Below are positions 1 to 64,000 of a DNA stretch of 64,000 nt, one piece after another. Within the stretch, counting starts at the first letter, position 1. Each line of letters starts with the position of its first letter. A program made the translations under genes and the position numbers. Location of the stretch: NCBI GenBank assembly GCA_001599295.1, contig BCGN01000007.1, positions 770,470 through 834,469 on the forward strand, given 5' to 3'. Below the pieces are notes generated by a model, which saw only the letters and a program-made list of their open reading frames with translations, was not told the origin of the DNA and did no database searches. The stretch is from Sporopachydermia quercuum (Eukaryota; Ascomycota; Sporopachydermiomycetes; Sporopachydermiales; Sporopachydermiaceae).

Positions 1-356
1 CTAAGCCAACGACTAAGACCTACACTGTCACCACTTGTGACAAGGGTACTTGCACTGAAATCACCAAGACTTCGACCGGTCATGAAACTCCGGCTACTAA
101 GCCAACGACTAAGACCTACACTGTCACCACTTGTGACAAGGGTACTTGCACTGAAATCACCAAGACTTCAACCGGTTATGAGACTTCTGGCAAGCCAACT
201 ACCAACCCAGATACCAAGCCAACTTCTGAACCCGCTCCTTCACCATCAACTTCTACGTCAACCGTGACAGCTGAAACTTATACTGGTGGCAGTAACAAGT
301 TAGCTCTTTCTTCTTCACTTCTTGCTTTGGGTAGTTTCTTCTTCATGCTCGTTTAA
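1..356 (+). CDS. GPI-anchored cell-wall repeat protein, C-terminal end
   Basis: Partial gene entering from the left edge; the reading frame starts at base 3 and ends at TAA 354-356. The translation is Thr/Ser/Pro-rich and contains two 32-residue repeats with the core TYTVTTCDKGTCTEI, the kind of Thr-rich Cys-containing tandem unit seen in yeast flocculins and adhesins. After a Thr/Ser/Pro stalk comes a small-residue stretch (GGSN, a plausible omega site) and a hydrophobic tail ending in FFFMLV, the usual GPI-attachment signal. It is therefore probably a cell-surface mannoprotein. The ligand-binding N-terminus lies outside the window, so adhesin function is inference. Another open frame over the same bases is a shadow. 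Confidence 0.85.
   Translation, partial: KPTTKTYTVTTCDKGTCTEITKTSTGHETPATKPTTKTYTVTTCDKGTCTEITKTSTGYETSGKPTTNPDTKPTSEPAPSPSTSTSTVTAETYTGGSNKLALSSSLLALGSFFFMLV
3..194 (+). repeat. Two 96-bp in-frame tandem repeats
   Basis: Copy 1 is 3-98 and copy 2 is 99-194. They are nearly identical at the base level and encode the 32-residue Thr-rich unit of the GPI protein. More copies may lie to the left of the window. Confidence 0.9.
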
Positions 357-1932
357 TGTGTTTATAATATTACAATATAGTTTAGCTTTATGTTAAGGCT
401 ATAACTGACCCTTCAGTTCTTAGTACTTACATTTTTCAAAGATTTATGCCTTCTGAATCTGAATCTACATTAAATAAATCGTCTTGTAGATATATATTCC
501 ATTGCGCGTGTTCATCTTGATTGAAAGAGTAAGAAGTAACCGATAAGAAAAGAGCTAAAAGATAAAAAAAAGGCCCGATTCCTTTTCTACTCAAAATTCT
601 ATTTACAGAGATAAATTCTACTGCGTCAGTGCCACAATATAAACAATAGTTACCAAATAACACTAACATGATCAAATCTCCAATTTCAAGGGGTTTGTGA
701 TATATGTTTAAGATTTGATATGCTGTAATCACATGCATCAATTATGTTGTACAAACCAGCTAATTCCAAAGCTTACGTTCTCTCATCATCTCGTTAATAG
801 AGCTGCACGTGCTTTTATTTCTGAATACTAACTAAGACCCCCCGTTACACACTTTCTTCTTCCTCTTGATTCATGCTCACTTCACTATACACCAAGATAG
901 CGTAATATTATTCTTATATATCCTCAAATTCTCATAATTTTTGAATGCGGACCTATCGGATTTTACTTACTAATATCGCCCTAAATTCTCTATTCTGTCA
1001 AATGTCCATCTCAAAATCACCGATTCTGATTCAAAAATTCATCCCATCCGGACATTTCNCACCTAATCACCACACACTGAACCATTGTCCAGACTTATCA
1101 GCTGGTTTGATCCACCATAATATGACTCCTCCGGACTTATCTCTCCTCGCAATAATCCGCCATTCTCCAAAACTTTATTTCCTCGCTGATTTCATTTATC
1201 ATCTTCAAGCTCTTTAATGAGTGGTATATATGGCTGGTTATTGCCACCATAAATCTCCTTGAAGAACAATCAGAGAAAGTTCTTGAGGAGATGAGTAAAA
1301 GCTTGGCAATCGATGATAGAAGCAGAGGTGAAATTGAAAATACTAGTTGTATAGAGCATCAGACTGGTCAGAAGAGTATTCTGCATTGATAGCCTTTTAT
1401 CCCATCACCGCATCATCAAGACTAATTTCCATTTAGCACGTGACAGGAATAAATCTANTGAGATAGAAAAAAATTATAAGAAGACGAAATATCTTAAGGA
1501 CCGGTGATATACAGCAGCTGAATGATTCAATTGCTTTGGTGTTCCTGATTAAATGATAGTAAAGAGGTGAAGGTAGATCAAAGATAACCATAGGAGCAGT
1601 AGGAAGAAAAGAGTTAGAGTAAAAGAAGAGAGAGAAAGTGGCATAGAGGAAAATCAGGACGATTGATAAATCCAGGAACATATCTCTATGATCTACTGTT
1701 ATGCACTTTGAAGGTAGAGCATCTTTTCACCATTAAGTGCTAGCCATACAAAAGGAAGAACAGTGCCCAGTGTATTCAAACAGCAAGAAGGTTCTATCGC
1801 ACCTTCAGATTAGCAAGATTTAACTCTTAGGGTGTCACTCTGGTACTCACTATCCACCGCACAATTGATGGTCTACTATTCAAACCAGTATCAACTTGCA
1901 AAACAATTGCATCTATATCAGAATAATTGACC
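357..1932. other. Intergenic, 1.6 kb
   Basis: It separates the GPI protein 3' end from the ABC transporter. It contains two CACGTG E-boxes (806-811 and 1437-1442) and C/T-rich stretches near 840-1100. Several short open frames exist but none has a recognisable domain. No gene is supported. Confidence 0.6.
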
Positions 1933-4900
1933 ATGAAAGACGGCAAAGAACCCGCTTTGGAAGAAGTTTCTCTTTCCAAATCAAGTAATTCTTCTTCTGA
2001 GATATCAACAGTCCCATCTGTACCGGAAAGGAAAAAGAAGGTTCTTAGTTTTATCTTTGGAACAAAAGTCCCACCAAGACGAAAGGAAAGACGAACAGAC
2101 CCTTTCCCCCTTAATAATGCCAATTATTTTTCATTGTTAACTTTCTGGTGGGTAACACCAGTAATGAGAACAGGCTATTTCCGTACCATCGAACTGAACG
2201 ATTTATGGGAAGTTCAGGGCCGGTATGCAGTAGAAGAGCTGAACGAAAGATTTGAAGCTCATTTGAAGCAAAGAGTTGATAACGGGAGAACTAGACAGAT
2301 CAAACAGAGGCAGAAGAAGTTTGTAAAGCTTTCAAAGAAGGGGCTCAAACCAGAGATCAAAACCGAGACTGTAGTTGACTTTTATGGTAAAGAAACGACC
2401 AGGGAACAGTACTATTTGGGAGATATACCTTTGAATAATGATAAAACTTCTATACGAACAGATGATATTATGAAAAAGTATCCTAAATATGCAGTTATGC
2501 TGGCATTGTATGATACATTCAAACGAACATTCTATTATTCTGCTATTTGTAAAGTGATTTCAGAAACTGTATTGACTCTACAACCGTTATTATCAAGGCA
2601 TATGATTTCCTTTGTTGAGAATAGAATTATTGAACTTCCAAATACTTTTATCGGCCAAGGTATTGGTATGGCTATTGGCTTAGCTCTTATGATGATGCTT
2701 TCTTCAATCACTATGCACCAATACTTTTTTTGGGCTATGATCAATGGAGCACAAGCTAAAGCTGCCCTACATGATGCTATATATAGAAAGTACTTCAGTT
2801 TATCACTAGAATCGAAAGCAAGTTTTCCGGCTGGAAAATTAACAAATTTAGTTGGTGGTGATGTCTCCAGAGTTGACATGGCATTTGCGTTCTTTCATTT
2901 CACTTGGTCTTTCCCTATACCTCTTGGAGTTGCCTTAGTATTGGTTGTAGTCAATCTTGGGGCAGGAGCTCTTTCGGGTTTTGCTATTGTTGTTTGCGTG
3001 ATGACTGTAGCGTTTTTATCAGCCAAAAAAATGGGGTCCCTTAGATCTAAATCCAATAAAGCAACTGATAGTAGAGTAAGTGGTATTAAAGAAGTCTTAC
3101 AGTCTATGGGTATTTTGAAGTTTTATGCATGGGAAACCCCTTACTCAAATCTATTATCAGGACTCAGGAAGGTTGAAATGAAAACTATTCTCAATCTACA
3201 AATATTGAGAAGTTGTGTTCTGAGTTTTGTTATATCAGTGCCAGTACTGGCATCATGCATAGCATTAATTGTTGTTTTCTATACAAATGATTCGTTAACC
3301 CCTGCTAACATTTTCCCATCTATTGCTTTGTTTAATCTCATTAGAATGCCGTTGATGCTGTTGCCTAGAGGTTTGAGTTCTTTGGCTGACGGATTGGTCG
3401 CNTTAGAAAGAATAACTGCCTTCTTGGAAGCGGGGGAGAAAACTGACAACAATTCAGAGGGAGATGATACTAAAAGTATTGGCTTGATTGAGGAGAACCA
3501 CAGCAGCTTTGATGACGATGAAGATGCTGATGAAAAGCTATCAGATGATTATTCAATTGTGCTCTCTGATGCTTCGTTTACGTGGGGAAATCCTGTTGAT
3601 GTATTTGACGAATTGTCAAAGAAAAGGCTATCGAAAAAGAAGAGTAAGAATGTAAAAACGGAGAAAATGGAAAAAACGGAGAAGAAAGACGAAGACTCAA
3701 CGAAACCTGCAGCCAATTTGTCCTGGCTTAAAAATCTCGACATAAGAATCAAAAAGGGTGAATTCATTATCATCACAGGTCCTATTGGATCTGGTAAGAG
3801 TAGTTTTCTATCTGCTCTAGCCAACCAGATGCCAAAGCAGTCAGGCGAAATGCTTTTAAAGGGAGAAGTTGCTTATAGTGGTACTCCTTGGGTTCAGAAC
3901 AGCACGGCTCAAGAGAATATTCTATTTGGTAGTCCACTCAATCGTAAAAAGTATGAAAAAGTTATTTCAGTATGCTGTCTAGAACCAGATTTCAAACAAT
4001 TTTTTGCTGGAGACCAAACCGAACTCGGAGAAAGAGGTGTTACCCTTTCTGGGGGTCAAAAAGCAAGATTGAGTTTAGCTAGAACTGTGTATCATAAGAG
4101 AGATATAATTCTTCTCGATGATGTATTATCAGCAGTTGATGCACGTGTTGGAGAAAAAATCATGGATGAATGTATATGTGGATACATTTCAGATTGTACA
4201 AGGGTTTTGGCTACTCATCAGCTGAGTTTTGTTGAAAAAGCTGATAGAATCATTTACATTGATGGCAATGGTGAGTATATTTTTGGCACGTACGATGAAG
4301 TGATTGAAGGCTCTGTAGGATTCCAAGAGCTCATGAAAATGAACAATAATAAAGAGGATGAGACAATTGAAGAACTAGAAGATGAAGTTATATATGATAT
4401 TGTTGGAGATGATATGAGCGATGTGTATGAAGATTATGACATCTATGAACAAGGAGAACACCTAGAGATCAAATCTATAAAAACAAGAGCCACGGAGGTG
4501 TCTGAATTACCACCGGGTAGCGTTTCCCGTACTAATAGCATCGGTAACCCTGGTGGTGATAATTACAATGCGATTAAACCCAAGGATGACAATGAGCTAG
4601 GTAAGATTATTATTGCTGAAGATAAAGCCCAAGATGCTTTAGGATTGGCTGTTTATTATAAATTCTTCCTGCTTGGTGGAGGTGAGCATGCTTTCATTGT
4701 TTTCCCCACATTTTTCTCAGCAGTGATGGTTCTTGGTACCATGATCTTCTTTTCTAACATTTGGATTACCTACTGGATCGGTGACCAATTCAACAAATCT
4801 GACTCTTTCTATGTGGGCATATATGCTTTCCTTTCTTGTATGTGTGTATTCGGGTTTTATGTCGTATTTCTTATGCTTGGTCGTATTGTAACAAAAGCTT

Positions 4901-6411
4901 CTTTACGACTATACAACAAATCAGTGGAAACTTTACTACAAGCTCCAATGTCATTTTTTGATACAACACCAATGGGTAGAGTATTGAACAGATTTACAAA
5001 AGATACTGATGCTATCGATAACGATCTGTTGGATCCCCTACGATTGCTTCTGCAAGGCGTTGTGATGGTTGTAGGTATTCTTGTTTTATGCATTTGTTAC
5101 ATGCCTTGGTTTGCTATAGCCGTACCAATACTAGGGGTCATTCTCTACTGTCTTGCCACATACTATCAAGCATCGGGTAGAGAAATCAAACGACAAGAAG
5201 CTCTAAGCAGAAGTTTCTTATATTCACATTTCAGTGAATCGTTGAATGGTGCTTCTGTAATTCAATGTTACAACAGACAAGATGCTTTTATTGAACAGTT
5301 CAAGACTCTAATTGACAATGTAAGCGCCTCCTACTACTTTACAATTGCCAACCAACGTTGGATTGCTGTGAAGCTGGATTCAATTGCTGCTGGTATCGTT
5401 TTCCTTATTTCTATTCTATGTATGACTCGTACCTTCAACATCAACGCTGCTGATACTGGTTTACTATTAACATATGTTATCCAACTTGGTGCTATGATTT
5501 CTATGACCATTAGATCATACACATTGGTCGAAAATGATATGAATTCTGTTGAACGATTGTATCATTATGCTTACGAAACGGAAACTGAAGGCCCTTTCCG
5601 TATTGAAAACTGCGTTCCAGAAAGTTGGCCTGACCAAGGAACAATAGAATTTCAAAATGTTGCTCTGAGATATAGACCTGGATTACCATTGGTATTAAAC
5701 GGATTGAGTATGAGTATTAACCCTTCAGAAAAGATTGGCATCTGCGGTAGAACAGGAGCAGGTAAATCAAGTATCATGACTGCACTATATAGAATCAGTG
5801 AACTTGCTGGAGGTAAGATTGTCATTGATGGTGTNGATACATCAAAGGTCGGTTTGCATGATTTACGTTCCAGACTGTCAATCATTCCTCAGACACCAGT
5901 TTTGTTTAAAGGTTCTATCAGAAGCAATCTGGACCCTTTCAATAAATGCACTGACTATGACTTATGGGAAGCTTTAAAGAAAAGTTGGTTAGTTGAATCT
6001 GATACACCTGCTAGCAACCATAAGTTCCACCTAGACCAGGAAGTTAAAGAAGAAGGATCTAACTTCTCATTGGGAGAACGTCAATTACTGGCACTAGCAA
6101 GGGCTTTGGTTCACAAATCCAAGATTCTCATATTGGATGAAGCTACATCAAGTGTCGATTACGAAACAGATGCAAAAATTCAAACTACAATTAAGCGAGA
6201 ATTCGATGACTGTACGATTTTATGCGTTGCTCATAGANTAAAGACAATCTTAGGATATGATCGTATCATTGTTTTGGAAGCAGGTAAAGTCTTAGAATTT
6301 GATTCTCCTTGGAATTTGTTTAATAGGGATGGTGGTATGTTTAGACAGATGTGTGATAAATCAAATATTGGAGTAAATGATTTCAGAGATGCTGGTTTGG
6401 AAATTCAATGA
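1933..6411 (+). CDS. YOR1: ABC transporter, ABCC/MRP family, Yor1-like
   Basis: A 1492-aa full-length ABC exporter of the MRP/CFTR (ABCC) class without the extra N-terminal TMD0, the layout of yeast Yor1, a plasma-membrane multidrug and phospholipid exporter. An N-terminal cytosolic segment leads into [21 protein letters not shown], typical of the Yor1 group. TMD1 is followed by NBD1 with Walker [10 protein letters not shown] (residues 616-624), signature LSGGQ and the degenerate Walker B end ILLDD usual for ABCC NBD1. TMD2 is followed by NBD2 with Walker [10 protein letters not shown] (1272-1280), signature SLGERQ and a canonical [11 protein letters not shown] Lys/Glu-rich low-complexity insert precedes NBD1 Walker A and an acidic linker follows NBD1. 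The ATG at 1933 is the first in-frame ATG. Three codons contain an N. Substrate is not deducible. Confidence 0.9.
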
Positions 6412-7638
6412 TATCACATAAGTGTAGGATATCATATAGTAATATTAAGACTGGATGGACGATATTACAGTTTTTGAAAACGGAAAAGCAGAGGAGAAAA
6501 GAGAGAACAGATAAAAAAGTATGAGGAACAGAAAAGAAAAGAAAGAAGATTAGTTTTAGTTGATTTTGTATAGACTTTAATATATATTAATTTACTTATT
6601 TTGGCAATGTAGCGTGTCATTAGTCACGGAGTAAGCCTGGCCCGGTTCACTAGTTTAATAAACCATATAGTACAAGAAGCAACCTCAACTTGGTTCAAAG
6701 TATAGATAGCTGGAGGCTTTTCTCTAAAGAACCAGAGATTTTACATGCTCTTGTTCTGTAAGGAAACCTTGGGCAAGGCTCATCACAAATGTCAGAAAAA
6801 TAGACATTAGTTGGGGTGTAGCACTTATAACCAATGCTTAGCTTTACGAAGAATTATGTTCNAGTTCTGAAACATATGCTGGTAAACTGAAGTCATGGAA
6901 TCAGTGAACTAATCTTTTTTATAATCCATGTTCTCNATTGAAATTGAAATCCAATCAATCAAACAAAACTCAGAATTGAAGCTGTTGCATGTACCAACTC
7001 GAAGTTTTGCCAGCATTTCAACTTCCTTTTACGGACTTGAGTCCGAAACTAGTAGAACCTTAAATTTAACTGTTCTTTCTGTTTTTAACGTCCTTACCTA
7101 CATACAGGCTTATATGGTAAGCTGCTTCAATATATAGTCCAATATTCATGCAATATTTACGGTTCTTATTGATTCTACAGTTTAACTGCTGTTTAGAAAT
7201 GTACTATTTATGTAATATTTCACTCGAAAAAAGAAGCAGCAGCACAATCAATGTAACAAAAATGGTATGATTCCTTTCCTTATCTCTGCACTTACCTGGT
7301 AATCAGTAACATAATTACGATGTCTGACGGGGTAAATCGTGTTTTGGTCCGAAGTAGCAAATGGAAAAGTTCATCCACTAATATGAACCTTCAAACCAAC
7401 GTGAGATCCATAAGCCGTTCTAGAGAAGCATTAAGGATGATACGAAACTAGACTAATGCAGATTAACTGGAAGCTAAAAGCTATTCCATATTTCCAAGTA
7501 CTTTCTACGATAGGACTAAGTTTTAATAAAACATCTACAAAACTCAATAAATATACTCATATCGTCATAAATTCAAAAAGATATCTATATAGAATACATA
7601 AATCAAGAAAGATCTAATAAAACTGTATAGAATCTTTT
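6412..7638. other. Convergent intergenic, 1.2 kb
   Basis: Lies between the 3' ends of the ABC transporter (+) and YHB1 (-). A purine-rich stretch at about 6478-6560 follows the transporter stop. Splice-like signals occur near 7283 on the minus strand but no gene can be assembled. No gene is supported. Confidence 0.55.
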
Positions 7639-8868
7639 TTAAACAACCGTAGGCCCAAAGAATTCTAGATTCACCTTTTCGACACCATTAGCAGTCAAAG
7701 TTGTCTTTACAAAATCCATNTATTCAACAGGGCCTGTAGTGTANACTTCATAATCACCATTAATATGCTTCAAGTCATCCGCAGTTAACCTATTATCTTC
7801 AGAACTAAAATATTCCTTAACTTGGAAAGAGTTTGGGTATTTAGCAGCAGTGTCATTAAGCCATTGGTGGAATGGCTCTGTCTTAATTGATTGATTGGAA
7901 TATAAAAGTTCAACTTGCTTACCTTGCTCTAAAGCAGCTTCGGCCATCGTGATTAAAGGTGTGATACCAATTCCACCAGCTAATAAAGCAACTTTCTCTT
8001 TCTTGTTTTCAAGGTTGTAAGTAAACTTTCCAACTGGTGCAAGAACTTTTAAAACATCTCCAACCTTCAAATCGTTATTAGCATAAGTTGAAATCTTACC
8101 ATCGGGAATAAGTCTAACTGAGATTCTGAATTCGTTTCCTTCTAATGGCTTAGAAATAGAATATTCCCTAGACTCTTCTTCTTTGCCAGGAACTTGCCAT
8201 CTTAGACCTAAGTATTGACCTGGCGTAGGCGCTTTCAAGACTGTTCCATCAACTGGAGTCAAATAGATAGATGTGACATTATCACATTCCTTTTCAAGTT
8301 TGGTAACCTTGAACTCCTTGAATCCTCTCCACTGTAAAGATTGATAGTATTCCTCTTCCGCATTGATTAACAACTGTGCAAGGTTTCCATAAGCCTTACC
8401 TAAAGTTGCCACAAATTTTTCGTCAGCAGCAGGTCCTAAAACTTCCTTGAAAGCATGAACTAGACAAGTTCCTACTATTGGGTATTGGTCAGGACTGATA
8501 TTTAAACCACAATGCTTAATAACAATTTGACGAACAAAATCAGCAATTGGAGTTAAATCATCTAAATGTGAAATATAGGCATACAAAGANAAAGCTAAAA
8601 CTTTTGGTTGCCTCTTGGTAAATTGATTTGTCATATTGAAGTATGGCTTAACTTCAGGGTGCGTCTTGAACATGTACTGGTACATGGTAGAAGTGATATT
8701 TACGCCATGTNCCTGAACAGCAGGTGCCAATGACTTTAGATAAGTTATCTCTTCATTAGTTAAAGGAACAATATCAAATAGTTGCTTTGCAGCAGTAGTT
8801 TGAGCCCTGGTTTGCGACATATTAAGAAATTTGCTTGCGAATGTTGATGCTTTGGGCACTCGAAACAT
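7639..8868 (-). CDS. YHB1: Flavohemoglobin, nitric oxide dioxygenase
   Basis: A 409-aa flavohemoglobin that oxidises NO to nitrate using O2, heme, FAD and NAD(P)H. The N-terminal globin domain has a B10-type Tyr in MYQYMF (Tyr63), an NMTNQ segment and the proximal heme His in IKHCGL (His119). The reductase half has the FAD motif REYSISKP, the nucleotide-binding motif GGIGITPL and the C-terminal EFFGP signature. The first ATG (8868) gives a short Arg/Lys/Ser-containing leader with no acidic residue. A second in-frame ATG at 8820 (Met17) would start the protein close to the usual N-terminus of this family. Dual cytosolic and mitochondrial use is possible but is inference. Four codons contain an N. 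The gene ends convergently with the ABC transporter. Confidence 0.95.
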   Translation of the reverse strand: MFRVPKASTFASKFLNMSQTRAQTTAAKQLFDIVPLTNEEITYLKSLAPAVQXHGVNITSTMYQYMFKTHPEVKPYFNMTNQFTKRQPKVLAXSLYAYISHLDDLTPIADFVRQIVIKHCGLNISPDQYPIVGTCLVHAFKEVLGPAADEKFVATLGKAYGNLAQLLINAEEEYYQSLQWRGFKEFKVTKLEKECDNVTSIYLTPVDGTVLKAPTPGQYLGLRWQVPGKEEESREYSISKPLEGNEFRISVRLIPDGKISTYANNDLKVGDVLKVLAPVGKFTYNLENKKEKVALLAGGIGITPLITMAEAALEQGKQVELLYSNQSIKTEPFHQWLNDTAAKYPNSFQVKEYFSSEDNRLTADDLKHINGDYEXYTTGPVEXMDFVKTTLTANGVEKVNLEFFGPTVV

Positions 8869-8981
8869 ATCGGTAGTAGAATACAACTGATAGATGGGTT
8901 CGGGTAGGAATAGTGATTACTCTTCNTGTGATAGAATAGAACAAAATGGAATAAAATAAATAAGAAAAAAAAAAAATAGGA

Positions 8982-8987
8982 TATATA
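8982..8987 (-). promoter_or_regulatory. Candidate TATA box of YHB1
   Basis: TATATA about 115 bp upstream of the first YHB1 ATG, next to a run of twelve A (T on the coding strand) that could act as a poly-dT promoter element. Confidence 0.4.
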
Positions 8988-11142
8988 AATGAGTAATCGT
9001 CGTTTATTTAAGTGGTATTCTTCAGCTATTTATTCATTTTTCATAACTACTATATGAAGACACAGTAGATGACAAACTGTTGTACTATCATTGGCTGCCA
9101 CTGGCAGAAACAATACACTCTCTGTTGTTCCTGAACCTGTTTCATGGGTTAGTAGCTATTTGCACACACGNGTTCAAACACTATTGTCAGAAAGTTCTGA
9201 AAAGGTTAAATTGTATTATAATGGCGTGATCCATTATAGAATCCCTTTCCCATGAGTTTTCTTGTTAATCCTTCAACGGCAAGGTACATAAAAATGGAAC
9301 ATTACATTGAAGAAAACAAATAAGGTTTCGAGAAGACACATTATTTGCTGACTATCACGGTATTTACCTAGGAACAAGAGGTGAATAGCGAACGTTAAAA
9401 CCATATTCGGAAAACAAATCCGTACTAACTTAATTTNGATGCATAAATATGCAATCTATTTAAGGTTTGAAAATCTTATTGTAATAGATCGTTGAAAACA
9501 TCGAATCAATCATTAAGAAGCTGTTAGTGCCTCATCTATTTAGGATATTATACAGATTCACTATATAGCCTCCCTTTAAGCCAAGAGATTTGATGGAACT
9601 GATGTGAAATTGGAAAATCAAAGTAGCCATTACTATTAACTAACTACTGCACAGTATTATTAACACAGTTACTGAAACCTACAATATAGTATGACTTATT
9701 CTTTATATTGGAACTCAATTATCTCATTCNTACTGTTATTCATTAGAGCCTTGGATATTACACAGTGATGGCTCCCGATTTTTCGCGAACCGTCACAGGA
9801 TCGGTGATGTTCGTTCGAGAAAGCTAGACAAGTACCTTTTATTTTTCTTTTACTCATTCATAGACGAAGAATTCAATTTCTCAATAAGGAAATGGCACAT
9901 AATTAAACTAGTAATAGAACGGCTTTATTGTCACCAATAGTAACAAATTACAGNTACAGTAACAGCAAATCGTATTCTCTGTTGAACAATACTATTGTTC
10001 ACATATTAGTAGCCAACGGTGAATAAATACTATAGTGTGGGCAATAACTGTTTTTTCTTAATCTTTCACAGTTTCAGTTATCTAACTATTGACTTGGAGC
10101 CAAAGGCCAATCTTTATTTATTAGTTCTTTGCTGTGAATAATTCACATGGCCTTGTTTAATAATGGCCTGTTCTCAATATCCTATACAATTCAAACAAGA
10201 CAATTTGAAAGCATGATGAAACTAATGATTGCTTGATGGAATTTTGGTAATACAATAGCATTGCAAATGAGTTTGACAGAAAAAGAAGAACAACTAATCA
10301 AGGCATATATATTTTATTCAATATGTATAGTACAATCTATTAGTAAGTCTGAAAGCTCTTTAAACTGGAGTTGGTATTATATGTAGTGAAGCATCTTTCT
10401 ATAACTTCAACAAAGCTTGAAGTGGTTATTACATCTTGCACGCTGATGATTTGATTTGTTGGTCTATTGCTTGACTGTTCATATTATTAGCCAGTCAATT
10501 TATACGGGATTATATGTGGATATAGAGATTTTCAGCTGGCGGCATCTCTTAATTAAGGGAATAAATAGTTGTAGTTGAGTTGGATTAAGTTGACCATTTG
10601 TTCTCATTTAAGATGCTCCTTTGGCAGGTTATTCTCGAACATACGATGTGCATAGTAGTTCTAGGCAATGTGCCATTTTCTTTAAATGATATGAACCAAA
10701 TTTAGGGCTGAAATTTGATTTGTTTTGAAATAGCGTTTTGATTTTTTGTGGGTGTACATGCATGTTTCAGTAGAAAAGCAATATTGCCTTTCATCAATCA
10801 TTCGATATATGTAAGAGCAGGATATGGAGCGGTGGAACGGTTTGAAGCGGCAAACTTGGGAGTACGTTTTCTTTTTTGGGTCTTTTTTCTACTAAGAGAT
10901 GCATTACATGGTCATTGCATAGAAAGGAAATATCCTGAATTTATCCTGAATTATCCTTCGTGGAACAATTATTTTTTTGTTTTTCATAATGAGCGGAATC
11001 ACTATCAACATCCACGAAACATNAAGTATATCATTGGCGCCAGAAGTAACATATTATTTGATTCGTCATAGAACTCGTAGATTTACTCTTACGACACCAT
11101 CATTCAACCCACATAATCCCAATATTTGATCTGAAATCAGCC

Positions 11143-11181
11143 ATTAATCCATTATAGTAGCAATAACAGTAATGGATTAAT
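11143..11181. repeat. Inverted repeat, 12-bp perfect arms
   Basis: Left arm ATTAATCCATTA (11143-11154), right arm TAATGGATTAAT (11170-11181), 15-nt spacer. The arms match without mismatch. Confidence 0.85.
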
Positions 11182-11372
11182 ATAGTATCTACTTCTTTTG
11201 GCAAGTATCATCCTATTGGCGCTAAGACAAGCTTTTCCCGGCGGGCTTACTTGATGAGGTTTCACTGTACCAACGGCTTTTCTCACACAGGATCATCTTT
11301 GTAGTTAAATAAGGTTTCCAATTTCAAATTTGTGAAGATGAATTACTTAAAACAGACACAACTCATTTAACC

Positions 11373-11387
11373 TTAACCTTAGGTTAA
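11373..11387. repeat. 15-nt dyad TTAACCTTAGGTTAA
   Basis: Seven-base arms around a single central T. A related imperfect AACCT/AGGTT dyad occurs near 12750. Confidence 0.7.
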
Positions 11388-11498
11388 ATGCTATTCCATC
11401 AACACACAAATGATGTTCCCGAATTTTTCCCTGATATTATCATGAACATTATATTGTGATGAACAGTTTAAGAATTGATTCTTATTGAATTTTTAAAA

Positions 11499-11518
11499 AT
11501 AACTTGTTTTCAAGTTAT
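11499..11518. repeat. Hairpin with 8-bp arms and TTTT loop
   Basis: ATAACTTG at 11499-11506, loop TTTT, CAAGTTAT at 11511-11518, a perfect stem. Confidence 0.75.
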
Positions 11519-11685
11519 AACAGTGAGGTTGATATTCATGCAATGTGACGATCTCAAGAGTCTGATATCTCTANATTCTTCCTGACCGGAGTTTGGGACT
11601 TGTTCTTCAAAGCCCTTCTCTTTGAGTCTTACCATCGATTCAACTCACTCGCTTCGTTTACTTAACTATTAGAATTCTCAGACTA

Positions 11686-11688
<3 letters not shown>

Positions 11689-11745
<57 letters not shown>
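11689..11745 (+). repeat. (ATT)n microsatellite, about 19 units
   Basis: Uninterrupted ATT/TTA trinucleotide tract. Read on the minus strand it gives a poly-Asn frame, which I treat as spurious. Confidence 0.95.
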
Positions 11746-11989
11746 GTATCTGCAGTGGTTTTACTATAGGTAGAGCAATTTTCATAGTTTTTATTTTTAC
11801 AATTGCAACATTTAGCATGAAAATTTGCTGGTTCATGTCGCTTCATCTAGTTATGAACTCCTTATGATAAATCGAAAGCTCATAAAATATATCCACGCTA
11901 ATTACTGTTATTTCATCATCAGATGTGTTTGATGAATTTGATTAATATCCTTGCTAGTACTGTTAATATACTGTTAATATAAAAGCCCT

Positions 11990-12003
11990 CGTTTATATAA
12001 ACG
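11990..12003. repeat. 14-nt perfect palindrome
   Basis: CGTTTATATAAACG, fully self-complementary. It lies just right of a direct repeat of CTGTTAATAT. Confidence 0.75.
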
Positions 12004-15000
12004 CAACAGAACGTAGAGACTATTACTGCCAAGACAACTTTTTTTCATTTCTGACTAAGGGTAATAATGAAATCGGTTGAGCCAATCCATTAACTTAACT
12101 TGAAAGATAAGCTGAAAGAGCGTGCTTCACAAGAATTGTTCTAAGATTATGACTTACTTCATTTGAACGAATCATGACTAGTTGTATGAAATCCTCTAAC
12201 AATCATAGATGTCAAATTTGTAAATGAGGTCAATAATGTATTCTTGGTGTTGAACAAAAAACGTTCTCTTTAATATCTGTCTGATCAAAAGATTGGGATT
12301 ATTTGCTAATGCGTTAAAGTAATTTCTTTAAATACTGATTGTGAAGGAAAGAGAATAAGTTTCCGTGAGCTAGGGAATTCACCATAGGAAAATGCATTTC
12401 TAGTTTACTCTTCAGTGCACGTAGTACGCGATTACGAACATCAATATAGACTGTCTCATACTTAGTTATGTCTTAACGATATACAAATCGTCGTAGAAAT
12501 TTGATTTTTTGTTCAATCTAAACAGTCATAGATCTGCTAAAAGATGAAAGAATGAGGCGGATTAACTACAATCCAACATAATTTGTATGAAGTTAGTTGA
12601 AATGCAGTGGCCTAATCTCATTTTTGTCAGTCAACAGATTAAATTCTGCATAGTTGATCAAATGCAACAGCATTCGAAGCATATACTTCTTAAAATGACT
12701 AACGAACTTCGGAAAATCATTTGAGTTTTTCACTTGCCTCTTTCAGTTAAACCTTAATTTAGGTTGAGCGAAGCTCAAGTTTATATGGAAGTATAGAAGG
12801 AGTTTCAATAAAGAAAACCAAATTCGATTAGCATCAAACTAAAAATATTTAAAGATAGTTTGCACTTAGTCAATGTAACAGAAAGAAATAAATGTTCAAA
12901 AAAACAACTTATCTTCATTCGAGTATCTACAGTTTGATGAGAGGCAACCTAACTTGACAGACTTATTTAACTTACCAAAAGCCTAAGTAAGGTTTCACTA
13001 GAGATTGAATTTTCACATGGAACTGGCTATAGTAATTNAGAGATGAGCATATCTCTATTTTCAATAATAAAGGACAACCTAGCAATTTGTGAGTATAAGA
13101 AAAGTAAACAGTTACATAGAACTTGCACTGTATTTGGCTTGCAATGATGCTGATTACTGCAGTTTCTGTATTTTTTCTACTCCCATTCGGAGAAGAAATC
13201 CCCATTTTCGGGCAGCTTCAGTAACTGTGTATTTTGGGTCTTGTTACAGTTTCTTATACTTGTTTATTTTTATCAGGAAAAAGATCGATTTCTTTTTTGA
13301 GAAAGCTTTATTCATATCTATTGATGATCTACTACCTCCAACTTCTGCTTTAGTGAAATTGTTATACTAAGAGCACCACTCTTTCTGGAGACTCTTTCTG
13401 CGGCTACTCATCCAAACAAGATTCTCCTGCCTACTAAACACAATCATCAATTTTTCTTTCTATGCTTTGCTCATAAGTGTCTCATTCAGAAAGAGCATAC
13501 GAGATTTTAATCGCGAAAGCTGATAACAAATTTTAATCTATAGCATCAATTTAAGTTCACTCACCCATATCAGACGACTGTCATATCTACATCAATTCGT
13601 TCACAACTCCTTATATGAATGAAGTAGCATTCGTAAAATATCAGACGAGAGAAGAGAAAAAGATAGAAAGCTATTAGTTTAATAGTACAGCTCATTGAGG
13701 ATAAATGTAATTTTTTATCCTTAAAGATCACTCCTTGCACTACCGGGCAAAGTTAGTATTAAGCAAAGTATAGAACCAATTTTGATTATTAATGGGTTAT
13801 CACTCATTAATAGTATCACCTGAATGTTTATATAATTCTAGGGTTTGAAGATCTTAGATTTTATTAGCTAGATATAAAATAGAACGATCTAGTATTTTAC
13901 CTTTTATGTGTATCAAGAAATCACGTTCATAACACGAAAGATAATAGAAAGTACAGATCGGCCTCTCAACTGGACACATACGTTCCTACTTATTCTCAGG
14001 GAACAATACCACCCAGAATCGGTAGAATCTACGGTGAAGTCGTACTTGACTGTCCTATAATATTAAAAAAATAGTATTTCTAACAAAAATATTGCTTCTC
14101 GTTTACCTTCCATGCCAGTCCCTCTTTTTCCAAATCTGAAATGAGAAAAAGAAGAAGCTTGTTACATGCACCGATAAGGCTAATTCACTATCTCAAAATT
14201 AATAGCTATCTGCCTAATTGATAACACTATATTATATTATTTTTAAAGTTTGATAGCAATCTTAAGTCTAGTTCAAATAAGTAAAAACTCATGGATTAAT
14301 GAAGGAAGGTAAATACTTATCATTGGCCTTCATGGTCTGTTTTGAGAGATAGAGCAACAGAGGTCATTGGATCTTATGATCTATTGAAATTGATAGGGCT
14401 CAAGACTCAGCAGCAAGCGATAAAATCTCTATCAATGGGTTTCTGGAGCAGATTTAAATTAAAATTGTTTGTTAGAATATAAGTTACTTAACTGATATTG
14501 AGCGAATGCCTTTGCATATGGAGAATATTGAAACTCTTTACAAAACCACAGTGGTCACTACAGGATAATGTTTTTACCTCACAATTAGCTGGTAGTAGTC
14601 ACAAGTTATAAGTTAAGTGTATTTTCCCGTACTTATTGAGTTTTGTTAATTTTGTAGTAAAGCAACCTATAATTTTCAAGCGTAGCATCATTGATTGCAT
14701 GCTTGTTCAGTTGAAGATAGCCTATGAAACGTTTTTCCACAGTCGAAGAAAGAATGTTTTCACTCGAATGTTCTATTTAGTTTTCATAGAACTAAGTAAA
14801 AAGTTAACATTTCAAAGGAAACCAACTGAATATTTGATTTTCAGTTTTATCATAAGTAAAATCCCGGCTTTTCTTAGACTGATTGACCAGTTTACGTTTG
14901 GTAGAGCCCCTTCATATCAAGGGAAAGAATAATTTTTGAAAGTATTTGTATCTCATTGGCTCCAAAATNAAAGATAATACCTGATATCCCACTTGTTCCA

Positions 15001-15124
15001 AAAATAAGTTCTAAGACTAGCGACTTATGATCACTACGCTACATTGTCAAAATATTAAAAGATCTAATTAAACTTAGAATAATAGAAACAAAGACTCAAA
15101 ATGAAACAAAAATAATGAAATTAC

Positions 15125-16768
15125 TTAATTTGGCTCGTTATTGATCTCTGACAAAAAAGCGTAGTATCTTGGAGCACACTTTGCTCTCCATGATTTACCC
15201 CAAATGATCATTGGAATGGCCATTCCTACGCTAGCTAAAACTAGCATTCCAAAGCAGAAAATAGCCCAGCCATATCCTGAAGTGTTAATGAAAGGTTGAA
15301 CTGAATAACTGATTGCAAAGTTGATCATGGACGAGCACATTGCCAATACAACAACTAATTCACCAGAGATACCTCTGAAAGAGTCCATAGCATAACTTGT
15401 GGCAATACCACAAGCTGAAACTTGATGAGCAATCATGAAACATAATCCGACGGCAACAACTGGCCAGGAAGCACCTGCTTGAGCTCCCCATCCATACATC
15501 ATATAGCCTAATGCTGCGTAAATAAATGAGAAGGCCAGTGTATATAGTCTCATCTCTGGCTCTTTAATACCATTATTTCTCTTAGCAAGAAAGATAACAA
15601 CATAATCGGAAACAAAACCTGTAAGCCAACCAATAATATTACCAATAAAGGCTCCAAAACAAATCAAACCGGTAGTAGTAGTTGAAAANTTGTATGGATT
15701 GTCCGTGAGAATTTCAGAAATCGTGTTAAAGGAAACAATTCCTGCAGTGCAACCGAAAGCAAAAATGAATCCAGAGATAACAACATTGGGGAAAGTCCAT
15801 AAGAAGAAAGGTCTTCTGAAATACCGCCAGTAGGTTGTTCGGTCTTCAGGGAAATAAACCCAGAGTTTTAACATTTCTCTATAAGATCTCTTAGGGAATA
15901 ATGAACCATTTGATACCTTTTCACTTACATCAACAGCAGCTTTTGACTTCTCTTTATTGTTCAGGCTACTGTCGCTAGTACTATCGATAGTAAGAACTAT
16001 ATTTGAAGAAGTGTTGTCCAATAATTCTCCAGTTTGAGCATTGAATAAAAATCTAGGGAATAAAGTTTCCTCGAAAGTAAAAAAAAGCAAGAAAAGGACG
16101 ACCCCGTCGATAATAGCTACAATGTATTGGGACCATCTCCATCCGACAGCATCTGCAATTTTTCCACCGGAAATCAAACCAATAACGGAACCAAGTTGCT
16201 GACCAAATAAGTATACGGAGATCATTCTACCTCTTTCGTGAACAAAAAACATATCAAAAACAGCTAATTGAATTACTGCTTGGTAAGCACTTGTTCCGAA
16301 ACCGTTCAATACCATAGCTAAAAACCATTGAGCAACACCAGTGAATCTACCTAACCAGATGCCGGCACCTAAGCAGAGCAATGTTGTAGCAATGAAGACA
16401 GGACGCCTACCGATTTTCATGGCTGCTGGAATCCAAAATATATTAACAAATCCTAATAACAAATAATTCAAAGCAGATCCACCATTCATTTTGTCAATTG
16501 ACACTCCTGTTTCTTCAGAAACAGTTGTCCAAGCAGCACCAAGAGTATTCTCACCAAATGAAAATGCGCAGGCATATAAAGCCACTAAAAATAGCTGATA
16601 GTATTTCTTCCATTTTGGCCATGTGAGTGTATCACTTCCACAAGTAGTTGGCGCTGGAATGAGGATAATTTCTGAATTGTCATTTGCATGTTTAGCCAGT
16701 GAACTGTGGTTTAAATCAACCAAATATTCAGAACCAGGAACGCCATCAACGTATTCTACCTTGTTCAT
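15125..16768 (-). CDS. MFS transporter, DHA1/Hol1-like
   Basis: A 547-aa major facilitator with the N-terminal pattern EYLVDLNH ... IILIPAP ... LTWPKWKKYY found in fungal DHA1-type transporters of the Hol1 group. These act at the plasma membrane on polyamines, cations or drugs. The A-like loop motif is KIGRRPVF, and a FEETLFPRF segment follows the sixth membrane span. The long central cytosolic loop is Ser/Asn/Asp-rich. The start is the only in-frame ATG before the conserved N-terminal pattern. One codon contains an N. It is divergent from a fructosyl-amino-acid oxidase gene with 1.8 kb between the two starts. A role in importing the oxidase substrate is possible but is inference from position only. 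Confidence 0.85.
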   Translation of the reverse strand: MNKVEYVDGVPGSEYLVDLNHSSLAKHANDNSEIILIPAPTTCGSDTLTWPKWKKYYQLFLVALYACAFSFGENTLGAAWTTVSEETGVSIDKMNGGSALNYLLLGFVNIFWIPAAMKIGRRPVFIATTLLCLGAGIWLGRFTGVAQWFLAMVLNGFGTSAYQAVIQLAVFDMFFVHERGRMISVYLFGQQLGSVIGLISGGKIADAVGWRWSQYIVAIIDGVVLFLLFFTFEETLFPRFLFNAQTGELLDNTSSNIVLTIDSTSDSSLNNKEKSKAAVDVSEKVSNGSLFPKRSYREMLKLWVYFPEDRTTYWRYFRRPFFLWTFPNVVISGFIFAFGCTAGIVSFNTISEILTDNPYXFSTTTTGLICFGAFIGNIIGWLTGFVSDYVVIFLAKRNNGIKEPEMRLYTLAFSFIYAALGYMMYGWGAQAGASWPVVAVGLCFMIAHQVSACGIATSYAMDSFRGISGELVVVLAMCSSMINFAISYSVQPFINTSGYGWAIFCFGMLVLASVGMAIPMIIWGKSWRAKCAPRYYAFLSEINNEPN

Positions 16769-16979
16769 CTTGTATTAATAGTTGAACTAGTAGCAATAAG
16801 TTCTAAAATGAAACTTCAGAGTCTAGTAATGTAGTTGACTGTAAGTTATAATATTGATAGAGTGCTCTATGCATAATAGCTAGCTACTGTCCAGTCTATA
16901 CTCAAAACTTAGTGAAGAGTATGAATGAAGAGTAACAACTGCGAAGTTAAAAAAAAATTATGTTGGAGAAATCCTTTCG

Positions 16980-16987
16980 TTTATAAA
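16980..16987 (-). promoter_or_regulatory. Candidate TATA box of the MFS gene
   Basis: TTTATAAA about 212 bp upstream of the MFS ATG. Confidence 0.35.
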
Positions 16988-17534
16988 TGTCATCAATGTC
17001 AGTGATGGTACTTCAATTTGTTCATCAGGCACAATAAAGCCCTAATGGTGAACTAACAAAAACACTAATGGCGCATTAAGTACTAGCTAATCTTCGATCA
17101 AACTTATTCTCCGTAGATTAGATTGGAATTAGATTTAGAGATATTTCAGGCCTTTCAATAGTGACCATAATAGGGAACAACATTAAATGTCACTATTTCC
17201 GATCAAAGGTATAAAGCTACATACTGTTGAAGAGTTTCTAAGAAAGGACCATTGAGCTTATCTATCAAACGAATTATGTGAATACTAGCATATTGATCGT
17301 CGATAACGCATCTAGTTCATGAACTGTTGTGAACTTAGAAAATTCAAATACAAATCGCTATCTTATCAATATGTTTTGACTACAATAAGAATTAACTTCT
17401 TTAAGTTTCACATAAGTCATCGCTTCATGAAGAAATCTACAGTGATCCAGGGGAATCATAAATCAGTGGAAGGTCGACCCGTAAAAAAGTTTGGGCAACG
17501 AAACACACTGTATGGAAAATCGCATAAGTAGGTT

Positions 17535-18283
17535 CAGCCGATTAGTAAATCTTGTTAAATTGGTAGAACAATTACTCTTCAAAATACCGAAGATGGTTAT
17601 CAAAGGTCGTTAAGGTTAAAGTTCACATTAAGGTTTTGATTTTCAACCGATTTGTCCAGAAAAATAAACTTTTCGGGTTTTATCTCTTAACCCTCTGTTT
17701 TAGTGCCTCTAATCAAGCATCTTAGAGTATGAGTGGGTTAGTAAAGGTCTGTTTCTCGGTATCAACCGATTAGTTAAATTGGTAACGGGTTTGAGCAATT
17801 ATAACCAAACGATTATTCCGTGCGCACATTTTAATTCAACAAAACTGGAGAAGGTGCTTCCTTGATTTTTGGGGACAGGATTAGCTGTTTATCATTAAAA
17901 CGGTCTATCAAGTAAGGTTAGAGCGCGGTTTACTCGGATAGGAAATTTGAGACTTAAGTTTTAACTAAGACTATTTAGCCAAAGACAAGCCTCAATAAGA
18001 AATAAACCATATCGGGAGAACACAAGTTATTACTCCATTCTCTACCTTGAGCGAAACGGATTTGAGTGATGGAAGGTGAATCCTTTTCAGTGGATAGATT
18101 GTTATTAAATAAAGCTCATTTCTTCTTATTATTCAAAGAGAGAAAGTAATATCACCATACTATGAGATCATGGCTTGATCTACCACACGATCAAGATTGG
18201 AAAAGGAGTATTCTCCAATTGGNTTTGCATTCTAGACGCATTTGTTTATTAAGTCGTTTTACTAATTCATTGTCAATCGGCTG
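17535..18283. promoter_or_regulatory. Cluster of four CA(A/G)CCGATT elements
   Basis: CAGCCGATT at 17535-17543, CAACCGATT at 17644-17652 and 17763-17771, and CAGCCGATT on the minus strand at 18275-18283. The CCG core is compatible with half-site binding by Zn2Cys6 regulators, and one such regulator is encoded beyond the oxidase. Binding is inference. Confidence 0.45.
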
Positions 18284-18441
18284 ACTCATCAGTAACTATA
18301 GCATATTTTTACCCTGTTTCCTCGTTAGCAGTTAATTGCGTTCTGTTCCCAGAGAATATAAANACATTGGATCATGTTATTATTAAACCTGTCTAGTTAC
18401 CGTTTGAATTGTTCAACTACAGTACATGTGCATTAGAAAAA

Positions 18442-18449
18442 TATAAATA
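18442..18449 (+). promoter_or_regulatory. Candidate TATA box of the oxidase gene
   Basis: TATAAATA, 140-147 bp upstream of the ATG at 18589. Confidence 0.5.
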
Positions 18450-18588
18450 CCGAGAACACAGACTTATCAACTACTCTATTGATATTTAAACGTATATATC
18501 ACTCAACCAATCAAAAATATGATAATAGAGTCAAAGGACCAATTCGATAACAACAACCCTACACTATTTCTTGCAAGAGGATTTACCT

Positions 18589-19893
18589 ATGTCAACTGAT
18601 AAAAACAGTAGCATTTTGATCATTGGTGCAGGCACCTTTGGTTTATCATCTGCTTTGCATTTAGCAAGAGATGGTTATACTAACATTACCTGCTTTGACA
18701 AATATCCAGTGCCTTCTCCAATCTCTGCTGGTAACGACAGCAACAAGATGGTAGATTATGAATACTATTCACCTGGCGAGAAAATTCCTGCAACTGATAG
18801 AATAAGAATGGAGGCCAAGGATCTATGGGGATCTGATCCTGTTTTCAAACCGTACTACCATCCAGTTGGATTCATTTTTGCTGCTTGTTCTGACGAAGTG
18901 TTGAATAGTAGAGAGAGGGCAAGGAATATTGTTTCGGCTAAGGGAACCAAATATGAATATTTGAATACTCAAGAAGGGTTCAAGAAGCATCTACCTGTGT
19001 TAAGCGGACCTTTATCTGGCTGGAAGGGATATTTGATGAATGATGATGATGGATGGTTGCATGCTAGAGACTCTCTGATATCTGCGTATAAAGAGTGTTT
19101 AAAGTTTGGTGTTAAATTTGTTTTCGGAGAAAATGAAGGAGAAATTGAAAAATTAGAAAAGGCCGGCAGCAAAGTTGTTGGAATAGTTTCAAAGTCTGGT
19201 ATTTTATACAAAGGAGACAAAGTAGTAGTATGCGCAGGAGCTAATGCTGTCAAAATCTTGGATTTCAAGCTTCAGCTACAAGCCAAGGCTTTCACTGTCG
19301 CCCATGTTCAATTGACAAAGGAAGAAGCGGAAACATTCAAAGATCAGCCTGTTTTATTCAACGTTGAAAGAGGTTTCTTCTTTGAACCCGATGAGAATAT
19401 TGAATTGAAGATCTGTAACGAGTTTCCTGGTTATACTAATCTTGACGAAAATGGAGATTCCATCCCATTGTTTACCGATGAGATCCCATTAGAGGCAGCG
19501 AATGCTATCAGAGATTTACTGAGAGAGACAGTTCCCGAATACGCCGATAGACCTTTTGTTAAGACAAGAAGCTGCTGGTGCACTGATTCACCTGATCGTG
19601 AGCTCATTTTATGCGAGCATCCTGAATATACAAATTTGGTGCTGGCCTCGGGTGACTCGGGTATGGGTTTCATGTTGATGCCAGTTATTGGAAAGTATGT
19701 CACCAAGCTTGTTAAAGGAGGCGAAGCGGAATTCACCGAAGAAGAAAGAAATGTCTGGAAATGGAGGCCAGAAACTTCCTCTAGCAGAGATAACGTTCAA
19801 AAGAGATTTGGAGGTAAAGGAGTTGTTACTGATATTAGAAGCATCAAAGAATGGGTGTCTGCTTCAAACCCTGAACCCCATTCTATCTTCTAA
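18589..19893 (+). CDS. Fructosyl amino acid oxidase (amadoriase)
   Basis: A 434-aa FAD-dependent amine oxidase of the monomeric sarcosine oxidase fold, closest by motif to fungal fructosyl-amino-acid oxidases. These oxidise Amadori products to glucosone, free amino acid and H2O2. The FAD site is IIGAGTFGLSSA (GxGxxG at residues 13-18), followed by YPVPSPISAGND, a segment typical of amadoriases. Near the C-terminus RSCWCTDSPDRELILCEHP matches the flavin-attachment region; Cys329 aligns with the covalent FAD cysteine of sarcosine oxidase. GDSGMGFMLMPVIGK and WKWRPE are also typical. The C-terminus (PEPHSIF) has no SKL-type peroxisomal signal, which many relatives have. The ATG at 18589 fits the usual distance to the FAD motif. 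Sarcosine or pipecolate oxidase is a less likely alternative. Confidence 0.85.
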   Translation: MSTDKNSSILIIGAGTFGLSSALHLARDGYTNITCFDKYPVPSPISAGNDSNKMVDYEYYSPGEKIPATDRIRMEAKDLWGSDPVFKPYYHPVGFIFAACSDEVLNSRERARNIVSAKGTKYEYLNTQEGFKKHLPVLSGPLSGWKGYLMNDDDGWLHARDSLISAYKECLKFGVKFVFGENEGEIEKLEKAGSKVVGIVSKSGILYKGDKVVVCAGANAVKILDFKLQLQAKAFTVAHVQLTKEEAETFKDQPVLFNVERGFFFEPDENIELKICNEFPGYTNLDENGDSIPLFTDEIPLEAANAIRDLLRETVPEYADRPFVKTRSCWCTDSPDRELILCEHPEYTNLVLASGDSGMGFMLMPVIGKYVTKLVKGGEAEFTEEERNVWKWRPETSSSRDNVQKRFGGKGVVTDIRSIKEWVSASNPEPHSIF

Positions 19894-20953
19894 TGCCGAA
19901 TAAAAAGAAGGAAACAAACAGTACAAGAAGATCATCCATTGTTTAAATGCAATAAAAAGAAGGGAATCTTGTCCGACTAATCATTTTTACATTCCTGTAA
20001 TAGTTATAGATGTAATGATTTTCAACCAATCATAAGCCATAAACTTCTGTAGGACGGTAACTCGTGCTTTAGATTTCTGAATCTTTTCAGAGCTTTAGAC
20101 ATCTCAAGCTCGGTAATTCATCAAATCCTACTGAAATACAACTTAAGCCTACCGGAATGTAGAAATCCCATTGCCATTATTGCTGTCATTTACAGTAAGT
20201 CATTGGAAATAGAAAGACCGAAATCTGGCCTTTCCGCTGAAGCACCTAAGATTTTATTCTGATTATTCTATCATCACGTGCTATGGTTACATGTAACATA
20301 TAAGGTTTGAGTATTTTTTGTGGTTTTTTCGCTTACAATTTTTACCTGCCTAATTGGGAAATGACTGGTGAAATATTTCTGAAGTATCTACCATACTTGT
20401 TCGTTCAAATCCTTAATAGAGACTAAAGCACTGAATCCTTATTGTAGATAGTCTTCTACAAAAAATCATTATTCTTTGACTATCTAGGGTTTCATTGACA
20501 ATAGCCTTCCACTTGACAAAGGAATTTATGGATGTTCACTATGTTTCATATATCGCTAAAATTACTACAGTATTCTAATCTCCAGTATTACGTATTGAAG
20601 ACCAAAGAACAAATATCAGTGAGCCTATTTCTTAAGATATGATTTGGTTTATTCTTATACGATGCTTACATCTTAAAAATTTCAGCAAATTATTCGCTAT
20701 GATCTCTCTTGCATGGGCTACCCATTCTCATTTTTGCAGTTTTTGCTTTGCAATTTCCAACCCTTTCTCAACAATTTGCTTCCCCAATAGAGCAACCGAT
20801 TTCATTAATGTTAAATTTGACTCTTCAGGAATGTCCAATCAAATACACATGCTCAATGAAAAAACAAAATAGCAACAACCTTCAGACGCAATATAAAATG
20901 ATGGAATACCCTTTTTCTTCCCCGATGAACATTAACCCTGTCAAACACAAGTT
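19894..20953. other. Convergent intergenic, 1.1 kb
   Basis: Between the 3' ends of the oxidase (+) and the first Zn2Cys6 gene (-). It holds one CACGTG (20275-20280) and one CAACCGATT (20793-20801). A 68-codon open frame near 20040-20250 has no start codon and no recognised domain. No gene is supported. Confidence 0.55.
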
Positions 20954-23219
20954 TTAATTGCTGCCCCAATCAGCCAACAGACGATCTTGAATATGTCTTG
21001 TTTCCCATCCACAACTCTCTTTTACTCTTTTCAGAAGCCTTATAATCGTGCTCTGCTTCACCTTACTGTCAACCAACTGACCAGCTACTACTGTTAGTAA
21101 AATAATCTAAGTACAAATAATCTTCTATCAACCGTCATATCATTTCCTATTACTCTAAAAATACTTACCAGCATGAAGAAAATGAATGGAAAGAAGAGCA
21201 GGAGATTCCTCTTCACAACATAAGCTTATTCCTATTATTTTATCACATTCACTAGATAGTGATTGTTTCAACTGTTTACAGTATTGTAAAACATTCAATC
21301 CTCTTGGAACTGGCTTTTTCATCATTATCATTATCTTACAGGTATAGAAACATTGCATTGCTACTCCAGCTTCTGCAGGATGATAATAATAATGCACCAG
21401 CCCATGCTCATCTTCACCAGCCCATAAGGGTTCAAACTTTTGACTAACTTTTGACCTCCAAGCTTCAAGGTAATTCAACAACTCATCAGCTCGTGAATTC
21501 ATTTCTTCGTATTCATTATTATGCTCTTGAGAACAGTAATTAGTAACAAGTCCCCATATATATATGATATAGTTAGCGGCATCTCCTACACTCCATGGTG
21601 GCTCATTCATCCAATTAGAAACATCTACTTTCCATAAACTAGGATCAAATGCTAATGTATTACCTAATAACATAGATTTAGCAACTTCTTGTCTAGCAAA
21701 ACTCCAGAAAGCAGTTCTCATTGCTCCTTGTGCTTCATTGCTTATTCCTAACGTTATTGCTTGAGACATGGCACCTTTCAAGTGGCATTGCCATTCGAAA
21801 TCTGCTGGCTCAAGCATTTCGTATGCTGATAATACAACGGTAGCTATAAATGCTCGGTGCGATGATAACAGATCTGTTTTCGCTAAGGAAGTTCTAACTT
21901 GTTTTAATGTATCATTATAATACTTGATAGCAATGTTATAATCAGAATTAGATATCAACGATAACTGTTTTGCAGATATCGCCAAAAGAGATTTCAAGAT
22001 AGTTTGGTCAAAAAAAGCCATTCGAGTCACTTCTTTAGTATAATGTTTATGATCATCAAAGAGATCAAACCAAGGTCCAATACGCTCTTCAAAGTTCTGA
22101 ATTAGAAGGAGTTCATCGTATGATATTGGAATATTTAACCCATTGGACAATGAAAATTTCTGTCGTATAAGAGGTAACTTGATATTGTTATTAGGTCTTT
22201 CCAATAGATTTGATATAGCTAATCTGGACAAAGGTGAAGGATGATCTAGCTCTTGCAAAGCGGGTATTTCGAAAGGTATATCAAGATCAGGATGAGATAT
22301 TGGAATATCGTGGTTCTCATCAGGAGATGTATTCGTCAAGGATACAGCATGATCTGATGACCAATGAGTCTGTATAGATGTGCTTGATGTACTGTTGGTG
22401 GGACTGGGTGTAGATGAACCATTGGTATTAGCATTGTTATTGCTGGTAGTACTATTAGCAGTATTGGATGAGGAAAGCTCAGCTGGGCTAACTAATGGAC
22501 TGTTCAGTTCACTCGGTAATAATGTGCTATCACGATTAAGCTGATTTTCATGCCGTGATAGTCTTGTTAATTCATTTGTTATACCATCAGCGTCAATTAC
22601 CTCAAGCTCTACTATACTTGAAGGTGGTCTAGGAATGACACTGGCGGTAAGAACACCCGTAGTAGTGACAGAAGCAGTAGAAGATTTGGAAATAGGCTTA
22701 TGATCTTCCTTTAGCTTTATATTATGAACTTCATCATTCTTATTAATATTGCTTTCTCCCCTGATGCTCGCATTAGAATCTCTGACTTTATCTTTATCGC
22801 CCTCTTTGGGCTTTTCCTTATCATTATCATTTTCTTTATTCTTATCCCTGTTCTTATTCCTACTATTCTCTTTCTCTTTACCAATGCTATGAGACATGTG
22901 CCTGAAAAAGAAATCACTAGGGCGATATTGACATCTCCTGTTTGATTTAGAGCAATTTCCACATTTTGGCTTCAATTCATCACATTTCACATGACGCTGT
23001 TTACAGGTTATGCTAGCGAAATGTTAATAATGGTCATAGAAGTATATACACATCCTAGGGATCGTAGTCTTCTTACTCAGTCAAAATAGGTACTTACCAT
23101 CCTGTTCTCACACGCGTTGTACTTAATCTCTTCATCACTGGGACTCTAGTGCTTGTAGTATTGATACTACTCAAGGCGGAAATGCTATTAGTAGCGTTTC
23201 CATTATGTATACTAGTCAT
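20954..23219 (-). CDS. Zn2Cys6 transcription factor, three exons
   Basis: Exons on the minus strand: 23219-23098, 23012-21169, 21084-20954, giving 698 aa. Joining exon 1 (ending TG) to exon 2 (starting C) creates the first zinc Cys and gives CITCKQRHVKCDE...CGNC...C. This is a perfect Cx2Cx6Cx6Cx2Cx6C cluster with Cys at 41, 44, 51, 58, 61 and 68. Both introns start GTAAGT. Intron 1 (85 nt) has a TTAAC branch region; intron 2 (84 nt) has TACTAAC. The 3' exon adds a C-terminus with ESCGWETRHIQDRLLADWG, the Trp-rich helix and WG ending typical of fungal TFs with the fungal_trans_2 domain. A Ser/Asn/Thr-rich linker of about 220 residues separates the DNA-binding and regulatory parts. Target genes are unknown; the neighbouring oxidase and MFS genes are candidates by position only. 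Confidence 0.9.
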
Positions 23220-26200
23220 CTCAATAGATCACTTGATGCTAGTTATGATGCATGCGATGAAGGGCGGTTAAGGTGAAATGACTATTAAAGTTGAAACTAG
23301 AGACAAATAAAAAAGAGAAAAGAAACAAAGCAATAAGTTTTGACCTATCACAATATGTTGCTGATGTTAAGTATTTGTTAGAACCATCAAACAACGATAT
23401 ACTTGAAAATGAAGCGTTGGGGATGGAAATAGAAAACAGCAACAAGCTGAAAGAAAAGGTGAAATAAAGTGAGAAGGAAAAGAAGGTTTATTTGTGAGGA
23501 GAGAAAAAAAATGCGATAATGCTTAAATTACGCAGGATTATACATGATTTATGCAGATAGTCTGCAAATGAAATGAAGAGTTGATTAATTTTTAACGATG
23601 GATTTAATTAAGCAATAGGCTATTTTATTCAAAAATGGGGTAAATTGAGGATTGGTGATAAGTGATTTTGATTCAATAAAAATAAAAAGATAAGGAAAAG
23701 ACGTTTTATCGTAATTTAGCGGCGGTGGAGAATGAAATGAATGAGAAGAAGAGGAGGTGTGAGTGTTGAGCACATACAATAGATTATTCTAACAGGACAG
23801 CTTTTAGCTTTCAAGATTACTTGAATATGTTAAATATATTGTAGTAAAACAAAAAAAAGTCATCTCCCAAACGTAGACAATGCTATCTCAACACATAAAT
23901 TTACCTGAAAATCGTTACTGTCACTTATCATATGCTTAGTTCATGCAAATATCATGTATTAGAACTTCAGCTTCATTCAGGGTGGAAAGGACAAATTATA
24001 GTTTAAACCTTACTCATCTAAAACCCTACTAAATTAGAGTTTATTCCTGATGTTCACTAATACCAGAACTTTAAAAGTGCGGGGCTCCTCTTTTCAATTA
24101 CATCAAAATTTTTGCATGAAACCTTTTTTCTCGATGGCGTAACTTGTGTTTAAGGTCAAAATGATCTGAGACTCGGAGGAACAAAAAGGTGAACGTTGAC
24201 ACCGACTGATTGCCAGTAGTGGATAATAGGGTTTAGAGAGCTATCTAAAACACTACAGGAACTTCTGTTTATGATATTTAGTGCTATTGGCAGTGAAATA
24301 TTTTTGGAAGATGTAAAGATGGTTTAATGCTAAGGAAAATAATCTATCAACTTCTAGGGCGATAGAAAATTTTGAGTGTTCTAGTGAGAATCTATTGCAT
24401 GTATCGATGAAGGAAAGGAGTGTAAGGTTGCAGACTACTGAAAGTAAATACAGGAAATTTCATATGCTCGAANTAAACAGAGTATGTCTTGCCTTGCTGT
24501 ACCTGATTTTCTTTTCTCCGAAGCACGTGATGTAGTATAAATCACGTTGGTACTAAGTTTAGGCCAATCCTCTGAACCATCAATGTTCTGAGCTGAACAT
24601 AAATCGTTTTACAATATCAATTAAATCTTTAATGAGGACATGTAACAATATAAAATAATTATTCTTTATTGAAAAGCTTTGATCGAAAATAATCATTTGT
24701 TGAGAGCGGTCCATCCAAAGTCACCTTTGCANTATGCGGAATCGTCCACAACCTGGAATGATTGATCAAATATCAAAAAGTGTATACAATTCAATTTAAC
24801 AGTTAAAGCATTTAGTTTGTTTAATTAAAGATCTTGAGAATAATGGGGGGTGGTTTTGTTTCCAATGCCTCAGCCCCGTGAACAACAGTTGAATCAGCTC
24901 AAAAATTTCCTCCAGAACGTCCCAAGTTATTAGTCTAAACCATCTATATTAATGAGCTTGTAGAAGATGATTCATCCATTGGTAACAGCTAGGACATACA
25001 GCAGCACCAAAAGGATTTAAGAATTATATATTCATACGTAGTTACTATGAAAATGGCAGAAACGACTATCCTTGTTATCGTTTACGCTACCTCTTCAGGC
25101 TCCGTAGAATGAAAAAATGGTCAAAACTAGAACAATGTGAACCAATAAACCATCAACCAAACAAAAAAATAATTGTTATGAACAAAAGGTAATCATAACT
25201 GTAATAGCCAATCATCGTAAATGAGTAGCTTGCGATACTTACCAAACAAACAAAGAGTATCAGAAAAAGACACTGTTCCCTAGTGAGCAAGCACCCAACA
25301 GCTGAGGAGAACAGTGTCGGCAATAATTACATTATCATTGCCATTAAACATACAATGAATACGGAAGTGTAATAAATAGCAGTATTATGAAGCTCAAGTG
25401 ACTCCCAGCTTTCAACTCTAACCCGAGCAAGTAGGCAAACTTTCCAGTCGAAGTCGTCTAAAAGGATCACTTGCAGCCTCTTTGGACGGTCTTTAACAAT
25501 TTGCTCAATACTAATCTTAAATTTAGATTATCAGCCTTANAAGGCTATACAAAAGCTTACAAATAATGAAAAAATAATTTTAAAACATCATTCTACAAGG
25601 CTATATTGTAGGAAGACGAACGTAGCAAGTATACACGGTGTGCAAGTGCAAATAACATTCCGTAACCAGAGACTCGAACATTCCTTTTTTCCACTTCACT
25701 ACAGATTGCAATTTTACTATTACCCNTAACTGGATTTCAATACTGTTATACCCTCTGTTGGAGTTTTATAGTAGCATTTTCGAATAATTTGACTACAAAA
25801 CAATATAAAACAATCAACTTCGGATCATGCAACAGAATCAGTATAAAAATAAAGTTTAAAAAGGTTCCCAAGTACTAAACTCTAAAGTTAGTATAGAAAG
25901 GACGTTTATACCAATACTACTAATAAGGCAAGCATTACGAGCATCAAACTCATTCTTCTTTCATAACTTGATTTTCAGGAAGTAATCTTTAATCTTCGTA
26001 TTGAGTTCCAACACTATCAATCAATATTCTTTTCAGCCCTTTTATCAGCCGTTTGAGAAACCCTAGAGATATTTAAATTCACTTGGTGAGAGCGGATGAT
26101 TACTAATATTGAACTATATTAACATCGTTACTATTAATGCACATGAGAGATATACTATAAAGCATGATGTATTCATTTACTGTCTTGACAAGGATGATAA

Positions 26201-26850
26201 GCTTAAAAATCCCCTCCTTTTACAGCTTATCCTTGGAATCTTATTGCTATTTTTTTTCTTCCTGTGGTTTGCTTTTATAAAGTTTCTTTAATGGTCGGTC
26301 GTACATTCATTTCAATTCTTGAAAGTCTTGAACGACAGACGGAGAATGATTTTTTGTCAGAAAAATCGTAATGGGCTACCGAGTCTTTCAAATATTTAAA
26401 TCATGTAATCAAACTCATAGATTCAAATTGAAAGGCTTGGATCTTTTTATTACTTTTACTATTAACTTGTTTTATACTTTATATAGAAAAAGTAATTATT
26501 GTATCCGAGAGCTAAATTCTACTTGTTGACAGAGAACAGAAAAAGTCTCCACCACAACTGTTCCTTATTTTACTAGACCAAAGCGAAACATAGTCAAATA
26601 ACTCAACTTCAATAAAGATCGGTAAAAAAAAATCAAATATGCTTAACCAATAGCCTTCACTTATCTGTATAAGCTTATTAATTAATCGCTTTTTGGTTTC
26701 AAATCGAATAAAATACAATAGAACCCAACTTGCTAGAATTCTAGGGTATCATCTACTTACATAAACATATATTAATATTAGTAATATTAATCTCTTTCAT
26801 TCTATATATTCTATAGCATTATCACATATATAATATAAATTCTATCACAT
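23220..26850. other. Intergenic, 3.6 kb
   Basis: Upstream of the first Zn2Cys6 gene and downstream of XYL2. It contains a CACGTG (24524-24529) and a strong hairpin at 25269-25318. No coding exon with recognisable homology was found on either strand. The length is unusual for this window and could hide a non-coding RNA. Confidence 0.5.
25269..25318. repeat. Inverted repeat with 10-bp arms, hairpin
   Basis: GACACTGTTC (25269-25278) pairs with GAACAGTGTC (25309-25318). The stem continues as CCT/AGG with one bulged A, leaving a loop of 23 nt. It sits in a gene-free region. Confidence 0.7.
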
Positions 26851-28019
26851 TTATTGGGGTCCCTTAATAACAGTTTTCATACCTCTTCCTTCTTTGACAG
26901 CATCAAAAGCTTCTTGAGCNTTATCAAAGTCAACGATATCGCTAACCAAGCATTTAACATTGATAATACCAGCTTCAACCAAAGAAATTGCCTTTTCAAA
27001 ATCTCCTTTGTTGTATCTAAAACATCCTTTGAAATCAATTTCTCTAATGCAGATACTAGCCACAGGAAGTTCTGCAGTATCTTTACCCATACCAGTTTGA
27101 ATGAAAACACCTCTGGGTCTCAAAGCATTTAAACCAACTTGCATACAATATTGAGCACCTGTAGCTTCAAATGTGTACTCAAAACCTCTTTCTTCCTCTA
27201 AGCCGTATTTCTGGACTAGGAATTCAGCCATTTCGGCAGCAGATTTTCCTTTGATTGATTTCTCAGTTAGAACACCGAAGTTCTTTCTAGCGAATTCAAG
27301 TCTGTCATCATTGATATCAACAACAACAACGGTTTTAGCGGAGCAAGCATTCTTTGCAATAGCAGCAATCAACACACCAACAGTGCCAGCACCAAATACC
27401 AATACTGATGATCCGTGTCTGACACCTGCTTGCTTTTCAGCATGAACAGAAACAGCTAATGGTTCCATCAAAGCACCTTCCAACAAGGACATGTTTTCTG
27501 GTAATTTATATACAAAAGTTTCAGTGCTTTTGAAGTACTTTGTTAAAGTTCCATCGACAGGAGGAGCAGCTGCAAATCTCATCTCAGCACAGTGGTTGTA
27601 TTGACCACTCAAACATTGTGCGCATTTGAAACAAGGAACACCAGGTTCTACGCATACATGATCCCCAATTTTGAATTTTGTTACATCAGAGCCGACATCA
27701 ACAACGATTGCGGATGATTCATGTCCCAGTATTAGAGGCTTTTTCACAATGAAACTCCCAATCGAACCATGCTGGTAGAAATGGACATCGCTACCGCAGA
27801 TACCTGTGTACTTAATTTCTAATAAAACATCTTTTCCGTTAGTGATATTTGGGACAGGGCGATCTTCATAAGACAAATCTTCGATCTTTTGAAGAACAAA
27901 AGAATGGTTCTATCAAATTGCACAATGTTAGTATACAGATATATTGGAATGCAGCTAATCTAGAAAAGGATTTCCTTTGAAACCATTTAAAATCATACCT
28001 GGGAAGCAGTTGGTGACAT
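26851..28019 (-). CDS. XYL2: Xylitol (polyol) dehydrogenase, two exons
   Basis: Exon 1 is 28019-27999 (MSPTASQ) and exon 2 is 27909-26851, giving 359 aa. The 89-nt intron starts GTATGA, has TACTAAC and ends GATAG. It is a zinc medium-chain dehydrogenase oxidising xylitol to xylulose with NAD+, or a close sorbitol dehydrogenase relative. Catalytic zinc ligands are Cys45 (GICGSDVHFY), His70 and Glu71 (GHES). The structural zinc lobe is complete with Cys100, 103, 106 and 114. The Rossmann motif GAGTVG is followed by VVVDIND, whose Asp favours NAD+ over NADP+. Without the 7-codon first exon the protein would begin inside the first strand. It is followed in the same orientation by nothing for 3.6 kb; upstream lies a transaldolase gene, suggesting pentose use. 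Confidence 0.93.
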
Positions 28020-28163
28020 CGTAAAATATTTTGGTTGAATGGAGTTCAATGGAAAAAATTGGTATACTTGTTGAAAATATTAGAATGAAGAAAATTCGGG
28101 GCGATCAAGAGTCGATTGTCTATCTTTTACTAGTAAATTTCTGTAAAAGAAGACGATGTATGG

Positions 28164-28171
28164 TTTATATA
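28164..28171 (-). promoter_or_regulatory. Candidate TATA box of XYL2
   Basis: TATATAAA on the coding strand, 145 bp upstream of the XYL2 ATG. Confidence 0.5.
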
Positions 28172-28497
28172 GATTGTCGACAATCCATATCTGAACGTTG
28201 AATTTCGAAGTATATACGTATGTTTAGTTCAGTATTTATCCAGATTTTATCAACAAAGAAATAAATTTATCTCGATTGTGGGGAAATTGTGTGGAGTACC
28301 AAGTCTTGAAAAGTCATTAACGAATTTTCATATTTTTATTTGTCATTTTCCTCGTATCAATTACCTGGTTTAGACATACTTACGTTGATACTCGACAACG
28401 CTGCCAAAAGCGTGTTTTTCAGAATCATAAATTTCCCCTGTTTTTCTTGATTTGGAGTTGATGTTTAGAATCCGAAAACCGTTTCACTAAAATATAT

Positions 28498-28518
28498 ACC
28501 TAAACTTAAAGTTTAGGT
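28498..28518. repeat. 21-nt dyad, 10-bp perfect arms
   Basis: Arms ACCTAAACTT and AAGTTTAGGT around a single central A. It is 480 bp upstream of the XYL2 ATG, a possible binding site for a dimeric regulator. Confidence 0.7.
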
Positions 28519-29305
28519 TTTATATTATGAAATTAGTACATGAAATTTCCGGATTTTTTTCTCGTAATACATACTTTAATAAGTAACTCCATCCTTTCTC
28601 CAGATTCTCCATCTCTTCTCTACTTCATTACAAGAAAATAAAAGTTTTCTCATCGTACTCACTATCTGAATTCAAGGGTTCCCCATCTCTTTGAACTGAA
28701 ACAATTGGAACACAAAGTTTTNCCCCCACAATTTCTATTGTTCATATCAGTCGTTTCAATTACCTTCTTCGTCGGGTTTTCTTCTTCGTCCAGTTTTACG
28801 TACCCCAGATTCAGATTTAGGAAGATATTTCTGGTTCAACTTCCGAGTCTTAACTCTATCTCCTCGCCTTCAGAATTGTGGGTTGGTGGCTATTTTACTT
28901 CGGAGTTCTGTTATATTTGTGGAAACTTAAATCTCGTGTTTGCCTCAGGACATAAAATAGACTATTGTTGGTAGAAGCGTGACAATCAGTGAAGAAAAGG
29001 AAACGCGAAGATGCTGAATCAACTGTCAATTACTTATTCTGATATTATTCAACTAGTACTCAATATTTACCAACCTCAAGGTTTATCTTGGTGCTCATTT
29101 CTTTTCAATGAAGTGCATTCTATGCGTTTCCTTCAAACACACCATATCCAATATAATTAGAACTTCCCATTCTACTTTAAGTATAATCTATCTAAAGTGT
29201 ATTGAGTTTATTCAAACTATCTATGTGCACTAAAAAAACAAATAAACATCAACCAAAACACATACATTCATTTCTCATTCAATATCTGTATATTCATCCT
29301 TAAAG

Positions 29306-30313
29306 CTAATTGGCTTCTTCAATCTCCTTTGCAAGAATCTCACGAGTAAGACCATCATATTTAACAAAGGTAGCAATTGCATCTTTAATTCTGAAAGTTG
29401 CAATTTCATTAGCAGCAATAGCTTTCTCAAGCTTGGTATCATCATCCATATAAGTTTGCTTTGGTGGAGCGTCCTTAACATCAACTTTAGCTGGAAGGGC
29501 AGGCCTGTAATCAGCAGGAGCAGGAGTGTTGATGAGTTTTTCTAAACATGGGATAGGGATGGTCATACCGTCAATACCACTGAGACCTTCAGTTACTTTA
29601 ACACTAATCATAGCGGCAGCAATGTTTTCACACTTGATACCATATGCTCTGTAATAGTTATGTAAATCTCTAGTTAAGGCCCAGCCATAGTTATCTTCAA
29701 GATTATCGTACTCCTTCAATAAGGATAAATCAATGTTTGCTGCTAATTCATCAACATAAGTAGAAATAGCATGACAACCAGCTTCAGCAGCGGCAATTCC
29801 TTGAGGAACTGAATGAACCATGGTACCAAGAGTCTTAATTCCCTTAGTCTTGAGGATTTGAGCAGCCTTTAAACCAGGATAAGTAGAAGGAACTTTGATA
29901 ATGACCTTGTCAGTGGGGACATCAAGATTGTTATAAGCCTTAATATAAGCTTCGGCAGCAGCAACAGTCTTTTCAGTATCATACGCAAAACCAGGATAAG
30001 TTTGAGTTAATGAGTGTCCCTTAACAACCTTCAACATATTCNTACCGAGGATAGCTGAGATGTAATTGATAACGGCATCAACAAAACCATCTTTACCATC
30101 TTTCTCGATTGAGTGGCCAAATTGCTTAGCATATTGGATAGCTTGCTTAGCTAAAGTAGGATCTTTGTTTAACATAAACCAAATGTGAAATTGGTTAGAG
30201 GTAGCATTATCAAAGTATCCAGCTGGCTTAATAGCTAAAGCACCCTCAGGCCACATGGTATCAACACTGATAGTGGTGTGTTCGGCAATAGCGTCGAGTA
30301 AGGTGATAGTCAT
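29306..30313 (-). CDS. Transaldolase-family protein, atypical
   Basis: A 335-aa class I aldolase of the transaldolase fold. KVIIKVPSTYPGLKAA carries the Schiff-base Lys (Lys140), matching VLIKIASTWEG of TAL1. SVDTMW gives the Asp equivalent (Asp18), and TSNQ (Asn40) matches the TTNPS region. The catalytic Glu of TAL1 (STEVD) is replaced by Gln104 in LTQTY at the same spacing, and the usual LTLLFS strand is LGTMVHS. So this is not the ordinary pentose-phosphate TAL1 but a divergent paralogue. Gln at this place is also found in fructose-6-phosphate aldolases. The true reaction is unknown. The ATG at 30313 gives a normal N-terminus and the stop is TAG. It lies between XYL2 and a sugar porter, consistent with sugar metabolism. 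One codon contains an N. Confidence 0.85.
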   Translation of the reverse strand: MTITLLDAIAEHTTISVDTMWPEGALAIKPAGYFDNATSNQFHIWFMLNKDPTLAKQAIQYAKQFGHSIEKDGKDGFVDAVINYISAILGXNMLKVVKGHSLTQTYPGFAYDTEKTVAAAEAYIKAYNNLDVPTDKVIIKVPSTYPGLKAAQILKTKGIKTLGTMVHSVPQGIAAAEAGCHAISTYVDELAANIDLSLLKEYDNLEDNYGWALTRDLHNYYRAYGIKCENIAAAMISVKVTEGLSGIDGMTIPIPCLEKLINTPAPADYRPALPAKVDVKDAPPKQTYMDDDTKLEKAIAANEIATFRIKDAIATFVKYDGLTREILAKEIEEAN

Positions 30314-31501
30314 TTTGAAAGAATATTGAATGGCTGCTAGTTCACAAGTAGTGGTACTGGGACGTGTAGTGAGCGGTAAATGAAGTGGTGTTTGTTTTTA
30401 ATTAACTACGTTATGTAATAAAGCCAAGAAATGAAAATATAGAGGAAATATGAATGAAAAACTGGGATCGAAGTGTTTCTTATAGTAGCTATCTATGGTT
30501 TCCAGATTGAACTTCTCTGTGCGGAGAAATCACCAGATTTGGTTACCTTTCCTTAAGATTAGAAGTGAGAAAATCAATAATAAGTACTCTATCTAAAGCT
30601 TGATTGAAAGAATGAAGATAAAATTCTTCAATTAAGCTTCAACAGAATACTTTAAAATATTCAATAAGGGATAGACGGGCTCCTGAAAAATTGATCAGTA
30701 CCAAGTCGTACCATGTTGCCTGAATGGGAATGAAATACGATGTCAAATCTCCAGATTCCCCACAATTCGGAAAGATAGCCAAAGTGGGTACTACGAGTTA
30801 TCCGAGTGATTGCTCTTTAAAGGAATATGAATACGAGTTATGCGAACAACTCTTTTACTGGCAAGTGAAACTGGAACTTAATCTTATCACTATTGCATCC
30901 TTCTGCGGGGAAATTTCTTTTTANTACGTTATGATAATCGTGTTTCTATTATTGCTTTACTTTGTTCTTGTTTAGTAAAAATCCTTTCGCTAATGACTGC
31001 GAAAACAGTCAGAGAAACTTCAAAACTTAACTTTTCTCATGCTATACTTAACCCTGGAATAAGACACAATTACGTACACTAATATCCATTTCTTGGCTTG
31101 ATGTTGAAACAACCACATTTAATTTCATATTCTCCCTAAAAGCAATATTGAATATTCAAAACAACTCAAACAGTTCCAATTAAAATAAAACTGTTCTATA
31201 TTTTTATTTTTCTTCAATAATTTCAGGAATTCATCTCACAGGGTATTCAATAAAAATTTCCCCACATTTAACTTTTACTTAACCTTAAACCTTAAAATTT
31301 TAAAAACATCATCACAAAACTATAAAAACGAGACTTGATCCACCAAATAAATAATTTACCTCTCCCAACATTCCTTTTCATCTATTGCTTAATCTTTATA
31401 ATCAAGCAAGGAAGAGTGAGAGTAATAACAAAAACAACACATTAATACTCAGTTTAAACTAGAGAATTTAGTGGAGACTGATAACCAACTCTCTACTCAT
31501 T
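30314..31501. other. Divergent promoter region, 1.2 kb
   Basis: Shared upstream region of the transaldolase-family gene (-) and the sugar porter gene (+). An 83-codon open frame at 30724-30975 with a hydrophobic end was judged unsupported. The part just before the porter is A/T-rich, as in strong yeast promoters. Confidence 0.55.
31321..31328 (+). promoter_or_regulatory. Candidate TATA box of the sugar porter gene
   Basis: TATAAAAA, about 175 bp upstream of the ATG at 31502. Confidence 0.5.
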
Positions 31502-33088
31502 ATGGCGGACCGAAAATATATTGGAGGTTCGGGCCAAAAGCTCAATTTCTACTTAACATTTGCAACATGTACTGTGCTTGCATTCTATGGTTATGACCAA
31601 GGTGTCTTTGGTGGTGTTATTATTGGAGATAGCTTTCTCAAACAATTTGGCTACCCTAATGAGGATGTCATTAGTGAGTTGACCTCAGTTTATAATCTTG
31701 GTTGTTTTGCTGGTGCTGTTGCTTGTATGTTCGTTGGAGACTGGTTAGGAAGACCACGTACTCTTATTACTGGTACCTCCTGGATTCTGGTTGGTGCTAT
31801 TATTCAATCAGCTTCTTATTCACAAGCACAAATGTACGTTGGCAGAGTTGTTGCTGGTGTTGGTACTGGTATGAATACTTCAACAGCTGGTATTTTCCAG
31901 AGCGAAACCGCAAAATTCAGCTCTCGTGGTCAGTTGGTTATTCTTCAAATGGCTATGTGTATTGCTGGTTTCAGTCTTTCCAATTGGTTGACTTTCGGAT
32001 TTTCTTACGTCAGCGGTCCAGCTTCCTGGAGGTTCCCATTAGCATTTCAAGTCGTCTTCTGTTTCATGATTTACGCTATTTGCCCATTTTTACCTGATTC
32101 TCCAAGATTATTGGTTCGTAAGGGTAAGACAGACGAGGCTTTGAATGTACTTTCAAAACTTGCTGGAAAAGATGTTCCAAAGGAGGATGAAGAAGTTCAA
32201 AATACTTATAAGAATATCATTGCTGTTCATGAATTAGAAGAAGAAAACAAGGTGTCTTGGATGGACTTGCTACGTGGTAGAGGACCAGTTGGTTCAATGA
32301 GAAGAGTGGTTCTTGGTATGGGAATGCAAGCTATGAATCAGTTAAGTGGTATCAATATTACATCATACTATTTTGCTTGGGTCTTAATTAATGCTGTTAA
32401 CACGTCAGAAGAACTATCAAGAATTCTATCCTGTGCTGGATCAGTTGTTTATTTATGTTCTTCTTTATGTTCTTACTGGACTATTGAAAGATTTGGTAGA
32501 CGTAGAATGATGATGATCTCTTCTGCTGGTATATGCTCTTGTTTCATTGGTATTACTGTCTGTTTATCCTTGATTGGTAAGAATGGGGGAAGCAATGACC
32601 ATGGCCTTGGTGTTGGTGCTACATTCTTTTTCTTCTTATTCTTTGCATTATTTGGTATTGGTTGTCTTGGTGTCCCATGGTTATATCCCTCCGAAATTAA
32701 CAGTTTGGAGTTAAGAACAAAAGGTGCTGCTTTGGCTACAGCTACCAACTGGATTACTAATTACATGGTTGTAAGAGTCACGCCTCCAGGTATTGCTAAC
32801 CTTGGATGGAAATTTTGGATTGTGTGGATTTCTATCAGTGCTTCCTTCATCGTTTTCACTTACTGTTTCTATCCTGAAACTGCTGGTAGAACTCTTGAAG
32901 ATATCGATACCTTGTTCAACAGAGATTTACCTGTTTTCGTTTTCAGGGAAAAACTCGCCGTCCAATTAAAGAGACCTCAAGAGTTCATTGATCAAGAGAA
33001 TGAAAATAATCACTACACCGAAACTGACGAAAAAGACGTGTCAGTTGTCCATGAGGAGGAAACATCTACAAATTCAAAAAGCGTTTAA
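31502..33088 (+). CDS. MFS sugar porter (hexose/pentose transporter-like)
   Basis: A 528-aa, 12-span plasma-membrane sugar:H+ symporter or uniporter of the sugar porter family. Family motifs in order: YGYDQGVFGG in the first span, DWLGRPRT after the second, GRVVAGVGTGM in the fourth, PDSPRLLVRKG after the sixth (D replacing the common E), NQLSGINITSYY in the seventh (QxxGxN-type), ERFGRR after the eighth and YPETAGRTLED after the twelfth. The C-terminal tail is acidic and Glu/Thr/Ser-rich, as in transporters removed by ubiquitin-dependent endocytosis. Divergent from the transaldolase-family gene and 3.5 kb from XYL2, so a pentose or hexose substrate is likely; which one cannot be read from the sequence. 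Confidence 0.92.
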   Translation: MADRKYIGGSGQKLNFYLTFATCTVLAFYGYDQGVFGGVIIGDSFLKQFGYPNEDVISELTSVYNLGCFAGAVACMFVGDWLGRPRTLITGTSWILVGAIIQSASYSQAQMYVGRVVAGVGTGMNTSTAGIFQSETAKFSSRGQLVILQMAMCIAGFSLSNWLTFGFSYVSGPASWRFPLAFQVVFCFMIYAICPFLPDSPRLLVRKGKTDEALNVLSKLAGKDVPKEDEEVQNTYKNIIAVHELEEENKVSWMDLLRGRGPVGSMRRVVLGMGMQAMNQLSGINITSYYFAWVLINAVNTSEELSRILSCAGSVVYLCSSLCSYWTIERFGRRRMMMISSAGICSCFIGITVCLSLIGKNGGSNDHGLGVGATFFFFLFFALFGIGCLGVPWLYPSEINSLELRTKGAALATATNWITNYMVVRVTPPGIANLGWKFWIVWISISASFIVFTYCFYPETAGRTLEDIDTLFNRDLPVFVFREKLAVQLKRPQEFIDQENENNHYTETDEKDVSVVHEEETSTNSKSV

Positions 33089-34597
33089 ATGAGAAATGAA
33101 TTGTTTTATTTTAGTTACGTCAAAGTATAGTTAAAATTGTTTTAATAAATTATTAAGTAATATGTATGAAAGGAGTTGACTTAGTAAGAGTNGGAAAGCA
33201 AATCTAGCGAAACTATCTTCGGTTAGCGGTATACCACGGCTGAGAATAACAGCAAGAGAAAACACCAATGATATTGTGGCATGACTATAAAATACGATCG
33301 ACAAACGGGCTTAATTAGCTAGAAGTTTTATTGAAGAACTGATTTGATTTCGAACAACTGTAGAAGAAAACATTCTGACTCATTTTGTTCCATATCTCCA
33401 AATAACGCATAACTGTTGAGAGTGAGACGTAGGCCTCANTNGACCACGTGACATAGAGGGAACTTTTCTCCACTTGGCCTCTTGATTTATTTGTTCCCGT
33501 ACAAGAACGCTGTTCTAGAGAAGAAGTGGCTCTTCGAAGGTCAGCCGCCAGAATGATTTCTTTTCCTGACTCAAGCGAATAGCTTGTTATTCGCTGCAAT
33601 AATTAATAATAATTATTATTATTCAACTATTCGTATTTCTCGCCAAATAACTATTTATTCTCCAAGAGTATCTTTCTTTCTATCACCTACTTCAATTTGA
33701 TCCCGACGATAATGCATGTCAGGTTCATGAGTAATTTTCTTGATGTATCAAAATAGACTTGTATAGTGACTGATGTTGAATAGTATGCTAATAAAGCACA
33801 CTACTTACTCATCATGGCATTAATGCTGTCACACATTGTCATTATCCATTATCCTCATAAGGTATAAAGTTAATCTATTTTAACAAGGTTTCAACCTTAA
33901 CTTTGTTTTTCTTTTATCCCTACCGAAAGATGCAAAACTCCTGCGTCTTAGAAAAGACTGCCCGTAGGTATGAATTAGACTCTTCGTTCAGCACGAAAGG
34001 TTCCAAGAAAATGAGATCCAATATTGCTCACCATTTGAAGTTTGAAGGTCGAAACTTCCGCAATTTAATTTGAAGGACTCTAGGTTAGCTCATGATCAAA
34101 TCTTCGCCAAATTTTCCCGGTGAAAAATTTGCCTAAAAGCCTGTGATTATCATTAATAAGAAACCATATATGCTACTGACAAAAACCTAAACATGAATAT
34201 GCTCAATAATTCCTCCGGATAGTAAGTGAAAATTCGTCCAGTGCAAAGATCGAAAATTAATGGGTAGTATAATGAANTTTTTCAGACTATAGTAAAAATA
34301 ATTGTGAATTATAATAAATGTGAATTATATTAGGGGTGAATCCGTGTTATAACTAATAAGAAGATTCATTACTTGCACTAAGTGTTCGAATAAACCAATC
34401 AGTTTTTTTCTCTTCCATAGCAAAAATGAAATAAAATAAAAATGAAAGAAGATCAACATTCTCCTTGACCAGAAATTTTATNTAAATATAAATTGTATCA
34501 AATCAAACAAAAAACTAGAGTAATGTGTCCTGCACATTATTAACTGAATAAACGTAGTAAAATAAATCTATATCAATTATCTAGAGGTGAATCAGGT
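33089..34597. other. Convergent intergenic, 1.5 kb
   Basis: Between the 3' ends of the sugar porter (+) and the Lac12-type permease (-). It includes one CACGTG (33445-33450) and an AAT/ATT-rich palindromic tract near 33599-33623. No gene is supported. Confidence 0.6.
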
Positions 34598-36307
34598 CTA
34601 ATTCTTGTTTTTTTCTTCAACAAGCTCCTCAGCATCTTCGGCCCCTTCACTATCACTTTTGGTTGGTGCAATCTTTTCAACATCTCTCACGAAAACCTTT
34701 CGTTTGGTATTGTTACAGAAAAGTGTAACCCAGATATTTGGGTCTTCGTTCTTTTCTTCAAAAATCTGTTCAATATCTTCTAAACTGAAACCGATAGTTT
34801 CAGGGTAAACAAAGTAAACCCACACCAAGATGAATAAGAGAACAAAGACGTAGACCAAGTAATATTTCCAGCCAATCTTATCAATGGCAATAGAATTAAC
34901 AAAATTATTAAAAATGGCAAAGATAGAGTAACCGTTCAATGAAAAAGCAACACCTTTTGCTCTAAGATCAAATGAGAAAATTTCAACAGGATAAGAAGTT
35001 GACATTGGAGTGTAAGCAACATCATAGAAACCAAAGAAAACATATAGGAACGGGATAACAGCAGTAGCAGCTCCATTATTACCATGGATTTGGAATTGAG
35101 CAGTTAAGGCAGTGACTAAAACGAATGAAACAAGCATACCAAAAGTTGAAATGAGGAACAAAGGTCGTCTACCGAATCTGGAAATCGCCCAAGAACCAGC
35201 AAGAGCAAAGAAAATGTTCCATAATTGTAAACAGCCATTGATCAATGTTTGATCAGTGATATCAGTGATACCAATACTATTAAGCATATCAACCAAATAA
35301 TAAGAGATAATTGAATTACCGCAAATGGCTGTGAAGATACCTAGTGAATAGGCAATAACAGATCTATGAATATTAGCTTTGCTTTTGAATAAATCTTTCC
35401 ATGATGATGCATTCGTTTGTTCCATAGAAATACTTTCCTGTAATTCTTTCATTTCAACATCAATGAGGGCGTCATATCTTGGGTCACCACCACCATGGTG
35501 TTTCAGTAAGACGGCACGAGCTTTATCAATTTCACCTCTACCTACTAACCAACGAGGACTTTCAGGAACGAAAAAGAAAATTATCACAAGACCAATTCCT
35601 GGGAAAACGACTTGTAATAANGTTAATAGTCTCCAACTCCAGTTGCCAGTCATATTTCTAATTCCATATGTGATCCAGGCACCGAAGAATGATCCAATAT
35701 AGTAAAAACCTAAGAAAATGGAAGATAAGAAACTTCGGTGAGAAGGATAAGCATTTTCCGTGATTGCAACAACTGCCTCATTACCAGCAACAATACATAA
35801 ACCTTGTAGGATTCTGAAAGCAGTAAACATTCCAACATTTTGAGAAAAAGTTTGAATAATACCGAATACAATAAGTAAGGTACAGAATAAAATAGCAGTC
35901 CATCTTCTACCCAAATGATCACAACATGGTGGTCCAACGAACAAAGCAAGGAAACTACCAAATGCAGAAGCACCAATAATAAAACCTTTATATCCACCAG
36001 TTGGATTTCCAATGAAATCCATGAATGCTGTAAATGCTTGACAGTTGTTCAACAATGAATCAACATATCCATAAGCAGCGGCCAACATGCAAAGTCCTAA
36101 AATTCCAAAATTCAATTTGGCGAGATGAGGTAGCTTATACCATGGCTTAGTATCTAATGGAATAACTGCTGCAATAGCACTTCCAAGAGTCTTTTCGTAT
36201 TCCTTGTATTTTTGAAACTGTTTCTCGGTCAAATTTCCAGGAAATTCTCTTGAAGTTGAAGCACTTGTAGCTACTTCATAGACTTCAGCATTTACTTCCT
36301 CCTTCAT
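34598..36307 (-). CDS. Lac12-type disaccharide/beta-glucoside permease
   Basis: A 569-aa MFS sugar porter of the lactose/cellobiose permease subgroup. The N-terminal WYKLPHLAKLN before span 1 is characteristic of Lac12 relatives. Further family motifs are DHLGRRW, PESPRWLVGRGEIDKAR, SRFGRRPLF and YPETIGFSLEDIEQIF. The C-terminal tail is charged and Glu-rich. The ATG at 36307 is the first in frame; the stop is TAG. It is divergent from an intracellular GH3 beta-glucosidase gene 2.3 kb away. The natural reading is uptake of cellobiose or another beta-glucoside for cytosolic hydrolysis. Lactose transport is possible, but no beta-galactosidase is present in the window. One codon contains an N. 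Confidence 0.9.
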   Translation of the reverse strand: MKEEVNAEVYEVATSASTSREFPGNLTEKQFQKYKEYEKTLGSAIAAVIPLDTKPWYKLPHLAKLNFGILGLCMLAAAYGYVDSLLNNCQAFTAFMDFIGNPTGGYKGFIIGASAFGSFLALFVGPPCCDHLGRRWTAILFCTLLIVFGIIQTFSQNVGMFTAFRILQGLCIVAGNEAVVAITENAYPSHRSFLSSIFLGFYYIGSFFGAWITYGIRNMTGNWSWRLLXLLQVVFPGIGLVIIFFFVPESPRWLVGRGEIDKARAVLLKHHGGGDPRYDALIDVEMKELQESISMEQTNASSWKDLFKSKANIHRSVIAYSLGIFTAICGNSIISYYLVDMLNSIGITDITDQTLINGCLQLWNIFFALAGSWAISRFGRRPLFLISTFGMLVSFVLVTALTAQFQIHGNNGAATAVIPFLYVFFGFYDVAYTPMSTSYPVEIFSFDLRAKGVAFSLNGYSIFAIFNNFVNSIAIDKIGWKYYLVYVFVLLFILVWVYFVYPETIGFSLEDIEQIFEEKNEDPNIWVTLFCNNTKRKVFVRDVEKIAPTKSDSEGAEDAEELVEEKNKN

Positions 36308-36473
36308 TTTAGTAACCGTAATGTGTGATATATTAAAGCAACTCTCTTCAAAAAGCAGAGTAAATTAAAGATAGTTGATGTAGGAATGTAAGAAAGCCTT
36401 GATTAGTAAAGATATAAGCCGAACAATGAAATAAGTACCAACTCAGAGGAAGCAAATAAACAGGCTACCCGAG

Positions 36474-36481
36474 TATTTATA
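36474..36481 (-). promoter_or_regulatory. Candidate TATA box of the permease gene
   Basis: TATAAATA on the coding strand, 167 bp upstream of the permease ATG. Confidence 0.5.
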
Positions 36482-38457
36482 TCTTGATGAGATTGACCAC
36501 TTGGGAGATGTTTAATGTCAGGTTTCAGAAATTATCTCTCGATATAAGTTTTCTAAACCTATCACTAGTTTGACTAATTAATGCTTTCCTCTTTATCAAA
36601 TGAACTGGTTTTGATTCTTTAGCAGGAAGTTTTACGTTATCTTTAAAAGCTGAATGGAAATCGTTCAAATCTCCAACATAGTTTCAGTAAGATAGTGAAT
36701 GATAAGATCTATCAATTCTGTAAATCAATCTTGGCCCAAAANAAACAACTGGTAATTATAACCAATTGAAGAAAACATTCAGATGACTTGAGGGAATCTT
36801 ACGAAAAGACTTAATCAAAAGAAAAGAAGATTCAACAATTTAAATCAAACATAAAGGAACTTTTCTAGTCGAGTTTTATAAAAGCAGTAAGGGAAAGAAG
36901 ACATTTTGTTAGTTGGATAGAAATCGGTTGATTAGATATAACCTTGAAAAAATAAGCTTCGCGTTTGGCGTAACTTTATTTAAATCGAATTTTGAACCCT
37001 ATTAAGGTTCAAGAGTCAAAAGTTACACAACAGCTCAATTGGGAAAGAGGTTTAACAATCTTTAATTGACAGTGCTATTTTCCTCTCCGTTTTCTCTTTT
37101 CCCGTTATTTAAAAGGGCAAGATAGATCAGAAGATGATTTAATACCGTAAATGCTAACTGGGGTATCAAAGCTTCCTTGTTATAGAGTTGAAATGTCACA
37201 TTGCTTCTAACGCCTTCCCGTATTTTTATCCTGTAATTCATTGTAATGGATAATGGAGACTCACATTGAGCTGACAGNTAATACATCTTTGATTTATAGT
37301 TTGTGAATAATTAAAGTTTAACTGAAAACTCTATATAGCACAGTAATTATCACTTAGGTTTCAGCCAAATAACCAAGACCCAGCAAACCGGAACTGATCC
37401 CAATTTGAAGTCTTGATCTCTTGCTCCACTGTTGTGCTAAAAGCTTATGTAGATATTTCTGCTACCAGGAAGGATTATAAGCTTTTGTAACCGTACTTCT
37501 TTCTATAATATATTTTTTGGAACATCAATCTCTGATAAGTTAACAGGATCGTAAAATAAAAGATGGACTANGAACTAGGAACCTGACGAAGAAATTAGTA
37601 AATCAAGTGATTAATCTTAGCTCGCAATTAAATGGAATAGTTCCAACTAAAAATACATAGGGTTTTATGTAAATCCATAAGAGGAAGGAGATAGGTAGCG
37701 ATTTGAAAATGTTACAGTTTCAACAATCTATCTATCAAATTCAAACTTAGAGTTTCTCCATTCTTATGAGTGTGCGTAGAGGTCTCCAACTCCCTGTTGT
37801 GACTGTATTTGAGCATGTCAGAACAATTTTTTCTCTCTGACAATAAACAAAAACTAGAAAACAACAGTTAAAAAAACATTTAAGGACGTAGAGAAGCAAT
37901 ATCATGTTTTATTCGCTAAAATCTTCCCCTTTCCTGGGAAAATTGTTAGTTTTACCATTTTAAAGGTGAGGTTCTCAAATTGTAGACTTTGAAAACCAAC
38001 NGTTAAGGTTTGGCTAATATTTCATATTAGGAAAGCCATTGGTCACTATTTTATGGCAACCGGAATAAAGTATCAACGGTTTTATGGTTAGTTCAAGCAT
38101 AGTTTTCGAATAGCTTATCTTAGCTGCCAGGCACAAGATAATAGATTGTAGAAGCACCGAACTAGGACAATCAAATATTTCCCTTTTCCTCAATTCTCAT
38201 CATTCGTTTTAAGCTTTCATCACTGCAGTAGATGGGTTTCTTTTTTTTTAGTAAATTTGGGGATCATTGCTTTCCTTAAATGTCTAAGAACTCCCCAAGT
38301 GGATATAGAAATAGACATATTACTTTGCCATGCTTGATGCCTATTGAAGTGGATTTGTATTGACTTACTTAGCTTCCTTCTAGTTAAAGGAGGGTCAAGG
38401 TTTTGGGTTCTTTTATTCACTGGGATTGTTTCTAACATTTTACTAAGACTTTTGGAT

Positions 38458-38465
38458 TATATATA
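38458..38465 (+). promoter_or_regulatory. Candidate TATA box of the beta-glucosidase gene
   Basis: TATATATA, about 150 bp upstream of the ATG at 38614. Confidence 0.5.
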
Positions 38466-38613
38466 GTTGTCACTCAGACGCGGAACTATCTCTATCTCAT
38501 CCTTTGTCAGGTTTCATTCCGTTGTGAAATCCAAAGCTCAAATAGTATTGCGAATTAGTAGCGTTTACCAAATATCCTACAATATCAACCTACTAATAAA
38601 GAATCGGTGAAAA

Positions 38614-41112
38614 ATGGTCGAATTAACTCCAGAAGAAATTGTCAAGCAGTTGACACTTCAAGAGAAAATCCAATTGTCAGCTGGTAAAGATTGGTGGCAT
38701 ACCTACCCAGTCCCAAGACTTGGTGTTCCATCTATTAGATTATCTGATGGTCCTAATGGTGTCAGAGGCACTCAATTCTTTGATTCTGTGAGATCTGCTT
38801 GTTTTCCCTGTTCAACAAGTTTAGGCGCTTCTTTTGATAAAGAGTTCTCCTTTAAAGCCGGTGAATTGATGGCTAAAGAAGCCAAAGCAAAGGGTGTTCA
38901 CGTCATTCTTGGCCCTACTCTTAATATCGTCAGAAACCCTCTAGGGGGTAGAGGTTTTGAATGTTTCTCAGAAGACCCAACTCTTACCGGCATCCTTGGT
39001 GGAGAAATAATCAGAGGTATGCAAAAGCATGGAATTGCTGCCTGTGTAAAGCATTATATATGCAATGAAATTGAAAATCATAGATTATCATCAAACTCAA
39101 TTTTGACTGAAAGGGCTTTAAGAGAGGTTTATATTCGTGCTTTTGAAGTAGCTATCAAAATCGGTGATCCTAAAACTCTTATGACTTCCTACAACAAAAT
39201 GAATGGTATTCATTGCTCTCAAGATAAAAGATTAATCAATATAGCAAGAAAAGAATTAGGTTTTAATGGTGCCATTATGTCTGACTGGGGTGGAACTTTT
39301 TCTGTTGAACAAGCCTATGATGCTGGTCTTGACATAGAAATGCCAGGATCTCCCAGATTCAGAAAAGTTGATGTTGTAGAGCATTTATATTCATCTCATG
39401 AAACTAATGAAGAGTTGATTGAGGAAGCTGCTTTGAACGTTTTGAAGCTTGTTGAATATGCAAAGAAGAATTCTGGAGTACCTGAAGATGCCCCAGAGAC
39501 AACAGATAACAACACTCCTGAAACATCAGCTAAGTTACGAGAACTAACAGCCAGTGGAATTGTTTTACTAAAGAATGAGAATAATTTATTACCTTTCAGC
39601 AAGAAAGACAAATTGGCTATCATTGGACCAAATTCTAATTACATTACAACTTCGGGTGGTGGTTCTGCTGCGTTGAGACCTTATTATAATGTTACACCCA
39701 TTCAAGCTTTTACTGAGGTACTAGAGAACGCTCCTTTATCTCATAAAGGTTGTTATAATCATAAGAAAATCCCAGAAACTCTTTTAATCAATCCGGAAAC
39801 CGGCAAGCCTGGAGCTTCAATGAAAATCTTCTTAGAATCTCATTCTTCTGCTTCCAGAACGTTGGTTGACCAAAGAGTTCTTGACTCAACTCATTTTAGT
39901 ATGTATGATTACTATCATGAAAAGATATCTGATTTTAAGTTCTATGCTGATATTGAAGGCTATTTTGTACCAGAATCTACCGGTACATATGAATTTGGTA
40001 TTGGCAATTTTGGTGCTGCTAATTTGTTCATTAACAATGAAATGATTATTAAAAATGATGATAATGAAAATCCTTTCAGTGCCTTATTGACAGAAGATTA
40101 CCCCGAGAGACATGCTCAAGTAGATCTCGTGAAAGGTGAAAAATACTTGGTGAAAGTTGAATTTGCATCTGCTCAAACATTAGAGATACCACCTTCTAAA
40201 GAAGCTGGTGGTGGTGCTGTTAATTTTGGTTGTTTCCAAGTGGTTGATCCAATTGATATGATCAATGAAGCTTGTGATGTCGCCAAGAGTGCTGAGAAAG
40301 TTGTTCTTGTTATAGGATTGAATAAAGATTGGGAATCTGAGGGTTATGATAGAAAGGATATGAAATTACCTGGCTATACTGACAAACTTGTTGAAGAAGT
40401 ATTGAAAGCCAATAGCAATACCGTTATTGTTAACCAATCCGGTACTCCTGTTGAAATGCCATGGATTAAAGAAGCTCCTGCTGTTCTACAAACTTGGTTT
40501 GGGGGATTAGAAGGTAATAGAGCTATTACTGATGTCATATTTGGTGAAGTCAATCCTTCTGGTAAATTACCTGTGACATTTCCTCTTAAAACTGAAGATA
40601 ACGCCAGTTATCTTACGTTCCATACTGATGGAGGTAATGTTATTTATGGTGAAGATATTTTCGTTGGATATAAATATTTCGATGGTCATAAGAAAGAAGT
40701 GTTATTCCCGTTTGGCTATGGTTTGTCTTACAGTAGTTTTGCTGTTTCTAACTTGAAGATTGCTGATAAAGGAGAAACTGTCCATCTTACTGTTGACGTT
40801 GAAAACACTAGTGATGTTGATGGTGCTGAAGTTGTTCAAGTTTATATTTCTGCACCTGAAGTTGAAGATGTTCCTAGACCTGTTAAACAACTGGTTGATT
40901 TTAACAAGGTTGCTGTTAAGAGCAAGGAAAAAAAGGTAGTTACATTTGCTATTGATAAACAAGACTCTACAAAATATTGGGATGGTTGGACCAATTCCTG
41001 GTGTAGTCTTGAAGGGGAATACAAGCTATTGGTTGGAACTTCAAGTCAGGATCTTGAACTAGAAGCTGTTTTCAAACTGGACGAAACTTTGCGTTTTTAT
41101 AGCCCCAAGTAA
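38614..41112 (+). CDS. Intracellular GH3 beta-glucosidase with PA14 insert
   Basis: An 832-aa glycoside hydrolase family 3 enzyme of the Kluyveromyces-type beta-glucosidase layout. The N-terminal barrel has LSDGPNGVRG, GRGFECFSEDP, VKHYICNE and the nucleophile Asp224 in IMSDWGGTF. The alpha/beta sandwich domain begins near IVLLKNENNLLPF. It is interrupted at roughly residues 400-550 by a PA14 segment (IEGYFVPESTGTYEFGIG), which in this family sits over the active site and limits substrate size. The domain then resumes with GLNKDWESEGYDR. The C-terminal fibronectin III-like domain contains VVQVYI and PVKQL. There is no signal peptide (MVELTPEEIVKQL), so it should act in the cytosol on imported beta-glucosides. 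Divergent from a Lac12-type permease, with a Zn2Cys6 regulator downstream. Confidence 0.95.
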   Translation: MVELTPEEIVKQLTLQEKIQLSAGKDWWHTYPVPRLGVPSIRLSDGPNGVRGTQFFDSVRSACFPCSTSLGASFDKEFSFKAGELMAKEAKAKGVHVILGPTLNIVRNPLGGRGFECFSEDPTLTGILGGEIIRGMQKHGIAACVKHYICNEIENHRLSSNSILTERALREVYIRAFEVAIKIGDPKTLMTSYNKMNGIHCSQDKRLINIARKELGFNGAIMSDWGGTFSVEQAYDAGLDIEMPGSPRFRKVDVVEHLYSSHETNEELIEEAALNVLKLVEYAKKNSGVPEDAPETTDNNTPETSAKLRELTASGIVLLKNENNLLPFSKKDKLAIIGPNSNYITTSGGGSAALRPYYNVTPIQAFTEVLENAPLSHKGCYNHKKIPETLLINPETGKPGASMKIFLESHSSASRTLVDQRVLDSTHFSMYDYYHEKISDFKFYADIEGYFVPESTGTYEFGIGNFGAANLFINNEMIIKNDDNENPFSALLTEDYPERHAQVDLVKGEKYLVKVEFASAQTLEIPPSKEAGGGAVNFGCFQVVDPIDMINEACDVAKSAEKVVLVIGLNKDWESEGYDRKDMKLPGYTDKLVEEVLKANSNTVIVNQSGTPVEMPWIKEAPAVLQTWFGGLEGNRAITDVIFGEVNPSGKLPVTFPLKTEDNASYLTFHTDGGNVIYGEDIFVGYKYFDGHKKEVLFPFGYGLSYSSFAVSNLKIADKGETVHLTVDVENTSDVDGAEVVQVYISAPEVEDVPRPVKQLVDFNKVAVKSKEKKVVTFAIDKQDSTKYWDGWTNSWCSLEGEYKLLVGTSSQDLELEAVFKLDETLRFYSPK

Positions 41113-41722
41113 AAGGCGATGGGATAAATAGATATACACCTTGGTGACGTACTAAGTTAGAGATCAGTTTGGACAATAGTACTATAATATGTTATATCTT
41201 CAAAGCTCCATAGTAGGAAGTAATATTTTGACAGAAAATTAGTTCAAGTTGTATTTCAAGTAGTATCGCAGATCTGTAATTAGGAGCTTCTTATTCATGA
41301 TGAGAGCAAAATGAGATTCAGCTGAAACAGTGTAATGCTTTAGTAGGTTTAAACTGTTTATAATAAGTCAACTGATTCCACTACAACTCGGTATCAAATA
41401 ACTTTCGGTAGTTTGGTTCATTATAGAACTTTTCGGCAAGCACAGCTACTATTGATGTTCTTCATGAGGTTGATGCATTGCGTTCACAGACGATAGATAG
41501 AAATATGCTCAGTTAATCGTGTGATTCGTTCATTTGAATTATTATACTGATAGTTCAATTAGGATTACCATTTTTAATTTATTTCTGTCGTTACATTTGA
41601 CTGTATTATTTATATATTAGGAAAGAAAGTTCATCACTGAGACATTTTAGTTAACCATTCATTACATATTTTTACTCTAATTTGTATCTTCCTCTTACTA
41701 GCTTTTAGTTTCTTACCTGTCA
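41113..41722. other. Convergent intergenic, 0.6 kb
   Basis: Between the beta-glucosidase (+) and the second Zn2Cys6 gene (-). Nothing is recognised. Confidence 0.6.
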
Positions 41723-43632
41723 CTATAGGACACCAATCTCATAACCAAGCTCTGAATATCTTCTGCTCACTAACTCTTGCATACTCTCGCCATTTTTCCT
41801 GCATTCTCGACAAACATAAACAACTAAAATAATATTAGCACATTTACAATTATCAAAAATTCTTGAGGCCACTTTATCAAATTCTCTTCCATTGTTAACC
41901 AATTCTCCATCATCTTCTGAATTTCTTGCTCTTGAACTGAACACCGAGAAAGCCCAAAGCGGTTGGAGAGAAACAGCGGTCCAATAATGAATTTGCGACA
42001 TCAGGGATAAATATTGAATAGATAGCTTTTCAAATATTAGTTGATAATTATTTGGTTTAACAACCATACAAGTTTCTGCCATAGCAGCAATTGACCATAT
42101 TTTAGCGACTGTCAATCTAAATAAATAATTTTGATTGGCTCCAAAATCATTGTTAGCAGTCGTTTGCAGGTCATTCAAATCATCAGGAAGAAAAGAATCA
42201 TAATCAATCAGTTTACTCTTCATTCTATTGAAATAATTATCTCTCTCAGTAATTGACTCAAAATTAAAGCCATTTCTTTTGATTTCAAATTTTAATAATG
42301 CCAAATCATAAATACAGGAGAGAACTTGAACAGGACAGCCAACTACTTTCAACTGCTTGATTTGATCTTCTCCGTTTAGTTGGATATCCTTCTTACGACA
42401 ATATGGCTTTCTATATGAAGACGAAGAAACTGCCAATATAATATCTGTATAATAAATTTGTTGAGTGAAATAAATTATATGCGGAATATTATAGTTTTTA
42501 TCCAACCTTTGAGACGTCAGAACCATTAGCTTCATGAACGGATTGATGAAAATATTCAATGGACCTCTGAATAAACAGAATAGTAAGTTCATGTAAAGGA
42601 ATATAAGTAGCAGAAACAGCTTTGAAGATTTCTTTGGGTTAGGTGACCGGGTTGACCTAGGGCTTGAAGTAGGCGTAGTTTCTTTTCCACCATTTGAGCT
42701 AGAAACCAACAGCTCGTTAATAGGACTATTCGAGTCCTTTTTGCTTTTGGTACTTTCATTTCTGTCTTCGACATCTCTTGACTCTTGTTCTTCTTGCTCG
42801 TCTTCACCCTCATGTTCTTCTACTTCTAGTCTATCTAGAAAGGATATAGCTTTACTCATAATTAATGAAACTTCATTTTCAGATTCGACGTGGAAAAATT
42901 GGGATAAATCATCACCAAATATATCCAATATTTTGGAGTTCATTAGCTCAAATTTTTTGTTTGCTAGTTCCTTGTATTCTGATTGCCATTGATGATTGTA
43001 AATATGCACTGCTGACAAAGCAATACACCAATTATTAAGTAATTCTTCATCACATAGCTTCATTCCCAACTCGTACCACGCATTTGAAGGCTCATTATCA
43101 ATCACCTTGATGATTGAATTGTAGAAATAAGCTACCAACCCTTGATCTGTTTTTACTAGATCCGGCGAAACCGCATTGAAATCTGTAAACAAATCCTTAT
43201 CTCTTTGCTGAAGTATCGTATCAAAAATACCAACTTCATTCTGCTTCCTTAAAAAGAACCCTTCAAAGGACTCTTTCCGTCGTTTCCATGAATTACTCAG
43301 TCTTTTAGGAATCCCTCTATATCCAACTTTCAGCTCTCCTTTTTCACTGAAGCTAATGAATTGCTTTGGATTATTAGAATCAGTATCAAATACCAATCTT
43401 GTATCATAACCTTCACATTTTCTACCCGATGAAACACATTGAGAGCAAGCGGGCTTCACACCATCACATTTCTTCTTCCTGGAAAGTTGTACGTTAGGAG
43501 TCAGAAGACACCAGCTATGGTGGTAATCAGCTAAAACCACAATATACACTCAAATGATTTTATCACATGAGGAAACTAAAATAAAACATACCTGGCTCTA
43601 CATGTCCAACACCTTAATGATTTCCTGCCCAT
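41723..43632 (-). CDS. Zn2Cys6 transcription factor, two exons
   Basis: Exon 1 is 43632-43592 and exon 2 is 43478-41723, giving 598 aa. The 113-nt intron starts GTATGT, has TCCTAAC and ends CCAG. It splits an Arg codon inside the zinc cluster; the joined sequence reads CWTCRARKKKCDG...CSQC...C with Cys at 8, 11, 18, 25, 28 and 35, a perfect Cx2Cx6Cx6Cx2Cx6C pattern. The basic run RKKK is in the usual DNA-contact place. An acidic Glu/Asp-rich segment and a Ser/Pro/Thr-rich linker lie mid-protein, followed by a helical regulatory region of the fungal TF type. It lies just downstream of the beta-glucosidase, so it may control the beta-glucoside pair (inference). A GTAAGA follows the stop codon but I see no further exon. 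Confidence 0.9.
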
Positions 43633-44565
43633 TGTGAACGATGTATGTAATGAAAGATCTGTTAGGGATGTACAGCATCAAGAATTAGGTGGATGTAACA
43701 ATGAGCAGTTTGTTAACTTCGATGATATGAGAAACTGAGGGGAAACGAATAACTGGCAGCAAGCTGAAAATTGGTAAACAACCATTAAATTTGTTCTGCC
43801 AACATTTGACATTGACGTTAACAATTAGGGCTTTCAAAGGGCTCTCAATCTGGTTAGATCAATATCAATTGTGATAGTACATTTTGTTAGTAATCAATGC
43901 TTGATGACTTATAGAAGTGATTCAGACAAGTGATACCTTTCTGATAGACCAGAAAAAGTTAAAGAAAACGAGTTTGGTTAATTATTTCCCGATGCAGAAC
44001 AAGAGATTATGCTTAAAATTTTAAGTTTGAACCTAAATGAAGTTTGGAGCAACTTAATATTGGACTGATTCTATTTTTCAGTTTTTGTCTTGTTATTTTT
44101 TCTTTAAACAAAACAGAAGTTTCAGAAAATGGATAAAATTCTAGTAATCGGATATTTCTATCAAAATATGCTCGATTCACTTTACCTTTACGTATATTTT
44201 TCTTCTTCTGATAATGTGAGGCTAACTGAAGTTAGGTAAGGTAACTTAACGACTCCATCAAAAGAGGCTCACTTTCACATAATCGCAGTTTTCCGGAAAT
44301 AATAAGCCAGTTTCTTTTCCGCTTTTTCGTTTTTATTCCTTCTTCGGATCTTCTCTTATTATTTCTCGTCTTTTGATCATTCATTAGTCTTATCTATTTA
44401 TTATTATGGAACTCTATTAATACTTATCTTTTATCCATAAACGAAGAAAATATTCGAATGGAAGTTCTGAGGTTTGATTCGTACTTTAGATTTGGTTGCA
44501 TTTTTGGAGGAATTATAACTAAGTCTGTTGTAAGGGATCCTGTGATTATAGTGATTGATTTCAAT
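43633..44565. other. Divergent intergenic, 0.9 kb
   Basis: Between the second Zn2Cys6 gene (-) and TFB5 (+). Nothing beyond promoter-like AT-rich sequence is recognised. Confidence 0.55.
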
Positions 44566-45260
44566 ATGCCCAGAGCTATCAAAGGTAAGCCTCATCGTAC
44601 TGCATGATTGGTTGGATACAATGTATTGGAATGTCAGATGCACTCCAATTTGGGTGGGATATTACCTCTTAGATGTATCTAGAGGAAAGGATATATGATT
44701 TGCTGTCTGTCCTGAGCTCTGTCTTGAGCTCCTGTCGGCTCTATCATCACTATAGAGCCATTCGAACTATTTTCATGTTCTGTTTATATTTCTTCAATTT
44801 GCATTAATCTGACATTTATATTTTCTAGGCGTTTTGATTGAATGGTAAGCCTATTAGAATTATCTTGTATGAATAACATATAATGCTCATCAAATGGTCA
44901 TCAGGTCTATTTCCATGCAATTTACTGCGGTCGTTGTTTTTCCTTTTACATTCTAACATCTGAAAGTGATCCTTCAATCAAAGCTTTGATTGTCAAAATC
45001 GATGCAGACAAGAACATGCATGATATCATAATCGAAGTATGTATTTTCATAAATACCTTTCGTTGGAAAATCCTGCCGTGTTTCGCGAGGTCTATAAGAA
45101 TGAAAGAATATTCTTTCCTTAGTTTTACTGACAAACATAGGATTTGGATGACACACATCTACTAATTGATAGCTCAAAAGTCGATAAAGTGAAGTTTGAA
45201 TTAGATAGGCTATTAGCTGAGAACACATATAATCCACTAGATGACGAGCAAGAGGTGTGA
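44566..45260 (+). CDS. TFB5: TFIIH subunit Tfb5, four exons including a 16-nt exon
   Basis: Exons 44566-44584, 44829-44844, 44967-45036 and 45141-45260 join to a 225-nt frame encoding 74 aa. The protein starts MPRAIKGVLIEC, continues DPSIKALIVKID, then DLDDTHLLIDSSKV and ends ENTYNPLDDEQEV. This matches yeast Tfb5 and human GTF2H5/TTDA along its whole length (yeast has CDPSIKALI, ELDDTHLLVNPSKV and IYNPMDEEE). The product is the smallest core subunit of TFIIH, needed for transcription initiation and nucleotide excision repair through Tfb2 and Ssl2. Introns of 244, 122 and 104 nt start GTAAGC, GTAAGC and GTATGT and end CTAG, AAAG and ATAG. Branch-like sequences are CTGAC, TTCTAAC and TACTGAC. 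Intron phases are 1, 2 and 0. Exon 2 supplies only VLIE and parts of the flanking Gly and Cys codons. No single open frame reveals this gene. Confidence 0.95.
44737..44759 (+). repeat. Hairpin inside TFB5 intron 1
   Basis: GGCTCTAT (44737-44744) and ATAGAGCC (44752-44759) form a perfect 8-bp stem with a 7-nt loop. A duplicated TGAGCTC lies just upstream. The segment is more GC-rich than the rest of the intron. Confidence 0.65.
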
Positions 45261-45917
45261 ATTCAAAAACCAACAAAGAAACAGGACAATGACGCGGTAA
45301 TCGTTATGAATAAGAGCGTTGTTGCTTTGCGCTCTTATGAAGCACAGGATATAGGACCGAGCTGTTTAAATTGCAAGTTGTGAACTATTCATGAAACAGA
45401 AATTATAGAGAGAAATATTCAGCATTAGCTACCCCCATTTCCACTTGGTCTTGTCAAGATTCTGGAAATTAGTACCGAATATATGATGCGAGGTGCTTGT
45501 TGCTTGTTAGAATCTCTATACATTATCTCATACATGCTGCTTCGTGGAAAGTACGTTGTGGTCTAACATAGTTTAACATACCAAGAGTTGATGGTTTCAA
45601 TGTTTGTTCGATCATTATTTTGTCATTACAGGACATACTGATATGAAAACAAGAGCATAGCAGAACAATCACCAAGAAAATGTCTTTGGATCTGGACACT
45701 TTCAATAATGAAAGCTGTAAATTCATTCGTTATTGATCTCATGTCTAACTGATTTCAATAATGAATACTGATTATTAGATAACCATGGAAGTAGTTACGT
45801 TGATGACTGAGTTTATAATTTAATGATTACTGATTCGTTGCTCTTACGGTCACTCACTCAGGTATCTAATACACTATATGAAGTATATCTAAGGATCTTC
45901 ATTATCGATCTACATAT
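45261..45917. other. Convergent intergenic, 0.66 kb
   Basis: Between the TFB5 (+) and COG3 (-) stops. It contains a perfect hairpin: ATAAGAGCG at 45310-45318 and CGCTCTTAT at 45330-45338 with an 11-nt loop, 50 bp after the TFB5 stop. No gene is recognised. Confidence 0.6.
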
Positions 45918-48900
45918 TTACAACTGTTGACCTTCTGATAAGCTCAAGCCTTGCACATCTTCCTCCAGAGAATCTAGAACATCGCTCTCTTTTCCCTCTT
46001 GCTCTTCCTCCAAAACTGGTTCTCTCACTTGTTCTTTATCATCAGTTGATAACTTACCCATAATATCAGTAATCCATACTACTAAAGCATCTACTTCCAT
46101 CACATCTTGCATCTTCTCTTTGTCTTCAGAATTGACAATCGAAGCGACCATGTCATTATAATAATGCTCATATATTTGAACAACCAATTCCTATACCGTT
46201 AGTATAACTGGACACATCATAAGCATGTAATTAAACGTTGCCTTTGAAAGTTCACATCCTACCTCAATTTATACAGCTTTAATCAAAAATTAACACTTAC
46301 TTGTATTCCATCCATTAGAACGTCAACTATCTTGTAATCTGTGAAAAACTGTTCAATTTGATGTTTCAATTCAGGAATAACAACCATACAGTCGTTAAAC
46401 AGCTGCTGAGTGTCTTCTTTCACAGTAGCCAACGATGGTTCATGCTCTGGTGTTTTAATAATGCTTTTAACAACTTTGTGCGCTGATTCTGCCGTGAATT
46501 CATGAATAGAGTTACGCAACATTGTTTGGAGTTCCTGTAACATTTGTTAATATTGGAATAAGTCATCAAAATGGAGATAAAGGAGGCTTTAGCATTTCAG
46601 CGGAGTGAGATGGTCGTAGACAATGCACTATTCCTGTACACCATTGAGTCAATTTCTTTCCGATAGCTTGTTGTGTTTTGCCCGTCGATTTTACACTGTA
46701 TGCTAATCCCACATGTTTCTTTCTCTCTAACAGGAAGTCATAATTAGATGGCCTCATCCTATCAAAATTTATCAATTAGCCGAACATGAGAACATTTAAA
46801 AATGCGATTGCTGTCCTACTAAGAATAATCATACTAGAAATTATCCTCAAACTGTTCTCATGCCAATCTTCTAAAACCAAACTCTCTCAAAACCAGCAAC
46901 TCATCTAATAAATATACTAAAAAATCTTCCTCAAGTACATCAATTTTATACTTACAGCCTTCGCATCAATCATATCATTAACAACTCTAGGCACAGATTC
47001 CATTGCTAGTTTGAACAATCCATCCTGAGTGAAAATAGTAGACATTCCTTGCGTTTTAATAGTATTATAAATATCATTAAACCCAGAAAAATCTACTCTT
47101 ACATCAGATCGGAAGTAGTCAGAATATTCAATATCAAATGATTGAATTTGATCCTTCAAAAACACCATATGCTTGATAAGAAACAAATACGCATCGGTTG
47201 ACCCCACCTTGGTAGAATAGAGCTTGTATGCTTTGTTCAAAGCCATGATAGATGCATGAACAATCTGATGAGCCAAATCATCAAAAACAGAAGACTGGGA
47301 ATAGAAAACGTTAGCAGTTGCAACTAAGGTAAGCAAGGATTCTTGGATAGAACATAATCACTCAAAAAAAGGGAAATCAACACAAAATAAAACACTTACA
47401 TTAACCAATTGATAAATGCTTGATAATAGTGACAACGCCAGCGACATTGGAGGATACCAACCTTGAAATAACTGCATGGAATCTAGAGATGCAACATCAG
47501 CAACCGAATCGTGTCTATTAGTGGAAAGCTTTGCCAATTGGGAACTGCTGCCATTCTCAGAATTCTTATTTGAGACAGTCGAATTCTTTCGTCCTCCTAA
47601 ACGTAAATCTTCCATTTTGGGCTCATACTTCCATATGTTCTCATCAACAAAAGCTTGAACTCGGAATACTAGCCTGCCTTGCACGTCTTGATACACTACA
47701 GTAAACACATCGCCGTATTTGATACTGGGACGCTCTTCTAAAGCATATTCTGCCATATCCTCATCGTCCTGAATGATCCGTTGTAAAATTGATGTCAATT
47801 CACATAAGGAAGAAACTTTTGACTCCCGGATAATCCTATTACGTAGAGCATCTGTCAGCGGTTCGGCCAAATGGTAATACAGTTTGTACAGCTCGGATTC
47901 ACCCTTAGTGAAGAACATAAAGAATAAGTCATACTCATCTTTACAGATCTTCATAGTATAGTTGATACCTTTCTGAGCAAATAGTACCAAAGATGTAGGA
48001 TTTGCGTTCGCCGTTTCAGTAACCGTCCTCTTAATAATAGGGATCAAAAGCCTGCTTCTTATACCTATGTACAGGTCATAGTACTCATTCAGCAGGCTTT
48101 CGTATTCATCAGACTCCTCAGCTCGTAGAATCATCTCACCAGTTAATCTATGTATCGCAGGTGCCTGCGGCGACGAGGAAAAAGTTGTATACAACAAAGC
48201 ATCCTGCGCAGTAGCATTTCCTTGCCTCACAGTCTTCAGTTTGTTCGTTACTTCATTTCCAAGCTTTTTCAACGCATTGGATACATACGTATATATCAAT
48301 GACAATGCACGAGTCATGCATTGGCGGAATCTCATTGTATACAAATCAATATGCTTATAATTAGGATGCTGGGACAAAAAATCCAAGCATTCGTCTAATT
48401 GGCTTAAGAGGGTCTTGAAATTATCAGTAGTGACAAAAGACGATCCTGGTGCATTCAGCTGTTTTACCATACCATCTAGTCTATCGAAATACTTCAATTG
48501 TTCAGACAATTCTCTATTCAGAGTGTTCAAACTCTCTTGATCACGAAGAAGTTTCCCAGACACTGATTGGAACTCTTCCGTCCCTTTATACACTTTTTCA
48601 AATTTGTGTGACAGCATATTCAAGACAGATTGTATATCACCAGTCTGTCGCAACAGAGCATCGCAAAGGTCAGAATTAACAGATGTGAACTCAGTGAATT
48701 TATTCCATGGTTCAAATTCAATGCTGAAGCTTTTTTCCATATCAACTTCATTCCAAAGCTCACCATGTGTTGATGGTAGCATGTCATGTTTAGACAAAAG
48801 ATATTCTTCTTCTATAAGTGTGAAAGGATAAAGGATGGTGGTTGAAGATGGGATTAAGTTCTTACTCGATGATTTCTTGATATTCAATAGGGCGGTAGTA

Positions 48901-49164
48901 TCAATTGACTCTGCGCGTTGCTTTCTTGTTTTTGCTGGTTGGATTGAAACCTCCTGTAGCATTTTGTTAGTGATTAGATCATAAGAAGTACATATGAGAT
49001 ATGAACAAATTGATGATACATACATTGTTAATCGAGGCATTCAAAGCAATGCTTTGTAGAATTGACTGACCTCTAGAACGACGTTTATGGTGATGAGTAT
49101 AAACAGCAGGCGTTGTAGGTGTTGCTGGTGAGCCATTGGTGGCATATGAGTAATCATCAAACAT
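45918..49164 (-). CDS. COG3: COG complex subunit 3 (Sec34), five exons
   Basis: Exons on the minus strand: 49164-49024, 48953-47400, 47294-46956, 46534-46301 and 46190-45918, giving 846 aa. Every exon is a multiple of three, so all four introns (70, 105, 421 and 110 nt) are phase 0. Donors are GTATGT, GTAAGT, GTAAGT and GTAAGT; branch sites are CACTAAC, GCTAAC, TATTAAC and TACTAAC. The Sec34 family signature HPNYK...LYTMRFRQCMTRAL is at about residue 243. VFDDLAHQIVHASI and FLIKHMVFLKDQI follow, and the joined junction IDAKA-ELQTMLRNSIHEFT and the end DGIQ-ELVVQIYEHYYND continue the family alignment. Cog3 is part of lobe A of the conserved oligomeric Golgi tether for retrograde intra-Golgi vesicles. 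Budding-yeast COG3 usually has no intron. Confidence 0.93.
46785..46862 (-). repeat. Folded element inside COG3 intron 3
   Basis: Within the 421-nt intron, CATGAGAACA pairs perfectly with TGTTCTCATG (10 bp, 58-nt interior). Inside it AGGATAAT can pair with ATTATTCT with one G-U. This may be an intronic structured RNA; no snoRNA box set is convincing. Confidence 0.5.
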
Positions 49165-50046
49165 TGTATTGAATTGTATTGTCTTTTTTATAGATCCCTA
49201 TACACATGATTAGATGACGCTTCATGTCACCAATGGAACTTTGCTTGGATTAATACCAATGAACAACAGGCGATATGTCTGTGACTGTGAGTGTAAAAGA
49301 CAGATGGAAGGAATACAACCAATAAGTAGCCAACTGAGAAATAGAATCCAGGGACAAATATACGGGCCCTATGTAGCGGTTCGAATATAAGTCATAACAG
49401 ATACGTTGGTGACCGGTGACTGATGATTAAATATGAAAGCATAAGCATAGAAAGCTTTGTAATGATTCAATCGCCAGTGCTTTGTGTAGAGGAGTTCAAA
49501 CATAAGATTTAAGGATTACAGATAACTTGCATAAGGTTTGGAAACCTTGAATATTTGGGAGGGCTACGGGAGGTTTTAAATTTTTATGATTATATAATCC
49601 AAATGCATTCATATGTAGGTAGAGTGTATCATCAGCCATTATTTAACAAAATAACCATTATAACAACACATTGAAGACAGTACTCGTTCAATAAGACCAT
49701 TCCCAGCATTTTGTCGTTTTCTCATGGTACCAGAATGATCGGAAACTAATATCACTAACGTATATCCAACAGATGAGAAAATGGCATACGGTAGAATACA
49801 CCATACATATGTTATCGTCCTACCTTCAACTCTGATTTTCACCAAAAAATGTTGCACTAGTAAGTTTCGTAATCCTTATATTGAGTCTACTGCAATATCA
49901 TCGTCACGCGTGTGATCCAAGGTGATGTACCTAGCTAATTTCACAAGCCTAAACGTTGGTGCTCTACATATAATTAGTGTAGCATGGTCAAGTTCCGTTT
50001 TCGTATACCAAAAACAGGTAGCTCCAAATTTATCTTCAGAAGAGAT
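49165..50046. other. Intergenic, 0.9 kb
   Basis: Between the COG3 5' end and the RRP8 3' end, both on the minus strand. A 72-codon minus-strand frame at 49639-49857 lacks an ATG and a recognisable domain. No gene is supported. Confidence 0.5.
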
Positions 50047-51431
50047 TTATCGTCGTTTATATATACAAGGCTTCAACAACCATTCTCCCTCAGCTTTCAC
50101 TCTTCTCTTTCTCTCGAGGGCTTCTACAGTATCATCGTCATCACCATCAATGAACTTACTCTTACTCTTCTCTTTAGCTCGTCGTTCATTCAATATATCC
50201 ATAGGTGGCTTGAAGAACTCGAATCTAATAAACATCTTGTTGCTATTATCAGTTTTCTTATGGAAAAAGCCAAATTTCTTCAAAACGTCAATAAATTCGG
50301 TACCTTCTTCATCAGAAAAACGTGATTTGATCTCAGCAATCCATAACTCTCCTCGTGGGTTTAAAATTCTCCATGCTTCTTTTATGAAATCAAGGAAGTT
50401 AGTACCCATAAGAGCTAAACAAAAGATAACTATTGAACAGCTGTTATCTTGTAAAGGGACATTCTTAATATCAGCCACTGTGATTCTCCTATTGACAGCT
50501 TTTAGATCAAAGCTATGTACAACCAGTCTGATAGGTCTCTTCTTTCTATCTTTCTTAATCTTTGCATTGAATTCCTTGATTGCTTTATCTACATCTAGAG
50601 CAAACATAGCTTCACCACAACCCATATCAGCTATCACCACTTCTTTTGAAGGAATACATGGTAATCCACCAGGAGCTCCAACAGGTTTCTCAGTCCTTTC
50701 TTTCACTAAATTCACAAACGTGTCAACAGGATTTTCAGGCCATGAATGAACTTGGTTTCTGAATCCATTATGATACTAGATTCTTTTGTTAATACATTTC
50801 CTCTTGACTCATCATAATGATACCAATGAAGATATATTCCAAGTTTAACCAACAAATTTTCACTTACTTCGTCAAACAAATTTGGTTGTTCCTTAACCAA
50901 CTTCATTGCATTTTCAGAGCTTGAGGTATACAGTTGTTCGTTAATCCATCTGAATCTTGATCCTGATAGCTTAGCTAGCATCTTCTGTTGTAATGGTGTC
51001 AATTTACTAGTATCAAAAATTTGCTCTGTACTTTCAGAGCCAGTTGATTTGTTTGCCTCTCGCCCACCTTTGGTTTTTCCTTTGCTATTTTCTTCACTCT
51101 TCTTAGCCTTTTTGAATTTTTGTGAAGAGTTTGTTGCTTGTTCTTTGAAACTATCGTTTACTTCCTCTTCCTCTTCCTCTTCCTCTTCCTCTTCTTTATC
51201 TACTGGTTTCCTCTTTTTCTGAGAGTTATTTTCCTGCTCCGGACTTCCTACATCAATTTTATTATTATTGTGATCCAGTAATGCTCTTTCTTCTATCTCT
51301 GTGTCAACTTCGGTTTCAATGCTCTTCCTTTTGTTTTTTTTATCCTTCTTACTCTTCTTCTTGTTCTTTTTGGCTTCTCCTACTGCAATTTTGGATGGCA
51401 ATTTCCATCCATCTACTTGAAACAAAGCCAT
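50047..51431 (-). CDS. RRP8: 25S rRNA adenine-N1 methyltransferase Rrp8, two exons
   Basis: Exon 1 is 51431-50868 and exon 2 is 50775-50047, giving 430 aa. The 92-nt intron starts GTAAGT, has TATTAAC and ends CTAG; both sides are phase 0. The joined sequence reads FRWINEQLYTSSSE...LFDE-YHNGFRNQVHSWPENPVD, the invariant Rrp8 block, and proves the junction. The SAM-binding motif VIADMGCGEAMFALD is at about 235-249, followed by VHSFDLKAVN, the catalytic-region LALMGTNFLDFIKEA and LWIAEIKSRF. Rrp8 makes m1A in helix 25.1 of 25S rRNA in the nucleolus. The N-terminal third is a Lys/Glu-rich nucleolar-type tail with a poly-Glu run. If the intron is retained the protein loses the entire methyltransferase domain. 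Confidence 0.96.
51161..51195 (-). repeat. Hexanucleotide repeat coding poly-Glu in RRP8
   Basis: TTCCTC-type tandem units (GAGGAA on the coding strand) encode an uninterrupted Glu run in the N-terminal tail of Rrp8. Confidence 0.85.
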
Positions 51432-51866
51432 GATATTGTATTTTCTTGAAACTGGAAGAATTTTAAACCAGATTTAAGTTAATTATCTTTTATTGAGATA
51501 GCTTTTGATCTTCAATTATTCTTTCTGTTGGGGATTTTGTTGGAGAGAAGGAGGAAGATTTTTTATGCTTCACATGAGAAACGAAAAAAATTATTACTAT
51601 GAGAATAGATCCTCCTTACATAATTACATAATATGAAGAGGATAAAAGTCTTCTATTCTTTTTGAAAATGAGCGAAAAAGTAAAAACGAAATAAATAATT
51701 ATTAACTATTTTATTAGAATCAACAAAGAACAATATTTATATAAATATTCTTAAATATTAATATACTAACGAAAGAAATGAGGAGTAAAGTAGATATAAT
51801 GGAGGGAAGGGAGGACGTGTAATATATCAATACATAGTGTATGATTAAGCTAAATTGTCTGAAAAT
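51432..51866. other. RRP8 upstream region
   Basis: AT-rich 435 bp between the RRP8 start and the tRNA gene. Nothing else is recognised. Confidence 0.6.
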
Positions 51867-51964
51867 GTCCCGGTGGCCGAGTGGTTAAGGCGACGCCCTG
51901 CTAATATTGGATGTGGTTTAGGCGTTGGGTTTTACCTGCGCAGGTTCGAATCCTGTCCGTGACG
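51867..51964 (+). tRNA. tRNA-Ser(GCT) with 16-nt intron
   Basis: A type II tRNA gene decoding AGC/AGU serine codons. The A box (GGCCGAGTGGTTAAGG) and B box (GGTTCGAATCC) are canonical. The anticodon stem ACGCC/GGCGT encloses the loop C-T-GCT-A-A, interrupted after position 37 by a 16-nt intron (51904-51919). The T stem has a G-U at 49-65, and the long variable arm is typical for Ser. The acceptor stem GTCCCGG/CCGTGAC has one mismatch, C4 against T69, with the other six pairs intact. The discriminator base is G, as expected for Ser. A T-run follows. The gene looks functional despite the mismatch. Confidence 0.93.
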
Positions 51965-52668
51965 CCATTTCTTTTTTATTTTTCAATTACTTCTTTTTTT
52001 AATTGCACTTTTTAACTATTTAGTACATTAACCTGCTGAATAGTTCAGTAAATGATTGAGAATTATTCCATAATGGTGTAAGAAAAAGAAATGGGATTCT
52101 ACTGGTCTCAATTTTGCAGAGTCGGTCCTAACCGTAGTATATTGATTGATACCTTATTCTCATTGTTGCCGCTATTTGATGATGATTGATTTCATCGTTG
52201 ACTAGTTCATAGTAGTTCTTCAAGTAAGAACAATAAAAATCTATCTTATAGTAAAATAAGGAAGTAATCGTTTATAGGCTAATACTATTTAGGTTTTATA
52301 AACAGGGCGGTCTATAATCATTGAAATCTTACAACGATCAAATACTATACCTTCCATTGAGTTTATCTCCCATTTGAGCATCATTTCCGCTATTTCCTCC
52401 CAAATCAATTATTTCCTTTTTGAGAAACTTCTCGGGGATATCCGACTACCTCTCAAGTCGGCAAAATATTCATTTCTTTTCTTCTGCGTAACCATTTGCT
52501 TATCAAGAGTGCTTGATATTTGATTAATCCAGAGAATCCTCCGACGAAAGTCTCTATAATTTTGTCTACTTATTTGAATACAAAAAGCCTGCTTCAGCTA
52601 CAGAAGTAGATAAACCGACATCAAAGCTAACAAGAACGGTTGGAAACTATTAGCAAAAGTCAGTTATC
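51965..52668. other. Upstream region of the hydroxyisourate hydrolase gene
   Basis: Apart from the Pol III terminator, 0.7 kb of AT-rich sequence with nothing recognised. Confidence 0.6.
51972..51977 (+). terminator. Pol III terminator of the tRNA gene
   Basis: Six T residues 8 nt after the tRNA discriminator base. Confidence 0.8.
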
Positions 52669-53133
52669 ATGTCGGTAGATTTCATTACATGCCACATCCT
52701 AGATACAACAAGAGGAAAACCAGCTTCTGGTGTTTCCTGTGCCATTTATAGATTAGGTGATGAGGTAACTGGACTTGCAGATGTAACCAATTTGTCGACA
52801 TCAAATGAGCCATTTGGTACTGCTGTTACCAATGATGATGGAAGAATAGGTAAATGGAAGTTGGCTAGGGAATCACCTGAAGCTGGTGTATATAGTAGTG
52901 ATGGAACTCTACAGTGGAGCGATTTGAAACCTGGTGTTTATAAGGTGAAGTTTCAGACTTTAGCTTATTTCAAATCATTGGCAGTAAATGGAGACGAATC
53001 AGCTAAGGCTAGAGCAAAGACATTTTTTCCTTTCGTTGAAGTGCATTTCATTGTAGCAAATCCTGCTGATAAGCATTATCATATACCTTTGTTGCTATCG
53101 AACTTCAGTTTCAGTACCTACCGAGGTAGTTAG
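52669..53133 (+). CDS. 5-hydroxyisourate hydrolase (transthyretin-like)
   Basis: A 154-aa HIU hydrolase, the second enzyme of urate breakdown, opening 5-hydroxyisourate to OHCU after uricase. The hallmarks are all present: the N-terminal ITCHILDTTRGKPASG with the catalytic His9, a DDGRIG loop with Arg61, HYHIPLLLS near the end and the invariant C-terminal YRGS. It is longer than bacterial forms because of inserts after YRLG and around the YSSDGTLQW segment, as is common in fungi. No targeting signal is evident at either end; the YRGS tail is the enzyme signature. The ATG at 52669 directly precedes the conserved start. No other purine-catabolism gene is in the window. Confidence 0.95.
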   Translation: MSVDFITCHILDTTRGKPASGVSCAIYRLGDEVTGLADVTNLSTSNEPFGTAVTNDDGRIGKWKLARESPEAGVYSSDGTLQWSDLKPGVYKVKFQTLAYFKSLAVNGDESAKARAKTFFPFVEVHFIVANPADKHYHIPLLLSNFSFSTYRGS

Positions 53134-54882
53134 GTGTTATGTATGAAATGATATAAAGTAAATGAAGGTTAATTTGAAAGGGTTGATTGTATGATGGATT
53201 CATATTCTTCTTCATAAGTACTAAGGACTATTGAATAGCAAGAAGGCTTATGTTGAATTGAGGAATACTATATAACTTAAGAGGGCTAATAATACCTTTC
53301 ATACTTTTATGATTATATATTGATTCAATTATACATATTAGATATTCCCAAACTGTGGTTATTCTTATTTAGCAATCATTGTTCAATCACCCCGGAGCAG
53401 CAAAATATCTGTTCAGTAATTCTCTCTTTCATATGATATGAAGACTTTGCTGTCTTCACAACTTAGTTATGGACAGTTACGTAATGTCAGTTATGGAATG
53501 AGTAACTGGACTACACACAGAAAAAAAACCAAGGGTATGCTCCTTTATGCTAAAAAAGTCTCTNTTTCAAAAATTATATTCGTATCAGTGCAATCATGTT
53601 TACCTTCTTTAATCCCAAGAACAACGACTAATAGTTAGTTTGTAGTCTTCTATCATCAAGCAGAAGACCTAATCTCAATTGACACTGTCCATTAAGAAGA
53701 AAACCAGAAAAGTGATACTTTGTACCACGTGATAAACACTACAGTTGTCCGAAGTACGCTACATTTCAAGTTGCAACAATATCATAATAAATCAACAGAA
53801 AAATTAGAAATTGGCCTCAATTCATCAGGTACATGATTTCAATTTGATTCGAGTACTATTTGTCTTTAATCTGTCTTCAATATCTAAAACAAACAAATTT
53901 ACAAATCCTAACAAAAGAGCAGATTCAACTAGCCCATCTCCAGTATACCCCGCAAATTTGTGGTGTATCCAACCTAACGCGAACCTAGCAGATTTATTAT
54001 TGGGAAATCAACACAACACTATTCACAAACGAAACAAAACACATAGCTCAACTCTTGGAAGGCCTTTCTGTACCTTCTAGTCATTCAATCTGCAGTTGAA
54101 GATTTTAATTAGTTTTATAGAGGTTGGCACTGAGGCTTCATCGCAGTCTCTCTTCCTGGCTTATTCATCATACGGAAGATCTCTTTAACTTATTTACCTG
54201 ACTATAGAGCAAACAGTGTAACGAATCTCTCTCTTTCATGAAAGAATGCAGCATATGCTACCGTTTTTGATATGAAAATCAGAAAATGAAGATTTTAGGA
54301 AAGAGGGCAAAACATGGAGAAAGTAAAACTTCAGCTACTTTGATCCTGGAAATCTACTAGTAAGATTGCCATATCGACTATTAACTCTTGTACTCAACAA
54401 AAAAGCTGTTCAACTCTCCAAATCCTATTATAGTGCAAGTGCTATATTACAGAGGTTCTGGTAACCGCGCTTGTTAGCATATTCCTAGTTCAATGGGGAA
54501 GAAGATAAGAGAAAGAGAAAGAGAAAACGAGAGTATAGACAAGATTCAGTAGCCCTAACTTGATACAGGTATACCCAGCTGGGCAGTAACAATATATCGT
54601 TAGTAAGTAATTATTAGTTCAATAGGAGTCTTTGCTGCAATAGTTCAAAGGCCACCAACAGCTAAACACGTATCTCAAACTAACAGAGCTACAACATCAG
54701 CATAACAGTGTTTGAATACTATTACAGTTGCTGTTACAATTCGACAGTACAATTCCAGACAGGGTAGCTTAGCTTCATTAGTATACTGTCAGTGTATCTC
54801 AACAACAAATGTCTAATACATCCACTTCAAAGCTGTCAGCACTTTCTATTTATCAACTTCCAAAGACTTGAAAAACAAGACA
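53134..54882. other. Intergenic, 1.75 kb
   Basis: Between the hydroxyisourate hydrolase and STN1-like genes, both on the plus strand. It holds a CACGTG at 53726-53731 and AGAGAAAG repeats near 54508. An 89-codon frame at 53811-54080 without an ATG is judged spurious. Confidence 0.55.
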
Positions 54883-57800
54883 ATGTCGTACACGATTCAA
54901 GTTAAAAATACCCATTATGAAGCATACAAACAACGCTATGTCGCTTTTGAAGTCAACCTTGCTAATTGTCTTTATCTCTACCGATATCTGCCCAATGGTC
55001 TAAACATATCACTATCAGCATCGCTAGAAAATTCTCTACCTACCCAGACTATTCAATTTTACTATCCAGGCTTATTTCAACAACATCTAACGTGCAACTC
55101 GTCCATTCCTTTGCCAATGCTTATTAGAGACGTTCTAAAATGCAGAGCTTTCAATCATATTTATCTCAAATGTTTACTGGACCATACCCTATCTTCCACC
55201 ACCGGTTCTTCAAGTTTTCAGATAAAACTATTGAAACAGGACATTAATCAAGAGATCAAGAGAATATGTGGAAATAATGCTATTACCTCCAATACTACCA
55301 ATACAACTACAACATTTATGTTTCTCAATCATCCTATCAAATTAATATCAGTAGTTGGTATAGTTGTCAGCACTAAAGTTCTATGGGATAAACATGAAGA
55401 ATCTATTGGATGTGTAATAGAGATTGACGACTCCTCGGGAGAGACAATCAATTGTTATCTGTCAGGAAGAGTTTGGAATGATTTGAAAGATAAATTGAGG
55501 ATAAGACGAAATATTAGTAGTAATGACAATATATTATCACTAGTTAATATGACAGTTATGGTAAAAGGGACATTACAATATTCATTCCAGGTACAGATGT
55601 TTCTCAAGGAAATGTTAGGTGAAAAAGAGAGAGAAGTTGAAAGAAAAAATGAAAGCAAGGAGGAAAAAAAGAACTCTGGTGATTTGGTGAATGGTAAGAA
55701 TAAAAGTAGGAATGATGGCCCTAACAATGACGGAGTCATCGATCTTAGTACTACCGTTATAGATGAAAACACCACTGAAACTCTACTCAATGAAAGAAAG
55801 ATAACTCGTTTGAAGGTGCAATCAAAAGAAGAACATAATTGCATTCAACATAGGAACATTCTTGAATTTCATGATTATTTATTCAATTCTGCTCAGAAAA
55901 TCAAAGCTGTCGAAGTATGTGTTAAGGAAATTGATTTAGTAGACAACTGGAGAATAAACAACAGAAACATTGCTGGTATCAACAACTACTGCAACTCTTC
56001 AATTCCTGCAAATGCTGCTGCAAAAGTTTCCAACCGAGTCAGTCCGTATGAAATTCCAACAATGTCTACATTTTCNTCAAGTAATCCTTCCAATATTCAC
56101 CTATCATCTGCTACTATTACTGCCACTGTTAGGTCTAATCGTATTCCACCTCCTAGCTTCAAGAATCCATCCAACTTGACAGATTTAACATTAGAGCTAT
56201 TACACTGGAAAACAAGCTTGCAAATCAGAGCTCAAATTCTAACTAAGCCTTGGGTTTTCGATTTGCCCATCTTGAAGATAACCAATTTAACATTCTCTAC
56301 TCAGAGTCATTCTTTCAAACTGAATAAGTCAACCGAGTGGACAAGGAAAAGAAGACTAAGGGAGATTAACGATAAGGGGAGGAGGAGCAATAGTAACTAC
56401 GTAGATAGTAGTGGAGATCACAATAGGAGTGATTATGAGAATGTAGATGGTAGATTTACCAATGATGTTCGCAGTAATAATACTAGAATCAAGCACACAA
56501 TCGGAAACTCATGCAAAGAAAGTTTCAATGAATTTAACGATGGTGTTTCAATCGTAAAGTCTCCTGAGAGAAATAAGAAAAGTGCTGTTAGAAGCATTGG
56601 AGCTAGCACTCCTAGAATATATAATGAGAGCGATGATGATATTACTATTTTTGCTACTGATAGTGCTATTGATGACCATTCTGGCAATACAGCTGTTGAC
56701 TCTTATGATGATAGCATCAACAGAAACACACAACTGTTTGAATTTGAAGGNCACAGAGAAAAGAGTTGGAAACAAACTGTCGATAATGACGTCAATAGCA
56801 ACAGTATCAGTTCAGGAATTGATGATAATCACAATGTCAATGCTTCTTCCATTCCCTGTGAAAAGAACCATAATCCACCATTTATTACTACTAACCTTCG
56901 ACATATGTTATCTGAGAATGAAAAGTTAATCGCCAGTATTCTGCAACTCCCAAATGAAGCTATTGAGGAACGAGTCAAAGAGGCCTTTGATATAAAGAAT
57001 GAAGAAGAAGAGGAGGAATATAAAAGCTATGATAACAATGATGACAGGAATTACTTTGGTGATAGAACTGGCGGTAGTAATAAACCTTTCGANAATAATA
57101 CTANCATGCCTAGAAATGAACCCACTATGATTGATAGTTCAAGCGATAACGACAGCGTTGTTATGGTAAATATTATCAGTAGTGAAACAGAGGAAGAAAT
57201 TGAAAATTGCTCAGCAGAAGATGTAGCTCATATCGGGAGTATTGGTAGCAATGTTGATGAAAAAGATGATAGTATTTATAATGGCATCGCTACTAATTAT
57301 GATATGACTAGAACTATAGCTGGAATTAGTCAGCTCAATGCTTCTCCTAGTAGAGAGGATGATATTATAAGCAAACACAGGAAGGTGAATGATACGAGTG
57401 ATGATACGTTTAACGATGATTGTTTACTACCATCTGCTACTGGGAATAGTTTAAATTTAGTTGCTACTTGCCAGAACGTCATAAAAAACAATGCTTTAGG
57501 CGATACTGATACTCCTACTAGTGATAGTACTATTAGAGATTCTGGTGACAGTAATAGTATCAATAACATCTGTATTAGTATCAGTACTCGCAATGATAGT
57601 TCACACAACCAACAATCTAACTGTTTGTCTTTATCTTCAAACAAGTCGGTATCAACAGTTGCTTCTTGTTCTACTTTAACCGATACTTCTATTGATGTCT
57701 CACTACCTAATTCAATAACTACACGCAGAAGCTTTTCTTTGTCTCCTGCTAATAATAGCAACCCTATTATTAATACGTCGACGGCAAGATCGATAATATC

Positions 57801-58707
57801 AAATAAACCAATTGAGATTGATTCAGATGCTTCCGATAGTTATTCCTCATCACCAGTGCAATTTACTGATATTTCTACTCAATCAAATAGTGACATCAAC
57901 ATTGAACCCGTTAATACAGCAATACAGTTGTTTGTCAATTGGATTTATAAGAAAAAGTATCGCCGGTTTGCAATGGGAGATATTCTGCATGAGAATGAAT
58001 TAACGGTACTCAAGGGGGGTCATTGTACTAGTCAGACCACTGGAAATACCTCTAGAAACACCTTACAAAGTTCCAATAACAAGCCTTCTGTGATTCAGTG
58101 TTTATCCTGTTTACTGAAGACTGGAATNATTCAGAAACTACCCATTAGTGACATCGATAATAGTGGTAGTGGTAGTAGTACTAAGACTGTGAGTAATATT
58201 TATACGAGTCATGGTGCTCGCAACAATGGTAGAGGTACTACCAACATGTGCCGATATAATGGTTTTACAGCTACTGGTAACAGCCCAGACGATAATGTAG
58301 GGAAANCACCCCGTTATCAACCAGTTCCTTATGAGTGTCCTCTATCGGAACTGAGGAATGAAGCAACGAATATATCGACTGCTCATTTAGATCAATGGTT
58401 TTCAGCTGAAAGACTATGGAAACTAATCGAAGGTACCAAACTCGTAAGCAGTAGGCTTCATTCAGAGACTCGTGCTAACGAAACGATGTTTATTAGTAAT
58501 GGGAAGCTTGTTAGGTTTATTACTGAATATATTGAATTAGAAGTCAGCACTATGGATTATTGGCTGATCAGCTTCTTAGTGAAAGATGTTATATTACTGC
58601 TGAACAGTACTGGAAATAATGACCGTGATTTGGTTCTTGATGATGAAGGAAACTGGTGTGTGGAGAGAGAGGAGGAAAACAGACAAGACTATGTGATAGA
58701 TGATTGA
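54883..58707 (+). CDS. STN1: STN1-like telomere-capping protein, extra long
   Basis: A 1274-aa protein. The N-terminal third contains an OB-fold signature, LNHPIKLISVVGIVV followed by EIDDSSGETINC (residues about 148-191). This matches the Stn1 family (HPI..V.VVG.VV ... DDSSG.TI.C), the RPA2-like subunit of the CST complex that caps telomeres and recruits Pol alpha-primase. About residues 430-450, LELLHWKTSLQIRAQILTKPW resembles the helix after the OB fold in filamentous-fungal Stn1. A disordered Ser/Asn/Asp-rich region of several hundred residues follows. The C-terminus, from about FVNWIYKKKYRRFAMGDIL to the end, looks like the tandem winged-helix region. It is far longer than known Stn1 proteins (S. 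cerevisiae 494 aa). The ATG at 54883 begins a plausible N-terminus. Several codons contain N. Orthology is by motif only. Confidence 0.75.
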   Translation: MSYTIQVKNTHYEAYKQRYVAFEVNLANCLYLYRYLPNGLNISLSASLENSLPTQTIQFYYPGLFQQHLTCNSSIPLPMLIRDVLKCRAFNHIYLKCLLDHTLSSTTGSSSFQIKLLKQDINQEIKRICGNNAITSNTTNTTTTFMFLNHPIKLISVVGIVVSTKVLWDKHEESIGCVIEIDDSSGETINCYLSGRVWNDLKDKLRIRRNISSNDNILSLVNMTVMVKGTLQYSFQVQMFLKEMLGEKEREVERKNESKEEKKNSGDLVNGKNKSRNDGPNNDGVIDLSTTVIDENTTETLLNERKITRLKVQSKEEHNCIQHRNILEFHDYLFNSAQKIKAVEVCVKEIDLVDNWRINNRNIAGINNYCNSSIPANAAAKVSNRVSPYEIPTMSTFXSSNPSNIHLSSATITATVRSNRIPPPSFKNPSNLTDLTLELLHWKTSLQIRAQILTKPWVFDLPILKITNLTFSTQSHSFKLNKSTEWTRKRRLREINDKGRRSNSNYVDSSGDHNRSDYENVDGRFTNDVRSNNTRIKHTIGNSCKESFNEFNDGVSIVKSPERNKKSAVRSIGASTPRIYNESDDDITIFATDSAIDDHSGNTAVDSYDDSINRNTQLFEFEXHREKSWKQTVDNDVNSNSISSGIDDNHNVNASSIPCEKNHNPPFITTNLRHMLSENEKLIASILQLPNEAIEERVKEAFDIKNEEEEEEYKSYDNNDDRNYFGDRTGGSNKPFXNNTXMPRNEPTMIDSSSDNDSVVMVNIISSETEEEIENCSAEDVAHIGSIGSNVDEKDDSIYNGIATNYDMTRTIAGISQLNASPSREDDIISKHRKVNDTSDDTFNDDCLLPSATGNSLNLVATCQNVIKNNALGDTDTPTSDSTIRDSGDSNSINNICISISTRNDSSHNQQSNCLSLSSNKSVSTVASCSTLTDTSIDVSLPNSITTRRSFSLSPANNSNPIINTSTARSIISNKPIEIDSDASDSYSSSPVQFTDISTQSNSDINIEPVNTAIQLFVNWIYKKKYRRFAMGDILHENELTVLKGGHCTSQTTGNTSRNTLQSSNNKPSVIQCLSCLLKTGXIQKLPISDIDNSGSGSSTKTVSNIYTSHGARNNGRGTTNMCRYNGFTATGNSPDDNVGKXPRYQPVPYECPLSELRNEATNISTAHLDQWFSAERLWKLIEGTKLVSSRLHSETRANETMFISNGKLVRFITEYIELEVSTMDYWLISFLVKDVILLLNSTGNNDRDLVLDDEGNWCVEREEENRQDYVIDD

Positions 58708-59820
58708 AGGTCTGCTGAAAATCTTGGTGGATTCATATAATAATGCATGTATTATAGATATNTTGGGATGACAGGGANAGGGAAATATAGCGGTCTAATT
58801 CACTCCAGCGTTTATACAGCAAATGTATGTTCTTACTATGACCATAACTGTATAACGATACAATAAGTGAGTAGAATATAAACATAGGGATACACCTTGA
58901 GCACCCTGCTCTTACTTCCTATTTACTGAAAATGTAAGCTGGAAATGTTAATGAATAGTATTAGAAGCTATTGCAAAGAATCTGCAGATTTAGATATAAC
59001 ATTTTCTAATCACGTGATAAGTAATGAATGNGCAAAATGGTAAACTCTATTTTAAGACAGTATATTACGAGAAATTCCCCCATAACAGTCGTGGGAAAAC
59101 GGAGATGATGAAAAAGTTGGAAGGTATCATCATATCCTGTATTGCTTATCTGTATACCTCTGTTCTGTTAGACGNACTAGAATATGGTTGAATTTAGATG
59201 AAAAAAGGTAAAAAAGCAAAACAATCTTGTATCTCCCACTTAGTACTTTCAGAGTTAACATTTTATTCATTCCATATCAACACATGATTACTATAACACT
59301 ATGACTCCCCATCATACCATTCCCCTTACTCATTTATCTCACTATCATTTCCGGTTTAGCGCCTGTCAGGACAACTCCTACACTCCTCCTCGTATAAGAC
59401 ACTCTTCACTTATATCTCATCTCTTTAGTCAGGCAAGAGGGAGGACGATAAACAGACACTTAGAAACATCAAGAAAAACATGAAATTCATCTCCATTACT
59501 GATTTTGGAGACAATCTATTCATAGCAGACGTCAGTTAGGATAATTGTGTTTTCTAACACGTAGGTTAGGCAGAAGGATACACTACATACCTTTTATACA
59601 TTCAGAACTGGATGCACACTGAACAATGAGTTAGCATCAACATTTCGTCATTGTAAAGACAACCATAGCAATATAACGAAAGATTGAACTAAGGATTTCA
59701 GTAAAAAGCTGAGATATGAATTTTTATGGATGAAGATTAAAAGAACTATAGGAAAACAACAACCAATTGGTAGTGGTCTATNTCAGATTATGTGGCACTT
59801 GATTCTGTATTAGTTACACA
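58708..59820. other. VPS41 upstream region, 1.1 kb
   Basis: Contains ATCACGTGAT (59009-59018), a 10-nt palindromic E-box. No gene is recognised. Confidence 0.6.
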
Positions 59821-62800
59821 ATGAGCAATTCTACTAGTGATACTGAACTTGGAGCAAAAGCAAAAATGAAGACAGAAGATACAGAGAAAACAGCGAAGCT
59901 GTCAGCTGAATATTTAGCTGTAGATAGTAGTAATTCCGAAGTTGTTCCTGAAAGTAGCTCGGAGGAAGACAAACCAGAAGACAGATCAGGAACTCTAACC
60001 GAAATAGAGACTGAACCGGAACTGACCAAGAAAGGAAGCTTACAGTTGGAAAACGGCAGAAATACAAGTATGCAAGGCAAGACGGAATCGGAAACTTCTG
60101 CCGCAGAGGAAGAAGTTACTGGAACAAATCCCAAATCTGAACCGGAATCTGAAACCCAACCTGAATCGANTGATCAGGAAACCCAGCCAGGTGATAATGA
60201 GGAATTAGATAATGAAGCCGAAGATGAATCAGATGCTTCTGATGCTTTAACCTCATCATCTGATTCGTCTTCAGCTTCATCCNCGGCTTCTATTGTGGAA
60301 CCTAGATTAAAATACACCCGCCTTACATCTCTTCCACCATCGTTTTTCACACGAGATCCCGTGTCCGCCTGCTTGATCCACGAGTCAATTTTTGCTTTTG
60401 GAACGCACTCTGGTACCTTACATCTAATGAAACCAGATATGACACCCATAAGGACAGTAAAGGTCCACCGAGCTTCTATTTTATCTATATCTACCGACGG
60501 ACATTACATTGCCTCAGCTTCAATAGATGGGACAGTGGTCATTGGGTCCATCAATGACCCATATGATATTATCGCTAGCGATTTTAAGCGTCCTATACAT
60601 AGCATAGCTTTAGACCCAAATTACCGTACAACTAAAGCATTTATTTCCGGTGGGATGGCGGGAAAAGTTGTATACTCTCAGAGATCCTGGATGGGATCCC
60701 GAACGGACACTACGATTTACGCAACGGATGACCCAATTGTTGGCGTCGTCTGGAATTCGGATGATTTGATTATGTGGATGTGTGATTCTGGAATTCATGT
60801 TTTCAGCTTGAATATGAGGAATACAATCCTGGTTATTCCGAGACCTTCCGGTTCCCCGAGATCCGATTTATACTGGCCAAATACTCATTTTGCAGAAACA
60901 AATTTGGTCCTAGTAGCGTGGGGTGATAGAATATGGAGTATACGAATAACCAATGTTGCGCAATCTGAATCTGCTTACAGTAGAATTTCTTCTGCAGCAT
61001 CATTCCGTGCTCCGCCAACAGAAAAAAAAGCTGCTGTGGAAAAACTACTACAGGTTGACTCTCTCGTCGCAGGAATTGCATCTTTAAGCGATGATATGAT
61101 CATGCTTTTAACTTATCTTCCGCCGCGCAAATCTCGTAGACGAGGAAGAAGTAAAGCAGTTCCACCGGAACTACGACTTGTTAGATTAGACACAGGAGAA
61201 GAAGTATCAGCTGATCAGTTAACGCTCACCGGTTATGAATCTCTTGGATTAAATGATTACCATTTAGGTCAATATATGGGTGATAGCTCAAAGGATAAAA
61301 AGTTCTTTATAGTGTCTGCACGTGATGGAATAATAGCACGAGAACGAGATATACATGATAAACTGAAATGGCTACTACAGCAGGAGAAGTTTGTAGCTGC
61401 TTGGGAAATGTGTGGGAACATTGTAGATAGTGATAGACGTCGTGAAATAGGCATTCAGGCTGTTGATAAGCTTATTCAACGATCTGAATGGCAAGAAGCA
61501 GCTGAATTCTTATCTAAAGTGTTGGGGGAGAGTCGCGATACAGAAGTAGACAAAGAACAGGGAGAAGGATTGGGACAAAAGTTATTTGATAGGAAAGAAC
61601 CAAACAAAACATTATCTGATACCTCTTCTGAGAGAGATACCAGATTGGGTCACAACATAACAAGTAATATGTCCATTNCTGATTACCCTAACATTATTAA
61701 GGAAGAGTGGGAGCGATGGATTTGGATCTTTATACATTCAAAACACATCAAAGAAATAGGCTCAGTTTTGCCTACCGATCCTAATCTATTACTGGATATT
61801 TCGATCTATAATTTGGTCTTGAAATACTATTTATCTAATAACTACACCCTACAGTTCTTAGATGCTATCTCCTCATGGGACAGAAGCTTGTATGATAGCA
61901 ATAGCATCAAACTATTACTCGAAGAGAAAGTTGGAGTAGAAAACGATGCAGAACTACGGAAATGTTTAGTTCAACTATATATTGATACAGGACAACCGAC
62001 GTTAGCTGTGCCACATTTGATGAAGCTTAAGGATAATAACCTATTATCATTCTTAAAGCAGTATCACTTGCTATCTACATTTTCAGATAAACTGCCTGAG
62101 ATCCTTTCGATGAATGTTGAAGGATTAAGTGATAATATAGAAGACAATGTGAATACAAACTCGGAAAAACCATCAGAACATATCTCTCCTACTTTCGAGA
62201 ATTCTAACGTTCCATTATCATCACCATCGTCAGTAGCAGAAATTCAGGCTCAAATCGAACCGTACATCAACATCCTCATTGATGCCAAACATGAACTTAT
62301 ACCTAGTAAAGCCATAGAAATTCTTCAGTCAGCAAGCAAAAAAGATCATAAGTATCATGCTCTGTTGTATATTTACATTGAAAAGCTCTCTAAAGTGGAG
62401 CCTTTTTTAACAAGAGGCTTAGGAAATCTGCAACTACAATTATACGCTGAATTCAATCGCCAGAAGCTTTTGGAATTCATCAAACGTGGAAATGTATATT
62501 TTGACATCGAACAGGCTATCAAAGTATGCGAAAAGAACCATTTCACACAAGAGTTAGTATATCTTTTAGGCAAAGTAGGTCAGAATAAAAAAGCTCTAAT
62601 GCTGATTATAGATGAACTTGGCGATCCTGAGCAAGCTATTGCGTTTGCTCATAACCAGAAGGATAAAGACTTATGGCAAGATTTAATAAGTTACAGTATG
62701 GACAAACCTAAGTTTATTAAAGCATTGATTGATCATGCTGGTGGAGGGATTGATGCTCTTGAAGTAATCAATGGTATTCAAGACGGCCAAGAGATTCCTG

Positions 62801-63147
62801 GACTGAAAAGCACCTTGCAAGAAATTTGTCAGAAGTATGAATTAGAGCTTAATACTAATAGTACTATTTTACAAGTAATCAAAACAGATGTACTAGCAAT
62901 AGGACAAGAACTAAGATCTATCAGGCAGAAAGGATTCAGTTTTGACGAGGAAAAATGGATTAATGAATATGGAGAAGATGANACTGTTGTCAAGGACTCT
63001 TCAGGNAATGAGATGACAGAAATGGCATTGCTAGGTGAGAATTATGTGTGGAATAAAGGAGAAGTAAGAGACAGAGACAATTTAGGATATAAAATTCAGC
63101 ATCTAAAGTACTTGATTGAAAGGTTGAATGTTACGAAAGGAAGGTAG
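59821..63147 (+). CDS. VPS41: HOPS complex subunit Vps41
   Basis: A 1108-aa protein with an acidic Glu/Ser/Thr-rich N-terminal extension (1-155), a WD40-like beta-propeller (about 160-480, starting LKYTRLTSLPPSFFTRDPVSA) and a long helical region with clathrin-heavy-chain repeats. Family landmarks are LVQLYIDTGQPTLAVPHLMKLK and the C-terminal block AIKVCEKNHFTQELVYLLGKVGQNKKALMLI split across the CHCR, with the nearby LGDPEQAIAFA. Vps41 is the Rab7/Ypt7-binding end of the HOPS tether on vacuoles and also acts in AP-3 transport. As in S. cerevisiae there is no C-terminal RING finger. The protein is about 115 residues longer than the S. cerevisiae one, mainly through the acidic N-terminus. A few codons contain N. 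The stop is TAG. Confidence 0.93.
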   Translation: MSNSTSDTELGAKAKMKTEDTEKTAKLSAEYLAVDSSNSEVVPESSSEEDKPEDRSGTLTEIETEPELTKKGSLQLENGRNTSMQGKTESETSAAEEEVTGTNPKSEPESETQPESXDQETQPGDNEELDNEAEDESDASDALTSSSDSSSASSXASIVEPRLKYTRLTSLPPSFFTRDPVSACLIHESIFAFGTHSGTLHLMKPDMTPIRTVKVHRASILSISTDGHYIASASIDGTVVIGSINDPYDIIASDFKRPIHSIALDPNYRTTKAFISGGMAGKVVYSQRSWMGSRTDTTIYATDDPIVGVVWNSDDLIMWMCDSGIHVFSLNMRNTILVIPRPSGSPRSDLYWPNTHFAETNLVLVAWGDRIWSIRITNVAQSESAYSRISSAASFRAPPTEKKAAVEKLLQVDSLVAGIASLSDDMIMLLTYLPPRKSRRRGRSKAVPPELRLVRLDTGEEVSADQLTLTGYESLGLNDYHLGQYMGDSSKDKKFFIVSARDGIIARERDIHDKLKWLLQQEKFVAAWEMCGNIVDSDRRREIGIQAVDKLIQRSEWQEAAEFLSKVLGESRDTEVDKEQGEGLGQKLFDRKEPNKTLSDTSSERDTRLGHNITSNMSIXDYPNIIKEEWERWIWIFIHSKHIKEIGSVLPTDPNLLLDISIYNLVLKYYLSNNYTLQFLDAISSWDRSLYDSNSIKLLLEEKVGVENDAELRKCLVQLYIDTGQPTLAVPHLMKLKDNNLLSFLKQYHLLSTFSDKLPEILSMNVEGLSDNIEDNVNTNSEKPSEHISPTFENSNVPLSSPSSVAEIQAQIEPYINILIDAKHELIPSKAIEILQSASKKDHKYHALLYIYIEKLSKVEPFLTRGLGNLQLQLYAEFNRQKLLEFIKRGNVYFDIEQAIKVCEKNHFTQELVYLLGKVGQNKKALMLIIDELGDPEQAIAFAHNQKDKDLWQDLISYSMDKPKFIKALIDHAGGGIDALEVINGIQDGQEIPGLKSTLQEICQKYELELNTNSTILQVIKTDVLAIGQELRSIRQKGFSFDEEKWINEYGEDXTVVKDSSXNEMTEMALLGENYVWNKGEVRDRDNLGYKIQHLKYLIERLNVTKGR

Positions 63148-64000
63148 ATAATATAATAGTTTCAAACTAATATAAATATTAGTATAGGTAGCCTTAGGAT
63201 GTAAAAACGTAATAGTAACAGAACTTCTCAGGTCTCTGCAGGACCCATCCATCACCCATTACATAAAAATTCCTACAATCAAAAAAAAAAAAAAAAAAAA
63301 ACCAGAATTACCAAACATATTATAGATAAACTCATATATTAACTATACGGAGTCCATATTTCTATTCCTAATAATTAAACATAGTATATATAAAGAAAAT
63401 TTCATCTAATATAATAAATAAACCAGAGATCACATCATACATTATCAATACAACTCACATCATCTAATTGGTTTCTTTGAATAAGTATAGTTGAACAGAA
63501 AAAAGGGAATTTCGTTAAATGAATGAGAATCAAGCTTTTAAGAAGATAACTATTGATTTGAGCTGATTAGAATGATGAAAGTAAGATCTCATGCAAGAAC
63601 TGGTAGAGCCTCTAGTAAAACATAAGTCTAATAGCAATGAGAACACTATCACCCATTGAACCTTTAATCATTAGATGTATCACAGAGCAAGACATCAGAA
63701 AAGAATCAAATGAGTAACCTCAAAACATCAAACTTCGCTAGTTAAGCATTTATTCTCTTCATATAAAATCTTGCTTAAATATATGATAATATATTGGTAA
63801 TCAGCAATAGCTCAGACGTACTAATAGCAATCAAACATGTTGTAATCTAATCATAGATATATCACCAAATACCAAAGAATCAGATACCTCTAACATAGTT
63901 AATGTTGCATATGAAAAATACAATTAGTAATAGTGCGACTCTTAGAATGAACAACTTAAAAGCTTCTAGTATGCAAACAGCCTTCAACGGTTCGTCGCGA
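63148..64000. other. Right edge, no gene seen
   Basis: AT-rich 3' flank of VPS41 with a poly-A tract at 63281-63301. No coding exon is recognised to the end of the window. Confidence 0.55.
63281..63301 (+). repeat. Poly-A tract, 21 bp
   Basis: An uninterrupted run of A about 135 bp after the VPS41 stop. It is a simple homopolymer; there is no sign of a retroposed transcript. Confidence 0.9.

Follow-up and report, generated by a model that had tools for sequence, protein, structure and literature searches.

A 16-nucleotide microexon in the four-exon TFB5 gene of the budding yeast Sporopachydermia quercuum

The TFB5 gene of S. cerevisiae is intronless. In Alternaria alternata, tfb5 is interrupted twice, by introns 47 and 60 bp long (PMC7488464), and in the multi-intron genes of Y. 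lipolytica most internal exons are short, with a minimum of 4 nt (PMC2911113). The titles and opening abstract lines of the matches listed in the open-licence literature on yeast and fungal microexons and on Tfb5 introns held no report of a TFB5 microexon; two papers name micro-exons only as a read-mapping option (PMC3990503; PMC4651352).

Here we describe a TFB5 gene with such an exon, from a window of 64,000 nt (the whole stretch of DNA analysed) on a 1.33-Mb contig of S. quercuum; the assembly comprises 16.39 Mb in 12 contigs. On the forward strand at 44566-45260, exons of 19, 16, 70 and 120 nt (stop included) join into a 225-nt frame encoding 74 aa, and the introns between them measure 244, 122 and 104 nt, lie in phases 1, 2 and 0, and are GT-AG in all three cases. 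Exon 1 (44566..44584) encodes MPRAIK and the first base of Gly7, and ends in AAAG immediately before the donor GTAAGCCT. Intron 1 (44585..44828) begins GTAAGC, contains a likely CTGAC branch site with its A 16 nt from the 3′ splice site, and ends CTAG. Exon 2 (44829..44844) is the 16-nt microexon GCGTTTTGATTGAATG, which supplies the end of Gly7, the residues VLIE and the first two bases of Cys12; it is internal, has its own acceptor and donor, and falls within the ≤30 nt that define a microexon. Intron 2 (44845..44966) again begins GTAAGC, and carries TTCTAAC with its A 10 nt from the 3′ splice site and the less common AAG acceptor (AAAG). Exon 3 (44967..45036) is placed by spliced alignment and by its match to the joined protein; intron 3 (45037..45140) runs from GTATGT through TACTGAC, its A 9 nt from the 3′ splice site, to ATAG; and exon 4 (45141..45260) closes with a TGA stop. 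A prior sequence-only reading had placed all of these coordinates exactly, base for base, and was right about the four-exon structure, the partial codons on either side of the 16-nt exon, and the shortness of each exon as an open reading frame.

The product is Tfb5 from end to end, as that reading had claimed. The joined 74-aa protein matches Pfam PF06331 (Tfb5) at 101.8 bits (2e-29; cut-off 23.5), the match spanning residues 1-67 of the product and 1-66 of the 67 profile positions, and it matches the S. cerevisiae Tfb5 chains of TFIIH structures in the PDB at 4.9e-25 over residues 1-72 of 74. By sequence the locus encodes the TFIIH subunit p8/Tfb5, and binding to Tfb2/p52 is predicted from family membership. 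Calling the subunit “essential,” as had been done, was mistaken for yeast: one study describes Tfb5 as dispensable there, yeast with a complete TFB5 deletion being viable, and the mouse knock-out as embryonic lethal (PMC3630102).

To place the junctions we used a custom protein-to-DNA spliced aligner with S. cerevisiae Tfb5 as query against 1.6 kb of DNA. It returned precisely these junctions at six intron penalties, and the same model with splice-site preferences off, when each GT and each AG scored alike; a presumed human GTF2H5 sequence gave the same three introns in an alignment that ends at 45233. We then listed every stop-free exon of 3-60 nt, preceded by AG and followed by GT, that would join exon 1 to exon 3 without a frameshift. 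Nine candidates emerged, among which the 16-nt exon scored 54 and the runner-up 34. Dinucleotide-preserving shuffles of the exon 1-exon 3 interval averaged 26 in the same test and reached 54 in 0 of 2000 trials, and full spliced alignment of shuffled intervals (mean 196.0, SD 3.6) reached the intact score of 214 in 0 of 300. Masking exon 2 lowered that score to 194 (from 209 to 193 under flat scoring), and exon 1 was lost as well. We conclude that the four-piece gene with its 16-nt exon appears to be real, its junctions being confirmed by homology at the level of sequence.

The frame also extends upstream. An in-frame ATG at 44458 opens an ORF of 44458-44607, and the frame is open as far as 44566 (44458..44565, forward strand), which would lengthen the product by 36 aa. 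Exon 1 aligns with S. cerevisiae Tfb5 from residue 1 onward, and we prefer the start at 44566, the point from which other Tfb5 proteins match; 44458-44565 is more likely a 5′ leader than coding sequence.

Six-frame searches of the genome with the Tfb5 profile and the joined protein, with the best two candidates of each search scored, found no second TFB5 copy, intronless or otherwise, in the 16.39-Mb assembly. Both matched solely exons 3 and 4 of this locus: exon 3 was matched by the joined protein, and exon 4 alone scored 34.4 bits with the profile, above the cut-off of 23.5. Because exon 4 passes by itself, a six-frame profile search would not miss the gene. The earlier expectation that any automated annotation would probably report TFB5 as missing is overstated, since the profile finds exon 4 and protein-guided spliced alignment recovers the whole gene. 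For annotation this is a clean case of a small conserved gene lost by ORF-length cut-offs and regained by protein-guided splicing.

We surveyed other genes of this genome for introns and short exons. From 65 fetched loci (L004-L068) we aligned 33, comprising 11 of 13 E2, 11 of 20 Ras, one of six calmodulin-like, all four tubulin and six of eight actin loci; 14 LSM loci, for which there was no reference, were left out. The Ras loci tried were a selected sample, mostly those with a shortened profile match and so likely to bear introns. As candidate references we took nine Ras loci in which long frames are open, and seven of them were kept; L035 gave an erroneous product of 1 aa, and in L033 and L047 the product begins from an internal Met. 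The splice-weighted run gave 66 introns, of which 40, from 23 of the 33 loci, were common to three scoring runs. We dropped seven that are divisible by three in length and leave some frame open, although two of them, one in L040 and one in L062, seem genuine. The L062 case, at the 5′ end of an actin-related gene, is a 72-nt insert at 1432-1503 (GTGAGT...TTAACAC...TTAG), which despite its multiple-of-three length is more likely intron than coding sequence because its last triplet in the exon frame is TAG. The 33 remaining introns were joined by the four of COG3, the neighboring gene convergent with TFB5 (45918..49164, reverse strand; 846 aa; exons of 141, 1554, 339, 234 and 273 nt), to make a reference set of 37.

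Microexons recur in this survey. Alpha-tubulin has exons of 25, 9, 32, 27, 79 and 1169 nt and beta-tubulin exons of 12, 36, 14, 42, 55 and 1134 nt, both unchanged with or without splice weights, and internal exons of 27 and 30 nt occur in two genes of the Ras superfamily. The 9-nt internal exon of alpha-tubulin, TTGGTCAAG, at 914-922 of the reverse-complemented locus L060, is the smallest internal exon in the survey; in the beta-tubulin gene, L059, the first 53 codons hold five introns. Actin exons of 7 and 14 nt are probable, being found by splice-weighted scoring only, where flat scoring reads through, and a 19-nt exon in L011, with GTAGAT as its donor and AAG as its acceptor, is questionable. 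Among introns common to all three runs, leaving COG3 and TFB5 aside, internal exons of ≤30 nt numbered six of 17, or five of 13 without the doubtful L011, L058, L065 and L066, in a sample that is small, author-chosen and biased to conserved genes with introns close to the start; adding the internal exons of COG3 (1554, 339 and 234 nt) makes this 6/20 or 5/16. The view that microexons are rare in budding yeasts is perhaps right for lineages with few introns, but it does not suit this genome, given exons of 9, 14, 27 and 30 nt elsewhere in it. Nor is the question of how so short an exon is recognized specific to TFB5; judging by the tubulin and Ras microexons and by Y. lipolytica, it is general to such yeasts. 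We regard the TFB5 microexon as a sound and ordinary gene model for this genome, a good instance of an exon type already described and no oddity; microexons of 9, 14, 16, 27 and 30 nt apparently occur in housekeeping genes of this yeast.

The splice signals of TFB5 are of the same general type as the reference set, with some departures. Searching the last 30 nt of each intron for a branch site, we found CTAAC in 30 of the 37 reference introns, with the branch A 8-24 nt from the 3′ splice site; the TFB5 introns carry CTAAC (one) or CTGAC (two), with the A 9-16 nt away. CTGAC occurs in one of 37 reference introns against two of three in TFB5, and A at acceptor position -3, as in TFB5 intron 2, in two of 37. 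Donors in this genome are mainly GTAAGT or GTATGT, and position +6 is T in all 37 reference introns, whereas both donors beside the microexon are GTAAGC; for each of them, three of 37 reference donors score equal or lower. Splicing of the 5′ part of TFB5 may, on these motifs, be less efficient than assumed. A candidate U1 (L071) starts with ATACTTACCTGG, the canonical 5′ end; its family score, 61.1 bits, falls short of the gathering threshold of 80. The genome also has the intron-linked factors Mago, of the EJC, and SNRNP27K; among budding yeasts, Mago and the EJC are kept in early-branching species and in Phaffomycetaceae (PMC6351623). We also considered intron 2 as a duplicate of intron 1, both starting with GTAAGCCT and 244 being 2 x 122, and rejected it: their local alignment is at chance level, being equalled or surpassed by 110 of 200 shuffles.

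We think it highly probable that this is the single TFB5 of a Saccharomycotina yeast in which numerous conserved genes bear introns and CTG is read as Leu, and that TFB5 has inherited introns clustered at the 5′ end, a constitutive microexon and splicing by intron definition. Its three introns would be of the ordinary GU-AG type; close to the 5′ end just 16 coding bases separate two of them, forming an exon that would be included constitutively. Under intron definition each intron (104-244 nt) would be its own unit, with U1 at the donor and U2 at the CTRAC branch site, and if the introns are taken out one by one, exon length should be of little weight; exons of 16, 14 and 9 nt could then be included without a special factor. 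A 9-nt exon would be hard to square with U1 and the 3′ splice-site machinery on both ends simultaneously, which would make this genome fit for testing intron definition and the order of intron removal. The clustering itself most likely reflects old introns retained at the 5′ end, like those in the tubulins of this genome. We infer splicing in vivo, the order of removal, constitutive inclusion and the age of the introns from the gene model and its comparisons, and inclusion of the microexon in mature mRNA likewise.

Very short exons are easily invented, and the first exons might be a chance assembly with the true N-terminus elsewhere, for instance at the ATG at 44458, from which the frame is open, or through other junctions. 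When exon 2 is masked under flat scoring, an 11-nt stretch at 44886-44896 partly substitutes for it (193 vs 209), and the best shuffles come near the real scores (52 vs 54, and 211 vs 214). Yet none of the 2000 or 300 shuffles match them, the next candidate microexon falls far short, and one model holds at all six penalties, so that chance assembly is very improbable. The locus could also be a decayed pseudogene or an unexpressed copy, the model being known from DNA; but a full-length open product with conservation at family level, GT-AG borders throughout, and no further locus found in the assembly make this scarcely credible.

A different possibility is that the microexon is regulated, weak donors causing exon 2 to be skipped or introns 1 or 2 to be retained, so that frameshifted transcripts are degraded and the dose of Tfb5 is set. 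The unusual C at +6 of both donors would fit, as would the conceptual outcomes: translation would halt after 13 residues if exon 2 were skipped or intron 1 retained, and after 12 if intron 2 stayed in. A transcript still holding intron 3 would preserve residues 1-35 and then run into 42 unrelated ones. Mago is present, and multi-intron genes of Y. lipolytica show exon skipping and intron retention (PMC2911113). Weak sites are not proof of regulation, however, since a constitutively spliced gene whose sites are good enough would present the same picture, and the donors were ranked against a reference set that is small, author-chosen and weighted to highly conserved genes. Switch-like microexons are usually, not strictly, a multiple of three in length (PMC11121469), and 16 nt is not. 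We consider regulation unlikely. The stronger proposal, that the paired GTAAGC donors form a splicing module weak by design, in which out-of-frame skipping or retention leads to decay and sets the amount of Tfb5, is a decidedly long shot; if true, it would offer a simple yeast system for the splicing of exons too short for two-end recognition.

Returning to the reading with inherited introns, the position of intron 2 can be compared with that in mouse, where exon 3 of Ttda holds 83% of the coding sequence (PMC3630102). For a protein of 71 residues (the human chain) our arithmetic puts the mouse intron ~36-37 nt into the coding sequence, and intron 2 here follows coding nt 35, in Cys12, an agreement that is within 1-3 nt only. 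This fits, without proving, one ancient position for intron 2. A comparison of the joined Tfb5 protein with viral contigs gave 10 pattern matches, none of them confirmed.

The host is a budding yeast, as had been read from the sequence: its RPL3 (366 aa) scores highest against yeast chains, at 736 bits for 7pzy, 722-719 for 6uz7 and 5it7, and 714-688 for S. cerevisiae, the lowest of these coming from shortened chains, against 687 for Chaetomium, 670 for Neurospora and 659 for S. pombe; chain 9spj scores 700. From the entry codes we take 7pzy to be Candida albicans and 6uz7 and 5it7 to be Kluyveromyces lactis, and the other chain species were presumed in the same way. Among 23 CTG codons in ten genes compared with S. 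cerevisiae references, nine fall on Leu and none on Ser or Ala, and the host most likely, on these alignments, reads CTG as Leu.

Elsewhere in the window, 26854-41109 holds genes for sugar use: an alcohol/polyol dehydrogenase, a transaldolase, two sugar transporters and a beta-glucosidase, the last with 3abz as its top PDB match. At 50715-51473 on the reverse strand lies a methyltransferase gene, which we take to be Rrp8-like; because its Pfam Methyltransf_8 match reaches no further than position 42 of a 219-position profile, more of the gene very probably lies past an intron at lower coordinates. At 3-353 (forward strand) there are tandem repeats of the type KPTTKTYTVTTCDKGTCTEITKTSTG, with no Pfam match at E 0.001, which we presume to resemble a yeast cell-wall adhesin. 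The Rfam scan of the window found one tRNA and nothing else, and ARAGORN, run with the bacterial code, found none.

Compared with known systems, the protein is conventional: it resembles Tfb5/GTF2H5 (p8, TTDA, PF06331) in length and in the N-terminal RAxKGxL, CDPSIKALI and LDDTHLL blocks, and aligns end to end with S. cerevisiae Tfb5, although the gene here has four exons. Y. lipolytica is likewise a budding yeast with internal exons far under 30 nt, and it keeps EJC factors (PMC6351623), as Mago is found here; its signals differ, with mainly GTGAGT donors and a branch site adjoining the 3′ splice site (PMC13309789), in contrast to GTAAGT/GTATGT and an A 8-24 nt away in this genome. The constitutive 4-bp microexon of human MPC1 is also not a multiple of three; constant inclusion belongs to that account, where exon-defining regions were tested by minigenes, and is inferred here, and the exon is 4 bp rather than 16 nt (PMC9929638). 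Animal neuronal microexons, dependent on SRRM4 or PRP-40, share the ≤27-30 nt size, but those are regulated in the nervous system, whereas skipping the TFB5 exon would wreck the protein. The Xlr2 microexon of Trichoderma virens is fungal too, but it switches between two proteins (PMC11121469), whereas TFB5 has one sensible product.
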